Origin: Sphingobium sp. MI1205
Lineage (GTDB): Bacteria > Pseudomonadota > Alphaproteobacteria > Sphingomonadales > Sphingomonadaceae
Direction: 5' to 3'
Assembly: GCF_001563285.1 (NCBI RefSeq)
Contig: NZ_CP005188.1
Span: 687,501-751,500 of the forward strand
DNA: 64,000 nucleotides
Below the pieces are notes generated by a model. That model was not told the DNA's origin, did not search any database, and worked only from the letters and a program-made list of their open reading frames with translations. This document shows, piece after piece, positions 1 to 64,000 of the stretch. Within the stretch, counting starts at the first letter, position 1, and each line of letters begins with the position of its first letter. The position numbers and the translations under genes were made by a program.

Positions 1-1
1 C

Positions 2-1519
2 GGCGCTGTCGACTTCACCGGCGACATGCCGATCATCCTGGGTCCCGACGGCCCGTCGCTGGGAGGCTTTGTCTGCCCCTTTGTCGTGATTGCCGCCGAC
101 CGCTGGAAGATCGGCCAGCTCGCGCCCGGCGACAAGCTCCGCTTCGTGCCGGTCAATATCGGCGACGCGGCCGCGGCGGACAGCTTGCAGCGGCGGCTGA
201 TAGCCTTGGGTGCGGCGGAGGATTCAGGTCCAGCCCGGCCAATGGACATGCTCTCGCCTATTCTCGCCCAGATTCCGGCAGGACCGGGCCGTCCTCACAC
301 TGTCTATCGGCAGCAGGGTGACCGTAATATCCTGGTCGAATATGGCCCCATCGTACTCGATATTGAGCTGCGGATCCGGGTCCATGCGCTGATGACCGAG
401 CTGGAACGGCTTGCGCTCCCCGGCGTCGTCGACGTGGTGCCGGGCATCCGGTCGCTGCAGCTTCATTTTGACGGCGGGAGGCTGGACCAGCGCGCCGCGT
501 TGGCAGCCCTTATCTCCGCCGAAGAGCGGCTGGGCGACCTGGAGGATTTCGCCATACCCTCCCGTATCGTGCATTTGCCGCTGAGCTGGCGCGACCCGGC
601 CACGATCGAGACGATCGAGAAATATATGAGCGGGGTGCGCGCCGACGCTCCGTGGTGCCCGGACAATGTCGAGTTCATCCGCCGGGTGAACGGCCTGCCC
701 GACGTGGCGGCCGTGGAGAATCTCATATTCGAGGCGAACTACCTCGTCCTGGGACTGGGTGACGTTTATCTGGGCGCGCCGGTTGCGACCCCGGTCGATC
801 CCCGGCACCGGCTCGTCACCACCAAATATAATCCCGCCCGCACATGGACCCCGCCCAACGTGGTGGGCATCGGCGGAGCCTATATGTGCATCTACGGCAT
901 GGAGGGGCCAGGCGGCTATCAGCTCTTCGGCCGGACCATTCAGGTGTGGAACACGCATCGACAGACGGACGCATTTGTTGAAGGCAAGCCCTGGCTGCTG
1001 CGCTTCTTTGATCAGATTCGCTTTTACCCGGTCAGCGCGGAAGACCTGGTGGAATGGCGTCGCGACTTTCCCAGCGGGCGGCGCTCGATCAGGATCGAGC
1101 CATCGGAGTTCCGGCTGGCCGACTATCGCGCCTTCCTTGCGGAAAATGCTTTGTCCATCGCGGAATTCGAGGCGCGTCGGCAGGCGGCTTTCGATGAGGA
1201 ACGCGCCGAATGGCAGCGCAGCGGCGAGTTCGACCGCATCACCGACCTCGCCGAAACCGACGCGCCCGGATCGCGAACGATCGAGATCCCGGATGGGGCC
1301 GCGCTGGTCGAGACCCCATTTGGCGGGAGTATCTGGAAATTGCTGGTCGCTGTCGGGGACGAGGTGAAGGCTGGCGACACCATCGCCATCGTTGAGGCAA
1401 TGAAAATGGAATGTGCAGTACAAAGCCCCGGCACGGGGACAGTTGCGGCCCTCTATGTGCAGGAACGGCAGTCTTTGCAGCCGGGCGCGCCGATGCTGGC
1501 GCTGAGGGCTCCGGCATGA
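2..1519 (+). CDS. Urea carboxylase, C-terminal part (5' end outside window)
   Basis: The reading frame is open back to base 2, so the gene starts before the window and the first in-window ATG is internal. What remains matches the C-terminal third of urea carboxylase: the end of the subunit-2-like carboxyltransferase domain (PSLGGFVCPF, then GQLAPGDKLRF), a subunit-1-like domain (HLPLSWRDP, NLIFEANYLVLGLGDVYLGA), and a C-terminal biotinyl domain with the EAMKMEC biotin-lysine motif. The family carboxylates urea to allophanate using ATP, bicarbonate and biotin in the cytoplasm. The stop overlaps the start of allophanate hydrolase (ATGA), the expected partner. The biotin carboxylase domain is not visible here. 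Confidence 0.93.
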   Translation, partial: GAVDFTGDMPIILGPDGPSLGGFVCPFVVIAADRWKIGQLAPGDKLRFVPVNIGDAAAADSLQRRLIALGAAEDSGPARPMDMLSPILAQIPAGPGRPHTVYRQQGDRNILVEYGPIVLDIELRIRVHALMTELERLALPGVVDVVPGIRSLQLHFDGGRLDQRAALAALISAEERLGDLEDFAIPSRIVHLPLSWRDPATIETIEKYMSGVRADAPWCPDNVEFIRRVNGLPDVAAVENLIFEANYLVLGLGDVYLGAPVATPVDPRHRLVTTKYNPARTWTPPNVVGIGGAYMCIYGMEGPGGYQLFGRTIQVWNTHRQTDAFVEGKPWLLRFFDQIRFYPVSAEDLVEWRRDFPSGRRSIRIEPSEFRLADYRAFLAENALSIAEFEARRQAAFDEERAEWQRSGEFDRITDLAETDAPGSRTIEIPDGAALVETPFGGSIWKLLVAVGDEVKAGDTIAIVEAMKMECAVQSPGTGTVAALYVQERQSLQPGAPMLALRAPA

Positions 1520-3285
1520 CCGCGCTCGACCGCCGCAGCGCGATCGCCATCGCGCAGGACATCAAGGCTGGGCGGACCAGCGCCCTTGCCGTGATGGAGG
1601 AAACGCTTGGGCGGCTCGCCGCCTATGACGCCGTCCAGCCGCAGATATGGATCAGCAGGCCGAGCGTCGACGATTTGATTGGCGCCGCCAAAGCTATCGA
1701 CGCTCGGCTGGCAGCCGGAGAAGATCTGCCGCTCGCCGGCGTTCCATTCGCGGTGAAGGATAATATCGATGTGGCCGGGGTAGAGACCACCGCTGCCTGC
1801 CCCGCTTTCGCCTACAGCCCTGGTGTATCTGCAACGGTGGTCGATCGCCTTGTCGCAGCCGGGGCGATCTGTGTCGGCAAGACCAATCTTGATCAGTTCG
1901 CGACCGGGTTGAACGGGACGCGCAGCCCCTATGGCAGTCCTCGCAACGCCTATAACCTCGCCTATGTCAGCGGTGGGTCCAGTTCAGGCTCCTCCGTGGC
2001 CGTAGCTGCCGGACTGGTGGCCTTCGCGCTGGGCACCGACACGGCCGGATCGGGCCGGGTGCCCGCCGCATTCCAGCATTTGATTGGCTTCAAGCCGACA
2101 AAGGGGCGGTGGAGCAATGCGGGGCTGGTGCCAGCCTGCCGCACGCTCGATTGCATCACCGTCTTCGCCAATGACAGCGGCGACGCGCGCCTGATCGACA
2201 GGATCATCGCCGGCTTCGATGCGGCGGATGCCTATTCAAAGCCGTTGGCCGACCGGCTGCTCGCCTGCAAGCGGATCGGCGTGCCGCGGCGCGATCAGCG
2301 GGTGTGGTTCGGCGACGCTGAGTCGGAATATCTGTATGACTGCGCGCTGGATCGGCTTGGCGGGCTGGCCGAACTGGTCGAGATCGACATCGCGCCACTG
2401 CTGGAAGCCGCACAGCTGCTCTATGGCGGACCGTGGGTCGCGGAGCGCGCCGCTGCTCTGTCCGGTCTTCTGACCGACGATTCCGACGCCATCGATCCGA
2501 CCGTGCGGGCGGTGGTTGAGCCTGGCCTCGCGATCAGTGCCGTCGATCTGTTCAACGGCATCTATCGCCTGGCCGAGCTCAAGCGGCGCGCCGACATGCA
2601 ATGGACGGAAATCGACTTGCTGGCATTCCCGACGACGGGATCGACCTTTAGAGTTACTGAACTGCTCGCCGCGCCGGTTGCGCTCAACAGCGCCCTCGGG
2701 CTCTACACCAATTTCGTCAACCTGCTGGACATGGCGGCTGTCGCCGTTCCTGCGGGCAGTCGCGCCAATGGCACCGGCTTTGGCATCACCCTGATCGGGC
2801 CGGCCGACACGGACCGCGCCCTGCTCGATGTGGCGGACGCCTATTTCGCCGTCGCCGATCTTCCTTCCCCACCGCCACTAGACCTGGAGGGCAAAATGCA
2901 GACCGTGAAACTCGCCGTCGTGGGCGCACACCTGAAAGACATGCCGCTGCATTGGCAGCTTACGTCGCGCGAGGCGCGGTTTGTCGGTGCTTTCGAAACC
3001 TCGCCCAACTACAGGCTTTACGCGATGGCGGACAGCGTGCCGCCCAAGCCAGCGCTGGTGCATAGTGACGAAGGCGGTCCGATCGCGCTGGAAGTCTATG
3101 AGTTGGGCGTTGCCGAGTTCGGCAGCTTCGTCGCCGAAGTGCCCGCGCCGCTCGCCATCGGCACGGTGACGCTTGCGGACGGCAGCAGCGTCAAGGGCTT
3201 CGTCGCCGAACCACGCGCGATAACGGGGGCGGAAGACATCACCGCACTTGGCGGTTGGCGCGCCTATATCAACCGGGAAGGATGA
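1516..3285 (+). CDS. atzF: Allophanate hydrolase
   Basis: 589-residue amidase-signature enzyme that hydrolyses allophanate to ammonia and CO2, completing the urease-independent urea pathway begun by the upstream carboxylase. The Ser-cisSer-Lys triad is visible: Lys81 in VKDNIDV, the cis-Ser in the GGSSSGSS loop (155-160) and nucleophile Ser179 in GTDTAGSGR. Residues from about 460 onward form the extra C-terminal domain typical of bacterial allophanate hydrolase, so this is the long form and not a plain amidase. The start was chosen at the ATGA overlap with the upstream stop; an in-frame start further upstream would lie inside urea carboxylase. Translational coupling is likely. Confidence 0.93.
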   Translation: MTALDRRSAIAIAQDIKAGRTSALAVMEETLGRLAAYDAVQPQIWISRPSVDDLIGAAKAIDARLAAGEDLPLAGVPFAVKDNIDVAGVETTAACPAFAYSPGVSATVVDRLVAAGAICVGKTNLDQFATGLNGTRSPYGSPRNAYNLAYVSGGSSSGSSVAVAAGLVAFALGTDTAGSGRVPAAFQHLIGFKPTKGRWSNAGLVPACRTLDCITVFANDSGDARLIDRIIAGFDAADAYSKPLADRLLACKRIGVPRRDQRVWFGDAESEYLYDCALDRLGGLAELVEIDIAPLLEAAQLLYGGPWVAERAAALSGLLTDDSDAIDPTVRAVVEPGLAISAVDLFNGIYRLAELKRRADMQWTEIDLLAFPTTGSTFRVTELLAAPVALNSALGLYTNFVNLLDMAAVAVPAGSRANGTGFGITLIGPADTDRALLDVADAYFAVADLPSPPPLDLEGKMQTVKLAVVGAHLKDMPLHWQLTSREARFVGAFETSPNYRLYAMADSVPPKPALVHSDEGGPIALEVYELGVAEFGSFVAEVPAPLAIGTVTLADGSSVKGFVAEPRAITGAEDITALGGWRAYINREG

Positions 3286-4217
3286 TCATGGCGAAGCTTC
3301 CAATCCTTGGCGCCATGCTGGTGGCGGGCTGTGCCACGGCGGCTGCCGCATCGCCTGCTCACGGGGAACAGGTGATCCAGGTGCCGGGCTTTGCCGATTT
3401 TCTGGCGGTCGATGGCGACAGCGTGTGGGCGACCAATGACGCCCGCGTCGAGCGCTGGTCGCGCCAAGGCAGGATCGCGTCGGTGCCGATGGCCAAACCC
3501 TGCGGCGCGATGGCGATACTGGGCGATGCTTTGTGGGTGGCCGACTGCAACGAAAAGGCGCTTGTCCGGATCGACAGGAACAAGGCGCAGAAGAGTGCCA
3601 CCATCCCCACTGGCATCGCCAATCCCAAGGGCGAACTCAATGTCGTCGCCGGGGCAGGATCGGTCTGGGTCGCGAGCGACCAGAAGGGCATGATCTCGCG
3701 CGTCGATCCAGACAGCAACCAGGTCACGGCCACCATCCCGGTCAGCGTAGGCACCCACTATCTCGCCTTCGGCTTCGGCTCTTTGTGGGCTGTCAGCAGC
3801 GAGGCGAGAACGATCCAGCGCATCGACCCGGCCAGCAATATGGTGATCAAGACCACGGCGCTCGGCAAGGAGCCCGGCTTTCTGGCGGCCGGGGAAGGGG
3901 CGGTTTGGGTTCAGGAGCAGGGTGACGGAACGGTCGCGCGCATCGATCCGGCAAGCGGCGACGTCACCGGCCGAGTTAAGGTCGGCGAAGTGCTGAAATA
4001 TGGGGACATCGACACCGGGGCAGGCATGGTGTGGCTGCGCACCACGGAAGACCAGACCTTCGTTGCAATCGACCCCGACACGCTGACGGTCAAGGCGCGC
4101 GTCGGCAAAGCAGAGGGCAGCGGCGCGCTGCGCTTCACGAAGAAGGGCCTGTGGACTTCAGCGCATGACGTGCAGACGCTGACCTGGTGGCCCAACCCGA
4201 AGAAACTGGCAAAATAA
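3282..4217 (+). CDS. Exported beta-propeller protein (YVTN / virginiamycin B lyase-like repeats)
   Basis: About 311 residues. The N-terminus is a signal peptide with a possible lipobox (LVAGC), then six or so repeats of roughly 40 residues with the pattern GxGSVWVA...VxRIDPxSN (VAGAGSVWVASDQKG, FGFGSLWAVSSEA, GEGAVWVQEQG), which is characteristic of YVTN or Vgb-like beta-propellers. The function is unknown: propellers of this kind may bind ligands or be lyases, and no catalytic residues can be assigned. The start overlaps the allophanate hydrolase stop (ATGA); a second ATG two codons later is equally possible. The coupling suggests co-expression with the urea genes, perhaps as an envelope ligand-binding protein. 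Confidence 0.75.
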   Translation: MIMAKLPILGAMLVAGCATAAAASPAHGEQVIQVPGFADFLAVDGDSVWATNDARVERWSRQGRIASVPMAKPCGAMAILGDALWVADCNEKALVRIDRNKAQKSATIPTGIANPKGELNVVAGAGSVWVASDQKGMISRVDPDSNQVTATIPVSVGTHYLAFGFGSLWAVSSEARTIQRIDPASNMVIKTTALGKEPGFLAAGEGAVWVQEQGDGTVARIDPASGDVTGRVKVGEVLKYGDIDTGAGMVWLRTTEDQTFVAIDPDTLTVKARVGKAEGSGALRFTKKGLWTSAHDVQTLTWWPNPKKLAK

Positions 4218-4227
4218 GAGGGCTGTT

Positions 4228-4261
4228 CCTCCGTCGCCCCTGCATACAGGGGCGGCGGAGG
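4228..4261. terminator. Long hairpin between convergent genes
   Basis: A 15-bp stem (CCTCCGTCGCCCCTG pairing with its near-perfect complement, one G-T pair) with a CATA loop lies 10 bp after the propeller gene stop and just before the convergent UrcA gene. There is no strong U-tract, so this is a probable bidirectional transcription stop or mRNA 3' end and not a textbook terminator. Confidence 0.5.
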
Positions 4262-4275
4262 CCCTAACCAAGCAA

Positions 4276-4602
4276 TTAGCGGGCGGCGACGCGGACCGGC
4301 TTTGTGTTCATGGCCAGGCGCGCTTCGATCTGGGAGCGGACATCGGCCAGCACGGCTGCGCGGCATTCCTGGGCTTTTGCTTCGGCTGCGAGGTGCACCC
4401 CGGCGAGGCGTTGGCCACATACGGCGTTGGCGGCCTGATCCATGCGGATGGCCAGGCGCTGCTGCCCGTCTGCCGAAGCGAGGTCGAGGCCCTTGAGGTC
4501 GAGAGTCGCCTGATCCTGAGCGAAAGGGTTGTCGGCGGCGAAAGCGGAAGCGGGAATCGCGCATGCGAAAGTGGCGAGAGCCACGAGGCCAATCTTCATC
4601 AT
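4276..4602 (-). CDS. UrcA family protein
   Basis: 108-residue exported protein: signal peptide (MMKIGLVALATFACAIPASAFA), then a short domain with an LDLKGLDLASADGQQRLAIR segment and two spaced cysteines (VCGQR and ECRAA). This is the pattern of the UrcA family, small envelope proteins abundant in sphingomonads and caulobacters with no established biochemical role. It stands alone, convergent with the propeller gene. Two adjacent Met codons make the exact start uncertain by one residue. Confidence 0.8.
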   Translation of the reverse strand: MMKIGLVALATFACAIPASAFAADNPFAQDQATLDLKGLDLASADGQQRLAIRMDQAANAVCGQRLAGVHLAAEAKAQECRAAVLADVRSQIEARLAMNTKPVRVAAR

Positions 4603-4724
4603 TGTCTCCTGTGCGTCAGACGAGCGCCGCTCTCCGGCGACTGCGGATCACATAGAAGCAGGCAATGATTATTTCAAGACAACAATGAAGATTGTTCGAT
4701 TATTACTAGAGAGTTACCTCAATA

Positions 4725-5105
4725 TTATTTGGGTCTGATAACGAGCATCGTCAGTTCCTCCGGCCGGACAAACATGCCGACAGGCAGCCTGGCCTCCGCT
4801 TCCTCGCCATCCACGGAGATGGTCACGGTGCGTGCGTTGGGCGCCGACCATGCGCGGAATGTTTCGACCGGCAGCCGGGCCTGCCAGCGCCAAGTGCCTT
4901 TGACCGCAACCTCATGGCCATTGATGCTGACCGGGGCGTTTCGGTCGTCGCGGCGGCCGGTCACGAGCAGGCAGTCACCCGTTGAACATTCCACCAGCCG
5001 CGTGCTCGGCTCCGACGCGGCGAGTGCCGACGTGGCCGAACCGAGGAGCACGGGGATCAACATCCATTTGGCGGCTGGCGGCATGATCCGGTTCCTTTCT
5101 GTCAT
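4725..5105 (-). CDS. Small exported protein of unknown function
   Basis: About 126 residues with a signal peptide (residues 9-29, WMLIPVLLGSATSALA) and a small presumably beta-rich domain containing two cysteines (ECSTGDC). No family was recognised. It is the last gene of a three-gene minus-strand operon: its ATG overlaps the stop of the sulfotransferase (ATGA), which fixes the start much later than the longest open frame would suggest. A role in the periplasm linked to the sulfotransferase product is possible but is inference. Confidence 0.65.
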   Translation of the reverse strand: MTERNRIMPPAAKWMLIPVLLGSATSALAASEPSTRLVECSTGDCLLVTGRRDDRNAPVSINGHEVAVKGTWRWQARLPVETFRAWSAPNARTVTISVDGEEAEARLPVGMFVRPEELTMLVIRPK

Positions 5106-6670
5106 GAGATGTCGACCCCGGCCTGCTCGAAGAAGCGGCGCACCGGCTCCAGCACGTCGGCATGCCGCTTCCATCGTCCGACCGAGTCGCCATAGATTGG
5201 GCGGCGCACCTGGGCGGCGCTGGGGGTGGAAACCGGGGCATGGTTGGTGTGGAAGGACAGGCAATTGTCCGACCAGTCGAGCCCGCAATGGGCGAGCAGC
5301 CGTCGGCTCTCGCCTTCCTGATCGGCAACCAGATCCTCATAGCGCAATTCGATCAGGCGGCCCGGCAGGGCTTCGCGCCACAGGCTCATCAGCCGGTCGA
5401 AGCGGACATAGTAAGCAGCAATGTCGAGCAAGTCGTAGCTATAGTCATAATAGCGGGAACTGACCGCGAAGAGATTGCGGAAGTTGCTGAGCACCGTGTC
5501 CATGGGGTGCCTTCGCAGGCAGACGATCCTGGCGGCGGGCAGGGCACGGGCGATAAACCCCGCATAGAGGAAGTTGCCCGGAAACTTATCGATAAAGCGG
5601 AGCTCCGGCTGCCGGCGGTGATGGGCGGCGCGGTCCAGATAGTCGCGTCCGATCATCCCCATGTCAGCGCGCGCGGCGGCCGCAATGGTGTCGGCGTCCA
5701 TGACCGTGGGGGTTTTCGTTCCAGCCGACTTCTTCACGGCAAGCGGCATGGCCTGCAATTCGCCGGCGCTTTCGACCGACGGATGGGATGACAGGATGCG
5801 GTCGACCAGCGTGGTGCCAGTACGTGGCATGCCGATGATGAAGAGGGGGTCGTCCCCCGGCGCCTGGGACGCTGGAGCCAGCGGCCATGCGCCTTCCACG
5901 GTGTCGAACAACGCCGCATCGCGGGCGAAGGCATAAGGTAACTTTCGACGATGCTCTGCATTGGTCGCGCAAAGCCGCTCCAGTGCTTCGTCCGGCCTGC
6001 CGATATCCTCCAGTTCCTTCGCCAGCGCGTAGCCCAGAAGCAGCCTGCTGCGGCTGTCCTTCGCGTCGGCAAGCGTGCCAGTCAGGCGATCTACATGATT
6101 ATTGTCCGGCCTTTGTTTGCGAAGCGCGGACAGGAGATGGTGCGCCCGCGCGTCCTGCGGGGCAAGCGCCACCAACGCCTCCAGTGCCGTCTCCGCCTCG
6201 TCGGAACGGCCGAGAAAATTGAGCGTCGTTGCCAGATTATAGCGGTAATTGATGTTTGGCGGGTCCAGCCGGACAGCCTCTTCGAAATGGGTAAGCGCGG
6301 CGCTATGGTCGCCCAGGCGCGCATAGACGCAGCCAATCGTATCGCGGCTCAATGCATCCGTGGGCGGGGCCTTTTCGGCATCATGCAGGATCGCTGCGGC
6401 ATCGCCGTCGCGGCGCATCATGACGAGGAGCCGGGCGAGTTGAGCCCGGTATTCGCCCTGGGGATCCAGCGTCACTGCTCGATCCAGATGCTGGATACCC
6501 GCGCCAATCCGGCCATCAGTTGATTCCGCCAGGCCAAAGATGAAGTGGCCTTCGGCATCGCTCGGATCGCTTGCCATCATCCTGGCAGCGAACTGGCGTG
6601 CCGCCTGGACGTCTCCTTGCGCCAGCGCATCGCGTGCCGGACTGACCCGCAAGGCGCATCTGGTCGTCAT
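5102..6670 (-). CDS. TPR-repeat sulfotransferase
   Basis: 522 residues. The first 240 are tetratricopeptide repeats (DHSAALTHFEEAVRLDP is a clear unit). The C-terminal half is a PAPS-dependent sulfotransferase with the 5'-phosphosulfate loop FIIGMPRTGTTLVDRIL at about 277-291 and a 3'-phosphate segment (IVCLRRHPMDTVLSNF). The family transfers sulfate to hydroxyl or amine groups of small molecules, peptides or glycans; the acceptor here is unknown. The start overlaps the stop of the upstream sterol-desaturase-like gene by 4 nt and its own stop overlaps the next gene, so the three are translationally coupled. TPR-sulfotransferase fusions are frequent in sphingomonads. Confidence 0.88.
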   Translation of the reverse strand: MTTRCALRVSPARDALAQGDVQAARQFAARMMASDPSDAEGHFIFGLAESTDGRIGAGIQHLDRAVTLDPQGEYRAQLARLLVMMRRDGDAAAILHDAEKAPPTDALSRDTIGCVYARLGDHSAALTHFEEAVRLDPPNINYRYNLATTLNFLGRSDEAETALEALVALAPQDARAHHLLSALRKQRPDNNHVDRLTGTLADAKDSRSRLLLGYALAKELEDIGRPDEALERLCATNAEHRRKLPYAFARDAALFDTVEGAWPLAPASQAPGDDPLFIIGMPRTGTTLVDRILSSHPSVESAGELQAMPLAVKKSAGTKTPTVMDADTIAAAARADMGMIGRDYLDRAAHHRRQPELRFIDKFPGNFLYAGFIARALPAARIVCLRRHPMDTVLSNFRNLFAVSSRYYDYSYDLLDIAAYYVRFDRLMSLWREALPGRLIELRYEDLVADQEGESRRLLAHCGLDWSDNCLSFHTNHAPVSTPSAAQVRRPIYGDSVGRWKRHADVLEPVRRFFEQAGVDIS

Positions 6671-7656
6671 GCCGCGATCGGGCTCTCTATGGCTTCCGAC
6701 ATGGGCCGTTCGACCACCGCCTTGGCAGGGGTGCTGCTGTCTCCACTTGTCTCCGCCGGACCCTTGTACGCCTTGTATCGCGCGATCAGCGGCTCGAAGG
6801 GGAAAATCGTCTGTTCCCAGATCGACAGGCGGCGGCGTTCGTCCTGACCGACCAGCTCCGCTTCGCCCTCATGATAGGTGCCAAAGATGCGGTCGAGGAG
6901 GATCAGCGAATTGCCATAGTTGCAGCGGGTGCTTTCATAATCGGTCGAATGATGCAGGCTGTGGTGCCGGATCGTCGTGAAGAAGAAGGAATAGAAGATC
7001 GGCGGATCGGACCGCACATTGGCGTGAGCAAAGGTCGAAATGACGCCAAGGACATTGATGGCCGCAAACACAGCAGTTGTTTGAAGATCGAACAGCGCGA
7101 CGATGCTGAGGCTGATCAGCACCAGCTCGATCGGATTCCCGACCGCGCCTTTCGCTGCATTCAGTTGCGTCAGGTGGTGATGCGGGGCGTGGGTCAGCCA
7201 GAAGGGCGTCACATTGTGCATCAGCCGGTGCATCCAATATTGCCCGAATTCGATCAGAAGTACGACGAGCCCAACTTGCGCCAGCCAAGGCATGTGCATG
7301 GCCCATTTTGTGGTGATGCCGAGCGATGCCTTGACCGCTGCCAGCGGTTCTTCACCGATCTTGCGCGACACCCATGCGATGACGGTGGCGCTGAGAACCG
7401 CGTAGAAGAGGTCGGTGAAAAATTCCTGTCGGTTCATGCGCCACCCGGCATGGCGTTCATGAACTAGCTCAAGCAGCAGCACGCTGATCGTGATGAGCGC
7501 GGACATGCCGACCAGGGTCAACGGATGGTCCAGCAGGATTTTGGGACCCAAGGCCCAGAAAAACAGGACCGCTGCGACCATCGCGGGCGGCATGTAGTTG
7601 AAGATTTTATCCTTCATCGCACTTGTCGATTTGCTTGCCATGGTCGCGCCGGTCAT
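6667..7656 (-). CDS. Sterol desaturase / fatty acid hydroxylase family membrane protein
   Basis: 329-residue integral membrane di-iron oxygenase family member. The eight-histidine signature is complete: HRLMH (143-147), HAPHHH (156-161) and HHSLHH (231-236), with hydrophobic helices before and between them. Family members hydroxylate or desaturate lipids, carotenoids or sterols at the membrane; the substrate cannot be assigned. It is the first gene of the operon with the TPR-sulfotransferase, which suggests that a hydroxyl group it introduces might be the sulfation site (inference). A paralogue lies about 4 kb away at 10689-11684. A later Met at residue 6 is an alternative start. Confidence 0.87.
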   Translation of the reverse strand: MTGATMASKSTSAMKDKIFNYMPPAMVAAVLFFWALGPKILLDHPLTLVGMSALITISVLLLELVHERHAGWRMNRQEFFTDLFYAVLSATVIAWVSRKIGEEPLAAVKASLGITTKWAMHMPWLAQVGLVVLLIEFGQYWMHRLMHNVTPFWLTHAPHHHLTQLNAAKGAVGNPIELVLISLSIVALFDLQTTAVFAAINVLGVISTFAHANVRSDPPIFYSFFFTTIRHHSLHHSTDYESTRCNYGNSLILLDRIFGTYHEGEAELVGQDERRRLSIWEQTIFPFEPLIARYKAYKGPAETSGDSSTPAKAVVERPMSEAIESPIAA

Positions 7657-7900
7657 GGTTTCTTGCGGGCTGGCGGTGACGCGAGGAGGACCTGCGCCCT
7701 GGCAGTTACGCCCGCGAGCAGCAGACGGCCGAGAAACGCGGGAATGCGGGTGAGTCTATCGGCTATATGTCCGTGACTTAGGAGCGACCTGCGCCCTTGC
7801 TCTGTCCGCATGGTTCACCTCCATTCTCTCGAATAGGAAGCTGTGCTGCGGCGCGTCATTGGGGGAGGGGTAAAATTCCGATGTAAGGCATTGATGAAAT

Positions 7901-8851
7901 CTATGTCTTGGCCCGCAAACGCCGGATGACCTCATCCCAGAAAAGCTGGGTCGCGGTGTCTCTTGCGGGCTCGGAACGGGAGAGGAGGAAAATGTCGTAG
8001 GACGGCTCCATATCTGCGTCCAGGATGGGCCAGAGCCGCTCCCTGGCTACATCCTGCTCGGCGGCCAGGACGGGCAGGAAACCGATGCCCACCCCTTGGA
8101 CTATCAGCCGCTTCGCCTCATTAATGTCTTCGGCAAGGCCGCTGACCTGGGTTCCCAGACGGTAGCGGCGACGCAGATGCGTGATCGCTTCGATCTCATC
8201 ATCGCCCGTCAGCACGAAGCCTTCATCCTTCAGATCGTGCAGGCGGCTGAGGCGATAGCCGAAATAGGGACTGTAGCGAGAGCAGTAAAGTTGCTGTCGC
8301 TCCACCAGCAACGGCACGTACATCAGGCTTCCCCGAACATTGCTGTCATAGCCGACGCCGATCTCCACCTCGCCCTGTTCGAGTGCATCGAGCACCTGAC
8401 GCCATGGCGACACACGGATCTCGATGTGGATGGCGGGATTGCGCCGATGGAAGCTTGCAATCGCCTCGTCAAACTCGGGCGACATGAGGCCGGAGATGAT
8501 CTGGATGCGAACGAACCCTTCAACTCGCTTCGTCGCCTGTGCGATCTGATGTGGCACCATCTGCGCCGATTCGAGCATGTCTTCGCAAAGCGCCATCAAC
8601 GCCTTGCCCGCCGCTGTCATCTCGACGCCCGTGGCGGTACGGTGGAGAAGGGTGGTGCCGACATGATCCTCGAGCCGCTTGAGCGCGGCGCTGATGCTGG
8701 GCTGCTGCCGATTGAGTTGCCGGGCCGCCGCGCCAATGCCCCCGGCCCGGACAATGTCCACGAAAGTGCGCATCAGGTTCCAGTCCACGCGGCTGGCGAA
8801 CTTCCGATCTATCAACTGTCCTCTGTCCGTCATGGGCCGCCTTTCCATCAT
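7901..8851 (-). CDS. LysR-type transcriptional regulator
   Basis: 316 residues (alternative start at residue 7). N-terminal winged helix-turn-helix (NLMRTFVDIVRAGGIGAAARQLNRQQPSISAALKRLE, about 24-60), then a two-lobed effector-binding domain (FVRIQIISGLMSPEFDEAI onward). It is transcribed divergently from the oxygenase gene, with about 90 bp between starts, the classic LysR arrangement in which the regulator controls its neighbour. A dyad, TTATG-N10-CATAA, lies in the shared region. The effector is unknown. Confidence 0.9.
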   Translation of the reverse strand: MMERRPMTDRGQLIDRKFASRVDWNLMRTFVDIVRAGGIGAAARQLNRQQPSISAALKRLEDHVGTTLLHRTATGVEMTAAGKALMALCEDMLESAQMVPHQIAQATKRVEGFVRIQIISGLMSPEFDEAIASFHRRNPAIHIEIRVSPWRQVLDALEQGEVEIGVGYDSNVRGSLMYVPLLVERQQLYCSRYSPYFGYRLSRLHDLKDEGFVLTGDDEIEAITHLRRRYRLGTQVSGLAEDINEAKRLIVQGVGIGFLPVLAAEQDVARERLWPILDADMEPSYDIFLLSRSEPARDTATQLFWDEVIRRLRAKT

Positions 8852-8912
8852 TGCTCATCGCCGCCGACATAGATCAAATCAATGCAAATCATCGTCAGGT
8901 CGCAACTTACCC

Positions 8913-8932
8913 TTATGACCTATGTTCCATAA
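8913..8932. promoter_or_regulatory. Candidate LysR operator
   Basis: An inverted repeat TTATG-N10-CATAA ends 9 bp before the start codon of the oxygenase gene, between it and the divergent LysR gene. Dyads of about 15-20 bp in such divergent regions are typical LysR recognition sites, but the position close to the ribosome-binding site would suit repression better than activation. Confidence 0.4.
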
Positions 8933-8941
8933 CAGGGTGGC

Positions 8942-9925
8942 ATGAGTTCGCTGCCCATCATCGATATATCCAATTTGGTAAGCACCTCGCGCGATGACCG
9001 GATCGCCGTAGCACATGCTCTCGATCGCGCCTGTGCGGAGTCGGGCTTCCTTTACATCAGCGGCAAACAGCTCGACTGGGCATTGTTTCGCAGATTGCAC
9101 TCCCGGGCGATAGCGTATTTCGCGCTGGATCAGGCCGCCAAGATGAAAAGCTATATCGGCCGGTCGCAGAACCATAGCGGTTATGTGCCGGTCGGAGAGG
9201 AGCAGTTCGGCGAAGGCGTCGGCGACCTCAAGGAAGCCTATGACGTCAATTGCGACTATCTTCATGCCGAGGGGCGGCGGCCGCTGCTCGGCCCCAACCT
9301 CTGGCCGGAGATGCCAGGCTTCCGGGACGACGTCATGGCCTATTATGCCCATGTCACGGACATCGGACGTCAGCTATTCCGTGCCTTTGCACTGGCGCTG
9401 GGCCTGGATGAAGATCATTTCGACGCACACCGTTTAAATCCGCCGAGCCAGTTGCGCCTCATCCACTATCCTCGTGACGACAGTGCGCAGGACCGGCCTG
9501 GCATTGGCGCGCATACCGACTATGAATGCTTCACCTTGCTTTTCGCGACGGCGCCTGGATTGCAGATCGTCAGCAGGCAAGGGGATTGGATCGATGTGCC
9601 GTTGATCGAAGGCACGATGATCATGAACATTGGCGACATGATGGAAATCTTGTCCAATGGGCGATATCTGGCGACCAGGCACCGCGTGAAGAAGGTCCGG
9701 CAGGAACGCTATTCTTTCCCCATGTTCCACGCCTGCGATTATGACTATGTCATCGCCCCGTTGGCGGGCGACGAAGACACCCGTTACGCGCCGCTCCAAG
9801 GCGGTGAGCATCTTTTCAATCAGACCGCGCAGACATTCGCTTATCTGAAGCGTCGCATCGCGGCCGGTAGCCTTGTCCTGTCTGACGCCATGCCGCTCCA
9901 TTCCTTTGGACAGCGGGACATATAG
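8942..9925 (+). CDS. 2-oxoglutarate/Fe(II)-dependent oxygenase, isopenicillin N synthase family
   Basis: 327 residues with an N-terminal DIOX_N-like region (LPIIDISNL..., about 4-120) and a double-stranded beta-helix core carrying the iron triad His191, Asp193 (GAHTDYECFTLL) and His247 (ATRHRV), followed by the RxS motif that binds 2-oxoglutarate (Arg256, Ser258 in RYSF). The family oxidises small molecules with loss of CO2 from 2-oxoglutarate; the substrate is not predictable. It is monocistronic and divergent from a LysR regulator that probably controls it. Confidence 0.88.
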   Translation: MSSLPIIDISNLVSTSRDDRIAVAHALDRACAESGFLYISGKQLDWALFRRLHSRAIAYFALDQAAKMKSYIGRSQNHSGYVPVGEEQFGEGVGDLKEAYDVNCDYLHAEGRRPLLGPNLWPEMPGFRDDVMAYYAHVTDIGRQLFRAFALALGLDEDHFDAHRLNPPSQLRLIHYPRDDSAQDRPGIGAHTDYECFTLLFATAPGLQIVSRQGDWIDVPLIEGTMIMNIGDMMEILSNGRYLATRHRVKKVRQERYSFPMFHACDYDYVIAPLAGDEDTRYAPLQGGEHLFNQTAQTFAYLKRRIAAGSLVLSDAMPLHSFGQRDI

Positions 9926-10047
9926 ATCCGATCATACTGAACGGGATCATGCTCTATATGTATTTGGTTTTCCGCATTTTCCGAGCCAGCAGGTAATGCC
10001 ACCTGCCTGGAAAATGCTCCAGGAGGAAAGGTGCACGGCCCGCCCGT

Positions 10048-10692
10048 TCACACGCCTAGCAGCTTCCTGCGGAACAGCGACTTCACCAGCCTGGCTTCAA
10101 GGATGCGCCCGACGACGTAGAGGGTAGCGAACAGCGCTGCGAACACATAGGCCGCCTTTGGCGACGGCTTGTCTTTGTCGTCGGACTTTTGATCTTTGTC
10201 CTTCTTCGGCTTTTCGGGCGCAGGGGCGCCCAGAAAAGCGTCGATGGGGTGCTGCGGCAGTGCAACGTCCTTCTTCTTCTCCGGCTTCTTCTCCGACGAT
10301 TGCGCCGAAGCCTTTTCCCACTGGCCGATTACCACCGTCGCTTGAGCGAAGCCCAGGAACAGCAAGGGGGCAAGAAAGCAGAAAAGCAGCGCACGGCTTT
10401 TCAGGCGATAGTGCAGCACTGGCCCGGCTGCGTCCTCTTTAACCTGGAGGACGCCGGCGTCGAAGACCGACATCTTGTCCTGAGCCGCCTGGTTCTTCTT
10501 GCGGAAGGTCAGTGTGTCGGCTGACCGTTCATGGCTGGTGCCGGCTTCCTGGAACAGCGGATCAAGCCGGCGAAAGGCATCGTCGCTGGACTGTCCTGGA
10601 ACGAGCGCCAGACTACCCCTGACGTTCCAGATCCAGTCGATGAAGCGCCGGTTCACCCCGTTTCCCCCTTTCCCGCGCCGCGCCATGGTCAT
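10048..10692 (-). CDS. Small membrane protein of unknown function
   Basis: 214 residues with two predicted membrane segments (ALLFCFLAPLLFLGFAQATV and YVFAALFATLYVVGRIL) separated by a highly charged, lysine- and glutamate-rich linker (KKPEKKKD, KPKKDKDQK). The N-terminal part (about 1-95) is a soluble domain with no recognised family. The start overlaps the stop of the sterol-desaturase-like gene (ATGA), so it is translationally coupled to that enzyme and may be an accessory or assembly factor. That role is inference from coupling only. Confidence 0.7.
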   Translation of the reverse strand: MTMARRGKGGNGVNRRFIDWIWNVRGSLALVPGQSSDDAFRRLDPLFQEAGTSHERSADTLTFRKKNQAAQDKMSVFDAGVLQVKEDAAGPVLHYRLKSRALLFCFLAPLLFLGFAQATVVIGQWEKASAQSSEKKPEKKKDVALPQHPIDAFLGAPAPEKPKKDKDQKSDDKDKPSPKAAYVFAALFATLYVVGRILEARLVKSLFRRKLLGV

Positions 10693-11684
10693 TCCGCGGG
10701 CACTATTGCCGGCCCGTCGAAGCGATCCTTACGCAGCTTTGCCTTCATCGTTTTCCAGGCTTCAGTGAAGGGGAAGGTCATGGTTTCACCGACCGACATC
10801 CTGCGACCGCCCTCCATGCCCAACAACTCCGCTTCTCCGTCCACGCAGGTGCCGAACATGCGGTCGATGATGATCCAGGTGCTGGAATAATTGCTGCGGC
10901 TGCCCTCATAGTCCTGGGAATGGTGCACGCTATGATGCTCGGTCGTGTTGAACAGGAAGCGCCACCAGCGCGGGGAGTTGAAGCGGACGTTGATGTGCTG
11001 GTAGGTCCCGACGGCAAGCCCCAGCGTGCCTGCAAGCAAGGCCGCACGGGGCAGGAAGTCAAAGAAACCGCCAATGCCGATCCCGATCAGGAATAGTTCG
11101 ACCGGATTGCCGACTGCTCCCTTGTTTATATTAAGCTGCGTGATGTAATGGTGTGGCGCGTGCGTCAGCCAAAGCGGATACCAGTTATGCATTCCGCGAT
11201 GCATCCAATATTGCCCGAAATCGAAGATGAACGAGATCAGGAACGCCTGTAGCAGCAGCGGCAGGCCCATGAACCACGCGACCTTTTCCCAATGGAAATT
11301 TTGCTGAACAGCCTCGATCACCACGTCAGCGCCGATATAGTGTTCGACAATGTTGAGCAGCGTGTAGCCCAGCCCTACATAGAAGAGGTCGGTGATCAGT
11401 TCCTTCCAGGTCAGCCGCCAGCTCTCATGACGCGGAGAGACCCATTCCAGGGCCAGCAGCAGTACCTTGAAAGCGATGCCGATGCCGATGGCGGTAGATG
11501 CCTTGGCCAGGGAGTTCGGCGCATAATACCAGAAGGCGATCAACGCGAGCAGCACCGCGGGCTGGAAGCAGGTGAAGACGAAGCGTTTCACCGGCCCGCC
11601 CTCTACATTCGGGATGTTTTCCCACCCTACTGTAACCGGGGATTGGGTACCTATCAGCCGTTTACCTACGCGGACTCCGTCCAT
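10689..11684 (-). CDS. Sterol desaturase / fatty acid hydroxylase family membrane protein (second copy)
   Basis: 331 residues from an ATG preceded by a GAGGGCGG ribosome-binding site; an upstream in-frame start would add 33 residues with no counterpart in the paralogue. The His-box signature is complete: HRGMH (162-166), HAPHH (175-179) and HHSVHH (250-255). It shares layout and several motifs (TDLFY, FGQYWMHR, KGAVGNP, QDYEGSRSNY) with the protein encoded at 6667-7656, so the two are paralogues. The membrane-bound substrate is unknown. It is followed by the coupled small membrane protein. Confidence 0.86.
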   Translation of the reverse strand: MDGVRVGKRLIGTQSPVTVGWENIPNVEGGPVKRFVFTCFQPAVLLALIAFWYYAPNSLAKASTAIGIGIAFKVLLLALEWVSPRHESWRLTWKELITDLFYVGLGYTLLNIVEHYIGADVVIEAVQQNFHWEKVAWFMGLPLLLQAFLISFIFDFGQYWMHRGMHNWYPLWLTHAPHHYITQLNINKGAVGNPVELFLIGIGIGGFFDFLPRAALLAGTLGLAVGTYQHINVRFNSPRWWRFLFNTTEHHSVHHSQDYEGSRSNYSSTWIIIDRMFGTCVDGEAELLGMEGGRRMSVGETMTFPFTEAWKTMKAKLRKDRFDGPAIVPAE

Positions 11685-11925
11685 ACCGCCCTCATTTTGC
11701 TTGCCCGTTTGACGCGGACACTTGAAGCGCGCCCAGAAAGACGACGTCGTCAAAGTCCATCGGGCGTCAGGTCGGTTCAGCATCGCGAAACGGCTTCATC
11801 ACGCCAGCCGCTATTGCGTTATTGATCTCATAGATGCGATCTATGTGGAGTGATTACCCCGTGTGCGGACTTCTTATAGTTTTCGCGCCCTGCTCGACGG
11901 GGACGAGCACCTTGCAGCTGCATAG

Positions 11926-12126
11926 ACCTCAATCCTGCTTACCTCACCGGTCCGTCTGACCCGCACCGGCCGGGCCATCCGGCTGGTCCGGCTGAACTTC
12001 CTCGCGCCCGCGATCGTCGAAGCCATCCTTGCCGGAACCCAGCCAGCCTCTATCAACATGACATCCCAGCGTACCGCAAACCTGCCGATCGATTGGAACG
12101 AGCAGATCGCCCTGTTCGGGATGTGA
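11926..12126 (+). pseudogene. Serine recombinase, C-terminal remnant
   Basis: A short frame ending in TGA encodes a tail very like that of large recombinase-family proteins: RLNFLAPAIVEAILAGTQPA, then LPIDWNEQIALFGM. In that family this segment follows the helix-turn-helix of the recombinase domain. The frame is blocked upstream by an in-frame TAG, and no catalytic resolvase domain exists nearby. It is a relic of a mobile element, found immediately before another gene remnant. Confidence 0.65.
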
Positions 12127-12151
12127 TATATCTCAACGCACTGTACCACTA

Positions 12152-12169
12152 GCGGCGCCTCGGCGCCGC
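12152..12169. terminator. Short GC-rich hairpin
   Basis: Perfect inverted repeat GCGGCGCC-TC-GGCGCCGC, 25 bp after the recombinase remnant, followed by TTTGCG. It may be the former terminator of that gene; there is no long U-tract. Confidence 0.35.
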
Positions 12170-12220
12170 TTTGCGTTGCCGGACCAACAAAGGTAGCCGA
12201 CGGCTACTCACTCCGTACTG

Positions 12221-12551
12221 TCAAATCAGGCGACAGAGAAAAAGCCGCCTAGAAGCGCCCGCGAGAGCGAGGCGGGATCCGCTGAGCCGCGCGGGAAGAG
12301 CGCGAGCGATATCTCCGAAGCCGATGATCCCCACCGTCTTGCCCTTGAGCATGCAGGCGGTGGGCGGGCCTCTGCGTGTCACGCCGCGCCGCAAGCGTGC
12401 CTGCGCTTGTTCAATGTCGTAGAGCGACATCAGCATAAACAAGAAGGCGGCTTAGTAATGGCAGACGATCTGCACGCCGTCAGCCTTGGATCGCGCCTTC
12501 GAGCTGCTCAAGAAACGGCCGTGAGCCTTCGGGACCGGTGATGAGAATGTG
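12221..12551 (-). pseudogene. D-2-hydroxyacid dehydrogenase remnant
   Basis: Reading the minus strand, an ATG opens MHILITGPEGSRPFLEQL and stops after 24 codons. In another frame the sequence continues DGVQIVCHY, a stop, then LFMLMSLYDIEQAQARLRRG and LKGKTVGIIGFGDIARAL, the glycine-rich NAD-binding motif of D-isomer 2-hydroxyacid dehydrogenases. A typical enzyme of this family is over 300 residues; here the middle and the catalytic C-terminus are missing, and there are a frameshift and a nonsense codon. It is decayed and non-functional. Confidence 0.65.
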
Positions 12552-12778
12552 CATCGTGCTTTCGCACCGGTTGCTTGGTCGGGACAGTGAATCATCGGGC
12601 GGCCCCACAAGGGCGGCCGTGGCCAGACGCGTCACGCATTGGCCGGCCATGGCAAAATGCGCTGGCGGGATGATATTGTCCCGAAATGTCATCTCTTGTC
12701 ACCCGGCGCTGTTCGCCATGCGCGCCGTCGCTGCCAAGGGAAGTGCAAGCGAAGGCAATGTTTCGATGGAGTGGGTGG

Positions 12779-13561
12779 ATGCGGATAGATGGTGATGTAG
12801 CTGCGGTGGTGACGGGCGGCGCCTCGGGCTTGGGAGAGGCAAGCGCGCGCGCATTGGCCCAAGTCGGCGCCCGGGTCGCCATCTTTGACATGAACGAAGC
12901 CGTCGGCGAAGCCGTGGCCCGCGAGATTGGCGGGATATTTTGCAAGGTCGATGTGACTTCTGACGAGCAAGTCGATGCAGCGTTCGAGAAGGCTCGTGCC
13001 GCCCATGGGCAAGAGCGCGTCCTCATCAACTGCGCTGGCATCGCCAATGGCATCAAGACGGCGTCGCGGAGCAAAGGCGACGGTCGCACGGCCCGCTTTC
13101 CCATGAAAGATTTTGAGCGGGTTATACAGATCAACCTGCTCGGAACCTTTCGCTGCATCGCCGCCTCAGCGCAGGGGATGCTGGATCTGGAGCCGCTGGA
13201 GGATGGTGAGCGCGGGGTGGTCATCTGCACGGCCAGCGTTGCGGCGCAGGATGGGCAGATGGGGCAAGCTGCCTATTCGGCTTCCAAGGCAGGGGTGCTG
13301 GGCATGACGCTGCCTATTGCGCGCGACCTGATGGGGGAGGGGATCAGGATCAACACGATCCTTCCAGGCCTTTTCTTGACCCCGATGATGCGCGGGCTGC
13401 CGGAGAATGTGCAGGTTGCGCTCGGCGCGTCGGTGCCTTTCCCCAAACGGCTGGGCGCGCCGGAGGAATATGCGGCGCTGGCGCTGCATATGATCGGCAA
13501 CAATTATCTGAACGGCGGATCCGTCCGCCTCGACGGTGCGATCCGTCTGGCCCCCCGTTGA
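12779..13561 (+). CDS. SDR-family 3-hydroxyacyl-CoA dehydrogenase
   Basis: 260-residue short-chain dehydrogenase: TGGASGLG cofactor loop at the N-terminus, NCAG motif, and the YSASK active site. Length and sequence resemble type II (HSD17B10-like) 3-hydroxyacyl-CoA dehydrogenases, which oxidise 3-hydroxyacyl-CoA to 3-oxoacyl-CoA with NAD. The start was set at [14 protein letters not shown], which fits the family N-terminus; the open frame runs further upstream into non-homologous sequence. A thiolase and a crotonase follow directly, so together the three make a beta-oxidation module. Confidence 0.85.
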
Positions 13562-13574
13562 AGAGGTGAGCTTC

Positions 13575-14780
13575 ATGCCTGGTGTCTATATTTTCGATGC
13601 CGTCCGCACGCCGCGTGGGAAGGGCCGGCCGGATGGCTCGCTACATGAGATAACCGCGCTTTCGCTGGCCGCGCAGGTCTTGCGGGCCATCCGGGATCGC
13701 AATGGCCTCGACACCGCCTTGGTGGACGATGTGATCATGGGATGCGTGATGCCCGTCGGCGAACAGGGCAGTGATATCGCCCGTATCGCGTCCCTGGTCG
13801 CGGGTTATGACCAGCGCGTACCCGGCGTGCAGGTCAACCGCTTCTGCGCGTCGGGGCTGGAAGCGTGCAACATGGCGGCAGCCAAGGTTGCGCTAGGCGA
13901 GGCGCGTTTCGCCATTGCCGGAGGGGTGGAATCCATGTCGCGCGTCGCCCTTGCGGCCGATGGCGGCGCGATGATGGTCGATCCTGCTTTCGCCTTCGAT
14001 CACTATTATGCGCCGCAGGGAATTGGCGCCGACATGATCGCGACCATTCACGGTTTCGGGCGGGAAGATGTCGATGCCTATGCCGTTGAAAGCCAGCGGC
14101 GTGCAGCCGTTGCATGGCAGGAGGGCCGCTTCGCGCGGTCGATCGTCCCGGTTCTGGATCAGGCGGGAATCGTCATCCTGGATCATGACGAACATATGCG
14201 CCCCCAGACGGATATGGGCTCGCTGGCCAAACTCAAACCCGCTTTCGTCAAAATGGGGGAGGCTGGTTATGATGCGGTGGCGCAGGCGCGCTATCCCGAA
14301 ATGGGACCGATCAACCATGTTCATCATGGCGGCAATTCGTCCGGCATCGTCGATGGTGCGTCGGCCGTGCTGATCGGGTCGAAGGAAGCGGGCGAAGCGG
14401 CAGGGCTGAAACCGCGCGCAAAGATCCTCGGGACGGCTTCGATCGGGTCCGAGCCCACGATCATGCTCACCGGACCGGAGTTCGTGACGCGCAAACTGCT
14501 CGATCGGCTCGGCATGCAGCGGGACGACATCGACCTGTTCGAACTCAACGAAGCCTTCGCCGCGGTCGTGCTGCGCTACATCCAGGCGCTCGACATCGAT
14601 CCGGGGAAGATCAACGTCAACGGCGGAGCAATCGCCATGGGCCATCCGCTGGGCGCAACCGGCGGCATGATCCTGGGAACGATGCTGGACGAACTGGAAC
14701 GGTCGGACAAGGCGACGGCACTCATCAACCTCTGCGTCGGCGCGGGCATGGGCACTGCGACGGTCATCGAGCGCGTGTGA
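13575..14780 (+). CDS. Acetyl-CoA C-acyltransferase (thiolase)
   Basis: 401 residues with all thiolase landmarks: nucleophile Cys91 ([13 protein letters not shown]), His357 ([15 protein letters not shown]) and the acid/base Cys387 ([11 protein letters not shown]). It cleaves 3-oxoacyl-CoA with CoA in the last step of beta-oxidation. The ATG has a GAAGAGGTGAG ribosome-binding site 13 bp after the SDR stop. It lies between the 3-hydroxyacyl-CoA dehydrogenase and the enoyl-CoA hydratase, consistent with one pathway. Confidence 0.92.
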
Positions 14781-14794
14781 GGGAGGGACAAGAT

Positions 14795-15718
14795 ATGGAA
14801 AATTTCACCTTGCAAGTTGGTGCTGACGGCATTGCCGTCGTCACCTTCGACATGCCCGGCCGCTCGATGAACACGATCAGCCACGCGGTGCAACGGGATT
14901 TGGCCCTGGTGGCCCAAACCATCCAGCAGGATCAGCGGATTGTCGGAGCCATTTTCTGCTCGGGCAAGAGCAGCGGCTTCTGCGCGGGTGCGGACCTGAA
15001 TGAACTGCAAGCTGATATCGCAAGGTGGCGTAAAGCGAAGACGCAGGAAGAATTACGGGCTGCCCTGATGGAAGCCAGCCAGTTCAGCGGCCGCATTCGC
15101 GACCTCGAAACCGTCGGCAAGCCTCTTGTCGCGATGATCAGTGGCGTGGCGCTCGGCGGCGGGCTAGAACTGGCACTGGGTTGCCACTTCCGGATTGCTG
15201 TGGAAGACGAAGGGCTGCAGTTGGGTCTGCCGGAAGCGACTCTTGGCCTGATGCCGGGCGCAGGTGGCACGCAACGATTGCTGCGTCTGGCCGGCTTGAA
15301 TGCTTCGCTACCCTATATTCTTGACGGCAAGCCTATGGAGATTGACGATGCGCTCGCGCTCGGCGTGATCAACGAAAAGGCGAGCCGAGAACAGGCCTTC
15401 GATCGAGCCCGGCAATGGATAGCCGAGGTCGGCCACTCTTCAGCGCCCTGGGACGAGAAGGGCTTCCGCCTCCCGCAGGGGGGACCTCACACGGCGGCGG
15501 CCTACGCTATTTTCGGCCCCGCGCTTGCCGCGCGGCGAGGAGCCGAGCGGACGAATGAGGCGGACGGGAACATATTGAAGGCCATCTATGAAGGTTCACA
15601 GGTGCCGATTGATGCCGCGTTGCGGATCGAGAGCCGCTATTTCCTCAACACCTTGCGAACCGCAGCAGCCGCTCAAAAAGTCGCGGCATTCCTGAACCGT
15701 AAAAAGGCGCCTGCCTGA
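14795..15718 (+). CDS. Enoyl-CoA hydratase/isomerase (crotonase), FadJ-like N-terminal domain standing alone
   Basis: 307 residues. Crotonase fold with oxyanion-hole segments ([22 protein letters not shown]) and both catalytic glutamates, Glu125 and Glu147 ([15 protein letters not shown]). The sequence style ([10 protein letters not shown], RFxIA, then an extension with LKAIYEG and [11 protein letters not shown]) resembles the hydratase half of multifunctional FadB/FadJ proteins, but the dehydrogenase half is absent. The upstream SDR could supply that step. The ATG with a GGGAGGGAC site is preferred over a GTG that overlaps the thiolase stop. Confidence 0.85.
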
Positions 15719-16020
15719 TGAGTGTGATCAGAATTCGCGCGGCGATGAAGGAAAGGCAATTGTCGAGATCGACGAAGCAGGATCGTCGGGTCGTACATCC
15801 GATAGATAGCGCGGTTCAGTGGAGCTTGTTCCATCGCTTCGGCGCTGGCGAAAGTGACGGCTGAAATCCTCACAGCCCATAAACACTACCGGCGAAGGCC
15901 TCTCCGGTCTCATCCGGCTCCGCCCCCCTCCCGCATTTTCGATGTGCCGCGGCCACATAGATTTGCATTTCGTCTTAGTTCTATGCATCATGACAGAACG
16001 GACGAGGGGAGGGATGAAGC
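15719..16020. other. Intergenic region upstream of the AraC-type gene
   Basis: About 300 bp without a convincing gene. It must carry the promoter of the AraC-type regulator and the 3' end of the beta-oxidation operon. No clear terminator hairpin and no copy of the two-part motif seen upstream of the downstream operons was found here. Confidence 0.5.
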
Positions 16021-17046
16021 GTGCAGACCGGCCTCTCGGCTTGGATACTGGCGATCGTGAAGGCGCTTGAAGATGCCGCTGTTGATCCAGCAGTGCTGAT
16101 GAGCGGCATTGGCATGGATCCCAGCCGTGTGGGCGACCTTACTCATCGATATTCACAAGATCAGGTGACCAGCCTGTGGATCGCAGCAGTCGAAGCGACC
16201 GGCGACGCCAATTTCGGATTGAAAGTCGCGCGCCATATCCGGCCCTCGACCTTCCACGTCGTTGGCTATGCCATGTCGTGCAGCGCCACCCTGCGCCGTG
16301 CGGCCGAGCGATTTGCTCATTCCGCGCGCCTTATTTCAGACTCCGCGGCGGTATCCTTCGAACGGGAAGGGGACGGGTACAGGTTTTCGGTCGACCTCAA
16401 TACCGGTGGTCGCCCGCCCATCTACCAAACGATCGACACCATGCTGGCGGGATTCTTCCTGCTGTGCGAATGGATCCTGTCGGCGCCGATCACGCCGATT
16501 GAGGTGACGTTCCGCCATCGCAAGCCGATAGACGACACACCGTATCATGATGTCTTCCGCTGCCCCATTCGCTATGGCCAGTCGATCAACAGCATCTTCT
16601 TTCCGGCGGAGGTGCTGGAAAGGCGCGTCCCCTCGGCGAACGAGGAACTGGCGACGATGCTGGACGAAATGGCGGCCAAATATCTGGTCTTCCGGTTCGC
16701 TAACCGCTTTTCACGCAAAGTGCGGGATGCGCTCGTCGGGCAGTTGGCCAATGGTGAGCCCAGCAAACAGGAAACCGCTCGCCTGCTGGCCATGACCGAC
16801 CGCACGCTGCTGCGCCGTCTGCGTGAGGAGAATACGACCTTCCAAGAGGTGCTGGACCGGCTGCGTGAAGAGCTGGCTTATGACTATCTGCGCCGTCCGG
16901 AGCTGACGGTGGAGAATATCGCCTATCTACTGGGGTTTTCGAGTAGCAGCACTTTTTCTCGCGCTTTCATGCGCTGGACGGCCCAGCGGCCGAGTGCATG
17001 GCGGGAAGCACGTTCTATCGAGGATCGCAGCCTCGTCGAGCACTGA
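16021..17046 (+). CDS. AraC-family transcriptional regulator with arabinose-operon-type N-domain
   Basis: 341 residues. The N-terminal half (about 1-205) matches the ligand-binding domain found in OruR/ArgR-like and many sphingomonad catabolic regulators (YAMSCSATLRRAAERFAHSARLISD). The last 100 residues are the double helix-turn-helix AraC DNA-binding domain (TARLLAMTDRTLLRRLREENTTFQEVLD, ENIAYLLGFSSSSTFSRAFMRWTAQRPSAWR). The start is GTG after an AGGGGAGGGATG site. Its place between the beta-oxidation genes and two further catabolic operons suggests it controls them. The two-part motif just downstream and at 22561 is a candidate target. Confidence 0.9.
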   Translation: MQTGLSAWILAIVKALEDAAVDPAVLMSGIGMDPSRVGDLTHRYSQDQVTSLWIAAVEATGDANFGLKVARHIRPSTFHVVGYAMSCSATLRRAAERFAHSARLISDSAAVSFEREGDGYRFSVDLNTGGRPPIYQTIDTMLAGFFLLCEWILSAPITPIEVTFRHRKPIDDTPYHDVFRCPIRYGQSINSIFFPAEVLERRVPSANEELATMLDEMAAKYLVFRFANRFSRKVRDALVGQLANGEPSKQETARLLAMTDRTLLRRLREENTTFQEVLDRLREELAYDYLRRPELTVENIAYLLGFSSSSTFSRAFMRWTAQRPSAWREARSIEDRSLVEH

Positions 17047-17058
17047 CCCGACTGCAAC

Positions 17059-17096
17059 TTTGGCACGATAAGTCTGCGGGCGGCATTCTGGGCCAT
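17059..17096 (+). promoter_or_regulatory. Candidate AraC-regulator binding site (copy 1)
   Basis: TTTGGCACGATAAGT, then 17 bp, then GGCCAT. The same arrangement with one mismatch and identical spacing occurs at 22561-22598. It lies between the regulator stop and the next operon, 72 bp before the ATG at 17168. Two half-sites about three helical turns apart on the same strand suit an AraC-type dimer. Confidence 0.5.
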
Positions 17097-17167
17097 CGCC
17101 CAAAGCCGAGCCTCTGCCTAACTTCTCCCTGATCCGGCAGTCGACCGGCATATGGGAGTGGGATTTG

Positions 17168-17965
17168 ATGGTGGCATTTGGAGCAGGCAGCGCATCGGCC
17201 GACCACTCCGAAATCGAATCTACGGGAGCCTATCGGGTCGCACAGGTTCCCAACCCGTTGCGTTATGTGCGCTTCTGCCTCTGGATGGGCCCTGCGCTGC
17301 TCGTCCTCCTCATCGTCTTCTTCGCGCTGCTTGGGCGTAACATCCCTCCTTATTCGGCAGCATTGTCGGCCGACGAAATCGCGGCGCATTTTCGGGAGCA
17401 CACGACCTCGGCACGGATCGGCATGACCGGCATGATGGTTTCAGGTGTGCTCTATCTCGTCTGGGGCATGGGCATTACCAAGGTGATGGAAGCGGCCGAA
17501 CGCGACAATGACCTGATGTCACGCCTGCAGCTGTGGGGCGCGGGTTTCACGACGCTGGTTCTGGTGTTTCCGCCCGCCTTCTGGCTGGCCGCCGCCTTCC
17601 GCCCGGAGACTGATCCGCTGATCCTGATGATGCTCTATGACACCGGCTGGATCATGTTCGACATGGCGTTCTCACTGACCATGCTTCAGATCACGGCCTT
17701 CGCGCTGTGCTTCCTCAACGATGGCCGTGTCGTGCCGCTCATCCCGAAACCCGTTTGCTGGTTTGCCATCTGGGTGGCGGTTGCCTTCATGGGCTTCTGC
17801 TTCCTGCCCTTCTTCCGAGATGGTCCTTTCTCGCGCAGTGGCTTCTTCAATTATTGGGTGGAATTCTCGCTCTTTTTCTGGGCGATGCTGATCCTGTCGA
17901 TCTTCACGCTCCGCGCGCTCACCCGCCTGGAACAGGAAGCCGGGAGCGCGTTTCCGCATGGTTGA
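17168..17965 (+). CDS. Polytopic membrane protein of unknown function
   Basis: 265 residues with about six predicted membrane helices (LLVLLIVFFALLG, TGMMVSGVLYLVWGMGI, FTTLVLVFPPAFWLAAAF, FDMAFSLTMLQITAFALCFL, WFAIWVAVAFMGFCFLPFF, LFFWAMLILSIFTL). No named family was recognised. The stop overlaps the start of the oxidase subunit III-like gene, so the two are probably coupled. The ATG after a GGGAGTGGG site was chosen as start. Location and coupling suggest a membrane complex with the next two proteins, perhaps tied to electron supply for the catabolic oxygenases; that is inference. Confidence 0.7.
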   Translation: MVAFGAGSASADHSEIESTGAYRVAQVPNPLRYVRFCLWMGPALLVLLIVFFALLGRNIPPYSAALSADEIAAHFREHTTSARIGMTGMMVSGVLYLVWGMGITKVMEAAERDNDLMSRLQLWGAGFTTLVLVFPPAFWLAAAFRPETDPLILMMLYDTGWIMFDMAFSLTMLQITAFALCFLNDGRVVPLIPKPVCWFAIWVAVAFMGFCFLPFFRDGPFSRSGFFNYWVEFSLFFWAMLILSIFTLRALTRLEQEAGSAFPHG

Positions 17966-18533
17966 TACAGCCTCGCACCGCCCCCGGCCGGTTCCGGGCA
18001 TATTGACCTTCATCGCGGCCGATACGGCCAACTTCATTCTCTTCTTCGGCTATTTCATGGTTGAGCGTGTGGCGCAGCCCGACTTGTTCGCGCAGTCAGC
18101 GAAGATGCTCGACAGCCGCTTGGGATTGTTGAACACCGCCATTTTGATCACCAGCGGCTGGCTAGTGGCACTGGCGGTGGAAGCGGCCCGGATGGGGGAT
18201 ATGAGCAGGGTGCGCCGGCATCTGCTGTCCGCGATCGGCATCGGCCTGCTGTTCGGGATCGTCAAGACGGTCGAATATGCCGACAAGATCTCCCATGGCC
18301 TGACACCGCAGACCAACGCCTTCTTCGGCTTTTATTATGTGTTCACCGGCATTCATCTGCTCCATTATGCTATCGGCATCGCCCTGCTCGGCGCGACCCT
18401 CGTCAAGGCGCGGTCCAGCCGAGCTCGGCCGGGATTTCTAGCCTGGATCGAGGCATGCGGACTGTTTTGGCACATGGTGGATCTTCTATGGGTGTTCCTG
18501 TTCGCGATGCTCTATTTGCAAGGTGTGGGATGA
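17958..18533 (+). CDS. Cytochrome c oxidase subunit III-like (NorE-type) membrane protein
   Basis: 191 residues, five predicted membrane helices, with subunit III features: an N-terminal helix ITFIAADTANFILFFGYF-type, a central glutamate in KTVEYADKI, the FYYVFTGIHLLHYAIG segment and a final FWHMVDLLWVFLFAMLYL helix. The length matches NorE-like proteins, which accompany nitric oxide reductases and other heme-copper oxidases. No catalytic subunit I or II is encoded in the window, so its partner is elsewhere or it has another role. It overlaps the preceding gene by 8 nt and the following gene by 4 nt. Confidence 0.82.
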   Translation: MVDTASHRPRPVPGILTFIAADTANFILFFGYFMVERVAQPDLFAQSAKMLDSRLGLLNTAILITSGWLVALAVEAARMGDMSRVRRHLLSAIGIGLLFGIVKTVEYADKISHGLTPQTNAFFGFYYVFTGIHLLHYAIGIALLGATLVKARSSRARPGFLAWIEACGLFWHMVDLLWVFLFAMLYLQGVG

Positions 18534-18778
18534 TAGGCAGACTTGGGAACACGACGGTCTGGGCATTGCTGATGCTGGCAACGCTGGCTGGGTTCAGCGG
18601 CGCGGGCGCCCATGGCTGGGGCTTTGCGCTCGTGATGCTCGCGGCCATGGCCAAGGCCCAGCTGATCGTGCGCCAATATATGGATCTGCGCTCAGCCCCA
18701 CTGGCCTGGCGGCTCGTCTTCGACGGGCTCGTGGGCGCGAGCGGCCTCACCATATTGGGACTGCACGCCCTGGCATGA
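18530..18778 (+). CDS. Cytochrome c oxidase subunit IV-like (NorF-type) small membrane protein
   Basis: 82 residues with three hydrophobic helices (TVWALLMLATLAGFSG, WGFALVMLAAMAKAQLIVRQYMDL, WRLVFDGLVGASGLTILGL). The AKAQLIVRQYMDLR stretch between helices 2 and 3 is typical of prokaryotic subunit IV / NorF-like proteins, which pair with NorE-like subunit III. The start was set by the ATGA overlap with the upstream stop. A minimal III+IV pair without subunits I and II is unusual. Confidence 0.75.
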   Translation: MIGRLGNTTVWALLMLATLAGFSGAGAHGWGFALVMLAAMAKAQLIVRQYMDLRSAPLAWRLVFDGLVGASGLTILGLHALA

Positions 18779-18821
18779 GCGCCGCGCCGCACCGACGGGA
18801 CCGGCACGACACCTGGCCTGT

Positions 18822-19589
18822 TCAGCCGGAGGTCGACAGCGCCAGTTCGATACCCTTGACCGAGGTGCCGGTGCTCCAGCCCCCGTCCACTAAAAGTGTT
18901 TGACCGGTGACATAGCTCGCATCGTCGCTTGCCATGAAATGGACGGCCGCCGCCAGTTCCTCAGGTCGGCCGATCCGGCCCAGCAGCGTGAACACATTGG
19001 CGTTGCGCGTCACCATGTCGGGTGCTTCGTCCATCGCCATCGGCGTGTCGATGATCCCTGGCGCCACGCAGTTCACCCGGATGCCCCGCGGGCCGTATTC
19101 GACAGCCGCGGTCTGAGTCAGCGAAATGATTCCCGCCTTGGTCGCTGCATATTCGCCCCATTGCAGGAAGCCCCGCGTTGCCGTGATTGACGAGATGTTG
19201 ACGATGGCGCCACCTGCCCCCATACGCGCGGCCGCTTCCTTTATCCCCATCTGGACGCCCAATATATGGACGCGCCAGAAACGCTCCGAACGCGCTTCGT
19301 CGGCGTTGGCGATAGGCGCAGCGGCGGCGATGCCGGCATTATTGACCAATATGTCGAGCTTGCCGAAGCGCGACACTGCTTCCTCACATAGAGCCGCCGT
19401 CTCGGACGGCTGGCCGACATCGGTGGGGCGGAAGGCGCAGCCCCATTCCTCGGCTTGCGCCTGCGTCTGCGCGTTGATGTCCGCCACCAGAACCTCCGCG
19501 CCGGCTGCGCGAAAGCGGCGGGCGATAGCAGCACCGATGCCCGATCCTGCGCCGGTGACGATTGCGGCCTTGCCGGTCAGGTCGAACAT
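18822..19589 (-). CDS. SDR-family oxidoreductase
   Basis: 255-residue classical short-chain dehydrogenase: TGAGSGIG near the N-terminus, NNAG, active-site serine (NISSITATRG), YAATK and the C-terminal SYVTGQTLLVDGGWS. It oxidises or reduces an alcohol/ketone pair with NAD(P); the substrate is unknown. The start overlaps the stop of the SnoaL-like gene by one base (TGATG), giving a two-gene minus-strand unit. It converges with the oxidase-subunit operon. Confidence 0.88.
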   Translation of the reverse strand: MFDLTGKAAIVTGAGSGIGAAIARRFRAAGAEVLVADINAQTQAQAEEWGCAFRPTDVGQPSETAALCEEAVSRFGKLDILVNNAGIAAAAPIANADEARSERFWRVHILGVQMGIKEAAARMGAGGAIVNISSITATRGFLQWGEYAATKAGIISLTQTAAVEYGPRGIRVNCVAPGIIDTPMAMDEAPDMVTRNANVFTLLGRIGRPEELAAAVHFMASDDASYVTGQTLLVDGGWSTGTSVKGIELALSTSG

Positions 19590-20020
19590 CAATGAAACTC
19601 CACTTCTATAGGAGCCTGAAGGCCCAGCTGGCGCATCAGCGCGGCGGTGTCCCACAGGCTGCGCTCCAATATGATCTTGCCATCCTTGAAGGCATGGATG
19701 GTCATGCCTTGTACGCAAGTGGTCTTGCCGGCGGCGGGTAAGCCCATAAAGTCGGACCTGTGATGGATTTCCCATGTCCATTCAAGGCAGCCGCCTCTCT
19801 CGTCGCCATGATAGCGGACGGCGTTGAAATAGTGACATGACCTTTCCGGATCGGAATTTTCGAACGTCGTAAACCAGCGACGCAACTTGGCACGATCATT
19901 GTCGATCCGGACGCCGAAGTTCAGATCTTCATATTCAAATTGTTCAGGATAATTGGCCATCAGCTCTTCCAGCCGATTGTCGAACTGTTCCAGCCAATCC
20001 TGTTCCCATTCCAGATTCAT
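19589..20020 (-). CDS. SnoaL/NTF2-like protein
   Basis: 143 residues, a single small alpha+beta barrel domain of the SnoaL-like type: helical start (WEQDWLEQFDNRLEELMANYPEQFEYEDLNFGVRIDN), a WTWEIHH strand and a C-terminal GMTIHAFKDGKIILERSLWD. It is clearly paralogous to the protein at 22695-23129, sharing FEYEDLNF/FEFEDVNF, LEWTWE/FQWTWE, LPAAGK/VPAKGK and ILERSLWD/VLERSIWD. Family members are isomerases, cyclases, dehydratases or hydrolases acting on cyclic or aromatic intermediates. It is coupled to the SDR downstream. Confidence 0.8.
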   Translation of the reverse strand: MNLEWEQDWLEQFDNRLEELMANYPEQFEYEDLNFGVRIDNDRAKLRRWFTTFENSDPERSCHYFNAVRYHGDERGGCLEWTWEIHHRSDFMGLPAAGKTTCVQGMTIHAFKDGKIILERSLWDTAALMRQLGLQAPIEVEFH

Positions 20021-20040
20021 GTCGTGCCTCCACCGGTAAC

Positions 20041-20069
20041 AAAAAAAAGGCCCGGCGGAGTGCCGGGCC
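20041..20069 (-). terminator. Rho-independent terminator of the TonB receptor gene
   Basis: On the minus strand GGCCCGGC-ACTCC-GCCGGGCC is followed by eight T residues, 14 bp after the receptor stop. It is a textbook intrinsic terminator, and it separates the receptor from the SnoaL-like/SDR pair that lies further on in the same direction. Confidence 0.9.
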
Positions 20070-20082
20070 CAAGGGGAGAGGT

Positions 20083-22347
20083 TCAGAAATTCATGCGGGC
20101 TTCCAGGCCGTAGCTGCGGGTCGGGCCGCGATAATTGACGGTGAAGACCGACAGCAGCGGCACGACTTCCTGAAAGTACTTTTTATTGGTGAGATTATCT
20201 CCAAAGGCCGAGATTTCCCAGCCATGGACACTCTTGAGCGACAGGCGTGCCTTGAGCAGGGTCAATGGATCGCGCCTGGTGCCGGGGAAATTGTCGACGT
20301 CCCACCAGATCGAGCCATAGCGGTTCATCTCAACGCGCGGCACCAGCCTCAGGTCCTCAGTAAGGTCGATATTCTGGCTTGCGCCAAGATTCAGCGTATA
20401 TTTGAATGCGCCCGGAGCGACATTACCGACCGCTGCCGGATTGCCCGCGAAGGCGGCAACCCGCCCGTGAGTGTAGCCATAGCCGCCAAAAAGATGCAGG
20501 CCCATCGGTAGTTGTGCGTCGAAGTCGATGTCGAAGCCCTTGAGCTTCACCTTGTCGATGCTGACAGTCGTCTGCAAACCTGCCGACGGCTGGAACTGGA
20601 ATTGCTGCGCGCCGGAGATGTCGGTTTTGAAGACGGCGGCGTTGATCGACAGGCGACGATTGAAGAAGCGTGCCTTCGCGCCGATCTCATAGGATGTCGA
20701 TACTTCCTTGTTATAGAGATCCTGCACATAGATGTTGGCCGCGTTGCCTCCAGCGGCGGCAATCAGTGCCTGGCGGGACCCGATGGGATTGAAGCCGCCC
20801 GATTTGAACCCCTTGCCATAGCTGGCATAAACGCTGGCGGTCGGAGCAAGGTCATAGGACAGGCTTGCCTTGGGTTCGAACTGCTTGAAGGTTCGCGATA
20901 ACTTGCAATCATCGAACGCGGTACCCTGCGCCACGCAATTGTTATAGCTGACGCCGGTTAGCGGATTGATGGCGGGCGACGCGGCTTCGCGGATGGACCG
21001 CTTTTCCGTGTCATAGCGACCCGCTAGATTGATGTGAAACTGGTCGGTGACGTCGAACTGCAGACTGGCGAAGGGCGCATAGCTGGTCGTACGATAGAGC
21101 GGATTGCTGTGGGACACCGTCGTCGCTGGATCGATCGTGTCGCGATCGGCCGGCAGGGAGCCATTGACGTCAAGCCCGATCTTGCTGGTCTGGTCCCGTT
21201 CGAACCGCAGGATGTAGAAGCCCAGCTGCCACCGGAAGCGGTTGGCACTGTCTGACGTCAGGCGGACTTCCTGCGAATAGTTGGTGTCGCTGTACGTATA
21301 TTGCTGGACAGTGCCGCCACCGGCGAGTCCCGTATCCTGCGGGATATAGGGCGGGCTGTCGCTGCCGAAATATTGGTTGAGATGATTATAGGAGGAAATC
21401 GACGTGAACTTGGCCCACCCCATGTCATATTCGGCCTTGAACGTCACATCGACGAACTTTTCGCTGAATGCGCCGGTAACGTTGGATACGAAAGGCATGT
21501 CGGTGTTATTGGCGTCCAGTGCGGTCCCGGGAAAGCCGCCGATCGGCAGGCCGACAAATTGCGCGTTATAGGCACTGCCGCCACCCTTGGAACGCAGCGC
21601 CGTCACCTTGAAATCGGCTGTGAACGGTCCGTCATTGTCATAGACCAGTCGTGCGCGGCCGCTGCTGTTCTGGAAGCGCTGGACCTTCTCTCCCGTGGTG
21701 ATGTTGGTGAAGGGGCCGTCCGTGTCGCGGAAGGCGCCAGCGACGCTGAAGCCCAGCCCCTGCGCGAGCGGACCGCTGACTGATGCGCTGGCTCTGGCGG
21801 TGTTGAAGTTGCCATAGGCGGCGACGACATTGCCTTCGAACGTGTCGCCTGGCTTCTTGGTCGTGATGACAATGGCGCCGGCGGCGGCGTTGCGGCCGTA
21901 GAGCGCGCTTTGCGGCCCCTTGAGGACTTCGATCTGCTGGATACCGAACAGATCCTGGTTGAACGGCTTGACGCTCGACAGAGTGACGCCGTCGATTACG
22001 ATCGCCACGTTCGGATCAGAATTGCGGACCGACGTCTGGCCTCGAATGTTGATGTAGGCCTCGCCGGCATTGTCCTCGACGAAGGTGACATTGGGCGTAG
22101 AAGCCAGAAAGTCAGCCGGTCGGGTGATGCCGCGTTCCGCGATTGCGGCTTCGGTAACGACACTGACGGAGATGGGAACCTTGACGAGATTCTCGTTTCG
22201 CTTGGTCGCGGTAACGACAATGTCATCGAGCGTATTGGTGCGGGGCTGGGACTGTTGCTCGGGCGCAGGCTCCTGGGCCATGGCGGGCAGGCCTAGGGCC
22301 ACCGACATGATGAGGCTTGCAAGCGGCATATTGATGATAGCCTTCAA
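20083..22347 (-). CDS. TonB-dependent outer-membrane receptor
   Basis: 754 residues. Signal peptide (MKAIINMPLASLIMSVALGLPAMAQ), TonB box (DDIVVTATKR), plug domain (INIRGQTSVRNSD, VAIVIDGVTLSS, IEVLKGPQSALYGRNAAAGAIVITTKKP; about 50-180), then a 22-strand barrel ending in GLEARMNF. This subtype is the large, non-siderophore receptor class abundant in sphingomonads, believed to import hydrophobic or aromatic substrates. It is divergent from the P450 operon, with 347 bp between starts, so it is a good candidate importer for the compound that operon degrades. Confidence 0.92.
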   Translation of the reverse strand: MKAIINMPLASLIMSVALGLPAMAQEPAPEQQSQPRTNTLDDIVVTATKRNENLVKVPISVSVVTEAAIAERGITRPADFLASTPNVTFVEDNAGEAYINIRGQTSVRNSDPNVAIVIDGVTLSSVKPFNQDLFGIQQIEVLKGPQSALYGRNAAAGAIVITTKKPGDTFEGNVVAAYGNFNTARASASVSGPLAQGLGFSVAGAFRDTDGPFTNITTGEKVQRFQNSSGRARLVYDNDGPFTADFKVTALRSKGGGSAYNAQFVGLPIGGFPGTALDANNTDMPFVSNVTGAFSEKFVDVTFKAEYDMGWAKFTSISSYNHLNQYFGSDSPPYIPQDTGLAGGGTVQQYTYSDTNYSQEVRLTSDSANRFRWQLGFYILRFERDQTSKIGLDVNGSLPADRDTIDPATTVSHSNPLYRTTSYAPFASLQFDVTDQFHINLAGRYDTEKRSIREAASPAINPLTGVSYNNCVAQGTAFDDCKLSRTFKQFEPKASLSYDLAPTASVYASYGKGFKSGGFNPIGSRQALIAAAGGNAANIYVQDLYNKEVSTSYEIGAKARFFNRRLSINAAVFKTDISGAQQFQFQPSAGLQTTVSIDKVKLKGFDIDFDAQLPMGLHLFGGYGYTHGRVAAFAGNPAAVGNVAPGAFKYTLNLGASQNIDLTEDLRLVPRVEMNRYGSIWWDVDNFPGTRRDPLTLLKARLSLKSVHGWEISAFGDNLTNKKYFQEVVPLLSVFTVNYRGPTRSYGLEARMNF

Positions 22348-22694
22348 AGCGTCTCTCCTTCCTGATGTGACGCCGATCGATGCGGCGCTCTGTGAACTTG
22401 ACTTCGGAATTGCCTCTTAAAGACAGCGACACCAGAGAAAAGAGAATGCCCCAGCGTGACAGGTGATGACCTAGCGGGACAATAGACGACAAGGAATAGC
22501 GGCGGTTTTCCGCCATTTTGCAATGCGTCAAAAACCCTTGTGAGAAAAAGTTGCCCTGATTTTGGCACGAAAAGTACATTGCCCGTGCGATTGGCCATGG
22601 CTGGTTGCGACGGGTGCATTATCACATAGCTAACGGGCGCGCCGCATGACTAACTACAAAGGTGCAGGGCCGCCGCGCCGCAAAGGAGAGAGGT
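22348..22694. promoter_or_regulatory. Divergent promoter region between TonB receptor and P450 operon
   Basis: 347 bp without a gene, separating two divergently transcribed units. It contains a GGCGG-TTTT-CCGCC hairpin near 22502-22515 and the two-part motif described separately. No confident -35/-10 pair could be assigned by eye. Confidence 0.5.
22561..22598 (+). promoter_or_regulatory. Candidate AraC-regulator binding site (copy 2)
   Basis: TTTGGCACGAAAAGT, 17 bp, GGCCAT. This matches the site at 17059-17096 with one mismatch in the 15-mer and identical spacing to the hexamer. It is 97 bp upstream of the ATG at 22695, in the shared region with the TonB receptor, so it could serve either or both units. 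Confidence 0.5.
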
Positions 22695-23129
22695 ATGAAC
22701 AAGGATTGGGCGCAGTATTGGATCGGCCTGTTCGCCGATGGGACCGACGAGCTGATGACGCTCTACAATCCACAGTTCGAGTTCGAAGACGTCAATTTCG
22801 ATCTTCAGATCAACAACGATCTTCCGGCGCTGCGTCGATTCTTCGAAGGATTCATTATCGAGGATGCAAGCCAGAGCTATAACAAGTTTGACGTATTCGA
22901 CTATGTTGGCGACGATCGGCTTGGGTCCTTTCAATGGACCTGGGAAACCAAGCATGCCGGCGATTTCCTGGGCGTCCCTGCGAAGGGCAAGATCACCAAG
23001 ACCCGGGGCGTGACCGTGATGGGCTGGGACGAGGCCGGTAAGATCGTGCTGGAGCGCAGCATTTGGGACGCGGTCCCGGTTTTTCAGCAGCTGGGCGTCG
23101 TTCCGATGTTCGGCGCCAATCAGGTTTGA
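22695..23129 (+). CDS. SnoaL/NTF2-like protein (first gene of P450 operon)
   Basis: 144 residues, paralogue of the protein at 19589-20020 (shared FEFEDVNF, FQWTWE, VPAKGK, VLERSIWD). The start ATG follows a GGAGAGAGG site; an upstream in-frame start lacks one. SnoaL-like folds often catalyse isomerisation, cyclisation or hydration of polycyclic intermediates. The stop is 6 bp before the P450 start, so the two are tightly linked. It could act on the P450 substrate or product (inference). Confidence 0.8.
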   Translation: MNKDWAQYWIGLFADGTDELMTLYNPQFEFEDVNFDLQINNDLPALRRFFEGFIIEDASQSYNKFDVFDYVGDDRLGSFQWTWETKHAGDFLGVPAKGKITKTRGVTVMGWDEAGKIVLERSIWDAVPVFQQLGVVPMFGANQV

Positions 23130-23135
23130 ACCGAT

Positions 23136-24332
23136 ATGAGCTATAATCCTCTGGACCCGGCGGTCACCGCCAACCCTTATCCCCATTATGCCAAGCTGCG
23201 GGCGGAAGAGCCGGTCAAATGGCTGGACATGATGCAGGGCTTCGCCGTTTCTCGGTGGGACGATGTCGAGGAAGTGCTGGGCGACGGCAAAACCTTTTCC
23301 TCGGCGCAGTTCTGGCCGGCATTGCTCGGCGAATATGATCCGGTGCCGGAAGTGCAGCCGATGATCTCGCTCGATCCGCCAGGCCATGTCCGTATCCGCA
23401 AGCTCGCCAACAAGGCCTTCGTTCCCAGCCGTGTCGGCGCGTTGCAGGACCGCATCCGCACCGTGACGCATGAGCTAATCGATGGCATCTTTGCGCGACA
23501 CGGCAAAGAGGGCGAATTTGATTTCGTCTGGGAGTTCTCCGGCCTCTTCCCGGTCAGCGTCATTGCCGAGGTGCTGGGCGTCGATATCGAACGCCGCGTT
23601 GATTTCAAACGGTGGGTGGACGATCTCTTGGCAGCTGGAAACCGCGCGGCCTACGGTCCTGAGCGGCTTGCGGAAATCGACAGCAGCTCGCGATCGATCC
23701 GTGCCTATTTCGAGCAGGTCTATGACGAGCGATCGGCAAATCCTGGCGACGACCTTATCAGCGGCTTCATCCAGGCGGAGGTTAATGGCGAGCGGCTGAG
23801 TCGCAGCGAAGTGCTGAACATGGCGATTTTGCTGTTGATCGGCGGGGTGGAGACGACCACCAACCTGCTCGGCATCACCTTCGCGCATTTCAAGACCCAT
23901 CCCGAGATCGCGGCCGCTATTTGGGCCGATCCCACCAGGATTCCTCTTCTGCTGGAGGAAATGTTGCGGTTCGATGGGCCGGTGCAGATGCTGTTCCGGC
24001 ACACGACCCGTGATACCGAACTGGCAGGTGTCGCCATTCCCAAGGGCTCGCTAGTGCTTCCGCTGTTGGGATCGGCCAATCATGATGAGCGCAAGTTCGA
24101 CCGTTCTGAGGAACTGGTTCTGGACCGAGATCCCAAGGAGATCATGTCCTTCGGCCAAGGGCCGCATTTCTGCCTCGGCTCCTATCTTTCGCGTATGGAG
24201 GCCCGGAGCGCACTGGAGATCCTGACCTCGCGCTTCGAGAGTCTCGAGGCGGTCAGCGACACGGTCAAATGGTCGGATTCCTACTTTGCGCGCGGTCCGA
24301 AAACACTGCCAGTCAGGTTCAAGGCCCGATGA
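23136..24332 (+). CDS. Cytochrome P450
   Basis: 398-residue soluble bacterial P450. The I-helix oxygen-activation motif (GGVETTTN, from about 236), the EMLR of the K-helix ExxR and the heme loop FGQGPHFCLG with proximal Cys346 are all present. It lacks a membrane anchor, so it is a class I cytoplasmic monooxygenase needing a ferredoxin and a reductase. A Rieske-type ferredoxin follows two genes later, but a dedicated ferredoxin reductase is not seen. It overlaps the FAD-oxidase start by 4 nt. Likely role: first hydroxylation of the imported substrate (inference). Confidence 0.94.
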   Translation: MSYNPLDPAVTANPYPHYAKLRAEEPVKWLDMMQGFAVSRWDDVEEVLGDGKTFSSAQFWPALLGEYDPVPEVQPMISLDPPGHVRIRKLANKAFVPSRVGALQDRIRTVTHELIDGIFARHGKEGEFDFVWEFSGLFPVSVIAEVLGVDIERRVDFKRWVDDLLAAGNRAAYGPERLAEIDSSSRSIRAYFEQVYDERSANPGDDLISGFIQAEVNGERLSRSEVLNMAILLLIGGVETTTNLLGITFAHFKTHPEIAAAIWADPTRIPLLLEEMLRFDGPVQMLFRHTTRDTELAGVAIPKGSLVLPLLGSANHDERKFDRSEELVLDRDPKEIMSFGQGPHFCLGSYLSRMEARSALEILTSRFESLEAVSDTVKWSDSYFARGPKTLPVRFKAR

Positions 24333-25744
24333 GTGACAGTCGTTCGAGCGCCGACGCGCCATCGTCCGCATTGATCGACCAGCTCCACGCAATTCTGGGT
24401 GAGGGCGGTGTGCTGACCGGGGCGGATGTTTCCGGCCGCCATCCCGGCTATTTCATGACAAAGGTCGAGGCGAACGTCCTGTTGCGGCCTGAAACGACCG
24501 AGCAGGTGTCACAGATCATGGCGCTGTGCCATGCGGCCGGCCAGCCAGTGGTGATACAGGGCGGAATGTCCGGCTGGGTCCGCGCGACCCAGACGCAGCC
24601 CGGCGAGGTCATCCTGTCGCTCGAGCGGATGAACCGGATCGAGAGCGTCGATCCGGCGAACCGCACCGCCATCGTGCAGGCCGGCGTCATCCTGGAACAT
24701 TTCCAAGACCATCTGGAGGAGCATGGTCTCAGCTTTCCGCTGGACCTAGGCGGGCGCGGATCATGCCAGCTCGGCGGCAACGCGGCGACGAACGCCGGAG
24801 GAATGCGCGTCATCCGCTATGGCATGATGCGCGAGCAGGTGCTGGGGATGGAAGTGGTGCTGGCGGACGGCCGGGTACTGTCTTCCATGAACCAGATGAT
24901 CAAGAACAATACCGGCTATGACCTCAAGCAGCTGTTCATCGGCAGCGAGGGCACGCTGGGCGTGATCACCCGCCTTGTCCTGCGCCTCAGGGAGCGCCCG
25001 GTCAGCAGCAATACGGCGCTGGTTTGCGCCGACAGTTTCGATCGCATCGCCCAATTGCTGCGGTATGTCGACGGCGCCCTGGGTGGCCTGCTCAGCGCCT
25101 TTGAGCTGGTCGATAACAGCTTCTATCGCGTCAACACTGGTGAGGGGCGCCATGCGCCGCCGCTGGGATCGGACAAGCCCTATTACGCGATGATAGAGGC
25201 GCTTGGTTCCGATCATGAACGCGACCGCGACCTGTTCGAAGCCGTGCTGGCCGATGCGGCGGAAAAAGGGCTATTCGACGATGCCATTGTCGCGCGATCG
25301 GAAAAGGACCGCGCCGCCATCTGGGGCATCAGGGAGGATTTGGAGCATATCGTCCATGACTTCCAGCCCTTCTATGCCTTCGACGTCAGCCTGCCAGTCG
25401 GCGAGATGGAGGCTTATATGGCAGAGGTCAGGCGGCGGCTGAAGGCGATCTGGCCCGATGGCGGCATCGCCTTCCTCGGTCATGTGGGTGACGGCAATCT
25501 GCACATCGCCATCGGGGCGGGCACCCCGCAGGACCGGGAGCGGGTCGAGAGTTGCGTCTATGAACCGCTCCGTCCCATCAGCGGCTCGGTATCGGCCGAA
25601 CATGGCATCGGCCTGGAGAAGAAGCGCTGGCTGCCGATCACCCGCAACGTCCTGGAGCGGGGCCTGATGCGCGACATCAAGCATATGCTGGACCCCAAGG
25701 GGATACTCAATCCGGGCAAGATCTTCGCTGAGGAGAATGGGTGA
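24329..25744 (+). CDS. FAD-linked 2-hydroxyacid oxidase/dehydrogenase (GlcD / D-lactate dehydrogenase type)
   Basis: 471 residues. The FAD-binding type 4 domain (VIQGGMSGW, LGGRGSCQLGGNAATNAGGMRVIRYG, GSEGTLGVITRL; about 45-225) is followed by the FAD-oxidase C-terminal domain with metal/substrate histidines (HVGDGNLHIA, SAEHGIGLEKKRWL). The family oxidises D-2-hydroxy acids to 2-oxo acids. The start was set by the ATGA overlap with the P450 stop. In this operon it would feed a 2-oxo acid to the ferredoxin oxidoreductase two genes on. Confidence 0.9.
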   Translation: MSDSRSSADAPSSALIDQLHAILGEGGVLTGADVSGRHPGYFMTKVEANVLLRPETTEQVSQIMALCHAAGQPVVIQGGMSGWVRATQTQPGEVILSLERMNRIESVDPANRTAIVQAGVILEHFQDHLEEHGLSFPLDLGGRGSCQLGGNAATNAGGMRVIRYGMMREQVLGMEVVLADGRVLSSMNQMIKNNTGYDLKQLFIGSEGTLGVITRLVLRLRERPVSSNTALVCADSFDRIAQLLRYVDGALGGLLSAFELVDNSFYRVNTGEGRHAPPLGSDKPYYAMIEALGSDHERDRDLFEAVLADAAEKGLFDDAIVARSEKDRAAIWGIREDLEHIVHDFQPFYAFDVSLPVGEMEAYMAEVRRRLKAIWPDGGIAFLGHVGDGNLHIAIGAGTPQDRERVESCVYEPLRPISGSVSAEHGIGLEKKRWLPITRNVLERGLMRDIKHMLDPKGILNPGKIFAEENG

Positions 25745-25889
25745 GTCTGCGCACCAATGCGCGGCGTGAGGCGCCAAACCGCCCGCGTCCCGTTTGACTG
25801 GAAAATGGCATGGCCCGCCCTGCTTTGTTGGCCCAGAATGCCTTAAGACAAGCGCAGCCCCCGATGTGCGAAGGGGCATGGGAGTGGAT

Positions 25890-26195
25890 ATGATGAAAGT
25901 TGGTGAATATTCGGAGTTGACGGCGGACAAGCCGCTCCGCGCGTCGCTGGGATCGGAAAAGATCCTTGTGTTCCTGGTGAACGGCTCGCCGGTCGCGACG
26001 CAGGCACGCTGTCCTCACGCGCATGGTCCGCTACACCAAGGCGAAATATGCGGCACAGTGCTGACTTGTCCGTGGCATGGCTGGAGTTTCGACCTGGTCA
26101 CCGGTCAATGCGAGGAAGACCCCGATCTGCTGCTCAAACGCTACGAGGTGAAGGTGGAGGGCAATGACATCCTGGTGGCTGAGGCTGCGGAATGA
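25890..26195 (+). CDS. Rieske [2Fe-2S] ferredoxin
   Basis: 101 residues, single Rieske domain with ligands Cys41, His43 (CPHAHG) and Cys60, His63 (CPWHGWSF). It resembles the small soluble ferredoxins of dioxygenase systems and NirD-like proteins. The start was chosen at the ATGATG preceded by GGGAGTGG. A 145-bp gap separates it from the FAD oxidase. It is a probable electron carrier for the P450 or for the ferredoxin oxidoreductase of the same operon; which one cannot be told from sequence. Confidence 0.88.
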   Translation: MMKVGEYSELTADKPLRASLGSEKILVFLVNGSPVATQARCPHAHGPLHQGEICGTVLTCPWHGWSFDLVTGQCEEDPDLLLKRYEVKVEGNDILVAEAAE

Positions 26196-26196
26196 C

Positions 26197-26922
26197 ATGA
26201 CCGGTCCATCGTCCCATCCTGCGTCCACAAGCCTGGCTCTGCACGGCTATCCGGTCAGCAACTATTTCAATGCGGCACGCGCGGCGTTGATCGAGAAAGG
26301 CGCGGTGTTCACGGTCGTTCCGACCCGCGCGAGCCAGGACGATGCGTTTCTGAAGTTAAGCGCGATGGGCAAGATACCGTTCCTGCAGACGCCCGATGGC
26401 TGCATAGCGGAGACAGTGGCGATCCTCGAATATATCGAGGAGGCCGTCCCCGGCATTCCGCTATATCCCGCGACACCCTTCGAAAGGGCCCGAGCGCGTC
26501 AGATCGTCAACATCGTGCAGGTCTATGTCGAGGCGCCGCTGCGCTCGCTCTTTCCCGGCATCTTCATGGGCGGCGTGAACGCGCCCGAGACGATCGCCGC
26601 CGCCCAGCCGGTTGTCGAGCGCGCGATGCGGGCGCTGGGTCAGCTGGTCACGTTGAACCCCTATTTGCTGGGTGCGCAACTGACCCATGCCGATCTGTTC
26701 GCCTTCTACACCTTCGACATCGGGGAACGGGTTGCGCGCTTCACCTGGGACATGTCGCTGCTGGACCGGGTGGAGGGCCTTCGCGACTGGTTCGATGCGA
26801 TGGCCGACCGGCCGAGCAGCCGAACCGTGCTCGCCGATTTTGACACCGCCTTTGCTGCCTACCTCCGCGACAAGGCGGCTGCCTGGCAAGAGCCGGAGCT
26901 GAAAGAGACCCATCATGCGTGA
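26197..26922 (+). CDS. Glutathione S-transferase family protein
   Basis: 241 residues: N-terminal thioredoxin-like domain (LALHGYPVSNYFNAARAALIEKG, GKIPFLQTPDG, IAETVAILEYIEE with the cis-Pro and the glutathione-contacting Glu) and an all-helical C-terminal domain (LTHADLFAFYTF). Sphingomonad GSTs of this type cleave ether bonds, dehalogenate or isomerise aromatic intermediates, but the substrate is not evident. It starts one base after the Rieske stop and overlaps the next gene by 8 nt, so it belongs to the operon. Confidence 0.88.
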   Translation: MTGPSSHPASTSLALHGYPVSNYFNAARAALIEKGAVFTVVPTRASQDDAFLKLSAMGKIPFLQTPDGCIAETVAILEYIEEAVPGIPLYPATPFERARARQIVNIVQVYVEAPLRSLFPGIFMGGVNAPETIAAAQPVVERAMRALGQLVTLNPYLLGAQLTHADLFAFYTFDIGERVARFTWDMSLLDRVEGLRDWFDAMADRPSSRTVLADFDTAFAAYLRDKAAAWQEPELKETHHA

Positions 26923-29900
26923 CGTGAAACTGGACGATAAATATACGGTCGATAATGGCCGCGTGATCATGAGCGGCACCCATGCACTGATCCGCGTGCC
27001 GCTGCTGCAGAAGGAGATCGACGTGCGTGCCGGCCTCAATACCGCCGGCTTTATTTCGGGTTATCGCGGCTCGCCGCTGGGCACTTATGATCTTGAGCTG
27101 TGGCGGGCGAAGGACCTGCTCCAAAGCCATGACATATTGTTCCAGCCCGGCGTGAACGAGGATCTCGCAGCGACCGCGGTGTGGGGCACGCAAATGCTGG
27201 CGACGACGCCCAAGGCCAATCGCGACGGCGTGTTCGCCATCTGGTACGGGAAGGGGCCGGGCGTCGATCGTTCGGGCGATCCGTTCAAACATGGCAATAT
27301 TGCGGGCACCAACCCCCATGGCGGGGTGCTGATCGTCGCGGGCGACGACCATTCGGGCAAATCCTCGACCGTGGCGCACCAGAGCGAGATGGCGCTGATG
27401 CATGCGGGCATGCCGATCCTGGCGCCGTCAGATGTGCAGGATGTCATCGACTTGGGGCTGCTGGGCTTTGCCATGTCGCGCTATACCGGCCTCTATACCG
27501 GTTTGAAGCTGACCAACGAGACGCTTGAGCAGACGATGACAGTCGATGTCGGGCTGGACGGCAAGGAGCCGATCTGCCCGGATCGCGGCCCGGCGCCGGC
27601 CAATGGCTTCCACAACTATCCCACCCATCTCGACCGCATCGGCTCGGAGATCGTGCTGAAGCGCTATCGCTGGCCGTTGATCGGCAAGTTCGTGCGCGCC
27701 AATGGAATCGATCGGACGTTGATCGATGCGCCGCAGCGGCGACTGGGCATCGTGTCCACCGGCAAGGCGGTGCAGGATGTGCGGCAGGCGCTCAAGATGC
27801 TGGGGCTGGACAGGGAAGCCGCCGCGGCGCTCGGCGTGTCCTTCTATAAGCTCGGCTGCATGTATCCGGTCGAGCGCGAAGGTCTTGCGGAGTTCGCCGC
27901 TCGGCAAGGCGAACTGCTCTTCATCGAGGAGAAGGACCCGCTGGTCGAGAACCAGGCGAAGGCGATCCTTTACGGGCGGCCAGAGATGCCGCGCATCGTC
28001 GGCAAGGTCGACGAGAACGGCGTGTCGATGATCCCGGCGGACGAGCAGTTGGAACCGGTACAGCTGGCGATTGTCATCGCCGAGCGGCTGCGGCGTTTGG
28101 GCGTGACCGATGAACGGCTGGAAGCCCGCGCCCAGCGCCTTTCGCGACAGCTGGAAACGGTCGCGGCGCTCAAGCCCGCCGATGCGGCGCGCTCGCCCTA
28201 TTTTTGTTCGGGCTGCCCGCACAATACCGGCACGCGCTTTCCCGAAGGCTCCATCGCAGCGGGCGGCATTGGCTGCCATGCCATGGCGATGTATTCCGGC
28301 CCGGAGATGCTTCCCAATACCCAGATGGGTGGGGAGGGAGCGCATTGGTACAGCCTCGCCTATTTCAGCGACATGAACCACATTTTCCAGAATATGGGGG
28401 ATGGCACCTACTATCATAGCGGCCTCCTCGCAGTGCGGGGCGCGGTCGCGGCGAAGGTCAACATGACCTTCAAGATCCTGTTCAACGATGCCGTCGCGAT
28501 GACCGGCGGCCAGCCGGTGGATGGGCCGCTGACGCCGGGTGATATCACCCGGCAGGTTCTGGCCGAAGGAGCGGCGCGCTGCGTCGTCGTGACTGACCGC
28601 CCCGAACTTTACGATGCGCAAAGCGGACTTGGCCCCGGCGTCACCGTGCACCATCGCGACACTTATGACGCTGTGCAGAAGGAATTGCGCGACGTCCCGG
28701 GCGTCACCGTCATCGTCTATGAGCAGACCTGCGCGGCGGAAAAGCGGCGCCGCCGCAAGCGCGGCAAGTTCCCCGATCCTGCCAAACGCATGTTCATCAA
28801 TTCCGCGGTCTGCGAAGGCTGCGGCGACTGTTCGGTCCAGTCAAACTGCGTCAGCGTGTGGCCCAAGGAAACCGAACTGGGGCGCAAGCGGCAAATCGAC
28901 CAGTCGAACTGCAACAAGGATTATAGCTGTGTGAAGGGCTTTTGCCCCAGCTTCGTGACCGTGCTGGACGCAGAGCCGCGCAAACCGCAAAAGGCGCAGC
29001 TCGCCAGCGAGACCGACATCGAGCTGCCCGCGCCTGCGCTCGTTCCGCTGAAAGGCGGCGCCTACAACATCATGGTGTCGGGCATCGGCGGGACCGGCGT
29101 AGTCACCATTGGCGCGCTGCTCGCCATGGCGGCGCATCTGGAGGGCAAGTCGACATCGGTGTTCGACATGACCGGGCTCAGCCAGAAGAACGGCGCGGTG
29201 TTCAGCCATGTCCGCATCGCCGCGCAGAATGAGGATCTCGGCGCGCAGAAGCTGGGCATCGGCGAGGCGGATCTCGCTCTTGCCTTCGATGCGGTGGCCG
29301 CCCTCGCCAAGGAGCCAGCTATCACGCTGGATGGCGAGCGGACGAAGACGGTCGTCAACGCGCGGGTCACGCCAACGCCGGCCTTTCAGCGCAATCCAGA
29401 CCTGACGCTGGACCAGGGGCTGCTGGTGCGGCGGCTGGGCAAGATGTCGGCAGAACTGCAAAGCGTTGACGCCACTGGGCTGGGTCTAGCGCTGCTGGGC
29501 GATACCATCGCGGCCAATCTGTTCATGCTGGGCTATGCGAGCCAGCTCGGCCTGCTTCCGGTCTCTCCGCAAGCGATCGAGCGGGCGGTGGAGATCAACG
29601 GCGTCGCGATCCCGTTCAACAAGGCGGCCTTCTTCCTGGGACGGCTGCAGGCGGTCGATCCGCAAAGGATCGAGAAGGCGGTGGTGAGCCATGTGCAGGA
29701 GATCGAGTTCCAGCCGCTCACCAAGCTTGACGACATCGTGGCGCATCGCACGAAGCTGCTGACCGATTATCAGAATGCTGCCTGGGCGCAGCGCTACCGC
29801 GATCTGGTCGATGTGGTGGCAAAGGCGGAGCAGCGGGTCACGCCGGGCAAGGACGTCCTGTCGGTGATGGTGGCGCGCAACTTCGCCAAGCTCATGAGCT

Positions 29901-30403
29901 ACAAGGATGAATATGAGGTGGCCCGGCTGCACAGCGACCCGGCGTTCAAGCAGCAGCTCAAGGAGACGTTCGAGGATGGCGCGAAACTGCGCTACAATCT
30001 GGCGCCGCCGCTCTTCTCGAAGCGCGATCCCGAGACAGGTCATCTCCAGAAGCGCGAGTTCGGGCCTTGGGTCGGCCACGCCTTCAACCTTCTGGCGAAG
30101 CTCAAAGGATTGCGGGGTACCGCCTTTGACGTCTTCGGCTATACCGAGGAACGCAAGATGGAGCGTCGGCTGATCGACCATTATGAAGCGCAGATGCAGA
30201 TGGTCGCTCAGCGCCTGACCGCGCACAACCATGCCGCAGCGGTCGAACTCGCGTCGCTCCCCGCGCAGATCCGCGGATACGGCCATGTCAAGGAAGCCAA
30301 TGTCGAAAAGGTCAGGGCGCTGGAACCGGCGATCCTAAAGAAGTTTGCCGAGGCGGATGCCGCCGCAGCCGAATCGCGGGCTCCCCTGCTCCAAAATGCC
30401 TGA
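26915..30403 (+). CDS. Fused indolepyruvate ferredoxin oxidoreductase family protein
   Basis: 1162 residues, combining in one chain the subunits that archaea carry as IorA and IorB. In order: an N-terminal pyrimidine-binding and CoA region (GFISGYRGSPLGTYD), a TPP-binding domain with GDG at 495-497 and downstream FNDAVAMTGGQ, an iron-sulfur region with clustered cysteines from Cys633 (CEGCGDC, YSCVKGFC), and a gamma-type domain (VSGIGGTGVVTIGALL, LSQKNGAVFSHVRI), then a C-terminal extension. The family oxidatively decarboxylates aryl- or branched 2-oxo acids to acyl-CoA, reducing ferredoxin. In this operon it probably takes the 2-oxo acid made by the FAD oxidase. Confidence 0.93.
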   Translation: MRDVKLDDKYTVDNGRVIMSGTHALIRVPLLQKEIDVRAGLNTAGFISGYRGSPLGTYDLELWRAKDLLQSHDILFQPGVNEDLAATAVWGTQMLATTPKANRDGVFAIWYGKGPGVDRSGDPFKHGNIAGTNPHGGVLIVAGDDHSGKSSTVAHQSEMALMHAGMPILAPSDVQDVIDLGLLGFAMSRYTGLYTGLKLTNETLEQTMTVDVGLDGKEPICPDRGPAPANGFHNYPTHLDRIGSEIVLKRYRWPLIGKFVRANGIDRTLIDAPQRRLGIVSTGKAVQDVRQALKMLGLDREAAAALGVSFYKLGCMYPVEREGLAEFAARQGELLFIEEKDPLVENQAKAILYGRPEMPRIVGKVDENGVSMIPADEQLEPVQLAIVIAERLRRLGVTDERLEARAQRLSRQLETVAALKPADAARSPYFCSGCPHNTGTRFPEGSIAAGGIGCHAMAMYSGPEMLPNTQMGGEGAHWYSLAYFSDMNHIFQNMGDGTYYHSGLLAVRGAVAAKVNMTFKILFNDAVAMTGGQPVDGPLTPGDITRQVLAEGAARCVVVTDRPELYDAQSGLGPGVTVHHRDTYDAVQKELRDVPGVTVIVYEQTCAAEKRRRRKRGKFPDPAKRMFINSAVCEGCGDCSVQSNCVSVWPKETELGRKRQIDQSNCNKDYSCVKGFCPSFVTVLDAEPRKPQKAQLASETDIELPAPALVPLKGGAYNIMVSGIGGTGVVTIGALLAMAAHLEGKSTSVFDMTGLSQKNGAVFSHVRIAAQNEDLGAQKLGIGEADLALAFDAVAALAKEPAITLDGERTKTVVNARVTPTPAFQRNPDLTLDQGLLVRRLGKMSAELQSVDATGLGLALLGDTIAANLFMLGYASQLGLLPVSPQAIERAVEINGVAIPFNKAAFFLGRLQAVDPQRIEKAVVSHVQEIEFQPLTKLDDIVAHRTKLLTDYQNAAWAQRYRDLVDVVAKAEQRVTPGKDVLSVMVARNFAKLMSYKDEYEVARLHSDPAFKQQLKETFEDGAKLRYNLAPPLFSKRDPETGHLQKREFGPWVGHAFNLLAKLKGLRGTAFDVFGYTEERKMERRLIDHYEAQMQMVAQRLTAHNHAAAVELASLPAQIRGYGHVKEANVEKVRALEPAILKKFAEADAAAAESRAPLLQNA

Positions 30404-30448
30404 TGCTTCCAAACGACAAAAACACGAATATCGGAGAGGTAGGAAAAC

Positions 30449-31861
30449 ATGGTCAAGATGCTGATCGATGGAGCGTTGGTCGATACCGCGCGGAAGATGG
30501 ATGTCATTGATCCCACTGACGAGAGCGTTGTTGCGCAGGTGCCCGATGCCGGGACGGCGGAGGTGGATCAGGCGGTCGCCGCCGCGAAGCGTGCCTATCC
30601 TGCTTGGCGCGACGCGACGCCCGATGAACGAGGCGCCGCATTGACCGCCATGGCGAAGGTCATTGCCGATAATGTCGACGAACTAGCCCAACTGCTGATC
30701 CAGGAGACGGGTCGCCCGCTGGCGCTGGCGCAGTTCGAGATCGCCCACTTGGCCGTAGGCTATCTCAACTATTATGCGGGTCTGCGGATCGAGCCTGAAA
30801 TACTGGTCGAGGACGAAATGCGCCGGGTTGAACTGCACCGCAAGTCGCTCGGCGTCGTTGCGGCCGTTGTCCCGTGGAACGCCCCGGTCTTCATCGCCTG
30901 CAACAAGATCGCGCCCGCTTTGGCCGCCGGCAATACGATCGTCGTCAAAACCGCGCCGTCAACACCACTCACCACCTTGCGGCTGGGCGAGTTGATCAGG
31001 GAGGTCGTTCCCGCCGGCGTCGTCAACATTCTGTCGGGCGGGAATGAGGCGGGCGCGCATCTCGTTTCCCATCCCGACGTTGCCAAGGTGACCTTCACCG
31101 GATCGACCGCCACCGGTCGCAGGATCATGGAGGCGGCCTCACCCACGCTCAAGCGTGTCACGCTGGAACTGGGTGGCAACGATGCGGCGATCGTGCTGCC
31201 CGACGCCGATGTGAAGGCGATCGCGCCCGCGATTTTCGCCTTCGCCTTTTTCAACAGTGGCCAGGTCTGCGCAATCATCAAGCGGCTTTATGTTCACGAT
31301 AGCCTGTATGACGCGATGTGCGCGGAGATCGCCGCCTATGCCGCAGCATCGAAGGTCGCGGGCGGCCGCGATCCGGAGGCGCAGTTCGGGCCGGTCCAGA
31401 ACAAGGCGCAATACGACAAGGTCCTGGACTATCTGGCGGGTGCCAGAGCCAGCGGCACGATCATCGCCGGTGGGGAATTGCCGGCGGGGCCGGGATATTT
31501 CGTACCGCTGACGGTTGTGCGGGACGTTGCGGATGGCGATCCGATTGTCGATGAGGAACCCTTCGGCCCGATACTGCCGATCATCCGCTACAGCGACATC
31601 GACGATGTGATCGAACGGGCCAATGCCTCTTCCTTCGCGCTGGGAGGCTCGATTTGGTCGAGCGACCCCGAAGCGGCGGCGAAGATTGCGCTGCGGCTCG
31701 AGAGCGGCAGCGTTTGGGTAAATCAGCATTGCGCGCTCGATCCGGCGGTGCCCTTCCCGGCGAACAAGCAGTCGGGTTTTGGCGTCGAGGGCGGGCTGGA
31801 AGGGCTCTATCCCTATACCGCGCTACAGACCCTCAACATCGCCAAGCCGGTCGCGGCATGA
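30449..31861 (+). CDS. NAD(P)-dependent aldehyde dehydrogenase
   Basis: 470 residues. Cofactor motif VPWNAP, FTGSTATGR, general base Glu240 (VTLELGGND) and nucleophile Cys274 (FFNSGQVC) are all in place. It oxidises an aldehyde to the acid. It follows the ferredoxin oxidoreductase after 45 bp (with a GGAGAGGTAGG site) and overlaps the SDR downstream by 4 nt; the SDR/ALDH pair suggests alcohol to aldehyde to acid. The substrate is not predictable. Confidence 0.93.
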   Translation: MVKMLIDGALVDTARKMDVIDPTDESVVAQVPDAGTAEVDQAVAAAKRAYPAWRDATPDERGAALTAMAKVIADNVDELAQLLIQETGRPLALAQFEIAHLAVGYLNYYAGLRIEPEILVEDEMRRVELHRKSLGVVAAVVPWNAPVFIACNKIAPALAAGNTIVVKTAPSTPLTTLRLGELIREVVPAGVVNILSGGNEAGAHLVSHPDVAKVTFTGSTATGRRIMEAASPTLKRVTLELGGNDAAIVLPDADVKAIAPAIFAFAFFNSGQVCAIIKRLYVHDSLYDAMCAEIAAYAAASKVAGGRDPEAQFGPVQNKAQYDKVLDYLAGARASGTIIAGGELPAGPGYFVPLTVVRDVADGDPIVDEEPFGPILPIIRYSDIDDVIERANASSFALGGSIWSSDPEAAAKIALRLESGSVWVNQHCALDPAVPFPANKQSGFGVEGGLEGLYPYTALQTLNIAKPVAA

Positions 31862-32646
31862 GCATCCTTGAATCTCTCTTTTCCGTCGCGGGCAAGACCG
31901 CTGTCGTCACCGGCGGCGCCAAGGGCGTCGGCGCGATGATAAGCCGCACGCTGGTCGAGGCGGGTGCCAACGTGCTGATCGTCGGGCGTGGGGCGGAGGT
32001 GGGTGCGGCATTCGCCGAGAGCCTTGAAGGCCCGGGCAAGGCGTTTTTCCTTTCCCATGATCTGGGCACCACGGCGGGCGTGGAGGCGGCGGCGGCGGAC
32101 ATTGCCGGGCGCATCCCCGCGCTGAACATCCTCGTCAACAATGCCGGAATGTTCAGCGCCGGCCCGATAGAGGATGCCAGCGCCGACCAGTGGGACCGCG
32201 AGATGGGGCTGAACCTGCGCGCCCCTTTTTTCCTGGCTCAGGCATTGTTGCCCGAACTCAAGGCGGCGGCAAGCCCTGGTGATCCCGCGCGGATCATCTC
32301 CATCGGCTCGATCGGCGCGCTCTGGGGGCGCAGCAGCAATGGCGCCTATGCCTATGGGGCGAGCAAGGCCGCGATCCATCAACTCACCCGAATGATGGCG
32401 TCGGACCTGACGGCCCAGGGAATCACCGTCAACGCGATCGCGCCCGGCTTCTTCCCCAGTGACATGACCGACGGCTTCTTCGCCGCGGTGCCGGGCCTCA
32501 AGGATCAGGTGATCGCGGGCATTCCTGCCGGGCGGCTGGGTTCTGCGGAAGATGTCGGCGGCGCTGTTCTGTTCCTTGCCTCTCGCGCGGGCGCCTATGT
32601 CTCGGGCACGGTGCTGCCGGTGGAGGGTGCGCTATGGCAGGCGTGA
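31858..32646 (+). CDS. SDR-family oxidoreductase
   Basis: 262 residues: TGGAKGVG cofactor loop, NNAG, catalytic serine (IGSIGALWG), YAYGASK active site and the PAGRLGSAEDVGGAVLFLAS C-terminal part. The start was set at the ATGA overlap with the aldehyde dehydrogenase stop. The pairing suggests an alcohol dehydrogenase step that provides the aldehyde, although the gene order does not prove the direction. Confidence 0.9.
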   Translation: MSILESLFSVAGKTAVVTGGAKGVGAMISRTLVEAGANVLIVGRGAEVGAAFAESLEGPGKAFFLSHDLGTTAGVEAAAADIAGRIPALNILVNNAGMFSAGPIEDASADQWDREMGLNLRAPFFLAQALLPELKAAASPGDPARIISIGSIGALWGRSSNGAYAYGASKAAIHQLTRMMASDLTAQGITVNAIAPGFFPSDMTDGFFAAVPGLKDQVIAGIPAGRLGSAEDVGGAVLFLASRAGAYVSGTVLPVEGALWQA

Positions 32647-33176
32647 CAGCGGAGCAGGCAGCCTGGCGGTTCGAGATCATGGATGTCATTCACCGTTATT
32701 GCCACGCGGTGGACCGCCGCCGTTGGAGCCTGATGGACAGCGTTTTTCATGAGGATGCCACCTATAAATTCTTCTCGATTGAAGGCACATGGCGTGATTT
32801 CGTAGCGCAAGCGAAGGCGCTGATCGATCCGATCGGGCCGACCCATCATCAGGTGAGCAATATCACAGTCCGCTTCCACGGAGACACAGCCTGGGCCGAG
32901 ACCTATCTGCGTGCTTTCCACCAGGTGCCGCCGGACTATCCCCCCTGGACTGTCTTTTCCCTTGCAGGCGGCGGGGTCATCCTGATCGGGGGGCGCTATA
33001 TTGATCGGTTTGAACGCCGCGCGGGCGAATGGCGCGTCGCACACCGGCACGGGCTGCTGGACTGGCGACAGGACCACGCCAATGTCGACGGCGGACTGGC
33101 CGCCACGCCGCTCGAATGGCGCGGTCGGTTCGGGGATGCCGATCCGTCACGGCCGGTGATGGAGGGATGGCTTTGA
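32634..33176 (+). CDS. SnoaL-like / nuclear transport factor 2-like protein
   Basis: 180 residues. It has the N-terminal pattern of the polycyclic-aromatic-related SnoaL-like family (IMDVIHRYCHAVDRRRWSLMDSVFHEDATYKF), a HHQVSNITVRFHGDTAWAETYLRAFH strand pair and a GGRYIDRFERRAGEWRVAHRHGLLDW end. Proteins of this type are common in sphingomonad degradation clusters and are usually of unknown activity. It overlaps the SDR by 13 nt and the following gene by 1 nt. It is not a close paralogue of the two SnoaL-like proteins near the TonB receptor. Confidence 0.82.
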   Translation: MAGVTAEQAAWRFEIMDVIHRYCHAVDRRRWSLMDSVFHEDATYKFFSIEGTWRDFVAQAKALIDPIGPTHHQVSNITVRFHGDTAWAETYLRAFHQVPPDYPPWTVFSLAGGGVILIGGRYIDRFERRAGEWRVAHRHGLLDWRQDHANVDGGLAATPLEWRGRFGDADPSRPVMEGWL

Positions 33177-33949
33177 TGGCGCAGCCGACCACGATCGCGC
33201 TGCTTGAGCGGAAAGCCGACATTTCGCGGGATCTCTTCTCACGTTATTGGCGTGACGTTCATGGGGTGATGGCCGCGCGGATACCGGGCTTCGATTCCTA
33301 CACGCAGCATCATGTGACCCCATTGGAGGATCTGGGATCGGCGATCGTCGAGCCGTTCGAAGGGATAGCGGTCGTTACGTTCGCCAAGCCGGAAGACCGG
33401 GCGGGCCTGATCCACAGCGCGGTGACGAAACATATCCATCGTGACGAGCAGAATGTCTTTCGCAGGGCCTTGCTCTATAATCTGGAGGCGGACGCAACGG
33501 TGATCGCGGGTCAAGCCGACTATTCGGCGCTCGCCAGCTATTTTCTCGTGCTGCCAGTAGGTGTGGATGGCGGCGCGCTTGTGCAGAATCTGATGCGCGC
33601 CGGCGCCGCGACGGTCGCGGTCCATGACCTCACCGGCGCCGATCCGGGCGGCTGGAACGATACCGACGTGGAGGAAGGCGGCGCGAGCCGGCTATTCGGC
33701 GCGGTCGTGCAGTGCTGGTGGCCCAACCCGGGGTTGGCTCGCACCGCGCTGGCTGGTGTCGTTCAGGCCAGCGATGGCCAGATCGCCTGCTATCGAACTG
33801 ACGACCGCTATCCCATGGTGGAGCAGCAGCGTCCGACGCTGATCGGCTTGCGCGGGCTCGACGCTGTCCGCACGATCAGGGAAGCGAACGCGGTCAACCA
33901 GTCCGATCCGGAAGTGCTGCGCGCAATCTATGGCGATGTGGCGGGGTGA
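33176..33949 (+). CDS. EthD-like dimeric alpha/beta-barrel protein
   Basis: 257 residues. The N-terminal part resembles EthD (LLERKADISRDLFSRYWRDVHG), a domain of about 100 residues first known from the P450-based ether-degradation cluster eth of Rhodococcus; the second half may be another ferredoxin-like barrel. The start was placed at ATG overlapping the upstream stop (TGATG) with GGAGGG 9 bp before it; an ATG three codons earlier directly abuts that site. It is the last gene of the P450 operon and is followed by a strong bidirectional terminator. Function unproven. Confidence 0.7.
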   Translation: MAQPTTIALLERKADISRDLFSRYWRDVHGVMAARIPGFDSYTQHHVTPLEDLGSAIVEPFEGIAVVTFAKPEDRAGLIHSAVTKHIHRDEQNVFRRALLYNLEADATVIAGQADYSALASYFLVLPVGVDGGALVQNLMRAGAATVAVHDLTGADPGGWNDTDVEEGGASRLFGAVVQCWWPNPGLARTALAGVVQASDGQIACYRTDDRYPMVEQQRPTLIGLRGLDAVRTIREANAVNQSDPEVLRAIYGDVAG

Positions 33950-34125
33950 TGGCCGCGTGATCGACTCGTGCCCCAAGCTGAGTAGATGCTACCGATCTAT
34001 CAAGCGATATACACCGGCGCCCTTTTCTCGACATGTGCACGAAGCGCCTCTTTATGGTTATGATGCCCAGTCCGCCGTTTCGACCGAGATCGAGATGTGC
34101 ACCTCCGACCTTTAGGTCGATCAGG

Positions 34126-34164
34126 AAAAGAGGGCTGGCCGATTTCTCGGTCGGCCCTCTTTTC
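34126..34164. terminator. Bidirectional intrinsic terminator
   Basis: A long stem, AAAAGAGGGC and GGCCGA pairing with TCGG-type and GCCCTCTTTT, with A-tract on one side and T-tract on the other. It lies between the convergent EthD-like and phospholipase C genes and can end transcripts from both. Confidence 0.85.
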
Positions 34165-34179
34165 CTTACCTACTCGGCT

Positions 34180-36285
34180 TCAGGCCCGCATGAGTGGGTC
34201 GCTGATGCCGTGGCGTCCGGTTTCGACCCGCCCGGCAAGGCGGATGTCCATGCCCGCCATAGCGACGGTCAGATCATACCAGTTTTCGCTTTTCGCCACC
34301 GGCCAGCGTTCGTTCGTGCTGCTGCCGCCCACCACCGTAATAGCCCGATCGGTCTGGACGCCATAGGCATCCTTACCAAGAGTGACGCTGACGGGTGTCG
34401 ATCCAGCCGATGCAAGGCGCAGGCGCATGGCCTTGCCCGCCGCATCATAACGGGCGGTGAGCACGGGCGCGGCGGCGGCTTGCAGCAGATCGCCGGTGAA
34501 GCCCCGCACGAAGCCGTTGGGGCCAAGCACGACGAGGTCGAAGCGGCCGTCGGCGTCAGCGGCCCATTGATCGTTCAGCGATTTACCCGCTTCCACGGTA
34601 TAACGGCGCGGGATCTGATCCAGCCTATGCTTGTCATAGACATGGAAAACCGCACCCGCCCTGCCTTCATTGGCAAATGTCAGAACCAGCGCATCCTTCA
34701 TCGCGACGGCATCAACGTGGAGGATATAAGGCAGGGCGCGTGAGCGGCGGATGCCTGCTTCCTGATACATGTCCTGCGGCGCGCGCGGCGGCAGGGCCTT
34801 GGGGCGGGTCATATGATCGGCCAGGATCGCGCTGGCGGCGCTGACATCGGGCAGCGTGGGGAAACCGCTATCGCCGTTCTGGCTGAAATCGAAGCAGCTG
34901 GTAAGGTCGCCACAGACGGCGCGATGCCATGGGCTGATGCCGGGGATCGTCACTCCGAAACGCTTTTCGAGGAACTGGCCGACCGAGGTGTGATCGAATA
35001 TCTCGCTATTGACCCAGCCACCCCGGCTCCATGGCGAAACCACATACATGGGCACGCGCGGACCGAGGCCCCACGGGCGCGTCGTGCCGCTCACATCGTC
35101 ATCGCGCGATGTATATTTGTCCTCATGGTCGTCGAAATAGGCACCCGCCAGATCGAGCGTCGCCTTGCCCGCCATCGTGCCGTCGCGATTATAGGAAGGC
35201 GGCGCGGGCGGCGGCACATGGTCGAACAGCCCATCATTTTCGTCGAACGTCTGAAAGAAGACGGTCTGGCTCCACAGGTCCGGGTTGGCGGTGAGCGCGT
35301 CCAGAACTTCCGCCGTGAAGGCTGCGCCTTCGATCGGGGTCGAAGCGCTGGGATGTTCCGATCGCTCTTTGGGTGGCAATATCCATGACACGGCAGGCAG
35401 GGTGCCGTCCTTCACATCCCTGGCGAATTGTTCGAGCGAAAATGCGCTCATGCCGCGCTGGTAGAGGCCGGATTGTGGCTTGGCATCGCGGAACCCCTTG
35501 AAGGCCAGGCCGCCGTGCATCGCCCCGGTCCAATTGTCATTGGGATCCTGATAGATGCGCCAGTCTATTCCGGCAGCCTCCAGCACTTCGGGGATGGTCG
35601 CCCATTCCAGTGCGTTTCCAGCGTAGGTATAGCCCGGTTCGGGCAGTGCGCCCTTGATCCAGCAACGTAAATTATTCGGCTCCGAATGCGTATCCCGGCA
35701 ATTCACGCCCTGCGCGGCGACCTTGGGGTCGAAGCTGGAGCCGGACCAGAAAACGATGCGATTGGGGTCGGTGCCGCTGGTCACCGAACAGTGATAGGCG
35801 TCGCAAATGGTAAATGCTTCAGCGAGCGCGAACTGGAAGGGGATATCCTGCCGCTTGTAATAGCCCATCGAATAATCGGTCTTATATTTGGGCCACAGGC
35901 CGAATTTGCCCTGATTCCAGGCGGCCTGCGCGTCTGAAAAGCTGTGCGGCGTACCAGGAACCTTAAGCGCGTTGGTCCGCTCCGTATCCAGATGGAAGGG
36001 CGGCAGGTCGCGCGCGCCGTTGGATTGCCACCAGACCGGGCGATTGTCGGGCAGGGGGATGGGATGGCGATCGCCAAAACCCCGCACCCCTTTGAGCGTG
36101 CCGAAATAATGATCGAACGACCGGTTTTCCTGCATCAGGATGACGATATGCTTCACGTCCTTGATCGTGCCGGTCACGCGCTTGGGCGCGATGGCCAGCG
36201 CCCGCCCGATGCTGCCCGGTATGGCCGCCATGGTCCCCGCCACGCTGGCGGTCTTGAGGAAATCGCGTCTGTTCTTCAGGGACAT
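34180..36285 (-). CDS. Phospholipase C, phosphocholine-specific type (Tat-exported)
   Basis: About 701 residues from MSLKNRRDFLKTAS. This is a twin-arginine signal (RRDFLK) followed by an alkaline-phosphatase-like catalytic domain (HIVILMQENRSFDHYFGTLKGVRGFGDR, FDENDGLFDHVPPPAPP, RVPMYVVSPWSRGG) and two small C-terminal DUF756-type domains (from about 530). The family hydrolyses phosphatidylcholine or sphingomyelin to release phosphocholine outside the cytoplasm. It is the last gene of the operon with a TonB receptor and a PhnDCE-like transporter, so it probably releases the phosphorus compound that they import. Confidence 0.9.
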   Translation of the reverse strand: MSLKNRRDFLKTASVAGTMAAIPGSIGRALAIAPKRVTGTIKDVKHIVILMQENRSFDHYFGTLKGVRGFGDRHPIPLPDNRPVWWQSNGARDLPPFHLDTERTNALKVPGTPHSFSDAQAAWNQGKFGLWPKYKTDYSMGYYKRQDIPFQFALAEAFTICDAYHCSVTSGTDPNRIVFWSGSSFDPKVAAQGVNCRDTHSEPNNLRCWIKGALPEPGYTYAGNALEWATIPEVLEAAGIDWRIYQDPNDNWTGAMHGGLAFKGFRDAKPQSGLYQRGMSAFSLEQFARDVKDGTLPAVSWILPPKERSEHPSASTPIEGAAFTAEVLDALTANPDLWSQTVFFQTFDENDGLFDHVPPPAPPSYNRDGTMAGKATLDLAGAYFDDHEDKYTSRDDDVSGTTRPWGLGPRVPMYVVSPWSRGGWVNSEIFDHTSVGQFLEKRFGVTIPGISPWHRAVCGDLTSCFDFSQNGDSGFPTLPDVSAASAILADHMTRPKALPPRAPQDMYQEAGIRRSRALPYILHVDAVAMKDALVLTFANEGRAGAVFHVYDKHRLDQIPRRYTVEAGKSLNDQWAADADGRFDLVVLGPNGFVRGFTGDLLQAAAAPVLTARYDAAGKAMRLRLASAGSTPVSVTLGKDAYGVQTDRAITVVGGSSTNERWPVAKSENWYDLTVAMAGMDIRLAGRVETGRHGISDPLMRA

Positions 36286-36311
36286 GGCCGCTCCGATCAA
36301 TAGGATGGGGG

Positions 36312-37313
36312 TTACAAGAGGGATTTGCGCAGCCGTCCGGCGCTGCGATCCAGCAGCAGGACGACGATGAAGATGGCGATCAGGATCGTGCCGACATGGC
36401 CATATTCATACATGTCGTAGCGGCCCTTGAGTTCCTGACCGATGCCCCCTGCACCCACCAGCCCGATGACGGTCGCCATGCGGACATTCCGGTCCAGGAT
36501 GTAGAGCGTGTAGGCGATATATTGGGGCAGCACCTGGGGCAGGATGGCATAGCGCCACATCAGCATCTTGCCCGCGCCGATGGCGGTCAGGGCTTCCTGC
36601 GGCCGGGGGTCGGCATTTTCGGCATCGTCGGCATAGAATTTACCCAGGAACCCGGCGCCGTAGAGGCCGAGCGCCAATATGCCCGCGATCGGGCCGAAAC
36701 CGTAAGCAATGACGAGAAACAGGGCGCTGACCAGTTCGGGAATGGCCCGGCAAAAGCCGATGATGCCGCGCGCCACCATGCGGATGACCGCGAACCGCAT
36801 CATGTTGCGTGCGCTCAGCAACGCCAGGGGAAAGCCGATGAGGATGGCGACGATCGTACCCCAGAGCGCGATTTCCAGCGTCTCCAGCATCTTGGCCGCG
36901 ACCAGCCAGACATAGCCGAGCGGTTGCACCAGATAGGTCGTGCGGACCGGACGGCTTTCCATCCGCATCGTTTGCGGATTGATCGTTTCGGCGCGGCGTT
37001 CGACGACCTCGACATGGGACAGGAATGGCAGGTCGGTTGGATCGAAACCTTCGATTCGGCTGACCTCCTGCCGTTCGGAAAGCTGGATGGGGACGAGCTG
37101 GCCGATGGCGTTGCCAAGGCCGTCGGCGACCTGCGATTGGTCGGCCAGGCCGAATTGCACGGCAACGGCCTGCGTCGTCATCATCACCATCCGGCCGATT
37201 TCGACGCGCTGGCCCGTGTACCAGAGCAGAAGGGCCGAGCCGATCAGCGCCAGGATCGTGCCGCTGCCATAGGGGCGCGGGTAGGACCAGCGGGTGCGCG
37301 CCTGCGCGGTCAT
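36312..37313 (-). CDS. phnE: Phosphonate-type ABC transporter permease
   Basis: 333 residues. The C-terminal 200 are a binding-protein-dependent permease domain (ETLEIALWGTIVAILIGFPLALLSARNMM, ALTAIGAGKMLMWRYAILPQVLPQYIAYTLY with the EAA-type loop). It is longer than typical PhnE (about 260-290 residues) because of a hydrophilic stretch of roughly 80 residues between the first and second membrane helices (about 60-135). Its start overlaps the phnC stop (ATGA). Confidence 0.9.
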   Translation of the reverse strand: MTAQARTRWSYPRPYGSGTILALIGSALLLWYTGQRVEIGRMVMMTTQAVAVQFGLADQSQVADGLGNAIGQLVPIQLSERQEVSRIEGFDPTDLPFLSHVEVVERRAETINPQTMRMESRPVRTTYLVQPLGYVWLVAAKMLETLEIALWGTIVAILIGFPLALLSARNMMRFAVIRMVARGIIGFCRAIPELVSALFLVIAYGFGPIAGILALGLYGAGFLGKFYADDAENADPRPQEALTAIGAGKMLMWRYAILPQVLPQYIAYTLYILDRNVRMATVIGLVGAGGIGQELKGRYDMYEYGHVGTILIAIFIVVLLLDRSAGRLRKSLL

Positions 37314-38077
37314 GCCAGCACCGCCTGGACCGGGGCGGCCGCATCCTGCTTTGCGTAGATGCGCTTGGCATCATACTCGTCGAACATGGCGGGCGGCCCG
37401 TCGAACACGACCCGGCCAGCCTGCAAAGCGACGATCCGGTCGGCATATTGGCGCGCCAGATCGACCTGATGCAGGCTGCACAGCACGGTCGCGCCGCGTT
37501 CGCGCGCCTGTGTCCGCAATAGATCCAGCACCTCGCGGCTTAGCCGAGGGTCGAGGCTGGCGACCGGTTCGTCGGCCAGGATGATGGCGGGGTCCAGCAT
37601 GAAGGCACGCGCGATGCCGACGCGCTGCTGCTGGCCACCCGACAGACGATCGGCACGGCGGGCAAGATGCGCTTCGTCCAGACCGACAGCCGCGATGAGG
37701 GCACAGGCCTTGTCCTGCAACGCTGGGGTATAAAAGCCCGACAACGCCCGCCAAAAGGGCATGGCAGGCACCGCGCCCGCTATGACATTGGTCGCGACGC
37801 TGGCCCTGGCGGTCAGTCCATAATGCTGGTGAACCATGCCGATCCGACGACGCAAGAAGGGCAGGGTCTTGCGATCGACCGGCTTGCCGCCCACGACCAC
37901 GCGACCACCCGTTATGGCGGACAAGCCATTGACGGTGCGCAGCAGGGTGGACTTTCCGGCACCCGAATGGCCCAGCACGACACAAAATTGCCCCTCCAGA
38001 ACCGTGAAGGACACATCATCCAGCGCGCATGTGCCGTCGGGATAATGAACGGTGGTGCTATCGAAACGAATATCCAT
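37310..38077 (-). CDS. phnC: Phosphonate-type ABC transporter ATPase
   Basis: 255 residues with Walker [10 protein letters not shown] (36-44), signature LSGGQQQR (145-152) and Walker B AIILADEP (164-171), plus the PhnC-like region [23 protein letters not shown]. It energises import through the PhnE-like permease. It overlaps phnD by one base (TAATG) and phnE by 4 nt, so the transporter is a tight translational unit. There is no C-P lyase or phosphonatase gene in the window, so the cargo may be a phosphate ester, phosphite or phosphonate. Confidence 0.92.
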
Positions 38078-39000
38078 TATCGTTGCGCTGATTTCTTGAG
38101 GATTTCCGCCTTCAGCGCATCGCTGACCATCGCCATCTTCTGCGCGGCGGGAGTGAATTTGGCGGCGGGGAAATGGGCGTCATAGCCATCGACCTGCCCC
38201 CCGCCATAGCCCCGGATCATCTCTGGCGTGATGCCCGGTTCATGGGCGATATTCTGGAACGCGGATTGCAGCTGGTTGCGGGTAGCGACCGGCAGCTTGC
38301 TGTTCACGACCAAGGGCGGGTAGGGAATGGGATCGCTGCGCGCGATGATCTTCACGTCGCGAACACCCGGCACATTCTCCCGCACCGCCTTTTCATAGCT
38401 TTCAAAGGAGAGGGCGGCGACGTCGACCTGCCCCTGCAACAAGGCGGCGAGGCTGCTGGCATGGCTGCCGGTCAGGCGAACCTCTTTCAAATCCTTGGCC
38501 GGATCGATCCCCGCATCCATCAACATGGTCATCGGGAAAATGAAGGAAGAGGTCGAATTGACGTCGCCAAAGGCCACGCGCTTGCCACGCACGTCGGCGG
38601 CGGTGGCAATGGCGGCGTCCTTGTTCGCGAACAACCCGGCATAATAGACTGAGGCATCGGATTTGACGGCCACCGCCAGCAATTCGGCGCAACCGCGATC
38701 CTTCGCTTGCAGATAGGTGACGGGGCCGACAAAGGCGATGTCGGCCGCGCCGTTGCACATCCCCTCGACCACCGCGCCATAGGATTGTGCGACCTTCAGG
38801 TCGAAGGTCAGTCCGGTGTTACGGGACACGGCATTGAAGATCGGCTGGTAATCCGCCAGCGTGCCGTTTTCCGTGCCGCCATCGGCGGGAATGAGCAGAA
38901 CGTGCAACGGCTCTGTCTTTTGATTTTGTCGGGTCGCCCAGAACAGGCCGACCCCGCCCGCCATCAGCACCAAAACCGCCGCTATCATCCACCGTTTCAT
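38077..39000 (-). CDS. phnD: Phosphonate-type ABC transporter substrate-binding protein
   Basis: 307 residues of the PhnD/SsuA-like family: LHVLLIPADGGTENGTLADYQPIFNAVS, the ligand-site region FVGPVTYLQAKDRGC, GDVNSTSSFIFP and DVAALSFESYEKAV. Residues 1-22 are hydrophobic (MIAAVLVLMAGGVGLFWA) without a clear AxA cleavage site, so it may stay membrane-anchored. The start follows a GGAAGGGTGTGC site; the open frame upstream has no homology. It lies 91 bp after the TonB receptor stop. Confidence 0.88.
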   Translation of the reverse strand: MKRWMIAAVLVLMAGGVGLFWATRQNQKTEPLHVLLIPADGGTENGTLADYQPIFNAVSRNTGLTFDLKVAQSYGAVVEGMCNGAADIAFVGPVTYLQAKDRGCAELLAVAVKSDASVYYAGLFANKDAAIATAADVRGKRVAFGDVNSTSSFIFPMTMLMDAGIDPAKDLKEVRLTGSHASSLAALLQGQVDVAALSFESYEKAVRENVPGVRDVKIIARSDPIPYPPLVVNSKLPVATRNQLQSAFQNIAHEPGITPEMIRGYGGGQVDGYDAHFPAAKFTPAAQKMAMVSDALKAEILKKSAQR

Positions 39001-39091
39001 ATGCACACCCTTCCTATCCCGCTCAGCCGGAGCGGCGGACGGGATAGGCGTGGGCTGTGACATGGCGGTGAATGCGCTTCCATGCGGGCGA

Positions 39092-41302
39092 TCAGAAGCT
39101 GGTGGTGAAGGAGGCATAGACCGCGCGGGGCTTGCCCTCGAATTCATAGCCGTAGAAATAGGCGTCGCTGTTCGCCGCAATTTCGCCGCGCAGGAACGCC
39201 GAACTGAAGCGCATATTGCCGTAACCATAGCGTTCGGCATATTTGGTGTTGGTGATGTTGACGACGCGAAGCTGGAAGCGATGCTGCCGCTCGTCGCCCG
39301 CCCAATAGGCGATCGACCCGTTCATGACGAAATAATTGCCGAAATTGTTGCGGAACCGGGCGGCCATGCTGCCATCGGGTTGGCGGACGTTGCCGCCGCC
39401 CGTCGCATATTCCGGCCCCTGATAGCGCGGCAGCAAGGTGACATGGAACCGATCATTCGCGCTGTGCCAGGCCACATTGCCGGTGATCATATATTCCGGC
39501 GTCTCGTTGATCTGGAGATCGGTGCCCGCGAGGCGCGCCCGCTGTTTCGTGTAGTTGATGTTGGCCGTGAACTGCTTGCCCAGGATGAAATCCACGTCCG
39601 CCGTGATGCCCCGGATTTCGGTGACGGCGCTGTTGTTGAACCAAGTGTTGGGCGTCAGGCCGGACGTGCCCTGGATACGATTGCTGATGTCGGTGCGGAA
39701 CGCGCCAACCTCTGCATTGATCTGCAAGGCCCCGAAGGCTTTGCTGAACCCGACCGCGCCATTATAGGTCTCGGTCGTTTCGGTCTGCAGGTTCGGATTG
39801 CCGACCTGGGTCGGACTGACCGAGAAGAGTTCGTTGGTACGCGGCAGGCTGTATGATGTGCCGCCGTTGCCGCGAATGTAGAAGGGGCCGACCGGCTGGC
39901 GGAAGCCGAATTTCCAGATGGTCTTGGAATCGAAGCTCTTGGCAAAGTCGGTGCGGACCGCGAGCGAAATCTTCGTATCGGGGCTGAAGGGAATGACCGG
40001 CCGCGCGTCCAGATAGAGACCCGTGATCGTCGTCGAGGCATCGCCGACCGGGAAGACCGGATCGGAGTCATCCTTGTAGGATACGACCTGTACCCCCGCG
40101 ACGAACTCCACCAGCTTGGGGAAGGTGAAGGTGTTGCGGAAATTCAGACCGCGCTCCTGAAAGCCGCCGACCTTGGAGTCCGCACCAAAACCCTTGTTGG
40201 GATAGGAGGTCGACCGGCCCGTGGCGTCGCCGAAGCGGATCGGCTGGCCCTTCACATCCACGCAACCGGCGCGGTTTGTGCAGGTTTCGGCGAAGGTTTC
40301 GGTATTGTTGAGCCTTGGGTTGCTCCAATAGCCGGTCAGTTCGGTGTAGATCGCATCGGACCAGCGCCGGTCGATCGAAAAATCAACGATCGGGTAGCGA
40401 ACCCGGTTCGGCGAGAAGGTTTCATTGTCGGGGAACGGATCCTGAAATTCGATCTGGGTATATTGGCCGTTGAGCCGGAAATTCGTATCGTCGTCGATCT
40501 TCCAGAGATATTTAACGCCGATATTGTTGCGGTTGAGCGGGTATTTCTGGATGCCGCCAGCCTTGGCGACGTTGTCGACATAGCTTTCTGGCGCGAAAAT
40601 GCGGGGGCCATCGGTCTGCTGGCTGCTGCCATAGACCATGACGCTGTGCCGTCCTTCGGCATCCAGCGCAAATTTGGCATTGCCCCACAATTCGCGGGAA
40701 TTGAACTCGCCATAGCTTGCGCCCAGTTCCACCTTGTTGGTGCCATCGGGGCGCTTGGTGACCAGGCTGATGACGCCGATCCCGCCGTTCGATCCGAAGA
40801 ACAGGCTGTTGCCGCCACGGAACACTTCGACCCGTTCGATCATGTGCGGGTCGATCGTTGTCGATCCCCAAATATCTTCCAAGGCGGGACCACGGTCGTA
40901 AAGCGGCACGCCATCGAGGACGACGAGCGTGTCGCGGTCGCCGCCGCCGTCCAGGCGAATGGTATATTCGCCCTCGTCCGGCGAATAGCCGATATTGGCG
41001 CCCTTGATGAGGAACTGGGCCAGTTCCGCGAAGTTGCTGGCACCGCTTGCGGCGATCGCTTCGGAACTGACGATCTGGATGTTGTTGCCAAAGGTGATGG
41101 CATCGGCCGCCACTTTGGTCGCTTCGGCGCGCTGGCCGGTCACGATGATCGACGAAGCAGCAGCCCCGGCTTCGGCGGCTGCTTCGGCAGCGGCGGGTGC
41201 CTGGGCGATGGCCATCGTCGGCAGCAGGCTGGCTCCCAGCAACAGGCCAAGATGCACCGCGCCAAAATTCGATCGGCCGCAAGGACGTGAATGCTTCACC
41301 AT
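39092..41302 (-). CDS. TonB-dependent outer-membrane receptor linked to PhnDCE and phospholipase C
   Basis: 736 residues. Signal peptide (LGLLLGASLLPTMAIAQ), TonB-box-like ASSIIVTGQRAEA, plug (YTIRLDGGGDRDTLVVLDGVPLYD, IERVEVFRGGNSLFFGSNGGIGVISLVTKRP) and a barrel ending in a phenylalanine (VYASFTTSF). The start ATG has a GGGGGTATT site. As first gene of the unit ending in phospholipase C, it should bring the phosphorus-containing ligand across the outer membrane to the PhnD-like protein; pairing of a TonB receptor with a Phn-type ABC system is not a standard arrangement. Confidence 0.9.
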   Translation of the reverse strand: MVKHSRPCGRSNFGAVHLGLLLGASLLPTMAIAQAPAAAEAAAEAGAAASSIIVTGQRAEATKVAADAITFGNNIQIVSSEAIAASGASNFAELAQFLIKGANIGYSPDEGEYTIRLDGGGDRDTLVVLDGVPLYDRGPALEDIWGSTTIDPHMIERVEVFRGGNSLFFGSNGGIGVISLVTKRPDGTNKVELGASYGEFNSRELWGNAKFALDAEGRHSVMVYGSSQQTDGPRIFAPESYVDNVAKAGGIQKYPLNRNNIGVKYLWKIDDDTNFRLNGQYTQIEFQDPFPDNETFSPNRVRYPIVDFSIDRRWSDAIYTELTGYWSNPRLNNTETFAETCTNRAGCVDVKGQPIRFGDATGRSTSYPNKGFGADSKVGGFQERGLNFRNTFTFPKLVEFVAGVQVVSYKDDSDPVFPVGDASTTITGLYLDARPVIPFSPDTKISLAVRTDFAKSFDSKTIWKFGFRQPVGPFYIRGNGGTSYSLPRTNELFSVSPTQVGNPNLQTETTETYNGAVGFSKAFGALQINAEVGAFRTDISNRIQGTSGLTPNTWFNNSAVTEIRGITADVDFILGKQFTANINYTKQRARLAGTDLQINETPEYMITGNVAWHSANDRFHVTLLPRYQGPEYATGGGNVRQPDGSMAARFRNNFGNYFVMNGSIAYWAGDERQHRFQLRVVNITNTKYAERYGYGNMRFSSAFLRGEIAANSDAYFYGYEFEGKPRAVYASFTTSF

Positions 41303-41405
41303 GACAATACCCCCAAAAATGTTCGGGTTGCGGGCCGCATCATGTCCGGGAACCGACTCGATGCTGCAGCGCGTCAACCGCTTGCAGGGGTCAAGTAGGA
41401 GTCCG

Positions 41406-41446
41406 ATGTGACAGTTGAATGAACATTACTCAATTTGATGTCACAT
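41406..41446. promoter_or_regulatory. Candidate operator: inverted repeat in divergent promoter region
   Basis: ATGTGACA and its exact complement TGTCACAT are separated by 25 bp, between the TonB receptor and the RpiR-type gene. The sequence ACTCAATTT occurs inside this dyad (41429) and again at 41503. Two-arm sites with a spacing of about three helical turns could bind a dimeric or tetrameric regulator such as the adjacent RpiR protein. Confidence 0.4.
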
Positions 41447-41572
41447 TAAAAATGAGTTTGTTGTGGTGAAATGGGACGCAACATTGGACCCGATTAAAAT
41501 GCACTCAATTTTGTAGGGCGTCGAAATGCTGATAGAGGTGGTGTGCGTCCGCACTCGCCATTCAGGACTCTC

Positions 41573-42469
41573 ATGACAGCCTCCACGCCCAAACGCCGTG
41601 CCCTTCCGACCACCGACAATGGTCCGATCGACAACACGCTCAATCGCATCCGCGTGGCCCAGCCGGGCATGGCGAAGGGGGCGAGCCGGATCGCCGATTA
41701 TATCCTCGCCCAGCCCGAAAAGATCGTCGGCATGTCGGTGACCGAATTGTCCGAAGAGACGGGCGTGAGTGAAGGCAGCATCATCAATTTCTGTCGCGGC
41801 ATCGGCTTGTCCGGCTTCCAGCAGATGAAGCTCAGCCTGGCCCGGGAAATCGTGCAACCGGTCCAGTTCATCCACGAAGATGTCACGCGCGATGACGACA
41901 TGGACACCATCTGCCGGAAGGTATTTCATTCGGGCATTCAGGCCTTGCGCGACTCGCTGTCGGTGCTGGACCCCACCGCGCTGTCCCGGGCGGTCGACAT
42001 GATCCGCGCGGCCAAGCGCGTGGAAGTCTATGGCATCGGCTCCTCCGCGCCGATCGCCGAAGATACGCATTATCGCATGCTGCGCATCGGCCTCGACGCG
42101 CGGGTGGTGGTCGATAGCCATGTGCAGGCGATCTGCGCATCGCGATGCGACCCTGACGTCGTCGTGCTGACCATCTCGCACAGCGGTGCCACGCATGAGA
42201 CGGTGGCGGCCACGCGGCTGGCCAGGGAAGCGGGCGCAAAAACCATCGTCATCACCAATTTCGCCCGTTCGCCGATTCAGGCCTATGCCGACCTGGTTCT
42301 GTTCACCATGGCGCGCGAGACGAGTTTTCGCACCGAGGCGATGACCAGCCGGATCGCGCAACTCTGCGTGGTCGATGCGCTGATCGCGGCCCTGGCGCTG
42401 GCGGATTATGAACGCTCGACCGAGACGCTGCGCCAGACGTTCGACGTGCTGTCGATCAAGCGCTTTTGA
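41573..42469 (+). CDS. MurR/RpiR-family transcriptional regulator
   Basis: 298 residues from an ATG with an AGGA site (a GTG 30 bp upstream is the alternative). N-terminal RpiR helix-turn-helix (SRIADYILAQPEKIVGMSVTELSEETGVSEGSIINFCRGIGLSGFQQMKLSLAREI) and a C-terminal SIS sugar-phosphate-binding domain (VYGIGSSAPIAEDTHYRMLRIG, VLTISHSGATHETVAA). The family senses phosphorylated sugars or similar ligands. It is divergent from the TonB-PhnDCE-phospholipase operon and convergent with the HAD phosphatase, so it probably controls them in response to an organophosphate. Confidence 0.9.
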   Translation: MTASTPKRRALPTTDNGPIDNTLNRIRVAQPGMAKGASRIADYILAQPEKIVGMSVTELSEETGVSEGSIINFCRGIGLSGFQQMKLSLAREIVQPVQFIHEDVTRDDDMDTICRKVFHSGIQALRDSLSVLDPTALSRAVDMIRAAKRVEVYGIGSSAPIAEDTHYRMLRIGLDARVVVDSHVQAICASRCDPDVVVLTISHSGATHETVAATRLAREAGAKTIVITNFARSPIQAYADLVLFTMARETSFRTEAMTSRIAQLCVVDALIAALALADYERSTETLRQTFDVLSIKRF

Positions 42470-42482
42470 GGCGCGGCGCCAC

Positions 42483-43247
42483 TTACCAGTTGAGGATGTC
42501 GTCCAGCGTCAGCCCGGCATCCGGCCCGATGAGTATCGGGTAGATACCATAATCGGTTGCGCCCTTTCCGTCCGTTTCAGGATTGTCGCCGATCATCACC
42601 GCCTGATGCGCGGCCACGCCAGCGACTTCGCAAGCGCGTGCGAAGAGGAGGGGGGCGGGTTTGCCGACCGTCATCAACGGGGCTGTTGGTACACAGGCCA
42701 ATAAGGCGGCGAGTATCGCCCCGGTTTCGGGCACGATATGGCCATCGGGTCCGGGATGCGTCGTATCCACATTGGCGACGATCAGCTTCGCGCCACGCTG
42801 CAAGGCATTCGCTGCGCGGCATAATTTGGCATAGGTAAAGCGCGTGTCGCGCATCAACAGGATATGATCCGGCTCGTCCCGCACAAGCGTCAGCCCCATG
42901 TGTCGGGCATAGGATTTGATCCGCGTTGATCCGAGGAGCATGGTCCGCGCCGGCTGTGCCTGCATGGCCAGGCGTACCGCTTCTGCGCCTGCAAGGATGA
43001 TCCGATCCGGCGGTATATGGACATTCGCCTGTTTCAGTATGCGCGTGAAATCTTCGGGCAGATGCGTCGAATTATTCGATAGAATGACGACGCGATCCGC
43101 GTGCCGTTCCAATAGTATCCGCGCGGCCGGGATCAGAGTGTTGCCGATCATCACACAGCCATCCCAGTCAAGGAATATGGCGGCGGCATTATCGAAAGCG
43201 CGTTTCGGTGACGGGGAGGACGTGGCCCCATATCGCATAATCTTCAT
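42483..43247 (-). CDS. HAD-superfamily IIA phosphatase (NagD-like)
   Basis: 254 residues. HAD motif I FLDWDGC (nucleophile Asp27, acid/base Asp29; a Trp between them where NagD-type enzymes vary), motif II ILSNNST, a C2 cap domain in the middle and motif IV IGDNPETDGKGA. Family members dephosphorylate small phosphate esters such as sugar phosphates, glycerol phosphates or phosphoglycolate in the cytoplasm. It ends 13 bp from the convergent RpiR-type gene. It could release phosphate from the imported compound (inference). Confidence 0.85.
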   Translation of the reverse strand: MKIMRYGATSSPSPKRAFDNAAAIFLDWDGCVMIGNTLIPAARILLERHADRVVILSNNSTHLPEDFTRILKQANVHIPPDRIILAGAEAVRLAMQAQPARTMLLGSTRIKSYARHMGLTLVRDEPDHILLMRDTRFTYAKLCRAANALQRGAKLIVANVDTTHPGPDGHIVPETGAILAALLACVPTAPLMTVGKPAPLLFARACEVAGVAAHQAVMIGDNPETDGKGATDYGIYPILIGPDAGLTLDDILNW

Positions 43248-43642
43248 TTGAATGAGCGACCCTTTGGCAACGCCTCCATAGTACTCATATATTATGTGTT
43301 GTAAAGTGAGAATATCTCAAAATGATTTCGTATCATGTCGGTCTCGGACGGCGTTCAAAAACCCGTCGCGGATATTTTCCTGCCCTTTAGGGCGTAGATC
43401 TGTAATTGCGGAGCTAGGCGGTGTGATTCCTTGAGGGTTTCATGGATCTGTCCGCACTGGCCGAGCCGGAGGCCGGTCGTGCTGTATCGGATCTCACAGA
43501 GGCGAACGTTGCATTGACTCGACGCGGGCTTGTGGGCCCATCCGGTAACCTTCGCAGATCGTTCGTCCCTGCGTTCCCTCGCGGCACACCGCCCTCGGAT
43601 CAGCTTTGACGCTTCACCGCTGGCAAACAGGTTTTACCTATC
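43248..43642. other. Intergenic region; probable non-coding end of the IS110-type element
   Basis: No credible gene. The first 130 bp are the AT-richer promoter region of the HAD gene. The part from about 43380 to 43642 lies just beyond the stop of the IS110-type transposase remnant and probably includes its right non-coding end, the kind of region that carries the guide (bridge) RNA in some IS110-group elements. No ends or target duplication were identified. Confidence 0.35.
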
Positions 43643-43956
43643 TCATGCTTGGAACAAAGTGCCATCACCTAGCATGGCATGCATGATGACCGCGAGGCGG
43701 CGGGCAAGAGCGGCGCAGGCCTTCTTAAGGCCTCGGCGCTTGGCGATCTTCATGGCCCATGTCTTCAGGGCGAGGGTTTCCAGGCTCCGGGTGAGGATCG
43801 AGTTGGCCGCTTCGTAGAGCAACTTGCGCACGGTCCCGTCGCCCTGCTTGGTGATCCGGCCTGTCCAGTCGAGCTCGCCCGACTGATGGCGTCGGGGCAC
43901 GAGGCCGAGGTAGGCCCCGGCATTGCGTGATTGTCGGAAGCGTCGCCAGTCAGCCT
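43643..43956 (-). mobile_element. IS110-family transposase, C-terminal fragment
   Basis: About 105 codons of the transposase C-terminal (transposase 20) domain: RRFRQSRNAGAYLGLVPRRHQSGELDW as a continuous frame, then GRITKQGDGTVRKLLYEAA and KTWAMKIAKRRGLKKA, ending GTLFQA. The RuvC-like N-terminal domain and the rest of the element are missing; the frame is broken at about 43956, next to the IS630-type remnant. Non-functional alone. Confidence 0.8.
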
Positions 43957-44081
43957 CAGGGCAAGGGGACGACCATTAGAGCGTTTTTCGACCGCCGTGA
44001 ATCGATGGGGATTTCCGTCGGGGCAAATTTCTGATTCACAATTCGTGCTGGTGAAGGAGGCCGGTATGGATGGTTCTTTCG

Positions 44082-44980
44082 ATGGATTTGCGCTCTCGGC
44101 TTTTGGCGGTGGTGGATGGCGGATCGAGTTGCCGTGCTGCCGCAACCCGGTTTGGTGTTGCACCGTCGACGGCCATCCGCTGGCGCAAGCAGCAGCGCGA
44201 GACGGGTGACTTTGCCCCGAAGCGGCAGGGCGGCGACATGCGCTCGCGCCGGGTCGAAGAGCGTGCCGCGGACATTCTGACCATTTGGGAAACGCACAAG
44301 GATATCACGCTTGAGGAACTGCGCCTGGCGCTGGCTGAAAGGGGCCTGACCGTTTCCGTCGCCGGGTTGCATCGCTTCTTCGTGCGGCGCGGTCTGACGC
44401 GCAAAAAGGACGGGCCATGCAATTGAGCAGGACCGGCCCGACATCCTGAAGCAGCGTCGGGACTGGTTCGACGGCCAACTCGATCTGCAGCCGGAGCCCC
44501 TGGTCTTCATCGACGAGACCTGGGCGGCGACCAGCATGATCCGCAGCCACGGTCGGTGTCCGAAAGGCGAGCGGCTGCGGATGGGCTTCCCGCACGGACA
44601 TCGAAAACCACAACGCTGGTGGCGGGACTGCGCTTGACGGGCATGGTCGCGCCGATGGTGCTCGACGGTCCGATCAACCGCGCCTGGTTCGAAGCCTATG
44701 TTGCCCATGTGCTCGTGCTTGAACTTCGACCCGGCGGCACTGTGATCATGGACAACCTGTCCAGCCACAAGCGGGAAGCGGTGCGAGAAAGCATCGAGGC
44801 TGCGGGTGCAACGCTACGCTTCCTGCCGCCCTAAAGCCCGGACTTCAACCCGATCGAGAAAGCGTTCCCACGCCTCAAGGCCATGCTCCAGAAGGTTGGC
44901 GAGCGCAACGTCAGCGGCCTCTGGAACTTGATCGGCAAACTCGTCCACATCTTCCAGCCCTTCGGCTCCGCCCAATCTGA
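44082..44980 (+). mobile_element. IS630-family transposase, inactivated
   Basis: The N-terminal helix-turn-helix half reads MDLRSRLLAVVDGG...AAATRFGVAPSTAIRWRKQQ and stops after a +1 shift at a CGCAAAAAGG run (about 44400). The next frame gives IEQDRPDILKQRRDWFDGQ and the DDE start FIDETWAATSM; a one-base loss in an A-run (about 44605) moves to a third frame with GLRLTGMVAPMVLDGPINR and IMDNLSSHK. There the SPDFNPIE motif is preceded by a TAA where the family has Tyr (FLPP-stop-SPDFNPIEK). The first shift could be programmed, but two shifts plus a stop make an active enzyme unlikely. The ends are not identified. Confidence 0.8.
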
Positions 44981-45108
44981 AATAAACGATGATCATCCGC
45001 AGTCTTCCCTTCGCGGATCGGACACCGACGAATATATGCTATTCTACAAAACACTCCTATGATCTTGACCGTAATGCATGGTATATAAAAAAGTCGATCG
45101 TGGTTGGA

Positions 45109-45447
45109 TCAAACCGAAGAAGACACTTCTTCGATTATGGCACGTATAAGTACAGGAGATGATCTTGCGATCTGCTGTAGTTCGCGTATCGCGCCTTCTT
45201 CCATGCCCTGCGCATATTCGCCTGCTGTCCATGGACGATCGATATACCCGGGAGATGGGACGAAAAAGCATATCGCTCCGCTTTCGTTGGTGAGAATCTG
45301 TACACCGTAATGCGTCAGTCTTTCGATGATGAGCCGCGCAAGCGTCCTGTGCAGTGGTGTGTCCGGTCCAGGATTGGTCACTTTCTTGTTGCCTGTTGAT
45401 TCTGAGTTGAGATCTGCATGATCGCAAATGGATGGACCGCGCGACAA
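45109..45447 (-). CDS. Hypothetical protein
   Basis: Up to 112 residues from a TTG codon, or about 90 from a GTG at 45381. No family recognised. The core (HRTLARLIIERLTHYGVQILTNESGAICFFVPSPGYIDRPW, then two helices ending in IIEEVSSSV) has a protein-like distribution of hydrophobic residues. It lies between the IS630-type remnant and the autotransporter on the same strand as the latter. Existence is uncertain. Confidence 0.4.
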   Translation of the reverse strand: MSRGPSICDHADLNSESTGNKKVTNPGPDTPLHRTLARLIIERLTHYGVQILTNESGAICFFVPSPGYIDRPWTAGEYAQGMEEGAIRELQQIARSSPVLIRAIIEEVSSSV

Positions 45448-45675
45448 ATTTGGACCCGCCAGACACGTTAGAGGATCGGTGCGAAGGGCGGAGAGACTGA
45501 TCGAGCCCGGGTATCTCTGTTTGATCGGCCAACGAACGCTGTTTCACCACAATGACGTGTCATCCTCTCGACTTTCCTCAGTGATGATTGAACTCATCGT
45601 CACGCTCTTGAATTAGAGCTTACCCATCAATCGGTCTCGCGCCCTGCCGGAGGGAACATCGGAATTCGAAAGAAA

Positions 45676-45699
45676 GGGCGCGCCGTAATCGACGCGCCC
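45676..45699 (-). terminator. Intrinsic terminator of the autotransporter gene
   Basis: On the minus strand a GGGCGCG/CGCGCCC stem with a 10-nt loop is followed by TTTCTTTC, about 25 bp after the autotransporter stop. Confidence 0.7.
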
Positions 45700-45721
45700 C
45701 TCCATTCAGTTCCGAGTGGTG

Positions 45722-48700
45722 TCAGAAGCCGAAGCTAATGCCACTGCGAACCTGGCCAACCGAGTTGTGCCCACCGAAGCCATAGCCGCCGGACAGGAAC
45801 AGATTGACCCGTTTGTTGATCGAGGCGTCGATGCCCAGTTCGACCAGTCCGTGGCCGTCTGGATCCACACCCTTCAGACGGAAGGTGTTGCCGCCGCCCA
45901 TATACTGGGCCGTCCGATCGCTGCCGATATTGCCCTGGAAGCTGTACTGCACCTTGGCATAGGGGCGGTAAGCGACTCCGTCCGCATCACCCAGTAGAGC
46001 GCCTGCCTTCACACCGAGCACGGGTGAGAAGACGGTCTTCGACGCGTTGTCGAAACGCAGGCCGATACCCGCGCCGCCTTCTTCGGTGAAGCCGTTCATC
46101 GACCAGCGACGCAGTGCTAACTTGCCGTAGGGCGTCATGACCAGGTTGCCGCCTGCAGCCACATCGTAGCCCAGCTCGATGCTCGCGTCCAACTGCTTGC
46201 CCTTGAAGTCGCCTTCAATGGTGCGAGCCAGCAGGGTCAGGTCCCGCTCGACTTCAAACTTCGAAAAGCCGTAGGCGAACTGGAAGCTGCCGTAGAAGGG
46301 GCCGAAACCTTGGGTCGCATAGGCACCGATGGTGTATGTGCGAACCTGTGCTTCTTCCGGCGAGCCTTGGGCGGTTACATCATGCTGGCCGTAGCCGAAG
46401 CCGATGCCGAACGCGCCATTCGCCTGATATGCAACGTCGATACCGAAGGCCCCGCCATAGCTGTTGGTCTTGATCTTCGACGCGCCCGACTTGGTGCCGC
46501 CCGTCTTGGCAAAGTTCGCCGAGGGGTTGAACCAGATCTGCGTGCCCAGCGCCTCGCCATAGCCGCGGCGAGCAGCCAGACGGTTGACGGTGGTGTTGAA
46601 GACCGCATTCTGATCAACAGCCGCAAGCGAACCGTAGATCTCCGCCGAGGAAAGCTCGTTGAAGACCTGCGCTGCCTGTGCACTGTTCATGCGCCAGTCG
46701 AGACCCGCCGCGATGTTGGCGATATCCTGAGCATTGGCGATCTCGGTCACCGTCGCAAAGCCGTTGCCGCCAGCGGCATCGGTTTTCACTCGGGCGATGA
46801 CATCGGCCAGAGCGCTGTCCAGGCCCACCGCAGCCGAGGCAGCGTTGGGATTTGTCGCGCCGGTGGCGTAGCTCTTGCGGATCGCTTCGATCGCCACGGT
46901 CTTGGCGGTCGTGTCATGATTCAGGCCGAAGCTGACAAACTGCGAGCCGAGCGCGCTTTCCGCCGTCGCCGTTACATCGCCGGTGCCGGTGTAGGTGAAG
47001 AGCGTATAGCCATCGCCCGTCGAATAGAGGCTGTCCTTCGACGCCGTCACCGCGACCTTTCCGGCCAGGTTCAGGTTGCCGTCCACCGTGACCGAAGACG
47101 GGGTCGAGAAGACGCCGGCATTGGTTGGAGTGGTGAAGTAGGGAACGCTCACGCCGCCGGTGATCGGGCCCAGCACTTCAGGCGACGAGCCGCCATTGTT
47201 GACCGACAGATTGCCGAAGCGGACCAGCGAGGGATTGACGCCTACCACCGTCGTGCCGCTGGCGCTCTGGCTGTAGTTGCCCTGCTGATGAACTTCGACG
47301 CCCTTGATCGCTTCCGGACCCGGAGTGACGATGCTGTTGCCGACCGACTGGATGAAGGTCGGCGCACGACGGCCCAGCACCAGGGTGGCATCATTGTTGA
47401 TGTTGCCCTTGATACCGAAGACGGCATCGTCCGAACCCACTACGTCCAGCTGAACCTCACCCGCCTTCACGTTGAAGTTGTTGGCATCGATCGTCCAGGC
47501 TGCCGGGGTCGCTCCTTCGGCCGCGACATATTCGGACCCGGTGACGACGAAGGTGCCGGTGCCGGTCTTGTTCAACTCGTTGACGCCCAGCACGCGGACG
47601 CCGGTCGGAGAGAACAGTCCTTCGGCCTCTTCGGTCAGTTCGGCCACGGGGCTGTAGTTCGCAACCGTCGGAGCCGTCGGCTTGAACTCGCTCGCGCCCA
47701 GGAAGCCGCTGCCGTTCAGGTTGACGGTGGTGTTGGTCAGGTAAGCACCGCTGTCATCGCGTTGGGCGTCGATATCGCCAAGCGTAATCGAGCCGTTGCT
47801 GAGGTTGACAGTCGCGTTGATGTCGGCGGTTTTGACGGCTGCCTGCCCGTTAACGGTCAGGTTGAACGCCGCCGGATCGACCAGCGAGGCATCGAGCGGC
47901 ACCAGCGGTGACAGCTGCGAGGCCAGGGCCGAGGTGACCTCATCCTGCGAGATAGCGGCGCCCGTCACGACGAAGCCGCGTGACACGCCATTCTGGTCGA
48001 CCGTGTAGGTCTGGGTCGCTAGCACCGGATCGACGCTGACGTCGGTGGTGTTGATCGCCGCGTTGACCGTGGCCGAGCCGCTGAACTGCGCTGCGCCGAT
48101 CGTGGTCGTTCCTGCAAGGACGCCATTGTTGGTGACCGCGCCGGTGACACCGGCGAGTTCCACATCGCCCAGGGCCACACCGCTGTTGGTGAAGCTGGCA
48201 TTGCCACCGACCGGCGAAGCATTGACCGTAGCGACGATCGTGCGCGAACCCGCATCGGTCGGGTTCGTGTCGGTGATTGTGATGCCCACGTCAGAGTCCA
48301 GAGACGAAACGCTGAACAGGTTGCCACCCGAACCCAGCAGGCCGGTGTTGACCAGCGAGGCGGAGGTCAGGCCCTCCACTTCGACATCGCCAATGGCGGT
48401 GCCGTTGTTGGTGACCGAAGCAGCGCCGCCGACCGGCGTCTCGGTGAAGGTGGACACCTGGCTGACCGGCGTCAGGCCATTGGCTGCGAAAGTGGTGACG
48501 GTTTCTTCCGAGTTGCTTTCACCAAGGCTGCTCGCGGACAGGTTGCCGCCTGAACCCAGATTGGCATCGCCGATGACGCTGCCCTGGCCGATGGTGATCG
48601 AAGCGCCGCCAATGCCTTCGGCGTTGACGCTACCTGCCACACTTGGCACGCCCTTGCCCTGCAGCGCGGCGGCCGTGTCGATCACGACGTTTGCCGTGCC

Positions 48701-50587
48701 ACCTACTTCTTCGAAGCTATCGCGGAAAGTCGCTGTTGTCTGGCTGCCGACGCCGCCATTGATCGCGAATTCCGAGATCGTTTCGGTGCTGCCGATAGTG
48801 CCGCCGACGAACGCGTTGACCGATCCGCCTACGGTGCCCGTGACGGTCGCGCTGGCATTGCCATAGCTGGCACCGACAAATGCGTCGCCCTCAATGCGGC
48901 CGGCGCTGGTGAGTGTCGCATTGCCTGCGTTGGTCGCAGCCGCCGTGGTCGAAAGCGTCGAGTTGACGGCCGTGCCGTCGCCCGAAGCGTCGGTGGTGCT
49001 GGTGCTGGCGAAAACGAAGGACTGGTCGCCCGGGACAAACGCATTAGCGGACACAGAGCCTTCCACCATCGCGGCCGAACCGACCGACGCGGTCGCCGAG
49101 GTCACACCATTGACGTTGACATCCCCGCCGACAAGGCTGGCTCCCTGAAGCGTGACGGAGGCGTCGCCGCCTGCCTGGCGCTGGGTGAATTCGACGCTGC
49201 TGCTCGAGGTTGAGCCCTGGAAGACGCCCGCATCATAATCATCGGTGACGTCAGACGCGAAGGTCAGGCTGCTGGCGCTGCCTTGGCTGGTGGAGGACAC
49301 ATCGCCCGACACCTTGCCACCATCGAGGGTGACCGCGCTGCCCGCATTGCCGAACGAACTGACATTGCCATTGCGTCCGGAATCGCCCGGCGCGACGGTG
49401 CCGCTGATGTTCACGACGCTGGTGCCGCCCGTAGCCTCGCTCAGCTGCGTGTTGGTGCTGGTGAACACCACAGAGCCAGTGCCGCCCGCGTCACGCGAGT
49501 CAGTGGTTGTCGAGACATTCTGGCCGGTGGTTGCGGAACCCTGAGCCGCGGATGAAACGTCACCATGGATGGCGCCGCTGATCGTCGCGCTGCTGTTGCC
49601 GCCGGTGAACTGGCTGACGCTGCCGTCATTGCCCGCGTTGAAGTTCAGCGATCCGTTGATGCCGGCATAGGTGCCGTCGATGTCGCCGCCAACCGTCTGG
49701 CTGGAGAAGCTGGACTGGGTGGTCGTGGTGGTGCCCGAAACCGTGGTCGTCGGCGCGGTCGAAGAGAACAGTGTGTCCTGGCTGAATGCGTCGGTCTGAC
49801 CCAGCACCTGGCCGTTGTTCGCGATGGTGATCGCGCCCCGGTCCGAGTTTGCCGAGACACCGCCGTTGATGCGCGCGCCGCTGGCGTTCGAAATCGAGAT
49901 CGCGCCTTCGCTGGTCGAGCCGTTGGCGTCGCCCGCCACGGTGCCGCTGTTGGAGATGTTGACCGCGCCGGTAGAGGCCGACCCTAGAAGGTTGCCATCG
50001 ACATTCCCGTCATTGGTGATCTGGACCGTCCCGTCGCCCAAGCCCTGGCCGATCAGGCTACCATCGACCTGACCCGCTACCCCATTGGTAAGCGTTACAC
50101 TGCCGAATGCCGAGCCATTGATGCTGCTGCCGACCAGATTGTTGTTGGTGACGGAAACGGCGCCGCCGAAGTTGGAAGCATTGACGCTGCCCGCGACTTC
50201 GCCGTTGTTGGTCGCCGTGAAGCTATTGGCGGTAGCCGTCGCCGAGCCCACGCCGCCGAAGTTCAGGCCGGTGACATTCCCGTCGTTGTTGACGATGACC
50301 GCGCCATCGCCTTCGCCGGCAGCGAAGCCACCTGCGACGAAATCATAGCCGACGCTTGCGCCGCTGATATCCGCGCCGCTCGCGATCGTGACCGTTACAT
50401 CGGGGTTGGCGGGCGTCGTGATGGCCGTGGCGATGTCGGCGTTGACCGTCGCGCTGGCGCCGGCACCGCTCGGCACGTTCACCGTAGCGGGGGCCGCCCA
50501 AGCTCCACCGGCGTTGGCGATCAGCGCAGCCGCCGGGATGGAGGCTGACAACATCAGCATCCTGTTGAACTTCGAACTCTTACTCAT
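45722..50587 (-). CDS. Large autotransporter (type Va) with beta-helix passenger
   Basis: 1621 residues. Signal peptide (MLMLSASIPAAALIANAGGAWA), then a long passenger (about 30-1300) rich in Gly, Ser, Thr, Ala and Asn with many short repeats of the type VTNNGVVxGDVxVxGVTSASVTN (examples: NNGEVAGSVNASNFGG, NNGTAIGDVEVEG), which should form a right-handed beta-helix, and a C-terminal autotransporter barrel (about 1340-1621; RRGYGEALGTQIWF to RSGISFGF ending in Phe). Such proteins are displayed on or released from the outer membrane and act in adhesion or aggregation; the function here is unknown. The divergent LexA-like regulator may control it. Confidence 0.92.
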   Translation of the reverse strand: MSKSSKFNRMLMLSASIPAAALIANAGGAWAAPATVNVPSGAGASATVNADIATAITTPANPDVTVTIASGADISGASVGYDFVAGGFAAGEGDGAVIVNNDGNVTGLNFGGVGSATATANSFTATNNGEVAGSVNASNFGGAVSVTNNNLVGSSINGSAFGSVTLTNGVAGQVDGSLIGQGLGDGTVQITNDGNVDGNLLGSASTGAVNISNSGTVAGDANGSTSEGAISISNASGARINGGVSANSDRGAITIANNGQVLGQTDAFSQDTLFSSTAPTTTVSGTTTTTQSSFSSQTVGGDIDGTYAGINGSLNFNAGNDGSVSQFTGGNSSATISGAIHGDVSSAAQGSATTGQNVSTTTDSRDAGGTGSVVFTSTNTQLSEATGGTSVVNISGTVAPGDSGRNGNVSSFGNAGSAVTLDGGKVSGDVSSTSQGSASSLTFASDVTDDYDAGVFQGSTSSSSVEFTQRQAGGDASVTLQGASLVGGDVNVNGVTSATASVGSAAMVEGSVSANAFVPGDQSFVFASTSTTDASGDGTAVNSTLSTTAAATNAGNATLTSAGRIEGDAFVGASYGNASATVTGTVGGSVNAFVGGTIGSTETISEFAINGGVGSQTTATFRDSFEEVGGTANVVIDTAAALQGKGVPSVAGSVNAEGIGGASITIGQGSVIGDANLGSGGNLSASSLGESNSEETVTTFAANGLTPVSQVSTFTETPVGGAASVTNNGTAIGDVEVEGLTSASLVNTGLLGSGGNLFSVSSLDSDVGITITDTNPTDAGSRTIVATVNASPVGGNASFTNSGVALGDVELAGVTGAVTNNGVLAGTTTIGAAQFSGSATVNAAINTTDVSVDPVLATQTYTVDQNGVSRGFVVTGAAISQDEVTSALASQLSPLVPLDASLVDPAAFNLTVNGQAAVKTADINATVNLSNGSITLGDIDAQRDDSGAYLTNTTVNLNGSGFLGASEFKPTAPTVANYSPVAELTEEAEGLFSPTGVRVLGVNELNKTGTGTFVVTGSEYVAAEGATPAAWTIDANNFNVKAGEVQLDVVGSDDAVFGIKGNINNDATLVLGRRAPTFIQSVGNSIVTPGPEAIKGVEVHQQGNYSQSASGTTVVGVNPSLVRFGNLSVNNGGSSPEVLGPITGGVSVPYFTTPTNAGVFSTPSSVTVDGNLNLAGKVAVTASKDSLYSTGDGYTLFTYTGTGDVTATAESALGSQFVSFGLNHDTTAKTVAIEAIRKSYATGATNPNAASAAVGLDSALADVIARVKTDAAGGNGFATVTEIANAQDIANIAAGLDWRMNSAQAAQVFNELSSAEIYGSLAAVDQNAVFNTTVNRLAARRGYGEALGTQIWFNPSANFAKTGGTKSGASKIKTNSYGGAFGIDVAYQANGAFGIGFGYGQHDVTAQGSPEEAQVRTYTIGAYATQGFGPFYGSFQFAYGFSKFEVERDLTLLARTIEGDFKGKQLDASIELGYDVAAGGNLVMTPYGKLALRRWSMNGFTEEGGAGIGLRFDNASKTVFSPVLGVKAGALLGDADGVAYRPYAKVQYSFQGNIGSDRTAQYMGGGNTFRLKGVDPDGHGLVELGIDASINKRVNLFLSGGYGFGGHNSVGQVRSGISFGF

Positions 50588-51054
50588 TCTTCTTTCCCCT
50601 AATCATCGTGCAAAGCCACGAAGCGGATCGCGCAGGGGGTCAGGATGACCGAAGCGACACCCTGTTGCGGCCATCGGGCAGCAAATTTTAGATTGCACTT
50701 ATGCCCTCTGATCCCCCGCCCGCCGCACACCACCCATTTGCGTAAGTATGTGCAACGTTGCGCAAATCATCTATGCGTAACGTCATTATACCGCAAATGT
50801 TTTTGCGATAATATGCGCAAAAGCGCGCATTGCTCGATGATAAGGACAATAATCGAACAAAACCAATAGCTTAGATGGGGGGCAAATAAAAATCGCGCGC
50901 AAATCATATGTTTGTACAACATCGTGATCGAGGATTTGCGATCGCGTGCGCACCGGCACATAATGCGCTCGTGCAACATGTTCGCGGGGGCCTGCGCACA
51001 GGGTTGCTTACTGATCGGTCGCACAATCCAAGTGCCCAGCGTAGGCGCATAGAT
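50588..51054. promoter_or_regulatory. Divergent promoter region with clustered GCGCAAA-type sites
   Basis: 467 bp between the autotransporter and the LexA-like regulator. It contains several related short dyads: GCGCAAATCAT occurs twice (50760-50770 and 50897-50907), CGCAAA-TGTT-TTTGCG is a perfect inverted repeat at 50792-50807, and ATGCGC...GCGCAT spans 50813-50830. It is AT-richer than its neighbours around 50770-50890. These are good candidates for operators of the adjacent regulator. Confidence 0.5.
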
Positions 51055-51792
51055 ATGTCTTTTGATTATGGAAGGGACCAGCGGAGAGCCCGAGATCTCA
51101 TCGGCTGCCTTGTCGAGGAGACGGGCTTTTCTGCCACGGAGATCGCCCGCCGATCGGGCTTGGCGCCTTCTACGCTCACCCGTATCTATCCTACGCCCAC
51201 CGTAGGCTATTCGCTTTCGGTGCGGAGCATTGCAAAGCTGCGGGAAGCTTTCCCCGAACCGTTTTCCATGTGTGAGGCCAAAATGCCTTCTGAACTCTCC
51301 GCTGCGCCTGCGCCGTCGGCGATGTTGAAGGAGCGCGCCCACCCCTTCGCCATGCCCAGCCCCCGGTTGATTCCGGTCTATGCCGCGGCCCTACTATTTC
51401 CCGAGCAAGGGGATGTAGTGCTGGCGAACGATCTGGAGGTTTGGGAAGGCGATCTTTCCCGACCGGCCGCGCATATGACCATGCCCTTCGGATTGAGCGA
51501 TCCGGACCGCTATTTTGCCATCTATATTCCCGGTGAGGCAATGGAGCCGCGGTTCCGCGCCGGCGAGCGGGTGATTCTGGACCGGATCAAGCCAGCCCCA
51601 ATCGAAGCCGATGTCCTGGTGCAGTTACGCGACGACACTGAACGGTCGCTGTGGACAATAGGTCGCCTGACCGCGCGCGACCGCAACCTGATCGGGCTGA
51701 CCCAATATCGGGACCGGGTGACCGGCTCCATCCACCGGAGCCAGATCCGGCATATCTTTCCAATCATCGGCATGATCGATGACGATAGCTGA
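51055..51792 (+). CDS. LexA/CI-like regulator with degenerate S24 peptidase domain
   Basis: 245 residues. N-terminal helix-turn-helix (EETGFSATEIARRSGLAPSTLTRIY, about 21-45), a linker and an S24 (LexA-like) C-terminal domain (about 105-245). The nucleophile Ser of the usual GDSMEPRF motif is Ala162 (GEAMEPRF), and the catalytic Lys of the usual IKRL segment is Gly203 (TIGRL), so self-cleavage should not occur; the domain probably serves only for dimerisation. The start is the ATG before the HTH; the longer frame runs through the promoter region. It is divergent from the autotransporter. Confidence 0.82.
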   Translation: MSFDYGRDQRRARDLIGCLVEETGFSATEIARRSGLAPSTLTRIYPTPTVGYSLSVRSIAKLREAFPEPFSMCEAKMPSELSAAPAPSAMLKERAHPFAMPSPRLIPVYAAALLFPEQGDVVLANDLEVWEGDLSRPAAHMTMPFGLSDPDRYFAIYIPGEAMEPRFRAGERVILDRIKPAPIEADVLVQLRDDTERSLWTIGRLTARDRNLIGLTQYRDRVTGSIHRSQIRHIFPIIGMIDDDS

Positions 51793-51905
51793 TAGACATC
51801 GAAGTAGCCGGCGGTGCCGTGGGTCAAGCCTCCCTTAACCAGCAGGGTCTTGAGCGTGACCATGGCTTCGCTGGTTGCCACCGCGTCGTTCCCGGTAAGC
51901 CGCGC

Positions 51906-52259
51906 TCAACGGCGAGCCCGGTCTCCCAACGGAAGAGGAGCGCGGCTTAGGATTGCTGGAGCATTATAGGTGGTGAAGACGACCGGTTGCTCTTCCGGGC
52001 GCTCATCTATGTAGCGCGAGAACGGAAGAGGGTTCGCTTGCAAGATGCGCGGGTCGCTGGCTAGCAATGAGATGGAGGCAAGATACTCCTCGCCGGAAGC
52101 CATCCGGAAATGAGCGCTCCCGGCTGGTTTCGATCTGTTGATCGTCAGGCCGTAGACCTCCAATCCTCGCGCGAACCATATTCTCCCCTTCTGAGACGAT
52201 GCGCCGCGCCCGGCCTTCCACCGCGGCAACTTTTGTGGAGCCTTATGGCAATACATCAC
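51906..52259 (-). CDS. Possible hypothetical protein
   Basis: Open frame of 117 codons. The part from IWFARGLEVYGLTINRS to FTTYNAPAILSRAPLPLG is plausible protein sequence, but no family was recognised and another frame is also open across half of it. No good ribosome-binding site. Existence is doubtful. Confidence 0.25.
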   Translation of the reverse strand: MMYCHKAPQKLPRWKAGRGASSQKGRIWFARGLEVYGLTINRSKPAGSAHFRMASGEEYLASISLLASDPRILQANPLPFSRYIDERPEEQPVVFTTYNAPAILSRAPLPLGDRARR

Positions 52260-52429
52260 GCCGAAGCGGCAAAACCTAGTACAATATTCATTTTATGGCG
52301 GAGCGGGAGGGATTAATAACCGCTATTAAAACGGCAGATATCCAGGCTTTCCGTTCACGTTAACTGAAGCTTTCCCACACCCGTTCCCACGGGCATCTCT
52401 GCTGGTCGTAAAAACACCATTTCAATAGC

Positions 52430-52573
52430 ATGATGGCGGACGATCCTGGATATGTCCAGACACTATCGTTCGACTACGATTGGCCGATTCCGGAACGATG
52501 GCTTGAGAGAGGAAAGCATGATTTGCTGCTATCCAAGGGAAGCCCGGCTGATATCCACAGCCAGGCAAATTGA
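52430..52573 (+). CDS. Possible small ORF (47 residues)
   Basis: ATGATG start, reading MMADDPGYVQTLSFDYDWP to GSPADIHSQAN. No family recognised and no clear ribosome-binding site. It sits in an otherwise empty AT-richer stretch before rnk. Confidence 0.2.
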   Translation: MMADDPGYVQTLSFDYDWPIPERWLERGKHDLLLSKGSPADIHSQAN

Positions 52574-52793
52574 TCAGGCTGCCAGCATTTGACTCACAGC
52601 TGGCGGTCTGCCAACGTTCTGTCCATGCATTTGCCGGCTGACTTTACGCACTATCGCTACCAGGGAGGACAGCTCCTCGCGGGCATATAGCCCCGGGTTC
52701 TGGCGCGCACGCCTCGAACTCGGGGCAGATTGATGGAACGAGGTCGGCCACCGTGCAGGCGGGCGACTCCCTCCCCTTTCGAAAGCCAGCGCC

Positions 52794-53204
52794 ATGAACA
52801 GCCGCACGAAGACGAAGCGTCCCCCCGTCCGCCTTATCGATACCGAAGCCGATATTCTGACCAACCTTGCCCTGAGCGCCTCTGGACACGCCGCGCAAAC
52901 CGGCGAGCTCCTGTTGGAAGAAATTGCCCGAGCCTCCATCTTCACGGCTGATCGGCTTCCGACCGACGTCATCACAATGCGTTCGCTGGTCGAATTCGAG
53001 GACGCCGGGAGCGGGACGATGCGCACGGTACAACTTGTTTATCCCGCAGACGCGGACATCTCAGCAGGACGCATATCGATCTTGACGCCCGTGGGTGCAG
53101 GACTGATTGGCATTAGCGAGGGGCATGCCATTGACTGGCCGGACCGTGACGGGCGCAGGCGGCCACTCAATATCCGGAAAGTCACGCAGCCCCGCCGGGC
53201 ATAG
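52794..53204 (+). CDS. rnk: Rnk-type GreA/GreB-family regulator
   Basis: 136 residues: a short N-terminal helical part (VRLIDTEADILTNLALSA, LLLEEIARASIF) and a C-terminal GreA/GreB FKBP-like domain (VITMRSLVEFEDAGSGTMRTVQLVYPADAD, ISILTPVGAGLIGISEGHAIDWP). This is the layout of Rnk, regulator of nucleoside diphosphate kinase, which binds RNA polymerase but lacks the long Gre coiled coil. The start ATG lies after AAAGCCAGCGCC with no strong site. It precedes glutamate dehydrogenase by 81 bp on the same strand. Confidence 0.85.
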   Translation: MNSRTKTKRPPVRLIDTEADILTNLALSASGHAAQTGELLLEEIARASIFTADRLPTDVITMRSLVEFEDAGSGTMRTVQLVYPADADISAGRISILTPVGAGLIGISEGHAIDWPDRDGRRRPLNIRKVTQPRRA

Positions 53205-53240
53205 CGATACCGGCATAGCACTTCGGCTGCCCATATATGA

Positions 53241-54635
<1,395 letters not shown>

Positions 54636-54709
54636 GCGCGAGAGGAGATCGGAGCACCTGACGGCTTACCCGATAATGCTCGAACACGCGGCAAGACGTG
54701 ACTGGTCGA

Positions 54710-55280
54710 TCAGCGGATCGATCGCGCGCGCGTTCCTTGCCCTTGAAGAATGTGGTGAAGGCCCTGAGCCACGCAGAGCGCCGGGCCCTCAGCGACGATC
54801 ACTGGCAAGCCGGTGCCACCTTCTATCATCTGCCGCAAACGCAGCATCATCGCACTGCCGCCGGTGAGGAGTATCCCCTTCGCATGCAGATCATGACTGA
54901 GTTCCGGCGGTGTCTTGTTGAGAACCACGCGTATGACCTCAATAATCTGCGTTGCGTGCTTTTCCACAACACGGTCCAACTTCGTGGACGCAATATGCCG
55001 TGAGTGGGGTCTCATCGAGATAAGACTTCGGCCTTTTACTTCGATCAACTCGCCCTCGCGCCGTCCCTCGCCAATCTGGGCGGCGTAATCCCTCTTGATG
55101 CGTTCGGCGCCCTGGCGGCCGATCGAAATCTTGTGTCGGAAATGCATATGATCCGCGATCGCTTGATCGAGGGCTGCCCCTCCCGCACGGACCGAACGCG
55201 TGAGACAAATTCCTCCCAATGACAGGACCGCCACTTCGGTGGTGCCGGCGCCACATTCCACAATAAGCGCGCCTTGCGGC
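54710..55280 (-). pseudogene. mreB: MreB-family protein, truncated (C-terminal half)
   Basis: About 190 codons matching the C-terminal half of MreB: DKPQGALIVECGAGTTEVAV (phosphate-2 region of the actin fold), RAGGAALDQAI, RIKRDYA and ILLTGGSAMMLRLRQMIEGGTGLPV. MreB is about 345 residues; the N-terminal 150, including the first nucleotide-binding strand, are missing. Upstream the frame runs straight into a broken integrase, which marks a recombination junction at about 55280-55290. Not functional for cell shape. Confidence 0.8.
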
Positions 55281-55283
55281 TTA

Positions 55284-55831
55284 TCTACCCGAATGTGTAG
55301 ATGATCGACGCCTTTGTACGCCGGAGCGTGTGTGTGCCATATACTTCTTGGCGAAGCCTATGCCAGTCACCCACTCATCGACCAAACGCGCATACTGACG
55401 GGTGCTCAGATGAGCTGCGTGGTCGATGCGACTGGGAAAGGCGAAATCGTCGAGGGTAACCCCTCGACGGTCCAGCCATGCCAGAAGGCTGTGACGGGCA
55501 TCCGCCGTAAGTTCGAACTGCACAGGTCGGCCTGTTTTCTGCTGGATCACGGTAGCACGTGTTCGGATCTGTCCGCCCAGTACTAGCTCGCCGATTTTGA
55601 TCTTGACCACGTCACAACCGCGCAGCTTGCTGTCGATCGCCAGGACGAACAGGCGCGATCTCGAACGCGACGGTGCTGGTCGAGAAAAAAGCGGATCGCC
55701 CAGACTTGCCGCGGCTTCAACGGACGCTTGGCTCCGACTTTCCGCCCTGCGTTCCATGCCACGCGATCATTAGCGCCGGGGTCATATTCAGACATTCCCA
55801 TCGTATTTCTCCTATGGCCGTTACTGGCCAC
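55284..55831 (-). pseudogene. Tyrosine recombinase (integrase), frameshifted and truncated
   Basis: Pieces in three frames: MGMSEYDPGANDRVAWNAGRK to FFLDQHRRVRDRA, then LFVLAIDSKLRGCDVVKIKI to TRQYARLVDEWVTGIGFAK, then after another shift YGTHTLRRTKASIIY, where it ends. Together they match the first two thirds of a phage-type integrase family widespread on alphaproteobacterial mobile elements (LAIDSKLRGCDL and THSLRRTKA are diagnostic, the latter with the conserved HxxR). The C-terminal His/Tyr part is replaced by the mreB fragment. Confidence 0.82.
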
Positions 55832-55984
55832 GGGGAAAACGTTGAGAAAGCACCTGGCGCTGCCCGCCTAGCTTCGCTAAATGTTATGACGGTTTTGTAA
55901 ATTTTGTCAGTAGGTCGCGGATCTATTACCCAGCTTCGCCTGAAGCGCCAAGTTCAGCCAATTTTGGCAAGCCGTCGCGTAATA

Positions 55985-56359
55985 TCAGCGGGGCGAGCGA
56001 AGTGACATAATGTAAGCTGCGGCCATATTAGCCTCGTCCTCGGTGAGGTGGATCGACATCGCCATCGGGTCATCGTGTCCGTCCTGAAAGAACTCGCGCA
56101 GCTTCTCCTCTGTGAAGCCCATGCCATTCGCTACCGTCACAAAGCTGGGCGCCTGCGGATTGGGCGGCTCAACTCCCGGTCGCAGTGCATGACAACCGCT
56201 ACATTCCTTTTCGACATAAGAAAGCGCGCGCGCATCCTGGGTGCGCGCGGCGGTAGCAAGCGCGGAAGTTGAATTGGAAGCAGACGGTTTTGTCCCGGCG
56301 AGCGCGCACGCGGACAAGAGGACGCTGGTGAATGCAACGAACCGTCGGGAAAATGGCAT
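55985..56359 (-). CDS. Monoheme c-type cytochrome (exported)
   Basis: 124 residues. Signal peptide MPFSRRFVAFTSVLLSACALAG with a possible lipobox (LSAC), one heme-binding CSGCH (about 60-64) and an axial-ligand methionine in DPMAMSIHLTEDEANMAAAYIMSL. The start was placed at the ATG preceded by AGAAAGGATCG. It is an electron carrier or small periplasmic redox protein. It is the only intact gene between the mobile remnants. Confidence 0.85.
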   Translation of the reverse strand: MPFSRRFVAFTSVLLSACALAGTKPSASNSTSALATAARTQDARALSYVEKECSGCHALRPGVEPPNPQAPSFVTVANGMGFTEEKLREFFQDGHDDPMAMSIHLTEDEANMAAAYIMSLRSPR

Positions 56360-56435
56360 GGCGATCCTTTCTGGGAATGGGCAGCGAAGCACTGTTACTC
56401 CCTATCCAGCATTGGTGCCAAGCTGCCCGTGAGGT

Positions 56436-56618
56436 TCAGATGGAACTATGTGCGCGGATCGGTGTCACGTTGCCTCCATCCGCGCCTCCGCTGCAGCAAT
56501 AGGCCGCCCAGTCGTCCATGAGCCGCCGCCGCTTGTCGAAAAGATCGCCGCGCCGATAGGCCCGCTCCACCTTGCTTTCGATGGTCTGAGCCAAAGCCAT
56601 CTCAGCGATCTGATGCGT
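56436..56618 (-). pseudogene. P4-type integrase, C-terminal remnant
   Basis: Minus-strand frame reading THQIAEMALAQTIESKVERA, YRRGDLFDKRRRLMDDWAAYC and a stop. This is the characteristic tail of P4-like tyrosine recombinases of genomic islands (usual form ALAHxVxxKVERAYRRGDLFxKRRxLMxDWAxYC). The catalytic domain is absent, so only the last 50-60 residues survive. No tRNA target was found next to it. Confidence 0.75.
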
Positions 56619-56718
56619 ACAGCCGGTGCAATCGGCGGCCCAATTGCGAAAGCGGGAGCGAAAGCCATCCGTGGCGCCCTAACCTTCGTCCAATCATGGA
56701 CGCACTCACCCAGGGTAG

Positions 56719-57039
56719 CACGGGGCAACTTCAATACGTCGGGGAATGGCATATGGCCGCAAACGCTGGGTCGCGCTTACGCGCTTCCTCGACGATGGGC
56801 GCTTGGAGATCGACAACAACATCGCGGAGCGCGCCATGCGCTGTGTGGCCCTGGGCCGTAAAAACTGACTGTTCGCCGGCTCAAAGGCAGGCGGCGATCG
56901 CGCCGCTGCCATCTACTCCGTCATCGAGACCGCAAAGCTCAATGGCCTCGAACCGCAGGCCTATATCGCCGATGTCATCGCCAAGATCGCTGGCGGCTGG
57001 CCCGCTGCCCGCTGAGATGAACTCATGCCCTGGAACTGA
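56719..57039 (+). mobile_element. IS66-family transposase, C-terminal remnant
   Basis: Frame reading YGRKRWVALTRFLDDGRLEI, DNNIAERAM, then GRKN, a TGA, LFAGSKAGGDRAAAIYSVIE, TAKLNGLEPQAYIADVIAKI, then PAAR, a TGA, and DELMPWN. Both in-frame TGA codons replace the TGG tryptophans found in intact IS66 TnpC proteins (GRKNWLFAGSKAGG, AARWDELMPWNW). Only the last 100 codons remain. Non-functional. Confidence 0.8.
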
Positions 57040-57654
57040 CGGCAAGATCAGCAACCGATCGCCCAAGCCGCCTGATCTGCGGCCTGCAGCCCACGCTTAC
57101 TTGTGAGCGGCAGAGAAGGGGCGAGATCAAGCCACACACCCTACCGGATTCGAACTGAGGAAGGATAGAAAAAGGCTTTATTTCAGATTGATAGCCAAGG
57201 AGTGGAAATGCGTCCAAGCAGCGATTTTCGCTCAAGAACCGGCAAGTGCTTGGAAAAACGTAAAAACTCCCCTGAACGGGGAGCCTTGGTGACCTACGGT
57301 CACCCGGCAATCTTGACAAGGTGCTGATAATACACCAAAAAACCTTGAAGCTCAGGAATTTTTACCATCACAAGTGCCAACTGTCCATTGGGTACATATG
57401 GGCAAAAGGTTACTGAATGGAAGATGGTCCAATTGCAACAAAGGTGGTCTCGGGTTCGCAGGAACACCTATGTCGTAACCTTATGCAGGTAGACATATGA
57501 AGTGGGAGCTACAGCCGCCTGAATCATAAACGTGGCCAGCTCCCGATTTTCGCGCGCTTGGTGTGGACTGTCTGATATCTCGGCGGCAGTCGATCCAAAT
57601 CAGACCTTCGCAGTAAAAAATACGACATCCGCATAGCGGGCATTCTGCAAAGGG
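57040..57654. other. Non-coding stretch with candidate small RNA
   Basis: 615 bp with no protein-coding gene. The only structured part is around 57262-57332 (listed separately). From about 57340 to 57650 nothing recognisable was seen; it is AT-richer than the rest of the window. Confidence 0.5.
57262..57320 (-). ncRNA. Candidate small RNA resembling repABC antisense (ctRNA)
   Basis: On the minus strand a TATTAT -10-like box (57332-57327; weak -35) is followed by about 60 nt containing two perfect hairpins: GGTGACC-GTA-GGTCACC, then CTCCCC-GTTCA-GGGGAG directly followed by TTTTT, an intrinsic terminator. Size, two-hairpin layout and terminator style are like the countertranscribed RNA that lies between repB and repC on alphaproteobacterial plasmids. 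No repC or repAB gene is present here, so it would be a plasmid relic or another small RNA. Confidence 0.4.
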
Positions 57655-58689
57655 TTAATTCGCTTGCACCAGAACAACTGATCCGTTGCCTCCTTCCGAA
57701 GCCTTGATGTCGAAACTGCTCTCCAGGGCCAGAACGAATTCATCGCTTTCTCCGAGCCCGAACCGTCCCGTAATCAGAGTTCCCGCGATCCGGGGATCTC
57801 CTATCACCAGCGGGCTCTTCCGGTATCTGTTGAATTCCTCGACAACCTCATCGAGGGGCTTGTCCTCAAATTCCAGAAAGCCTTCGGTCCATGCCACGCG
57901 CTGTTGTACGAGTGCACGATCCTGGATGAGCGTCGTGGCAATGCCGGGCTGAATGAGCGCCGATGAACCGGCATGGACGTTGACCGGCGCAGCGCCGTTA
58001 TTTGTCACCAGCACGACCCCTTCGGTAACCGCCAACTCCGTCGCCCCTTCCTTGCGCCGGATATTGAACTTGGTGCCGAGCACCCTGATTTCACTGTCGC
58101 CAAGGTCGACGAAGAAGGGGCGCTTCTCATCCCTGGCAACGTCGAACATGGCTTCACCCCGCAGCAGTCGGACCTTGCGGCTGTTTCCGTCCATCAGGAC
58201 ATCGAGGCTGGTGTCTCCGTTCATGGAGATGGAAGAACCGTCCATCAGGCGGGCGATCTCGCGTTGCCCCTTCTTCGTGCTGCGATGGTCACCAAAAAGC
58301 GCGAAATGTCGGGCAATTCCAATACCGGCAACAGCTGCCGCCGCGGTACTGAGCATGGCAGTCGTAGCCGCGCGACGGGACATGGCGGAGGCACGAGCAA
58401 CAGCAGGTACGCCGCTCGCTTGAAGTGGCCCCTCGCCACCATCCGCGATCGAGTCTTCGTCGCTCAAGCCTTGTTCGTCAGCCCGGAGACGAATGCGTTC
58501 GCCTTTCTTCCAGATATCGGCGGCGGATGCATAGGCGACAGCATGGTAGGGATGGCTTGCTATCCAGCGATGAGCGGCATCACGATCGGCGGGATCGGTA
58601 CTGTTTTCAAGCAGGACGACCAAACGTGCGGCTTCGGCCTCGATCGCCTTGCGCTGCACTTTGTCCGGTTGAAAATTGTTCGACGTCAT
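57655..58689 (-). CDS. FecR-like anti-sigma / signal transducer
   Basis: 344 residues. N-terminal DUF4880-type cytoplasmic domain (KAIEAEAARLVVLLENSTDPADRDAAHRWIASHPYHAVAYA), one membrane helix (TAMLSTAAAAVAGIGIARHFALF, about 112-135) and a periplasmic FecR domain (REIARLMDGSSISMNGDTSLDV, VRLLRGEAMFDVARDEKRPFFVDLGDSEIRVLGTKFNIRR). It passes the signal from a ligand-loaded TonB receptor to the ECF sigma factor. The start (MTSNN) lies 83 nt inside the sigma gene; that long overlap is unusual but no later start fits the family. Confidence 0.88.
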   Translation of the reverse strand: MTSNNFQPDKVQRKAIEAEAARLVVLLENSTDPADRDAAHRWIASHPYHAVAYASAADIWKKGERIRLRADEQGLSDEDSIADGGEGPLQASGVPAVARASAMSRRAATTAMLSTAAAAVAGIGIARHFALFGDHRSTKKGQREIARLMDGSSISMNGDTSLDVLMDGNSRKVRLLRGEAMFDVARDEKRPFFVDLGDSEIRVLGTKFNIRRKEGATELAVTEGVVLVTNNGAAPVNVHAGSSALIQPGIATTLIQDRALVQQRVAWTEGFLEFEDKPLDEVVEEFNRYRKSPLVIGDPRIAGTLITGRFGLGESDEFVLALESSFDIKASEGGNGSVVLVQAN

Positions 58690-59200
58690 GATCTTCGCTG
58701 TCCATTGTTCCACGGGCAATATAAGCAAGCGCCCGGCTCAAATGGTTCTCTACTGTAGAGACGGACAAACCCATCTCCGCTGCCACATCCGCTATGGAAT
58801 ATCCTTCAACCCTTCTAAGAATGAATGCGCGCTTCTGCCGTGCGGGCAGCGTTTTCACAAGCTTTTCCAGTCGCCTCAACTCGTCACGCGCATTGAGCAT
58901 GCCATCGTAACTGACCGTTCGGCCCAGTTCTTCCAGATCGGCCATATAGTCAAAGGAGACGATGGCATCCCTGCGGGCCTGGTCGACCAGCAGGTTGCGT
59001 GCGATCCGATGCATGAACGCAAGGCCATTACGGATCTGTCGCCAATCATCGACGGCGTAAGCGCGTGTGAGAACTTCAGCGAGAATGTCGTCGAGATCAA
59101 CATGTTGAGGCAGGATCCTGCGCAGCCGGCCGCGCACCAGCCCCTGGCAGGGCAGGATCACTTCCTGAAACCATCGGATCTTTTCTGATGGATCGCCCAC
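58607..59200 (-). CDS. ECF sigma factor (FecI-like)
   Basis: 197 residues from a GTG preceded by GAGGGGGAAGAAAC; the longer open frame upstream has no homology. Sigma region 2 (VRGRLRRILPQHVDLDDILAEVLTRAYAVDDW, FMHRIARNLLVDQARR) and region 4 (LPARQKRAFILRRVEGYSIADVAAEMGLSVSTVENHLSRALAYI) are clear. It directs RNA polymerase to the promoter of the cognate TonB receptor when released by the FecR-like protein. The receptor gene is divergent, 193 bp away. Confidence 0.9.
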   Translation of the reverse strand: MGDPSEKIRWFQEVILPCQGLVRGRLRRILPQHVDLDDILAEVLTRAYAVDDWRQIRNGLAFMHRIARNLLVDQARRDAIVSFDYMADLEELGRTVSYDGMLNARDELRRLEKLVKTLPARQKRAFILRRVEGYSIADVAAEMGLSVSTVENHLSRALAYIARGTMDSEDHDVEQFSTGQSAAQGDRGRSRTFGRPA

Positions 59201-59392
59201 GTTTCTTCCCCCTCGGAAAGCCGATCCCCTCCTGTCCACGAAGGAAGCGATTGCGCAGGCAGATGTCCAGTCACAAAAATTCAATAATTTTAGACACGGC
59301 TTGTAGGGGGAGCCGGCAGGCCATCCGTCAGAATAGGGGAGAGCAAAAAGAACGACAACAGATGGAGAGGTGAAACAGGGGGATCACATTCC

Positions 59393-62300
59393 ATGCGACG
59401 CCGTTCACTCGCTTTTTCGCATTCTTTGCTTGCGACCTGCGCTTTCGTTTCACTCGCCTGTTCCACAGTTCAGGCGAATGCCGAAGACCACCGCTTTAAC
59501 ATTCCCTCGCAATCGGTATCGGGTGCCCTGCAACTATTTGCGAAGCAATCGGGCTATCGACTGCTCTTCCCTTCACGAAGCGTCGCGGATCTGAGGTCGA
59601 AGCCACTGTCGGGCTCCCTTTCCGCCGAGGACGCCCTCAATCTCCTGCTGAGCGACACGCCGCTGCGGATAGCGTCGATCCGAGGCAGGGTCATCGCGCT
59701 TACCGCCCGCAAGGGTGAAGCAATGGCAATCTCGCGCTTCACGCTCGCCAGACCGGTCCAGCTCGCCGCGTTGCAACCGGCGGCAGGAATGATTCCCAAG
59801 GCGGCTGAGGCGCCGCCCCCACCGGTAGACGAGATCGTGGTTGTGGGTAGCCAGATCCGCGGCGCGAAGACGACGGGCGCCCTGCCGGTATCTGTCGTGG
59901 GCAAGGAAGACATAGCCGCCATGGGCGCTGTGTCCGCGAACGACCTGTTTCGTACGCTGCCCCAGGCAAGCGACATGACATTCAACGAGCAGACACTCGG
60001 CGGCGGCAGCCCCAACGCCGCGCGGGGCGATGTGGCTTCGGTCAGCCTGCGTGGCCTTGAACAGGGCAACACCCTCGTTCTCCTGAACGGGAGGCGGATG
60101 GTGCTGCACCCGACCTCGCAGACCAGCAATGGTACGCCAGTGCTGACCTATAATGTCAACGCGGTCCCCGTTGGTGGCCTGGAACGGGTGGAAGTTCTGC
60201 GCGATGGCGCTGCGGCGCTTTATGGGTCCGATGCTGTTGCCGGCGTGGTCAACAATGTCCTGTCGACTGATTATACCGGCCTCTCGCTGGACGCGACCTA
60301 CGGCGGCGCTGAAGGCACGGGCATGCGCGAATTCCAGTTTAACGGCAAATATGGATCAGACTTTTCTGGCGGCCGTGGCAATATCAGCCTTATGGCCAAT
60401 TTCACGCGCAGGACGGCGCTGGAAGTCGGCGACCAGGACTATACCGCGACCAATGATCTGCGATCCTTTGTCGAAGGTACGGCCTTCGAGGGGAACACGG
60501 CCTTCGACACCCGTTCGACCAGTTCGTCCTGGGGCGCATTCCGTACGCAAAATGGTTTGGCCGTGCGTAGCAATGGCACGCTGGTTACTAGCGCAGCCGG
60601 CGTCTTTCACATCCAGCCACAGACCAATGCCGGCTGCCAGATCAACCTGTCCACGGCTCCGGGCATCTGTATCGATGACGGAGTCATAACCGGTGCTGCG
60701 GATCGCAACCTCCGGGCGGACAACAGCGCGTCTTTCCCGGACATCACGGTAACGCCGTCGACGACGCGCTTCAATGTCTTTTCGTTCATCAACTATGAGC
60801 TGAGCGACAGCGTCAAGTTCTTCAGCGAACTGGGCTACTACCGAGCAAAATCGAAGGGTTATACGACGCCCGGCACGCTGCTCGCCACGACACCGATCAC
60901 CATATCCTCCAGCGCCTACTGGAACCCGTTTGGCGCGGTCGGTTCCGTCAATCGCCTGCCCGGCATCGATGCACCGGCAGAGGGTCTCAATCTTACCACG
61001 GTGAACCTCTCGATCCGCGACGCAGGCATGCGCCAGGTCAACGTGACCAACCAGCAGTTCCGGTTGCTCGGCGGCCTCAAAGGCGAGATGGGCAATTGGG
61101 ACTGGGAGTCGGCAGCGCTCTATTCGGAAGCCACAGTCAAGGACTCCGGAGATGCCATCAGCAACAGCCTGCTCCAGGCGGCGATCAACCGAACGACTGC
61201 TGACGCTTATAATCCGTTCAGCGGCGGCGATCCATCCAATCCAAGCGGTCTGGATACGACGCCATCGGCCCAGTCGACGATCGACAGCTTCATCGTCACC
61301 TCGACCCGTCGCAACAAGACGACCCTTGCCCTGTGGGACGCCAAGGTATCGAACGCCCAGCTCATCGACCTTTGGGGCGCACCGATCGGCATCGCGGCCG
61401 GCATCGAATTTCGTCGGGAAACCTACAAGGATGATCGCGACGCCCTGCAGGACGGGTCAACGCCGTTCGTGGATTCCGTCACTGGCGTCAGCTATTCCAG
61501 CGACCTTCTTGGCGCCAGCTATCGTCCGGACATCTATGGCAAGCGCACGGTCTTCTCCGCCTATGCGGAACTCGCCGTCCCGGTCTTCACGCCGGAAATG
61601 GAAATCCCGATGTTCCACGCGCTCGAATTCCAGCTCGCGGGCCGTTACGAACACTACAGCGACGTCGGAGACGTGGCCAAGCCGAAGCTCGCCGGCTTCT
61701 GGGATCTGCTTGATGGGATCCGGCTTCGCGGTTCCATCTCCGGCGGCTTCCGCGCCCCCAATTTGGAGGTCATCAACACCCCGGTGTCGGAAGGCGTCAA
61801 CAGCCGCACCGACTATGTTCAGTGCGAGGCGGACCTGCGCGCCGGACGGATCAGCAGTTTCTCAGGCTGCACAAGAAGCTTTGCCGTGCAGCAGCGCCGC
61901 GACGGCAACAGCGAACTCAAGCCGGAGGAGTCGACGAGCTGGTCGCTTGGCGCCGTGCTGACCCCGCCGCTGCCCGGCGGTCTTGGCAAGGTGACGCTGA
62001 CCGTCGATCGCTGGCGTATCAAGCAGAAGAGTTCGGTTGGCATCCTCTCGGATGCCACCGAGATCGCGCTCGACTATCTCGCGCGCGTGAATGGCTCCAG
62101 TAACCCCAATGTCGTGCGAGCGGCGGCCACGGCCGACGATATCGCGCGCTATGCGGGCACAGGCATCACGCCGACGGGCGACATTCTCTATGTGGACTCC
62201 CGCTACGAGAATCTTCTGCCGCTGGACGTGCAGGGCATAGACTTCGGTTTCAACTACGCGTCTCCAACAACCCCGGCCGGGCGCTTCACCCTGAGCTTCA

Positions 62301-62761
62301 ATGCGTCCAAGCTGATCAAATATTATCAATCCGCCTCGGCGCAGGTGCAGTCGCTGCTGGACGCGATCGCCGGCGGTGAGATCAATGGCGCAATCGGCGT
62401 GACCGGTGCAGCCGATCTGGTTCGGCAGGACGGTCATCCGCGCTGGCGCTATTCGGGTACGCTGACCTGGTACAAGGGGCCGGTGCAGGTGGGCTTGTTC
62501 ACCCAATATATCGGGTCGGTGGAGCAATCGACGGTCTTTGACGCGAACGCCAATCCCTATGTCGTGGATTCTCAACTGACCGGCAATCTCTACGTCCAAT
62601 ATACGCTCAAGAAGGATGGTCTCGGCGGCACGACCTCGATCCAGCTTGGCGCCCGCAACTTCACCAATGAGCGGCCGCCCCTTGCAACCAGCGGCTATCT
62701 CGCATCGCTCTATCAGCCGCAGCGGCGCTACTGGTATGCAACCATTCGCAAATCCTTCTGA
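59393..62761 (+). CDS. TonB-dependent transducer-type receptor with STN domain
   Basis: 1122 residues. Signal peptide (LLATCAFVSLACSTVQANA), secretin/TonB short N-terminal domain (FNIPSQSVSGALQLFAKQSGYRLLF to LLLSDTPLRIASIRGRVIALTA, about 35-105), which contacts the FecR-like protein, then TonB box (VDEIVVVGSQIRG), plug (VSLRGLEQGNTLVLLNGRRMV, VLRDGAAALYGSDAVAGVVN) and a large barrel ending in YWYATIRKSF. With the divergent sigma/FecR pair it forms a Fec-type cell-surface signalling unit. A secreted M20 peptidase follows, pointing to peptides or amino-acid conjugates as ligand. Confidence 0.93.
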   Translation: MRRRSLAFSHSLLATCAFVSLACSTVQANAEDHRFNIPSQSVSGALQLFAKQSGYRLLFPSRSVADLRSKPLSGSLSAEDALNLLLSDTPLRIASIRGRVIALTARKGEAMAISRFTLARPVQLAALQPAAGMIPKAAEAPPPPVDEIVVVGSQIRGAKTTGALPVSVVGKEDIAAMGAVSANDLFRTLPQASDMTFNEQTLGGGSPNAARGDVASVSLRGLEQGNTLVLLNGRRMVLHPTSQTSNGTPVLTYNVNAVPVGGLERVEVLRDGAAALYGSDAVAGVVNNVLSTDYTGLSLDATYGGAEGTGMREFQFNGKYGSDFSGGRGNISLMANFTRRTALEVGDQDYTATNDLRSFVEGTAFEGNTAFDTRSTSSSWGAFRTQNGLAVRSNGTLVTSAAGVFHIQPQTNAGCQINLSTAPGICIDDGVITGAADRNLRADNSASFPDITVTPSTTRFNVFSFINYELSDSVKFFSELGYYRAKSKGYTTPGTLLATTPITISSSAYWNPFGAVGSVNRLPGIDAPAEGLNLTTVNLSIRDAGMRQVNVTNQQFRLLGGLKGEMGNWDWESAALYSEATVKDSGDAISNSLLQAAINRTTADAYNPFSGGDPSNPSGLDTTPSAQSTIDSFIVTSTRRNKTTLALWDAKVSNAQLIDLWGAPIGIAAGIEFRRETYKDDRDALQDGSTPFVDSVTGVSYSSDLLGASYRPDIYGKRTVFSAYAELAVPVFTPEMEIPMFHALEFQLAGRYEHYSDVGDVAKPKLAGFWDLLDGIRLRGSISGGFRAPNLEVINTPVSEGVNSRTDYVQCEADLRAGRISSFSGCTRSFAVQQRRDGNSELKPEESTSWSLGAVLTPPLPGGLGKVTLTVDRWRIKQKSSVGILSDATEIALDYLARVNGSSNPNVVRAAATADDIARYAGTGITPTGDILYVDSRYENLLPLDVQGIDFGFNYASPTTPAGRFTLSFNASKLIKYYQSASAQVQSLLDAIAGGEINGAIGVTGAADLVRQDGHPRWRYSGTLTWYKGPVQVGLFTQYIGSVEQSTVFDANANPYVVDSQLTGNLYVQYTLKKDGLGGTTSIQLGARNFTNERPPLATSGYLASLYQPQRRYWYATIRKSF

Positions 62762-62789
62762 TCAGACCAAATCCAGCACGGGAAGCCCC

Positions 62790-64000
62790 ATGTTCAAAAC
62801 ATGCAAAATCTGGTCGACCTGCCTCATCGCAGCAACGCTTCCCTGCTCCGCCCTTGCGCTGACGCCCAAGGAAAGCGATGCGACACAGGCCGCGGCCACG
62901 CGCACGCTGCCTGAATTCGTGGAGTTTCTGAAGCTCCCCAATGTCATGCATAAGTCGACGGCGGACATGCGCAAGAATGCCGACTGGGTCGAAGCGGCTT
63001 TCAAGCGGCATGGTTTTGAAGCGCGGCAGCTTGCCGATGGCGAGACGCCGATGGTCTTTGCGCAGGCGCCCCGCGCCTCCCCCAAACGCAAGACCGTGCT
63101 CTTCTACGCCCATATGGACGGCCAGGCGGTATTCCCGAAAGACTGGGATCAGCCCGATCCATTTCAGCCGGTGCTAAAACGGAGAGGGACCGATGGGAAA
63201 CTTGCTCCCATCCCTATCGAGAAGATCGCTCAGGGCGGAGCTATCGATCCCGAGTGGCGGCTGTTCGCCCGGTCGGCCGCCGATGACAAGGCGCCTATCA
63301 TGATGCTCATGGCCGCGATGGACGCCCTCAAAGCCCAAGGCAAGGCCACAGGGATCAACATCAAGATCATCATCGATTCCCATGAAGAAGGTGGGCCGCC
63401 CACGCTCAAGGACGTCGTCCAGAATAATCTGGAACTGCTAAAGGCCGATGCCGTCGTCATGCTGGATGGCCCCATGCATCCCAGCAACAAGTCCACGCTC
63501 GTCTTCGGTCACCGCGGCGGCATGGGGTTCGACCTCACCGTCTTTGCCGGCAATAACGACGCTCATAGCGGGCATTTCGGAAATTTCCTGCCGGATCCCA
63601 GCTTTGCCCTTGCTCATCTTCTCTCGACCATGCGCGACATGGATGGCCGGGTGCTCATTCCCGGCTTCTATGACGGCGTGGACATGAGTCCTGCCATGAA
63701 GAAGATATTGGCGGCCGTCCCGGATGATGAGGCAGCCATTCGCGCGCGCATCGGCATCGCCCGCAATGAGAAGGTTGGCGACAATTATCAGGAGGCGATG
63801 AACTATCCCACATTCAACATCACCTCGATGATATCGGGGCAGCCTGGCAGCAGGCGGTCCGTCATTCCAGCCTTCGCAACCGCCAGCGTCAGTTCCCGCA
63901 CTGTGCCAGGCACGCCGCCCGAACGCCAGATCGCACTTGTCCGCAAATGGGTGGAAGCCCAGGGCTATCATCTTGTCGATGGCGAGCCGACCGATGAAGA
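62790..64000 (+). CDS. Exported M20-family metallopeptidase (3' end outside window)
   Basis: 403 codons in frame to the window edge without a stop, so the gene continues. Signal peptide MFKTCKIWSTCLIAATLPCSALA, then an M20/M25/M40 peptidase: zinc ligands and catalytic residues in FYAHMDGQ (His and Asp), RSAADDKAP (Asp), DSHEEGGPP (Glu-Glu), and the dimerisation-domain histidine in NNDAHSGHFGN. Such enzymes hydrolyse dipeptides or amino-acid conjugates in the periplasm. It starts 28 bp after the TonB receptor stop and is probably co-transcribed. Confidence 0.9.
   Translation, partial: MFKTCKIWSTCLIAATLPCSALALTPKESDATQAAATRTLPEFVEFLKLPNVMHKSTADMRKNADWVEAAFKRHGFEARQLADGETPMVFAQAPRASPKRKTVLFYAHMDGQAVFPKDWDQPDPFQPVLKRRGTDGKLAPIPIEKIAQGGAIDPEWRLFARSAADDKAPIMMLMAAMDALKAQGKATGINIKIIIDSHEEGGPPTLKDVVQNNLELLKADAVVMLDGPMHPSNKSTLVFGHRGGMGFDLTVFAGNNDAHSGHFGNFLPDPSFALAHLLSTMRDMDGRVLIPGFYDGVDMSPAMKKILAAVPDDEAAIRARIGIARNEKVGDNYQEAMNYPTFNITSMISGQPGSRRSVIPAFATASVSSRTVPGTPPERQIALVRKWVEAQGYHLVDGEPTDE

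Follow-up and report, generated by a model that had tools for sequence, protein, structure and literature searches.

The estrogen edc pathway is the nearest described system to the locus considered here, although it proceeds by ring cleavage. According to the published account (PMC7793797), the edc/oec clusters of Caenibius tardaugens NBRC 16725 and Sphingomonas sp. KC8 resemble our locus in their sphingomonad host, in a P450 at the start of the cluster (edc) and a TonB receptor, and in the formation of an acyl-CoA from a 2-oxoacid by an oxidoreductase of the indolepyruvate family (IOR), followed by beta-oxidation. Our locus lies in a 64,000-nucleotide stretch of the Sphingobium sp. MI1205 genome (hereafter the window), in which an earlier note had read a P450-driven route from 2-hydroxyacid through 2-oxoacid to acyl-CoA that it did not recognize as a described pathway. 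No description of a matching pathway was found in the open-access literature searched, but the novelty is only partial, as the combination of P450, IOR and beta-oxidation has a precedent in edc (PMC7793797). We consider it probable that the window holds an operon for the breakdown of a hydrophobic compound, which would be converted by way of a 2-hydroxyacid and a 2-oxoacid to an acyl-CoA, with a mirror branch in relatives.

Gene content and layout

Ten plus-strand genes occupy positions 22695-33949 with spacings of -13 to +148 bp, and domain searches of the window ORFs bear out the claim of a one-strand unit with all of the families listed for it. The operon begins with a SnoaL/NTF2-like gene (SnoaLa, 22695..23129; Pfam SnoaL 2e-10), followed by a clade-B cytochrome P450 (23136..24332; Pfam p450, tree and motif positions) and a putative FAD-dependent D-2-hydroxyacid dehydrogenase of the GlcD/D2HGDH/DLD group (24329..25744; FAD_binding_4 and FAD-oxidase_C), the latter two genes overlapping by 4 bp. 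Next come a Rieske [2Fe-2S] ferredoxin with the pattern CxH...CxxH (~25893..26195; Pfam Rieske 1e-18), a glutathione S-transferase family protein (GST, ~26197..26922; Pfam GST_N) whose in-frame ATG at 26197 leaves a gap of +1 bp, and the fused indolepyruvate-type 2-oxoacid:ferredoxin oxidoreductase (26915..30403; NCBIfam PRK13030). An aldehyde dehydrogenase (ALDH1, 30449..31861; Pfam Aldedh 2e-142), a short-chain dehydrogenase (SDR1, ~31858..32646; Pfam and synteny), a SnoaL_4/NTF2-like protein (32634..33176; Pfam 2.6e-26) and an EthD-domain protein (~33167..33949; Pfam EthD 2e-7 and synteny) complete the unit.

When gene order was compared with other genomes, the check that the earlier note had proposed, the block up to the EthD gene was found to be kept in two further genomes, G034 and G009, and its order is therefore not a matter of chance. 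Protein identities there are 67-94%, compared from the thiolase gene in G034 and from the AraC gene in G009, where those stretches start; window genes past 33949 have no syntenic match in either. Among the 22 stretches compared, an ALDH1 homologue occurs in 13 and the SnoaL_4 protein in just three (window, G034 and G009), while a SnoaLa homologue accompanies the FAD enzyme in all 13 genomes that have this enzyme. The solved relatives with which the SnoaL and GST proteins were compared did not indicate a clear chemistry.

The linked SDR/thiolase/crotonase module that had been claimed is real, lies at 12.7-15.7 kb and is a conserved neighbour. It consists, on the plus strand, of SDR3 (12779..13561), a likely 3-hydroxyacyl-CoA dehydrogenase whose best models are FabG-like and all below cut-off, a thiolase (13575..14780; NCBIfam PRK08242, 678.2 bits against a cut-off of 514) and an enoyl-CoA hydratase/isomerase (14795..15718; domain and family-model searches). 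The thiolase is found at 60% identity or more in 7 of the 22 stretches, the window included, and the module adjoins both FAD-only and FMN-only clusters. Two acyl-CoA dehydrogenase probes found no match in 19 of the 22 stretches; the enzyme is present in those of HKST and C. necator, both of them probe sources, and of S. italica. An ECH-3HCDH fusion adjoins the thiolase in UBA6174.

Between module and operon lie an AraC-type regulator with an Arabinose_bd domain (16021..17046, plus strand), homologues of which (45-88%, self-match excluded) occur in 18 of the 22 stretches, window included, and two syntenic plus-strand proteins, the second COX3-like (17165..18533). The minus strand carries SDR2 (18822..19781; domain search and synteny), a second SnoaL-like protein (SnoaLb, 19589..20020; synteny), whose counterpart in a relative shares 43.7% identity with SnoaLa across 151 aa, and a divergent TonB-dependent receptor (TBDR1, 20083..22347; Pfam) that is syntenic at 8 of 9 P450-B loci and missing from the G1222 stretch. 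A direct repeat, GCGTGACA-N12-GCGGGACA (22454..22481, plus strand), is a candidate AraC operator of the operon; the repeat recurs between TBDR1 and SnoaLa in seven stretches (N. lentum counted once), as against 0.0 per shuffled set, and an exact match is absent from G034, G634 and the B-side stretch of G1222. S. faniae has a further match at 19.1 kb of its stretch, with a longer spacer and at a different location. An operator common to clusters with P450s of clades A and B was not found, the direct repeat being a B-side feature.

P450 clades and their partner dehydrogenases

The window P450 has the haem motif FGQGPHFCLG and the acid-alcohol pair GGVETT at 236, and its nearest solved structure is 6gmf. 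Clades A and B are 55-65% identical and are split by a 100/100 branch in a tree on which gammaproteobacterial P450s fall between them and the dehydrogenase label switches once. The FAD (D-type) dehydrogenase is present at all nine clade-B loci, and an unrelated FMN (L-type) 2-hydroxyacid dehydrogenase is found instead at all eleven clade-A loci, counts that are phylogenetically non-independent and that refer to groups drawn after the loci had been seen. Two unrelated dehydrogenase families occupy the equivalent position in these clusters. The FAD enzyme and its SnoaL also occur where the stretch read has no clade-B P450, namely in KCTC 2891, N. lentum, GW247 and S. italica. Few genomes of the genus have the P450 (7 of 94, including the window's own), all 1328 records of plasmid-borne relatives fall below 60% identity, and homologues (120 of 431 listed) are named at most "cytochrome P450", "YjiB" or "hypothetical", so that the names give no clue to the substrate.

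Our reading of the FAD enzyme is based on the residue roles given for human D-2-hydroxyglutarate dehydrogenase (D-2-HGDH) in the literature (PMC7801405). Besides its two domains, the enzyme has the residues for the C1-carboxyl, C2-hydroxyl and Zn that mark the GlcD/DLD/D2HGDH group, with R386, H434, H441, E475 and H476 of the human protein conserved in all 14 rows (13 genomes). The C5-carboxyl residues T390, K401, Y432 and N443 are E, A, L and A in the same 14 rows, and by these four residues the enzyme falls outside the D-2-hydroxyglutarate dehydrogenases proper; a substrate with a non-acidic side chain is to be expected, and the active site appears to fit 2-hydroxyacids of this kind. The FMN enzyme, found only in relatives, keeps seven glycolate-oxidase active-site residues, in what we take to be their numbering, in 11 of 11 rows except for Y24F in one; an FMN_dh domain was found in the one row that was Pfam-scanned, and related models match two more. 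The enzyme families suggest a D configuration for the FAD branch and an L configuration for the FMN branch.

The 2-oxoacid oxidoreductase

The window IOR scores 1540.6 bits against PRK13030 (cut-off 816), has POR and DUF6537 domains, and its cysteines (CxxCxxCx5C at 633-645, with others at 666, 672 and 677) are of the [4Fe-4S] ferredoxin type. No other DUF6537 IOR is encoded in the genome. An IOR of the same clade, at 72% identity or more, is present in 14 of the 15 genomes found by their P450, and in an order-wide sample of 396 genomes two have an IOR of at least 87% and the remainder reach at most 54%. The FMN enzyme accompanies the P450 at 11 of 11 loci, and 10 of the 11 genomes or stretches concerned also have the clade IOR; G634 and G1222 combine both branches with a single IOR genome-wide. 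G630 (95% complete) combines P450-A with the FMN enzyme but shows no IOR at E <= 1e-100, and the FMN branch can thus exist apart from the IOR. Of 19 regions that carry this IOR clade, 17 have the Rieske gene and 17 the GST gene. A single plasmid record of 208 exceeds 60%, that of C. necator pBB1 at 70%, where homology probes detected neither a P450 nor either 2-hydroxyacid dehydrogenase within 15 kb of the IOR; ten ORFs of these surroundings were also Pfam-scanned.

In the IOR tree the window copy nests with two IORs from FMN-type clusters, and a single clade for the IORs of FMN-type clusters, a group designated once a first tree had been seen, is rejected (p-AU 2e-60). A nucleotide mosaic has breakpoints at ~26.6 and ~30.1 kb. 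The window IOR is a recombinant, closest to A-type clusters, and the sequences indicate exchange of the IOR between A and B cluster types.

Proposed route and electron supply

It appears that the divergent TonB receptor would import a hydrophobic compound, which the P450, with the SDR and ALDH in some order, would convert to a D-configured 2-hydroxyacid; this the FAD enzyme would oxidize to the 2-oxoacid. The fused IOR would then yield an acyl-CoA, CO2 and reduced ferredoxin with no ATP spent, and the linked hydratase/SDR3/thiolase module would shorten the acyl-CoA. In the mirror branch of the relatives, P450-A and then the FMN L-2-hydroxyacid dehydrogenase would feed the same IOR; on the simplest reading, there is a chiral carbinol carbon whose chirality is lost once the 2-oxoacid forms, which is also the point at which the two branches join. 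Gene content, linkage, the pairing of P450 clade with dehydrogenase, active-site residues and IOR exchange are read from the sequences themselves, and we infer the order of steps before the 2-hydroxyacid, the roles of the GST, SnoaL and EthD proteins, the electron route, uptake and the substrate. Of the route first proposed, the core from 2-hydroxyacid through 2-oxoacid to acyl-CoA is supported by the replacement of the dehydrogenase according to P450 clade, the conserved residues, the shared IOR clade and its exchange; the P450 may itself make the 2-hydroxyacid.

The earlier observation that no ferredoxin reductase is seen is correct for the window but not genome-wide, as one Reductase_C reductase lies ~580 kb past the window end. 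Fer2 domains number 12 in the genome and none in the window, and the reductase and Fer2 ferredoxin that stand beside a class I P450 are missing here. In strain 15-1 a Fer2 gene lies ~4 kb from P450-A, and ALB-2 has two reductases on the cluster's contig. A P450 needs exactly two electrons per hydroxylation and an IOR supplies two, so that a loop from IOR through Rieske protein to P450 would require neither NAD(P)H nor ferredoxin reductase; such self-fuelling is possible but unsupported, given the reductase elsewhere in the genome. The fuller proposal of an enantio-convergent pathway, in which two mirror branches meet at one 2-oxoacid and the IOR electrons return to the P450 by way of the Rieske protein, seems to us very unlikely.

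Alternative interpretations

Membership of the edc group was the first candidate and was demoted by the missing dioxygenase and the separate IOR clade. In such an estrogen/steroid-type pathway the P450 would hydroxylate a ring, a dioxygenase would cleave it and the IOR would decarboxylate the meta-cleavage product, as with EdcA, EdcB and EdcC; EdcA (the P450) and EdcC (the IOR) share one cluster with steps backed by mutants, and a TonB receptor and beta-oxidation enzymes likewise belong to the pathway (PMC7793797). Yet no extradiol/VOC dioxygenase was found among 39 Pfam-scanned window ORFs, its place is taken by two conserved types of 2-hydroxyacid dehydrogenase, and the window IOR falls in a clade of its own, the 80 loci listed containing no Caenibius record, all of which makes this reading highly improbable. 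The catabolism of aryllactates, with the IOR acting on arylpyruvates, the D and L dehydrogenases on racemic aryllactates and the P450 elsewhere on the molecule or unrelated to it, is quite unlikely in our estimation. It draws on the convergence of both dehydrogenase types on an IOR that is the only DUF6537 copy in the genome, and on the IORs of aromatic amino-acid metabolism mentioned in the edc account (PMC7793797), but the P450 shares the operon and overlaps the FAD gene by 4 bp, its clade tracks the dehydrogenase type at 20 of 20 loci, and its occurrence in 7 of 94 genomes of the genus (the window's counted) is unlike core amino-acid metabolism.

A special form of the preferred route is alpha-oxidation, in which the P450 would hydroxylate C2 of an acid resistant to beta-oxidation; the L-2-hydroxyacid would come from clade A, its D counterpart from clade B, and the rest of the pathway would take off one carbon. 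This would place the P450 directly before the dehydrogenase, in agreement with gene adjacency and with the pairing of clade and handedness. To our knowledge, the bacterial P450 alpha-hydroxylases are CYP152 peroxygenases, which lack the I-helix acid-alcohol pair, whereas the window P450 retains it at 236 and in this respect differs from the CYP152 type. As there is also no evident reason to make both hands of one intermediate, and ALDH and SDR1 would be left without a role, we regard alpha-oxidation as unlikely.

Comparison with known systems

If the preferred route from 2-hydroxyacid to acyl-CoA is right, bacteria would oxidize, activate and shorten a hydrophobic chiral compound, the activation needing no CoA ligase, and the locus would be a rare natural case in which the choice between two unrelated dehydrogenases beside the P450 reveals the handedness of an intermediate. 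Opposite stereospecificity of the dehydrogenases and a common 2-oxoacid are predictions testable in culturable sphingomonads, some of which are pollutant degraders, and the locus raises the question of whether a P450 could run on a 2-oxoacid oxidoreductase as its electron source. Edc and oec differ in that their 2-oxoacid arises by extradiol meta-cleavage, whereas that of the window, as read here, comes from 2-hydroxyacid dehydrogenases; the window IOR clade is apparently distinct from that of edc. The Aed pathway of Rhodococcus sp. B50 is also unlike, with a ring-cleavage setting and no EdcC homologue. The FAD enzyme shares domains, Zn and substrate residues with the FAD-dependent D-2-hydroxyglutarate, D-lactate and glycolate dehydrogenases and differs from the first of these at the C5-carboxylate residues, while the relatives' FMN enzyme has the domain and active site of (S)-mandelate dehydrogenase and (S)-2-hydroxyacid oxidase but adjoins a P450. 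Camphor degradation, which relies on enantiomer-specific isoenzymes and Baeyer-Villiger chemistry, is not homologous to the window system, but there too the branches are split by the handedness of a chiral substrate.

The operon and the larger unit around it

The ten genes that the earlier note had read as one operon are confirmed as a same-strand series with small gaps or overlaps, running on the plus strand from a SnoaL/NTF2-like gene that starts at 22695 to an EthD gene that ends at 33949. The fused 2-oxoacid:ferredoxin oxidoreductase (IOR) within it is the sole DUF6537 IOR of its genome, which comprises 4.62 Mb in 6 contigs. The gene order has been looked for in other sphingomonads, as had been proposed, and the cluster is retained together with its flanks in several relatives, which makes the conserved unit bigger than the operon first noted. 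The flanking genes so retained include an AraC regulator, a group on the opposite strand at 18.8-22.3 kb (the divergent TonB-dependent receptor TBDR1, SnoaLb and SDR2) and the SDR3/thiolase/hydratase beta-oxidation module at 12.7-15.7 kb. Two further genes at 17165-18533, one of them COX3-like, travel with the cluster in several genomes, and their role is not obvious. For the genes beyond 33949 (phospholipase C and a phosphonate ABC transporter), neither of the two closest clusters has a syntenic counterpart. The minus-strand stretch 34180-41377, which encodes a phospholipase C-like protein, a phosphonate-type ABC transporter and a TonB plug-domain protein, is perhaps a separate phosphorus-scavenging unit.

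Distribution among other genomes

A search of GTDB species contigs with the IOR found at least 583 relatives among the stretches scored. Of 80 that were retained, 11 share 74-93% identity with it, one shares 61% and the remaining 68 share 49-54%. In a Sphingomonadales sample, 80 of 396 genomes encode an IOR at E <= 1e-200; in two of the 80 (the window's own and G425) identity is at least 87%, and the others reach 54% at most. The P450, counted at about 61% identity or above, occurs in 7 of 94 genomes of the window's genus, in at least 5 of 397 in a family sample and at least 1 of 398 in a phylum sample (the window's own included in all three), in at least 4 of 195 genomes of another genus and in 1 of 9 of a third, the family, phylum and second-genus counts being lower bounds, since scoring there covered each genome's top 4 or 9 candidates from a first look. 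Among the matches listed, the IOR clade is represented in, among others, Sphingobium sp. 15-1, S. terrigena EO9, S. faniae, Sphingobium sp. TCM1, Novosphingobium strains, N. lentum and Sphingopyxis italica, and P450s at 78-93% identity come from Sphingobium limneticum, S. cupriresistens and Sphingosinicella soli.

Two P450 clades and their dehydrogenases

When 22 stretches were probed with 28 proteins, the P450s fell into the window's own clade (B) and a second related clade (A), each with its own kind of 2-hydroxyacid dehydrogenase downstream. P450-B is followed on the same strand by the D-type FAD enzyme in 9/9 clade-B loci (the window, G034, G009, 15-1 cluster B, UBA6174, G501, G634, G1034 and G1222), directly except in UBA6174 and G501, where the Rieske gene intervenes, and P450-A is followed by an FMN-dependent enzyme in 11/11 clade-A loci (15-1 cluster A, S. 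faniae, TCM1, ALB-2, KCTC 2891, N. lentum, GW247, S. italica, G634, G630 and G1222); the pairing was spotted before it was counted, and the loci are related, such that these counts are not independent. SnoaL (c10) is found near P450-A in 10 of 11 stretches and an aldo/keto reductase in 8 of 11. The two clades share 55-65% identity, with 19 fixed differences, and are split by a 100/100 branch of the P450 tree, on which the clade label changes once and gammaproteobacterial P450s fall between them. Both branches occur in G634 (one contig) and G1222 (two contigs), each genome having a single IOR; in strain 15-1, two separate clusters each have their own IOR of the window's clade. In KCTC 2891, N. 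lentum, GW247 and S. italica the A branch is accompanied by the FAD enzyme, and no P450-B is found in the stretches read, which argues against a strict dependence of the FAD enzyme on P450-B.

The dehydrogenase active sites bear on what each branch may oxidize. In human D-2-HGDH, according to PMC7801405, R386, H434, H441, E475 and H476 bind the C1-carboxyl, the C2-hydroxyl and Zn, and T390, K401, Y432 and N443 serve the C5-carboxyl. An alignment of 14 FAD-enzyme rows from 13 genomes (N. lentum twice), numbered as in the human enzyme, retains the first five residues in 14/14 rows and replaces the other four by E, A, L and A in 14/14. The FAD enzyme is therefore, in all likelihood, a 2-hydroxyacid dehydrogenase that does not serve 2-hydroxyglutarate, as judged from these residues. 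Seven glycolate-oxidase active-site residues, in the customary numbering of that enzyme, are retained across 11 FMN rows, except for one Y24F. By analogy with known enzyme families, D-specificity is predicted for the FAD enzyme and L-specificity for the FMN enzyme.

Between TBDR1 and the first SnoaL gene, 7 stretches with the FAD enzyme carry a direct repeat, GCGTGACA-N12-GCGNGACA (22454-22481 in the window; also in N. lentum and G501), as against 0.0 per set over 20 shuffles. The motif was read from an 11-row alignment without G501, which leaves the G501 match as the sole independent one. The repeat was not found at A-side promoters. This repeat and a conserved TTTTGGCACGAAAAG element at 22560-22574, between TBDR1 and the operon, are a candidate AraC operator and promoter element.

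Exchange of the IOR and its co-occurrence with the P450s

Nineteen IORs form one side of a branch with 100% SH-aLRT in a quick-method tree. In a careful tree of 12, the window IOR, from a FAD-type cluster, groups with those of TCM1 and 15-1 cluster A, both FMN-type (100/98 and 100/99), the FMN-type IOR of S. faniae is placed among FAD-type IORs, and the cluster-type label requires three changes. A tree constrained to keep the three FMN-type IORs monophyletic is rejected (p-AU 2e-60); that grouping was chosen once a first tree had been seen. The DNA itself is a recombination mosaic: the window's nearer relatives are FAD-type clusters as far as about 26.6 kb, a point within the GST gene; over the next stretch, which ends at about 30.1 kb, TCM1 is as close to the window as the clade-B locus G034 or closer at all 17 of the 200-base steps (one tie); and past the IOR the window is again FAD-type. 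The segment closer to FMN-type clusters, 26600-30100, takes in the 3' portion of the GST gene together with most of the IOR. The IOR has thus passed between the two cluster kinds, with its reading frame intact, in a direction that we can only infer. Such an exchange is expected if both kinds form an identical or very similar 2-oxoacid.

Fifteen genomes found through P450 searches were searched for the IOR, and 14 have one of the window's clade (72-100%); additional IORs of 45-53% occur in six of the 15 (G009, G1030, G501, G1176, G1177 and G1095). G630, 95% complete, has no IOR at E <= 1e-100 genome-wide, and as a clear exception it shows that a window-clade IOR is not required for P450-A and the FMN enzyme to occur together. 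Its locus (L148, 1720-7289) holds P450-A, the FMN enzyme, AraC, SnoaL and an aldo/keto reductase. For the likelihood of the proposed pathway as a whole, G634 and G1222, with one IOR each, and G630, with none, point opposite ways and leave it where it was.

Companions and other contexts of the IOR

Of the 19 regions carrying a window-clade IOR, 17 also have the Rieske ferredoxin and GST; the remaining two, those of C. necator pBB1 and the MAG HKST-UBA131, show neither in the stretches read. A thiolase of at least 60% identity lies inside the fetched stretch in 7 of 22 cases, of FAD-only, FMN-only and mixed kinds. Two acyl-CoA dehydrogenase probes found nothing in 19 of 22 stretches, the three with matches being those of HKST, S. 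italica and C. necator; this scarcity is consistent with an acyl-CoA that is unsaturated from the outset, or with a dehydrogenase gene lying elsewhere.

Other surroundings of related IORs are also seen. On Cupriavidus necator N-1 plasmid pBB1 (L116, 1-33432), perhaps another use of the clade, a window-clade IOR (70%) has no P450, and its neighbours are acyl-CoA dehydrogenase, old-yellow-enzyme, FAD_binding_2, thiolase and DUF1329 genes. Locus L046 (5-8641) has an IOR (61%) and ALDH1 (74%) beside an enolase-superfamily (MR_MLE_C) protein, a FAA hydrolase, an acyl-CoA dehydrogenase and a hydratase. A Sphingopyxis macrogoltabida plasmid (L117, 1-27387) has a neighbouring-clade IOR amid Rieske dioxygenase, VOC and 4-hydroxy-2-oxovalerate aldolase genes.

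Electron supply, substrate and comparison with known systems

The earlier note had raised a self-fuelling loop, in which reduced ferredoxin from the IOR step could feed electrons to the P450 via the Rieske protein. The stoichiometry fits this loop, the IOR releasing two electrons and the P450 taking up two, as does the fact that the Rieske gene is usually there; against it stand the ferredoxin reductases and Fer2 domains of the carrier genomes, and the plain alternative is that electrons come through a redox chain encoded elsewhere in the genome. Of the 15 carrier genomes, 14 have a Reductase_C ferredoxin reductase, G520 (86% complete) being the one without, and all 15 have Fer2 domains. The remark that no ferredoxin reductase is seen holds for the window, but the same genome has one about 580 kb beyond it, as well as 12 Fer2 places, none inside the window. 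ALB-2 has two reductases on the cluster's contig, and strain 15-1 has a Fer2 about 4 kb from P450-A.

As for the substrate, a reasonable starting guess, though nothing firmer, would be ionone-like or other terpenoid carbinols, because the closest solved P450s, 6gmf and YjiB in 7y97, belong to the CYP109 group. That group accepts terpenoids, fatty acids and steroids.

The earlier note did not recognise the gene set as a described pathway, and no match to it was found in the open-licence full texts searched. The enzymes and the acyl-CoA-forming step are known; a pathway with two stereochemically opposite entry branches seems to be undescribed. The closest described system in the open-licence literature searched is the estrogen edc cluster. 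For its P450, EdcA, the authors of PMC7793797 suggest a redox chain encoded elsewhere, the same arrangement that is the plain alternative for the window P450.
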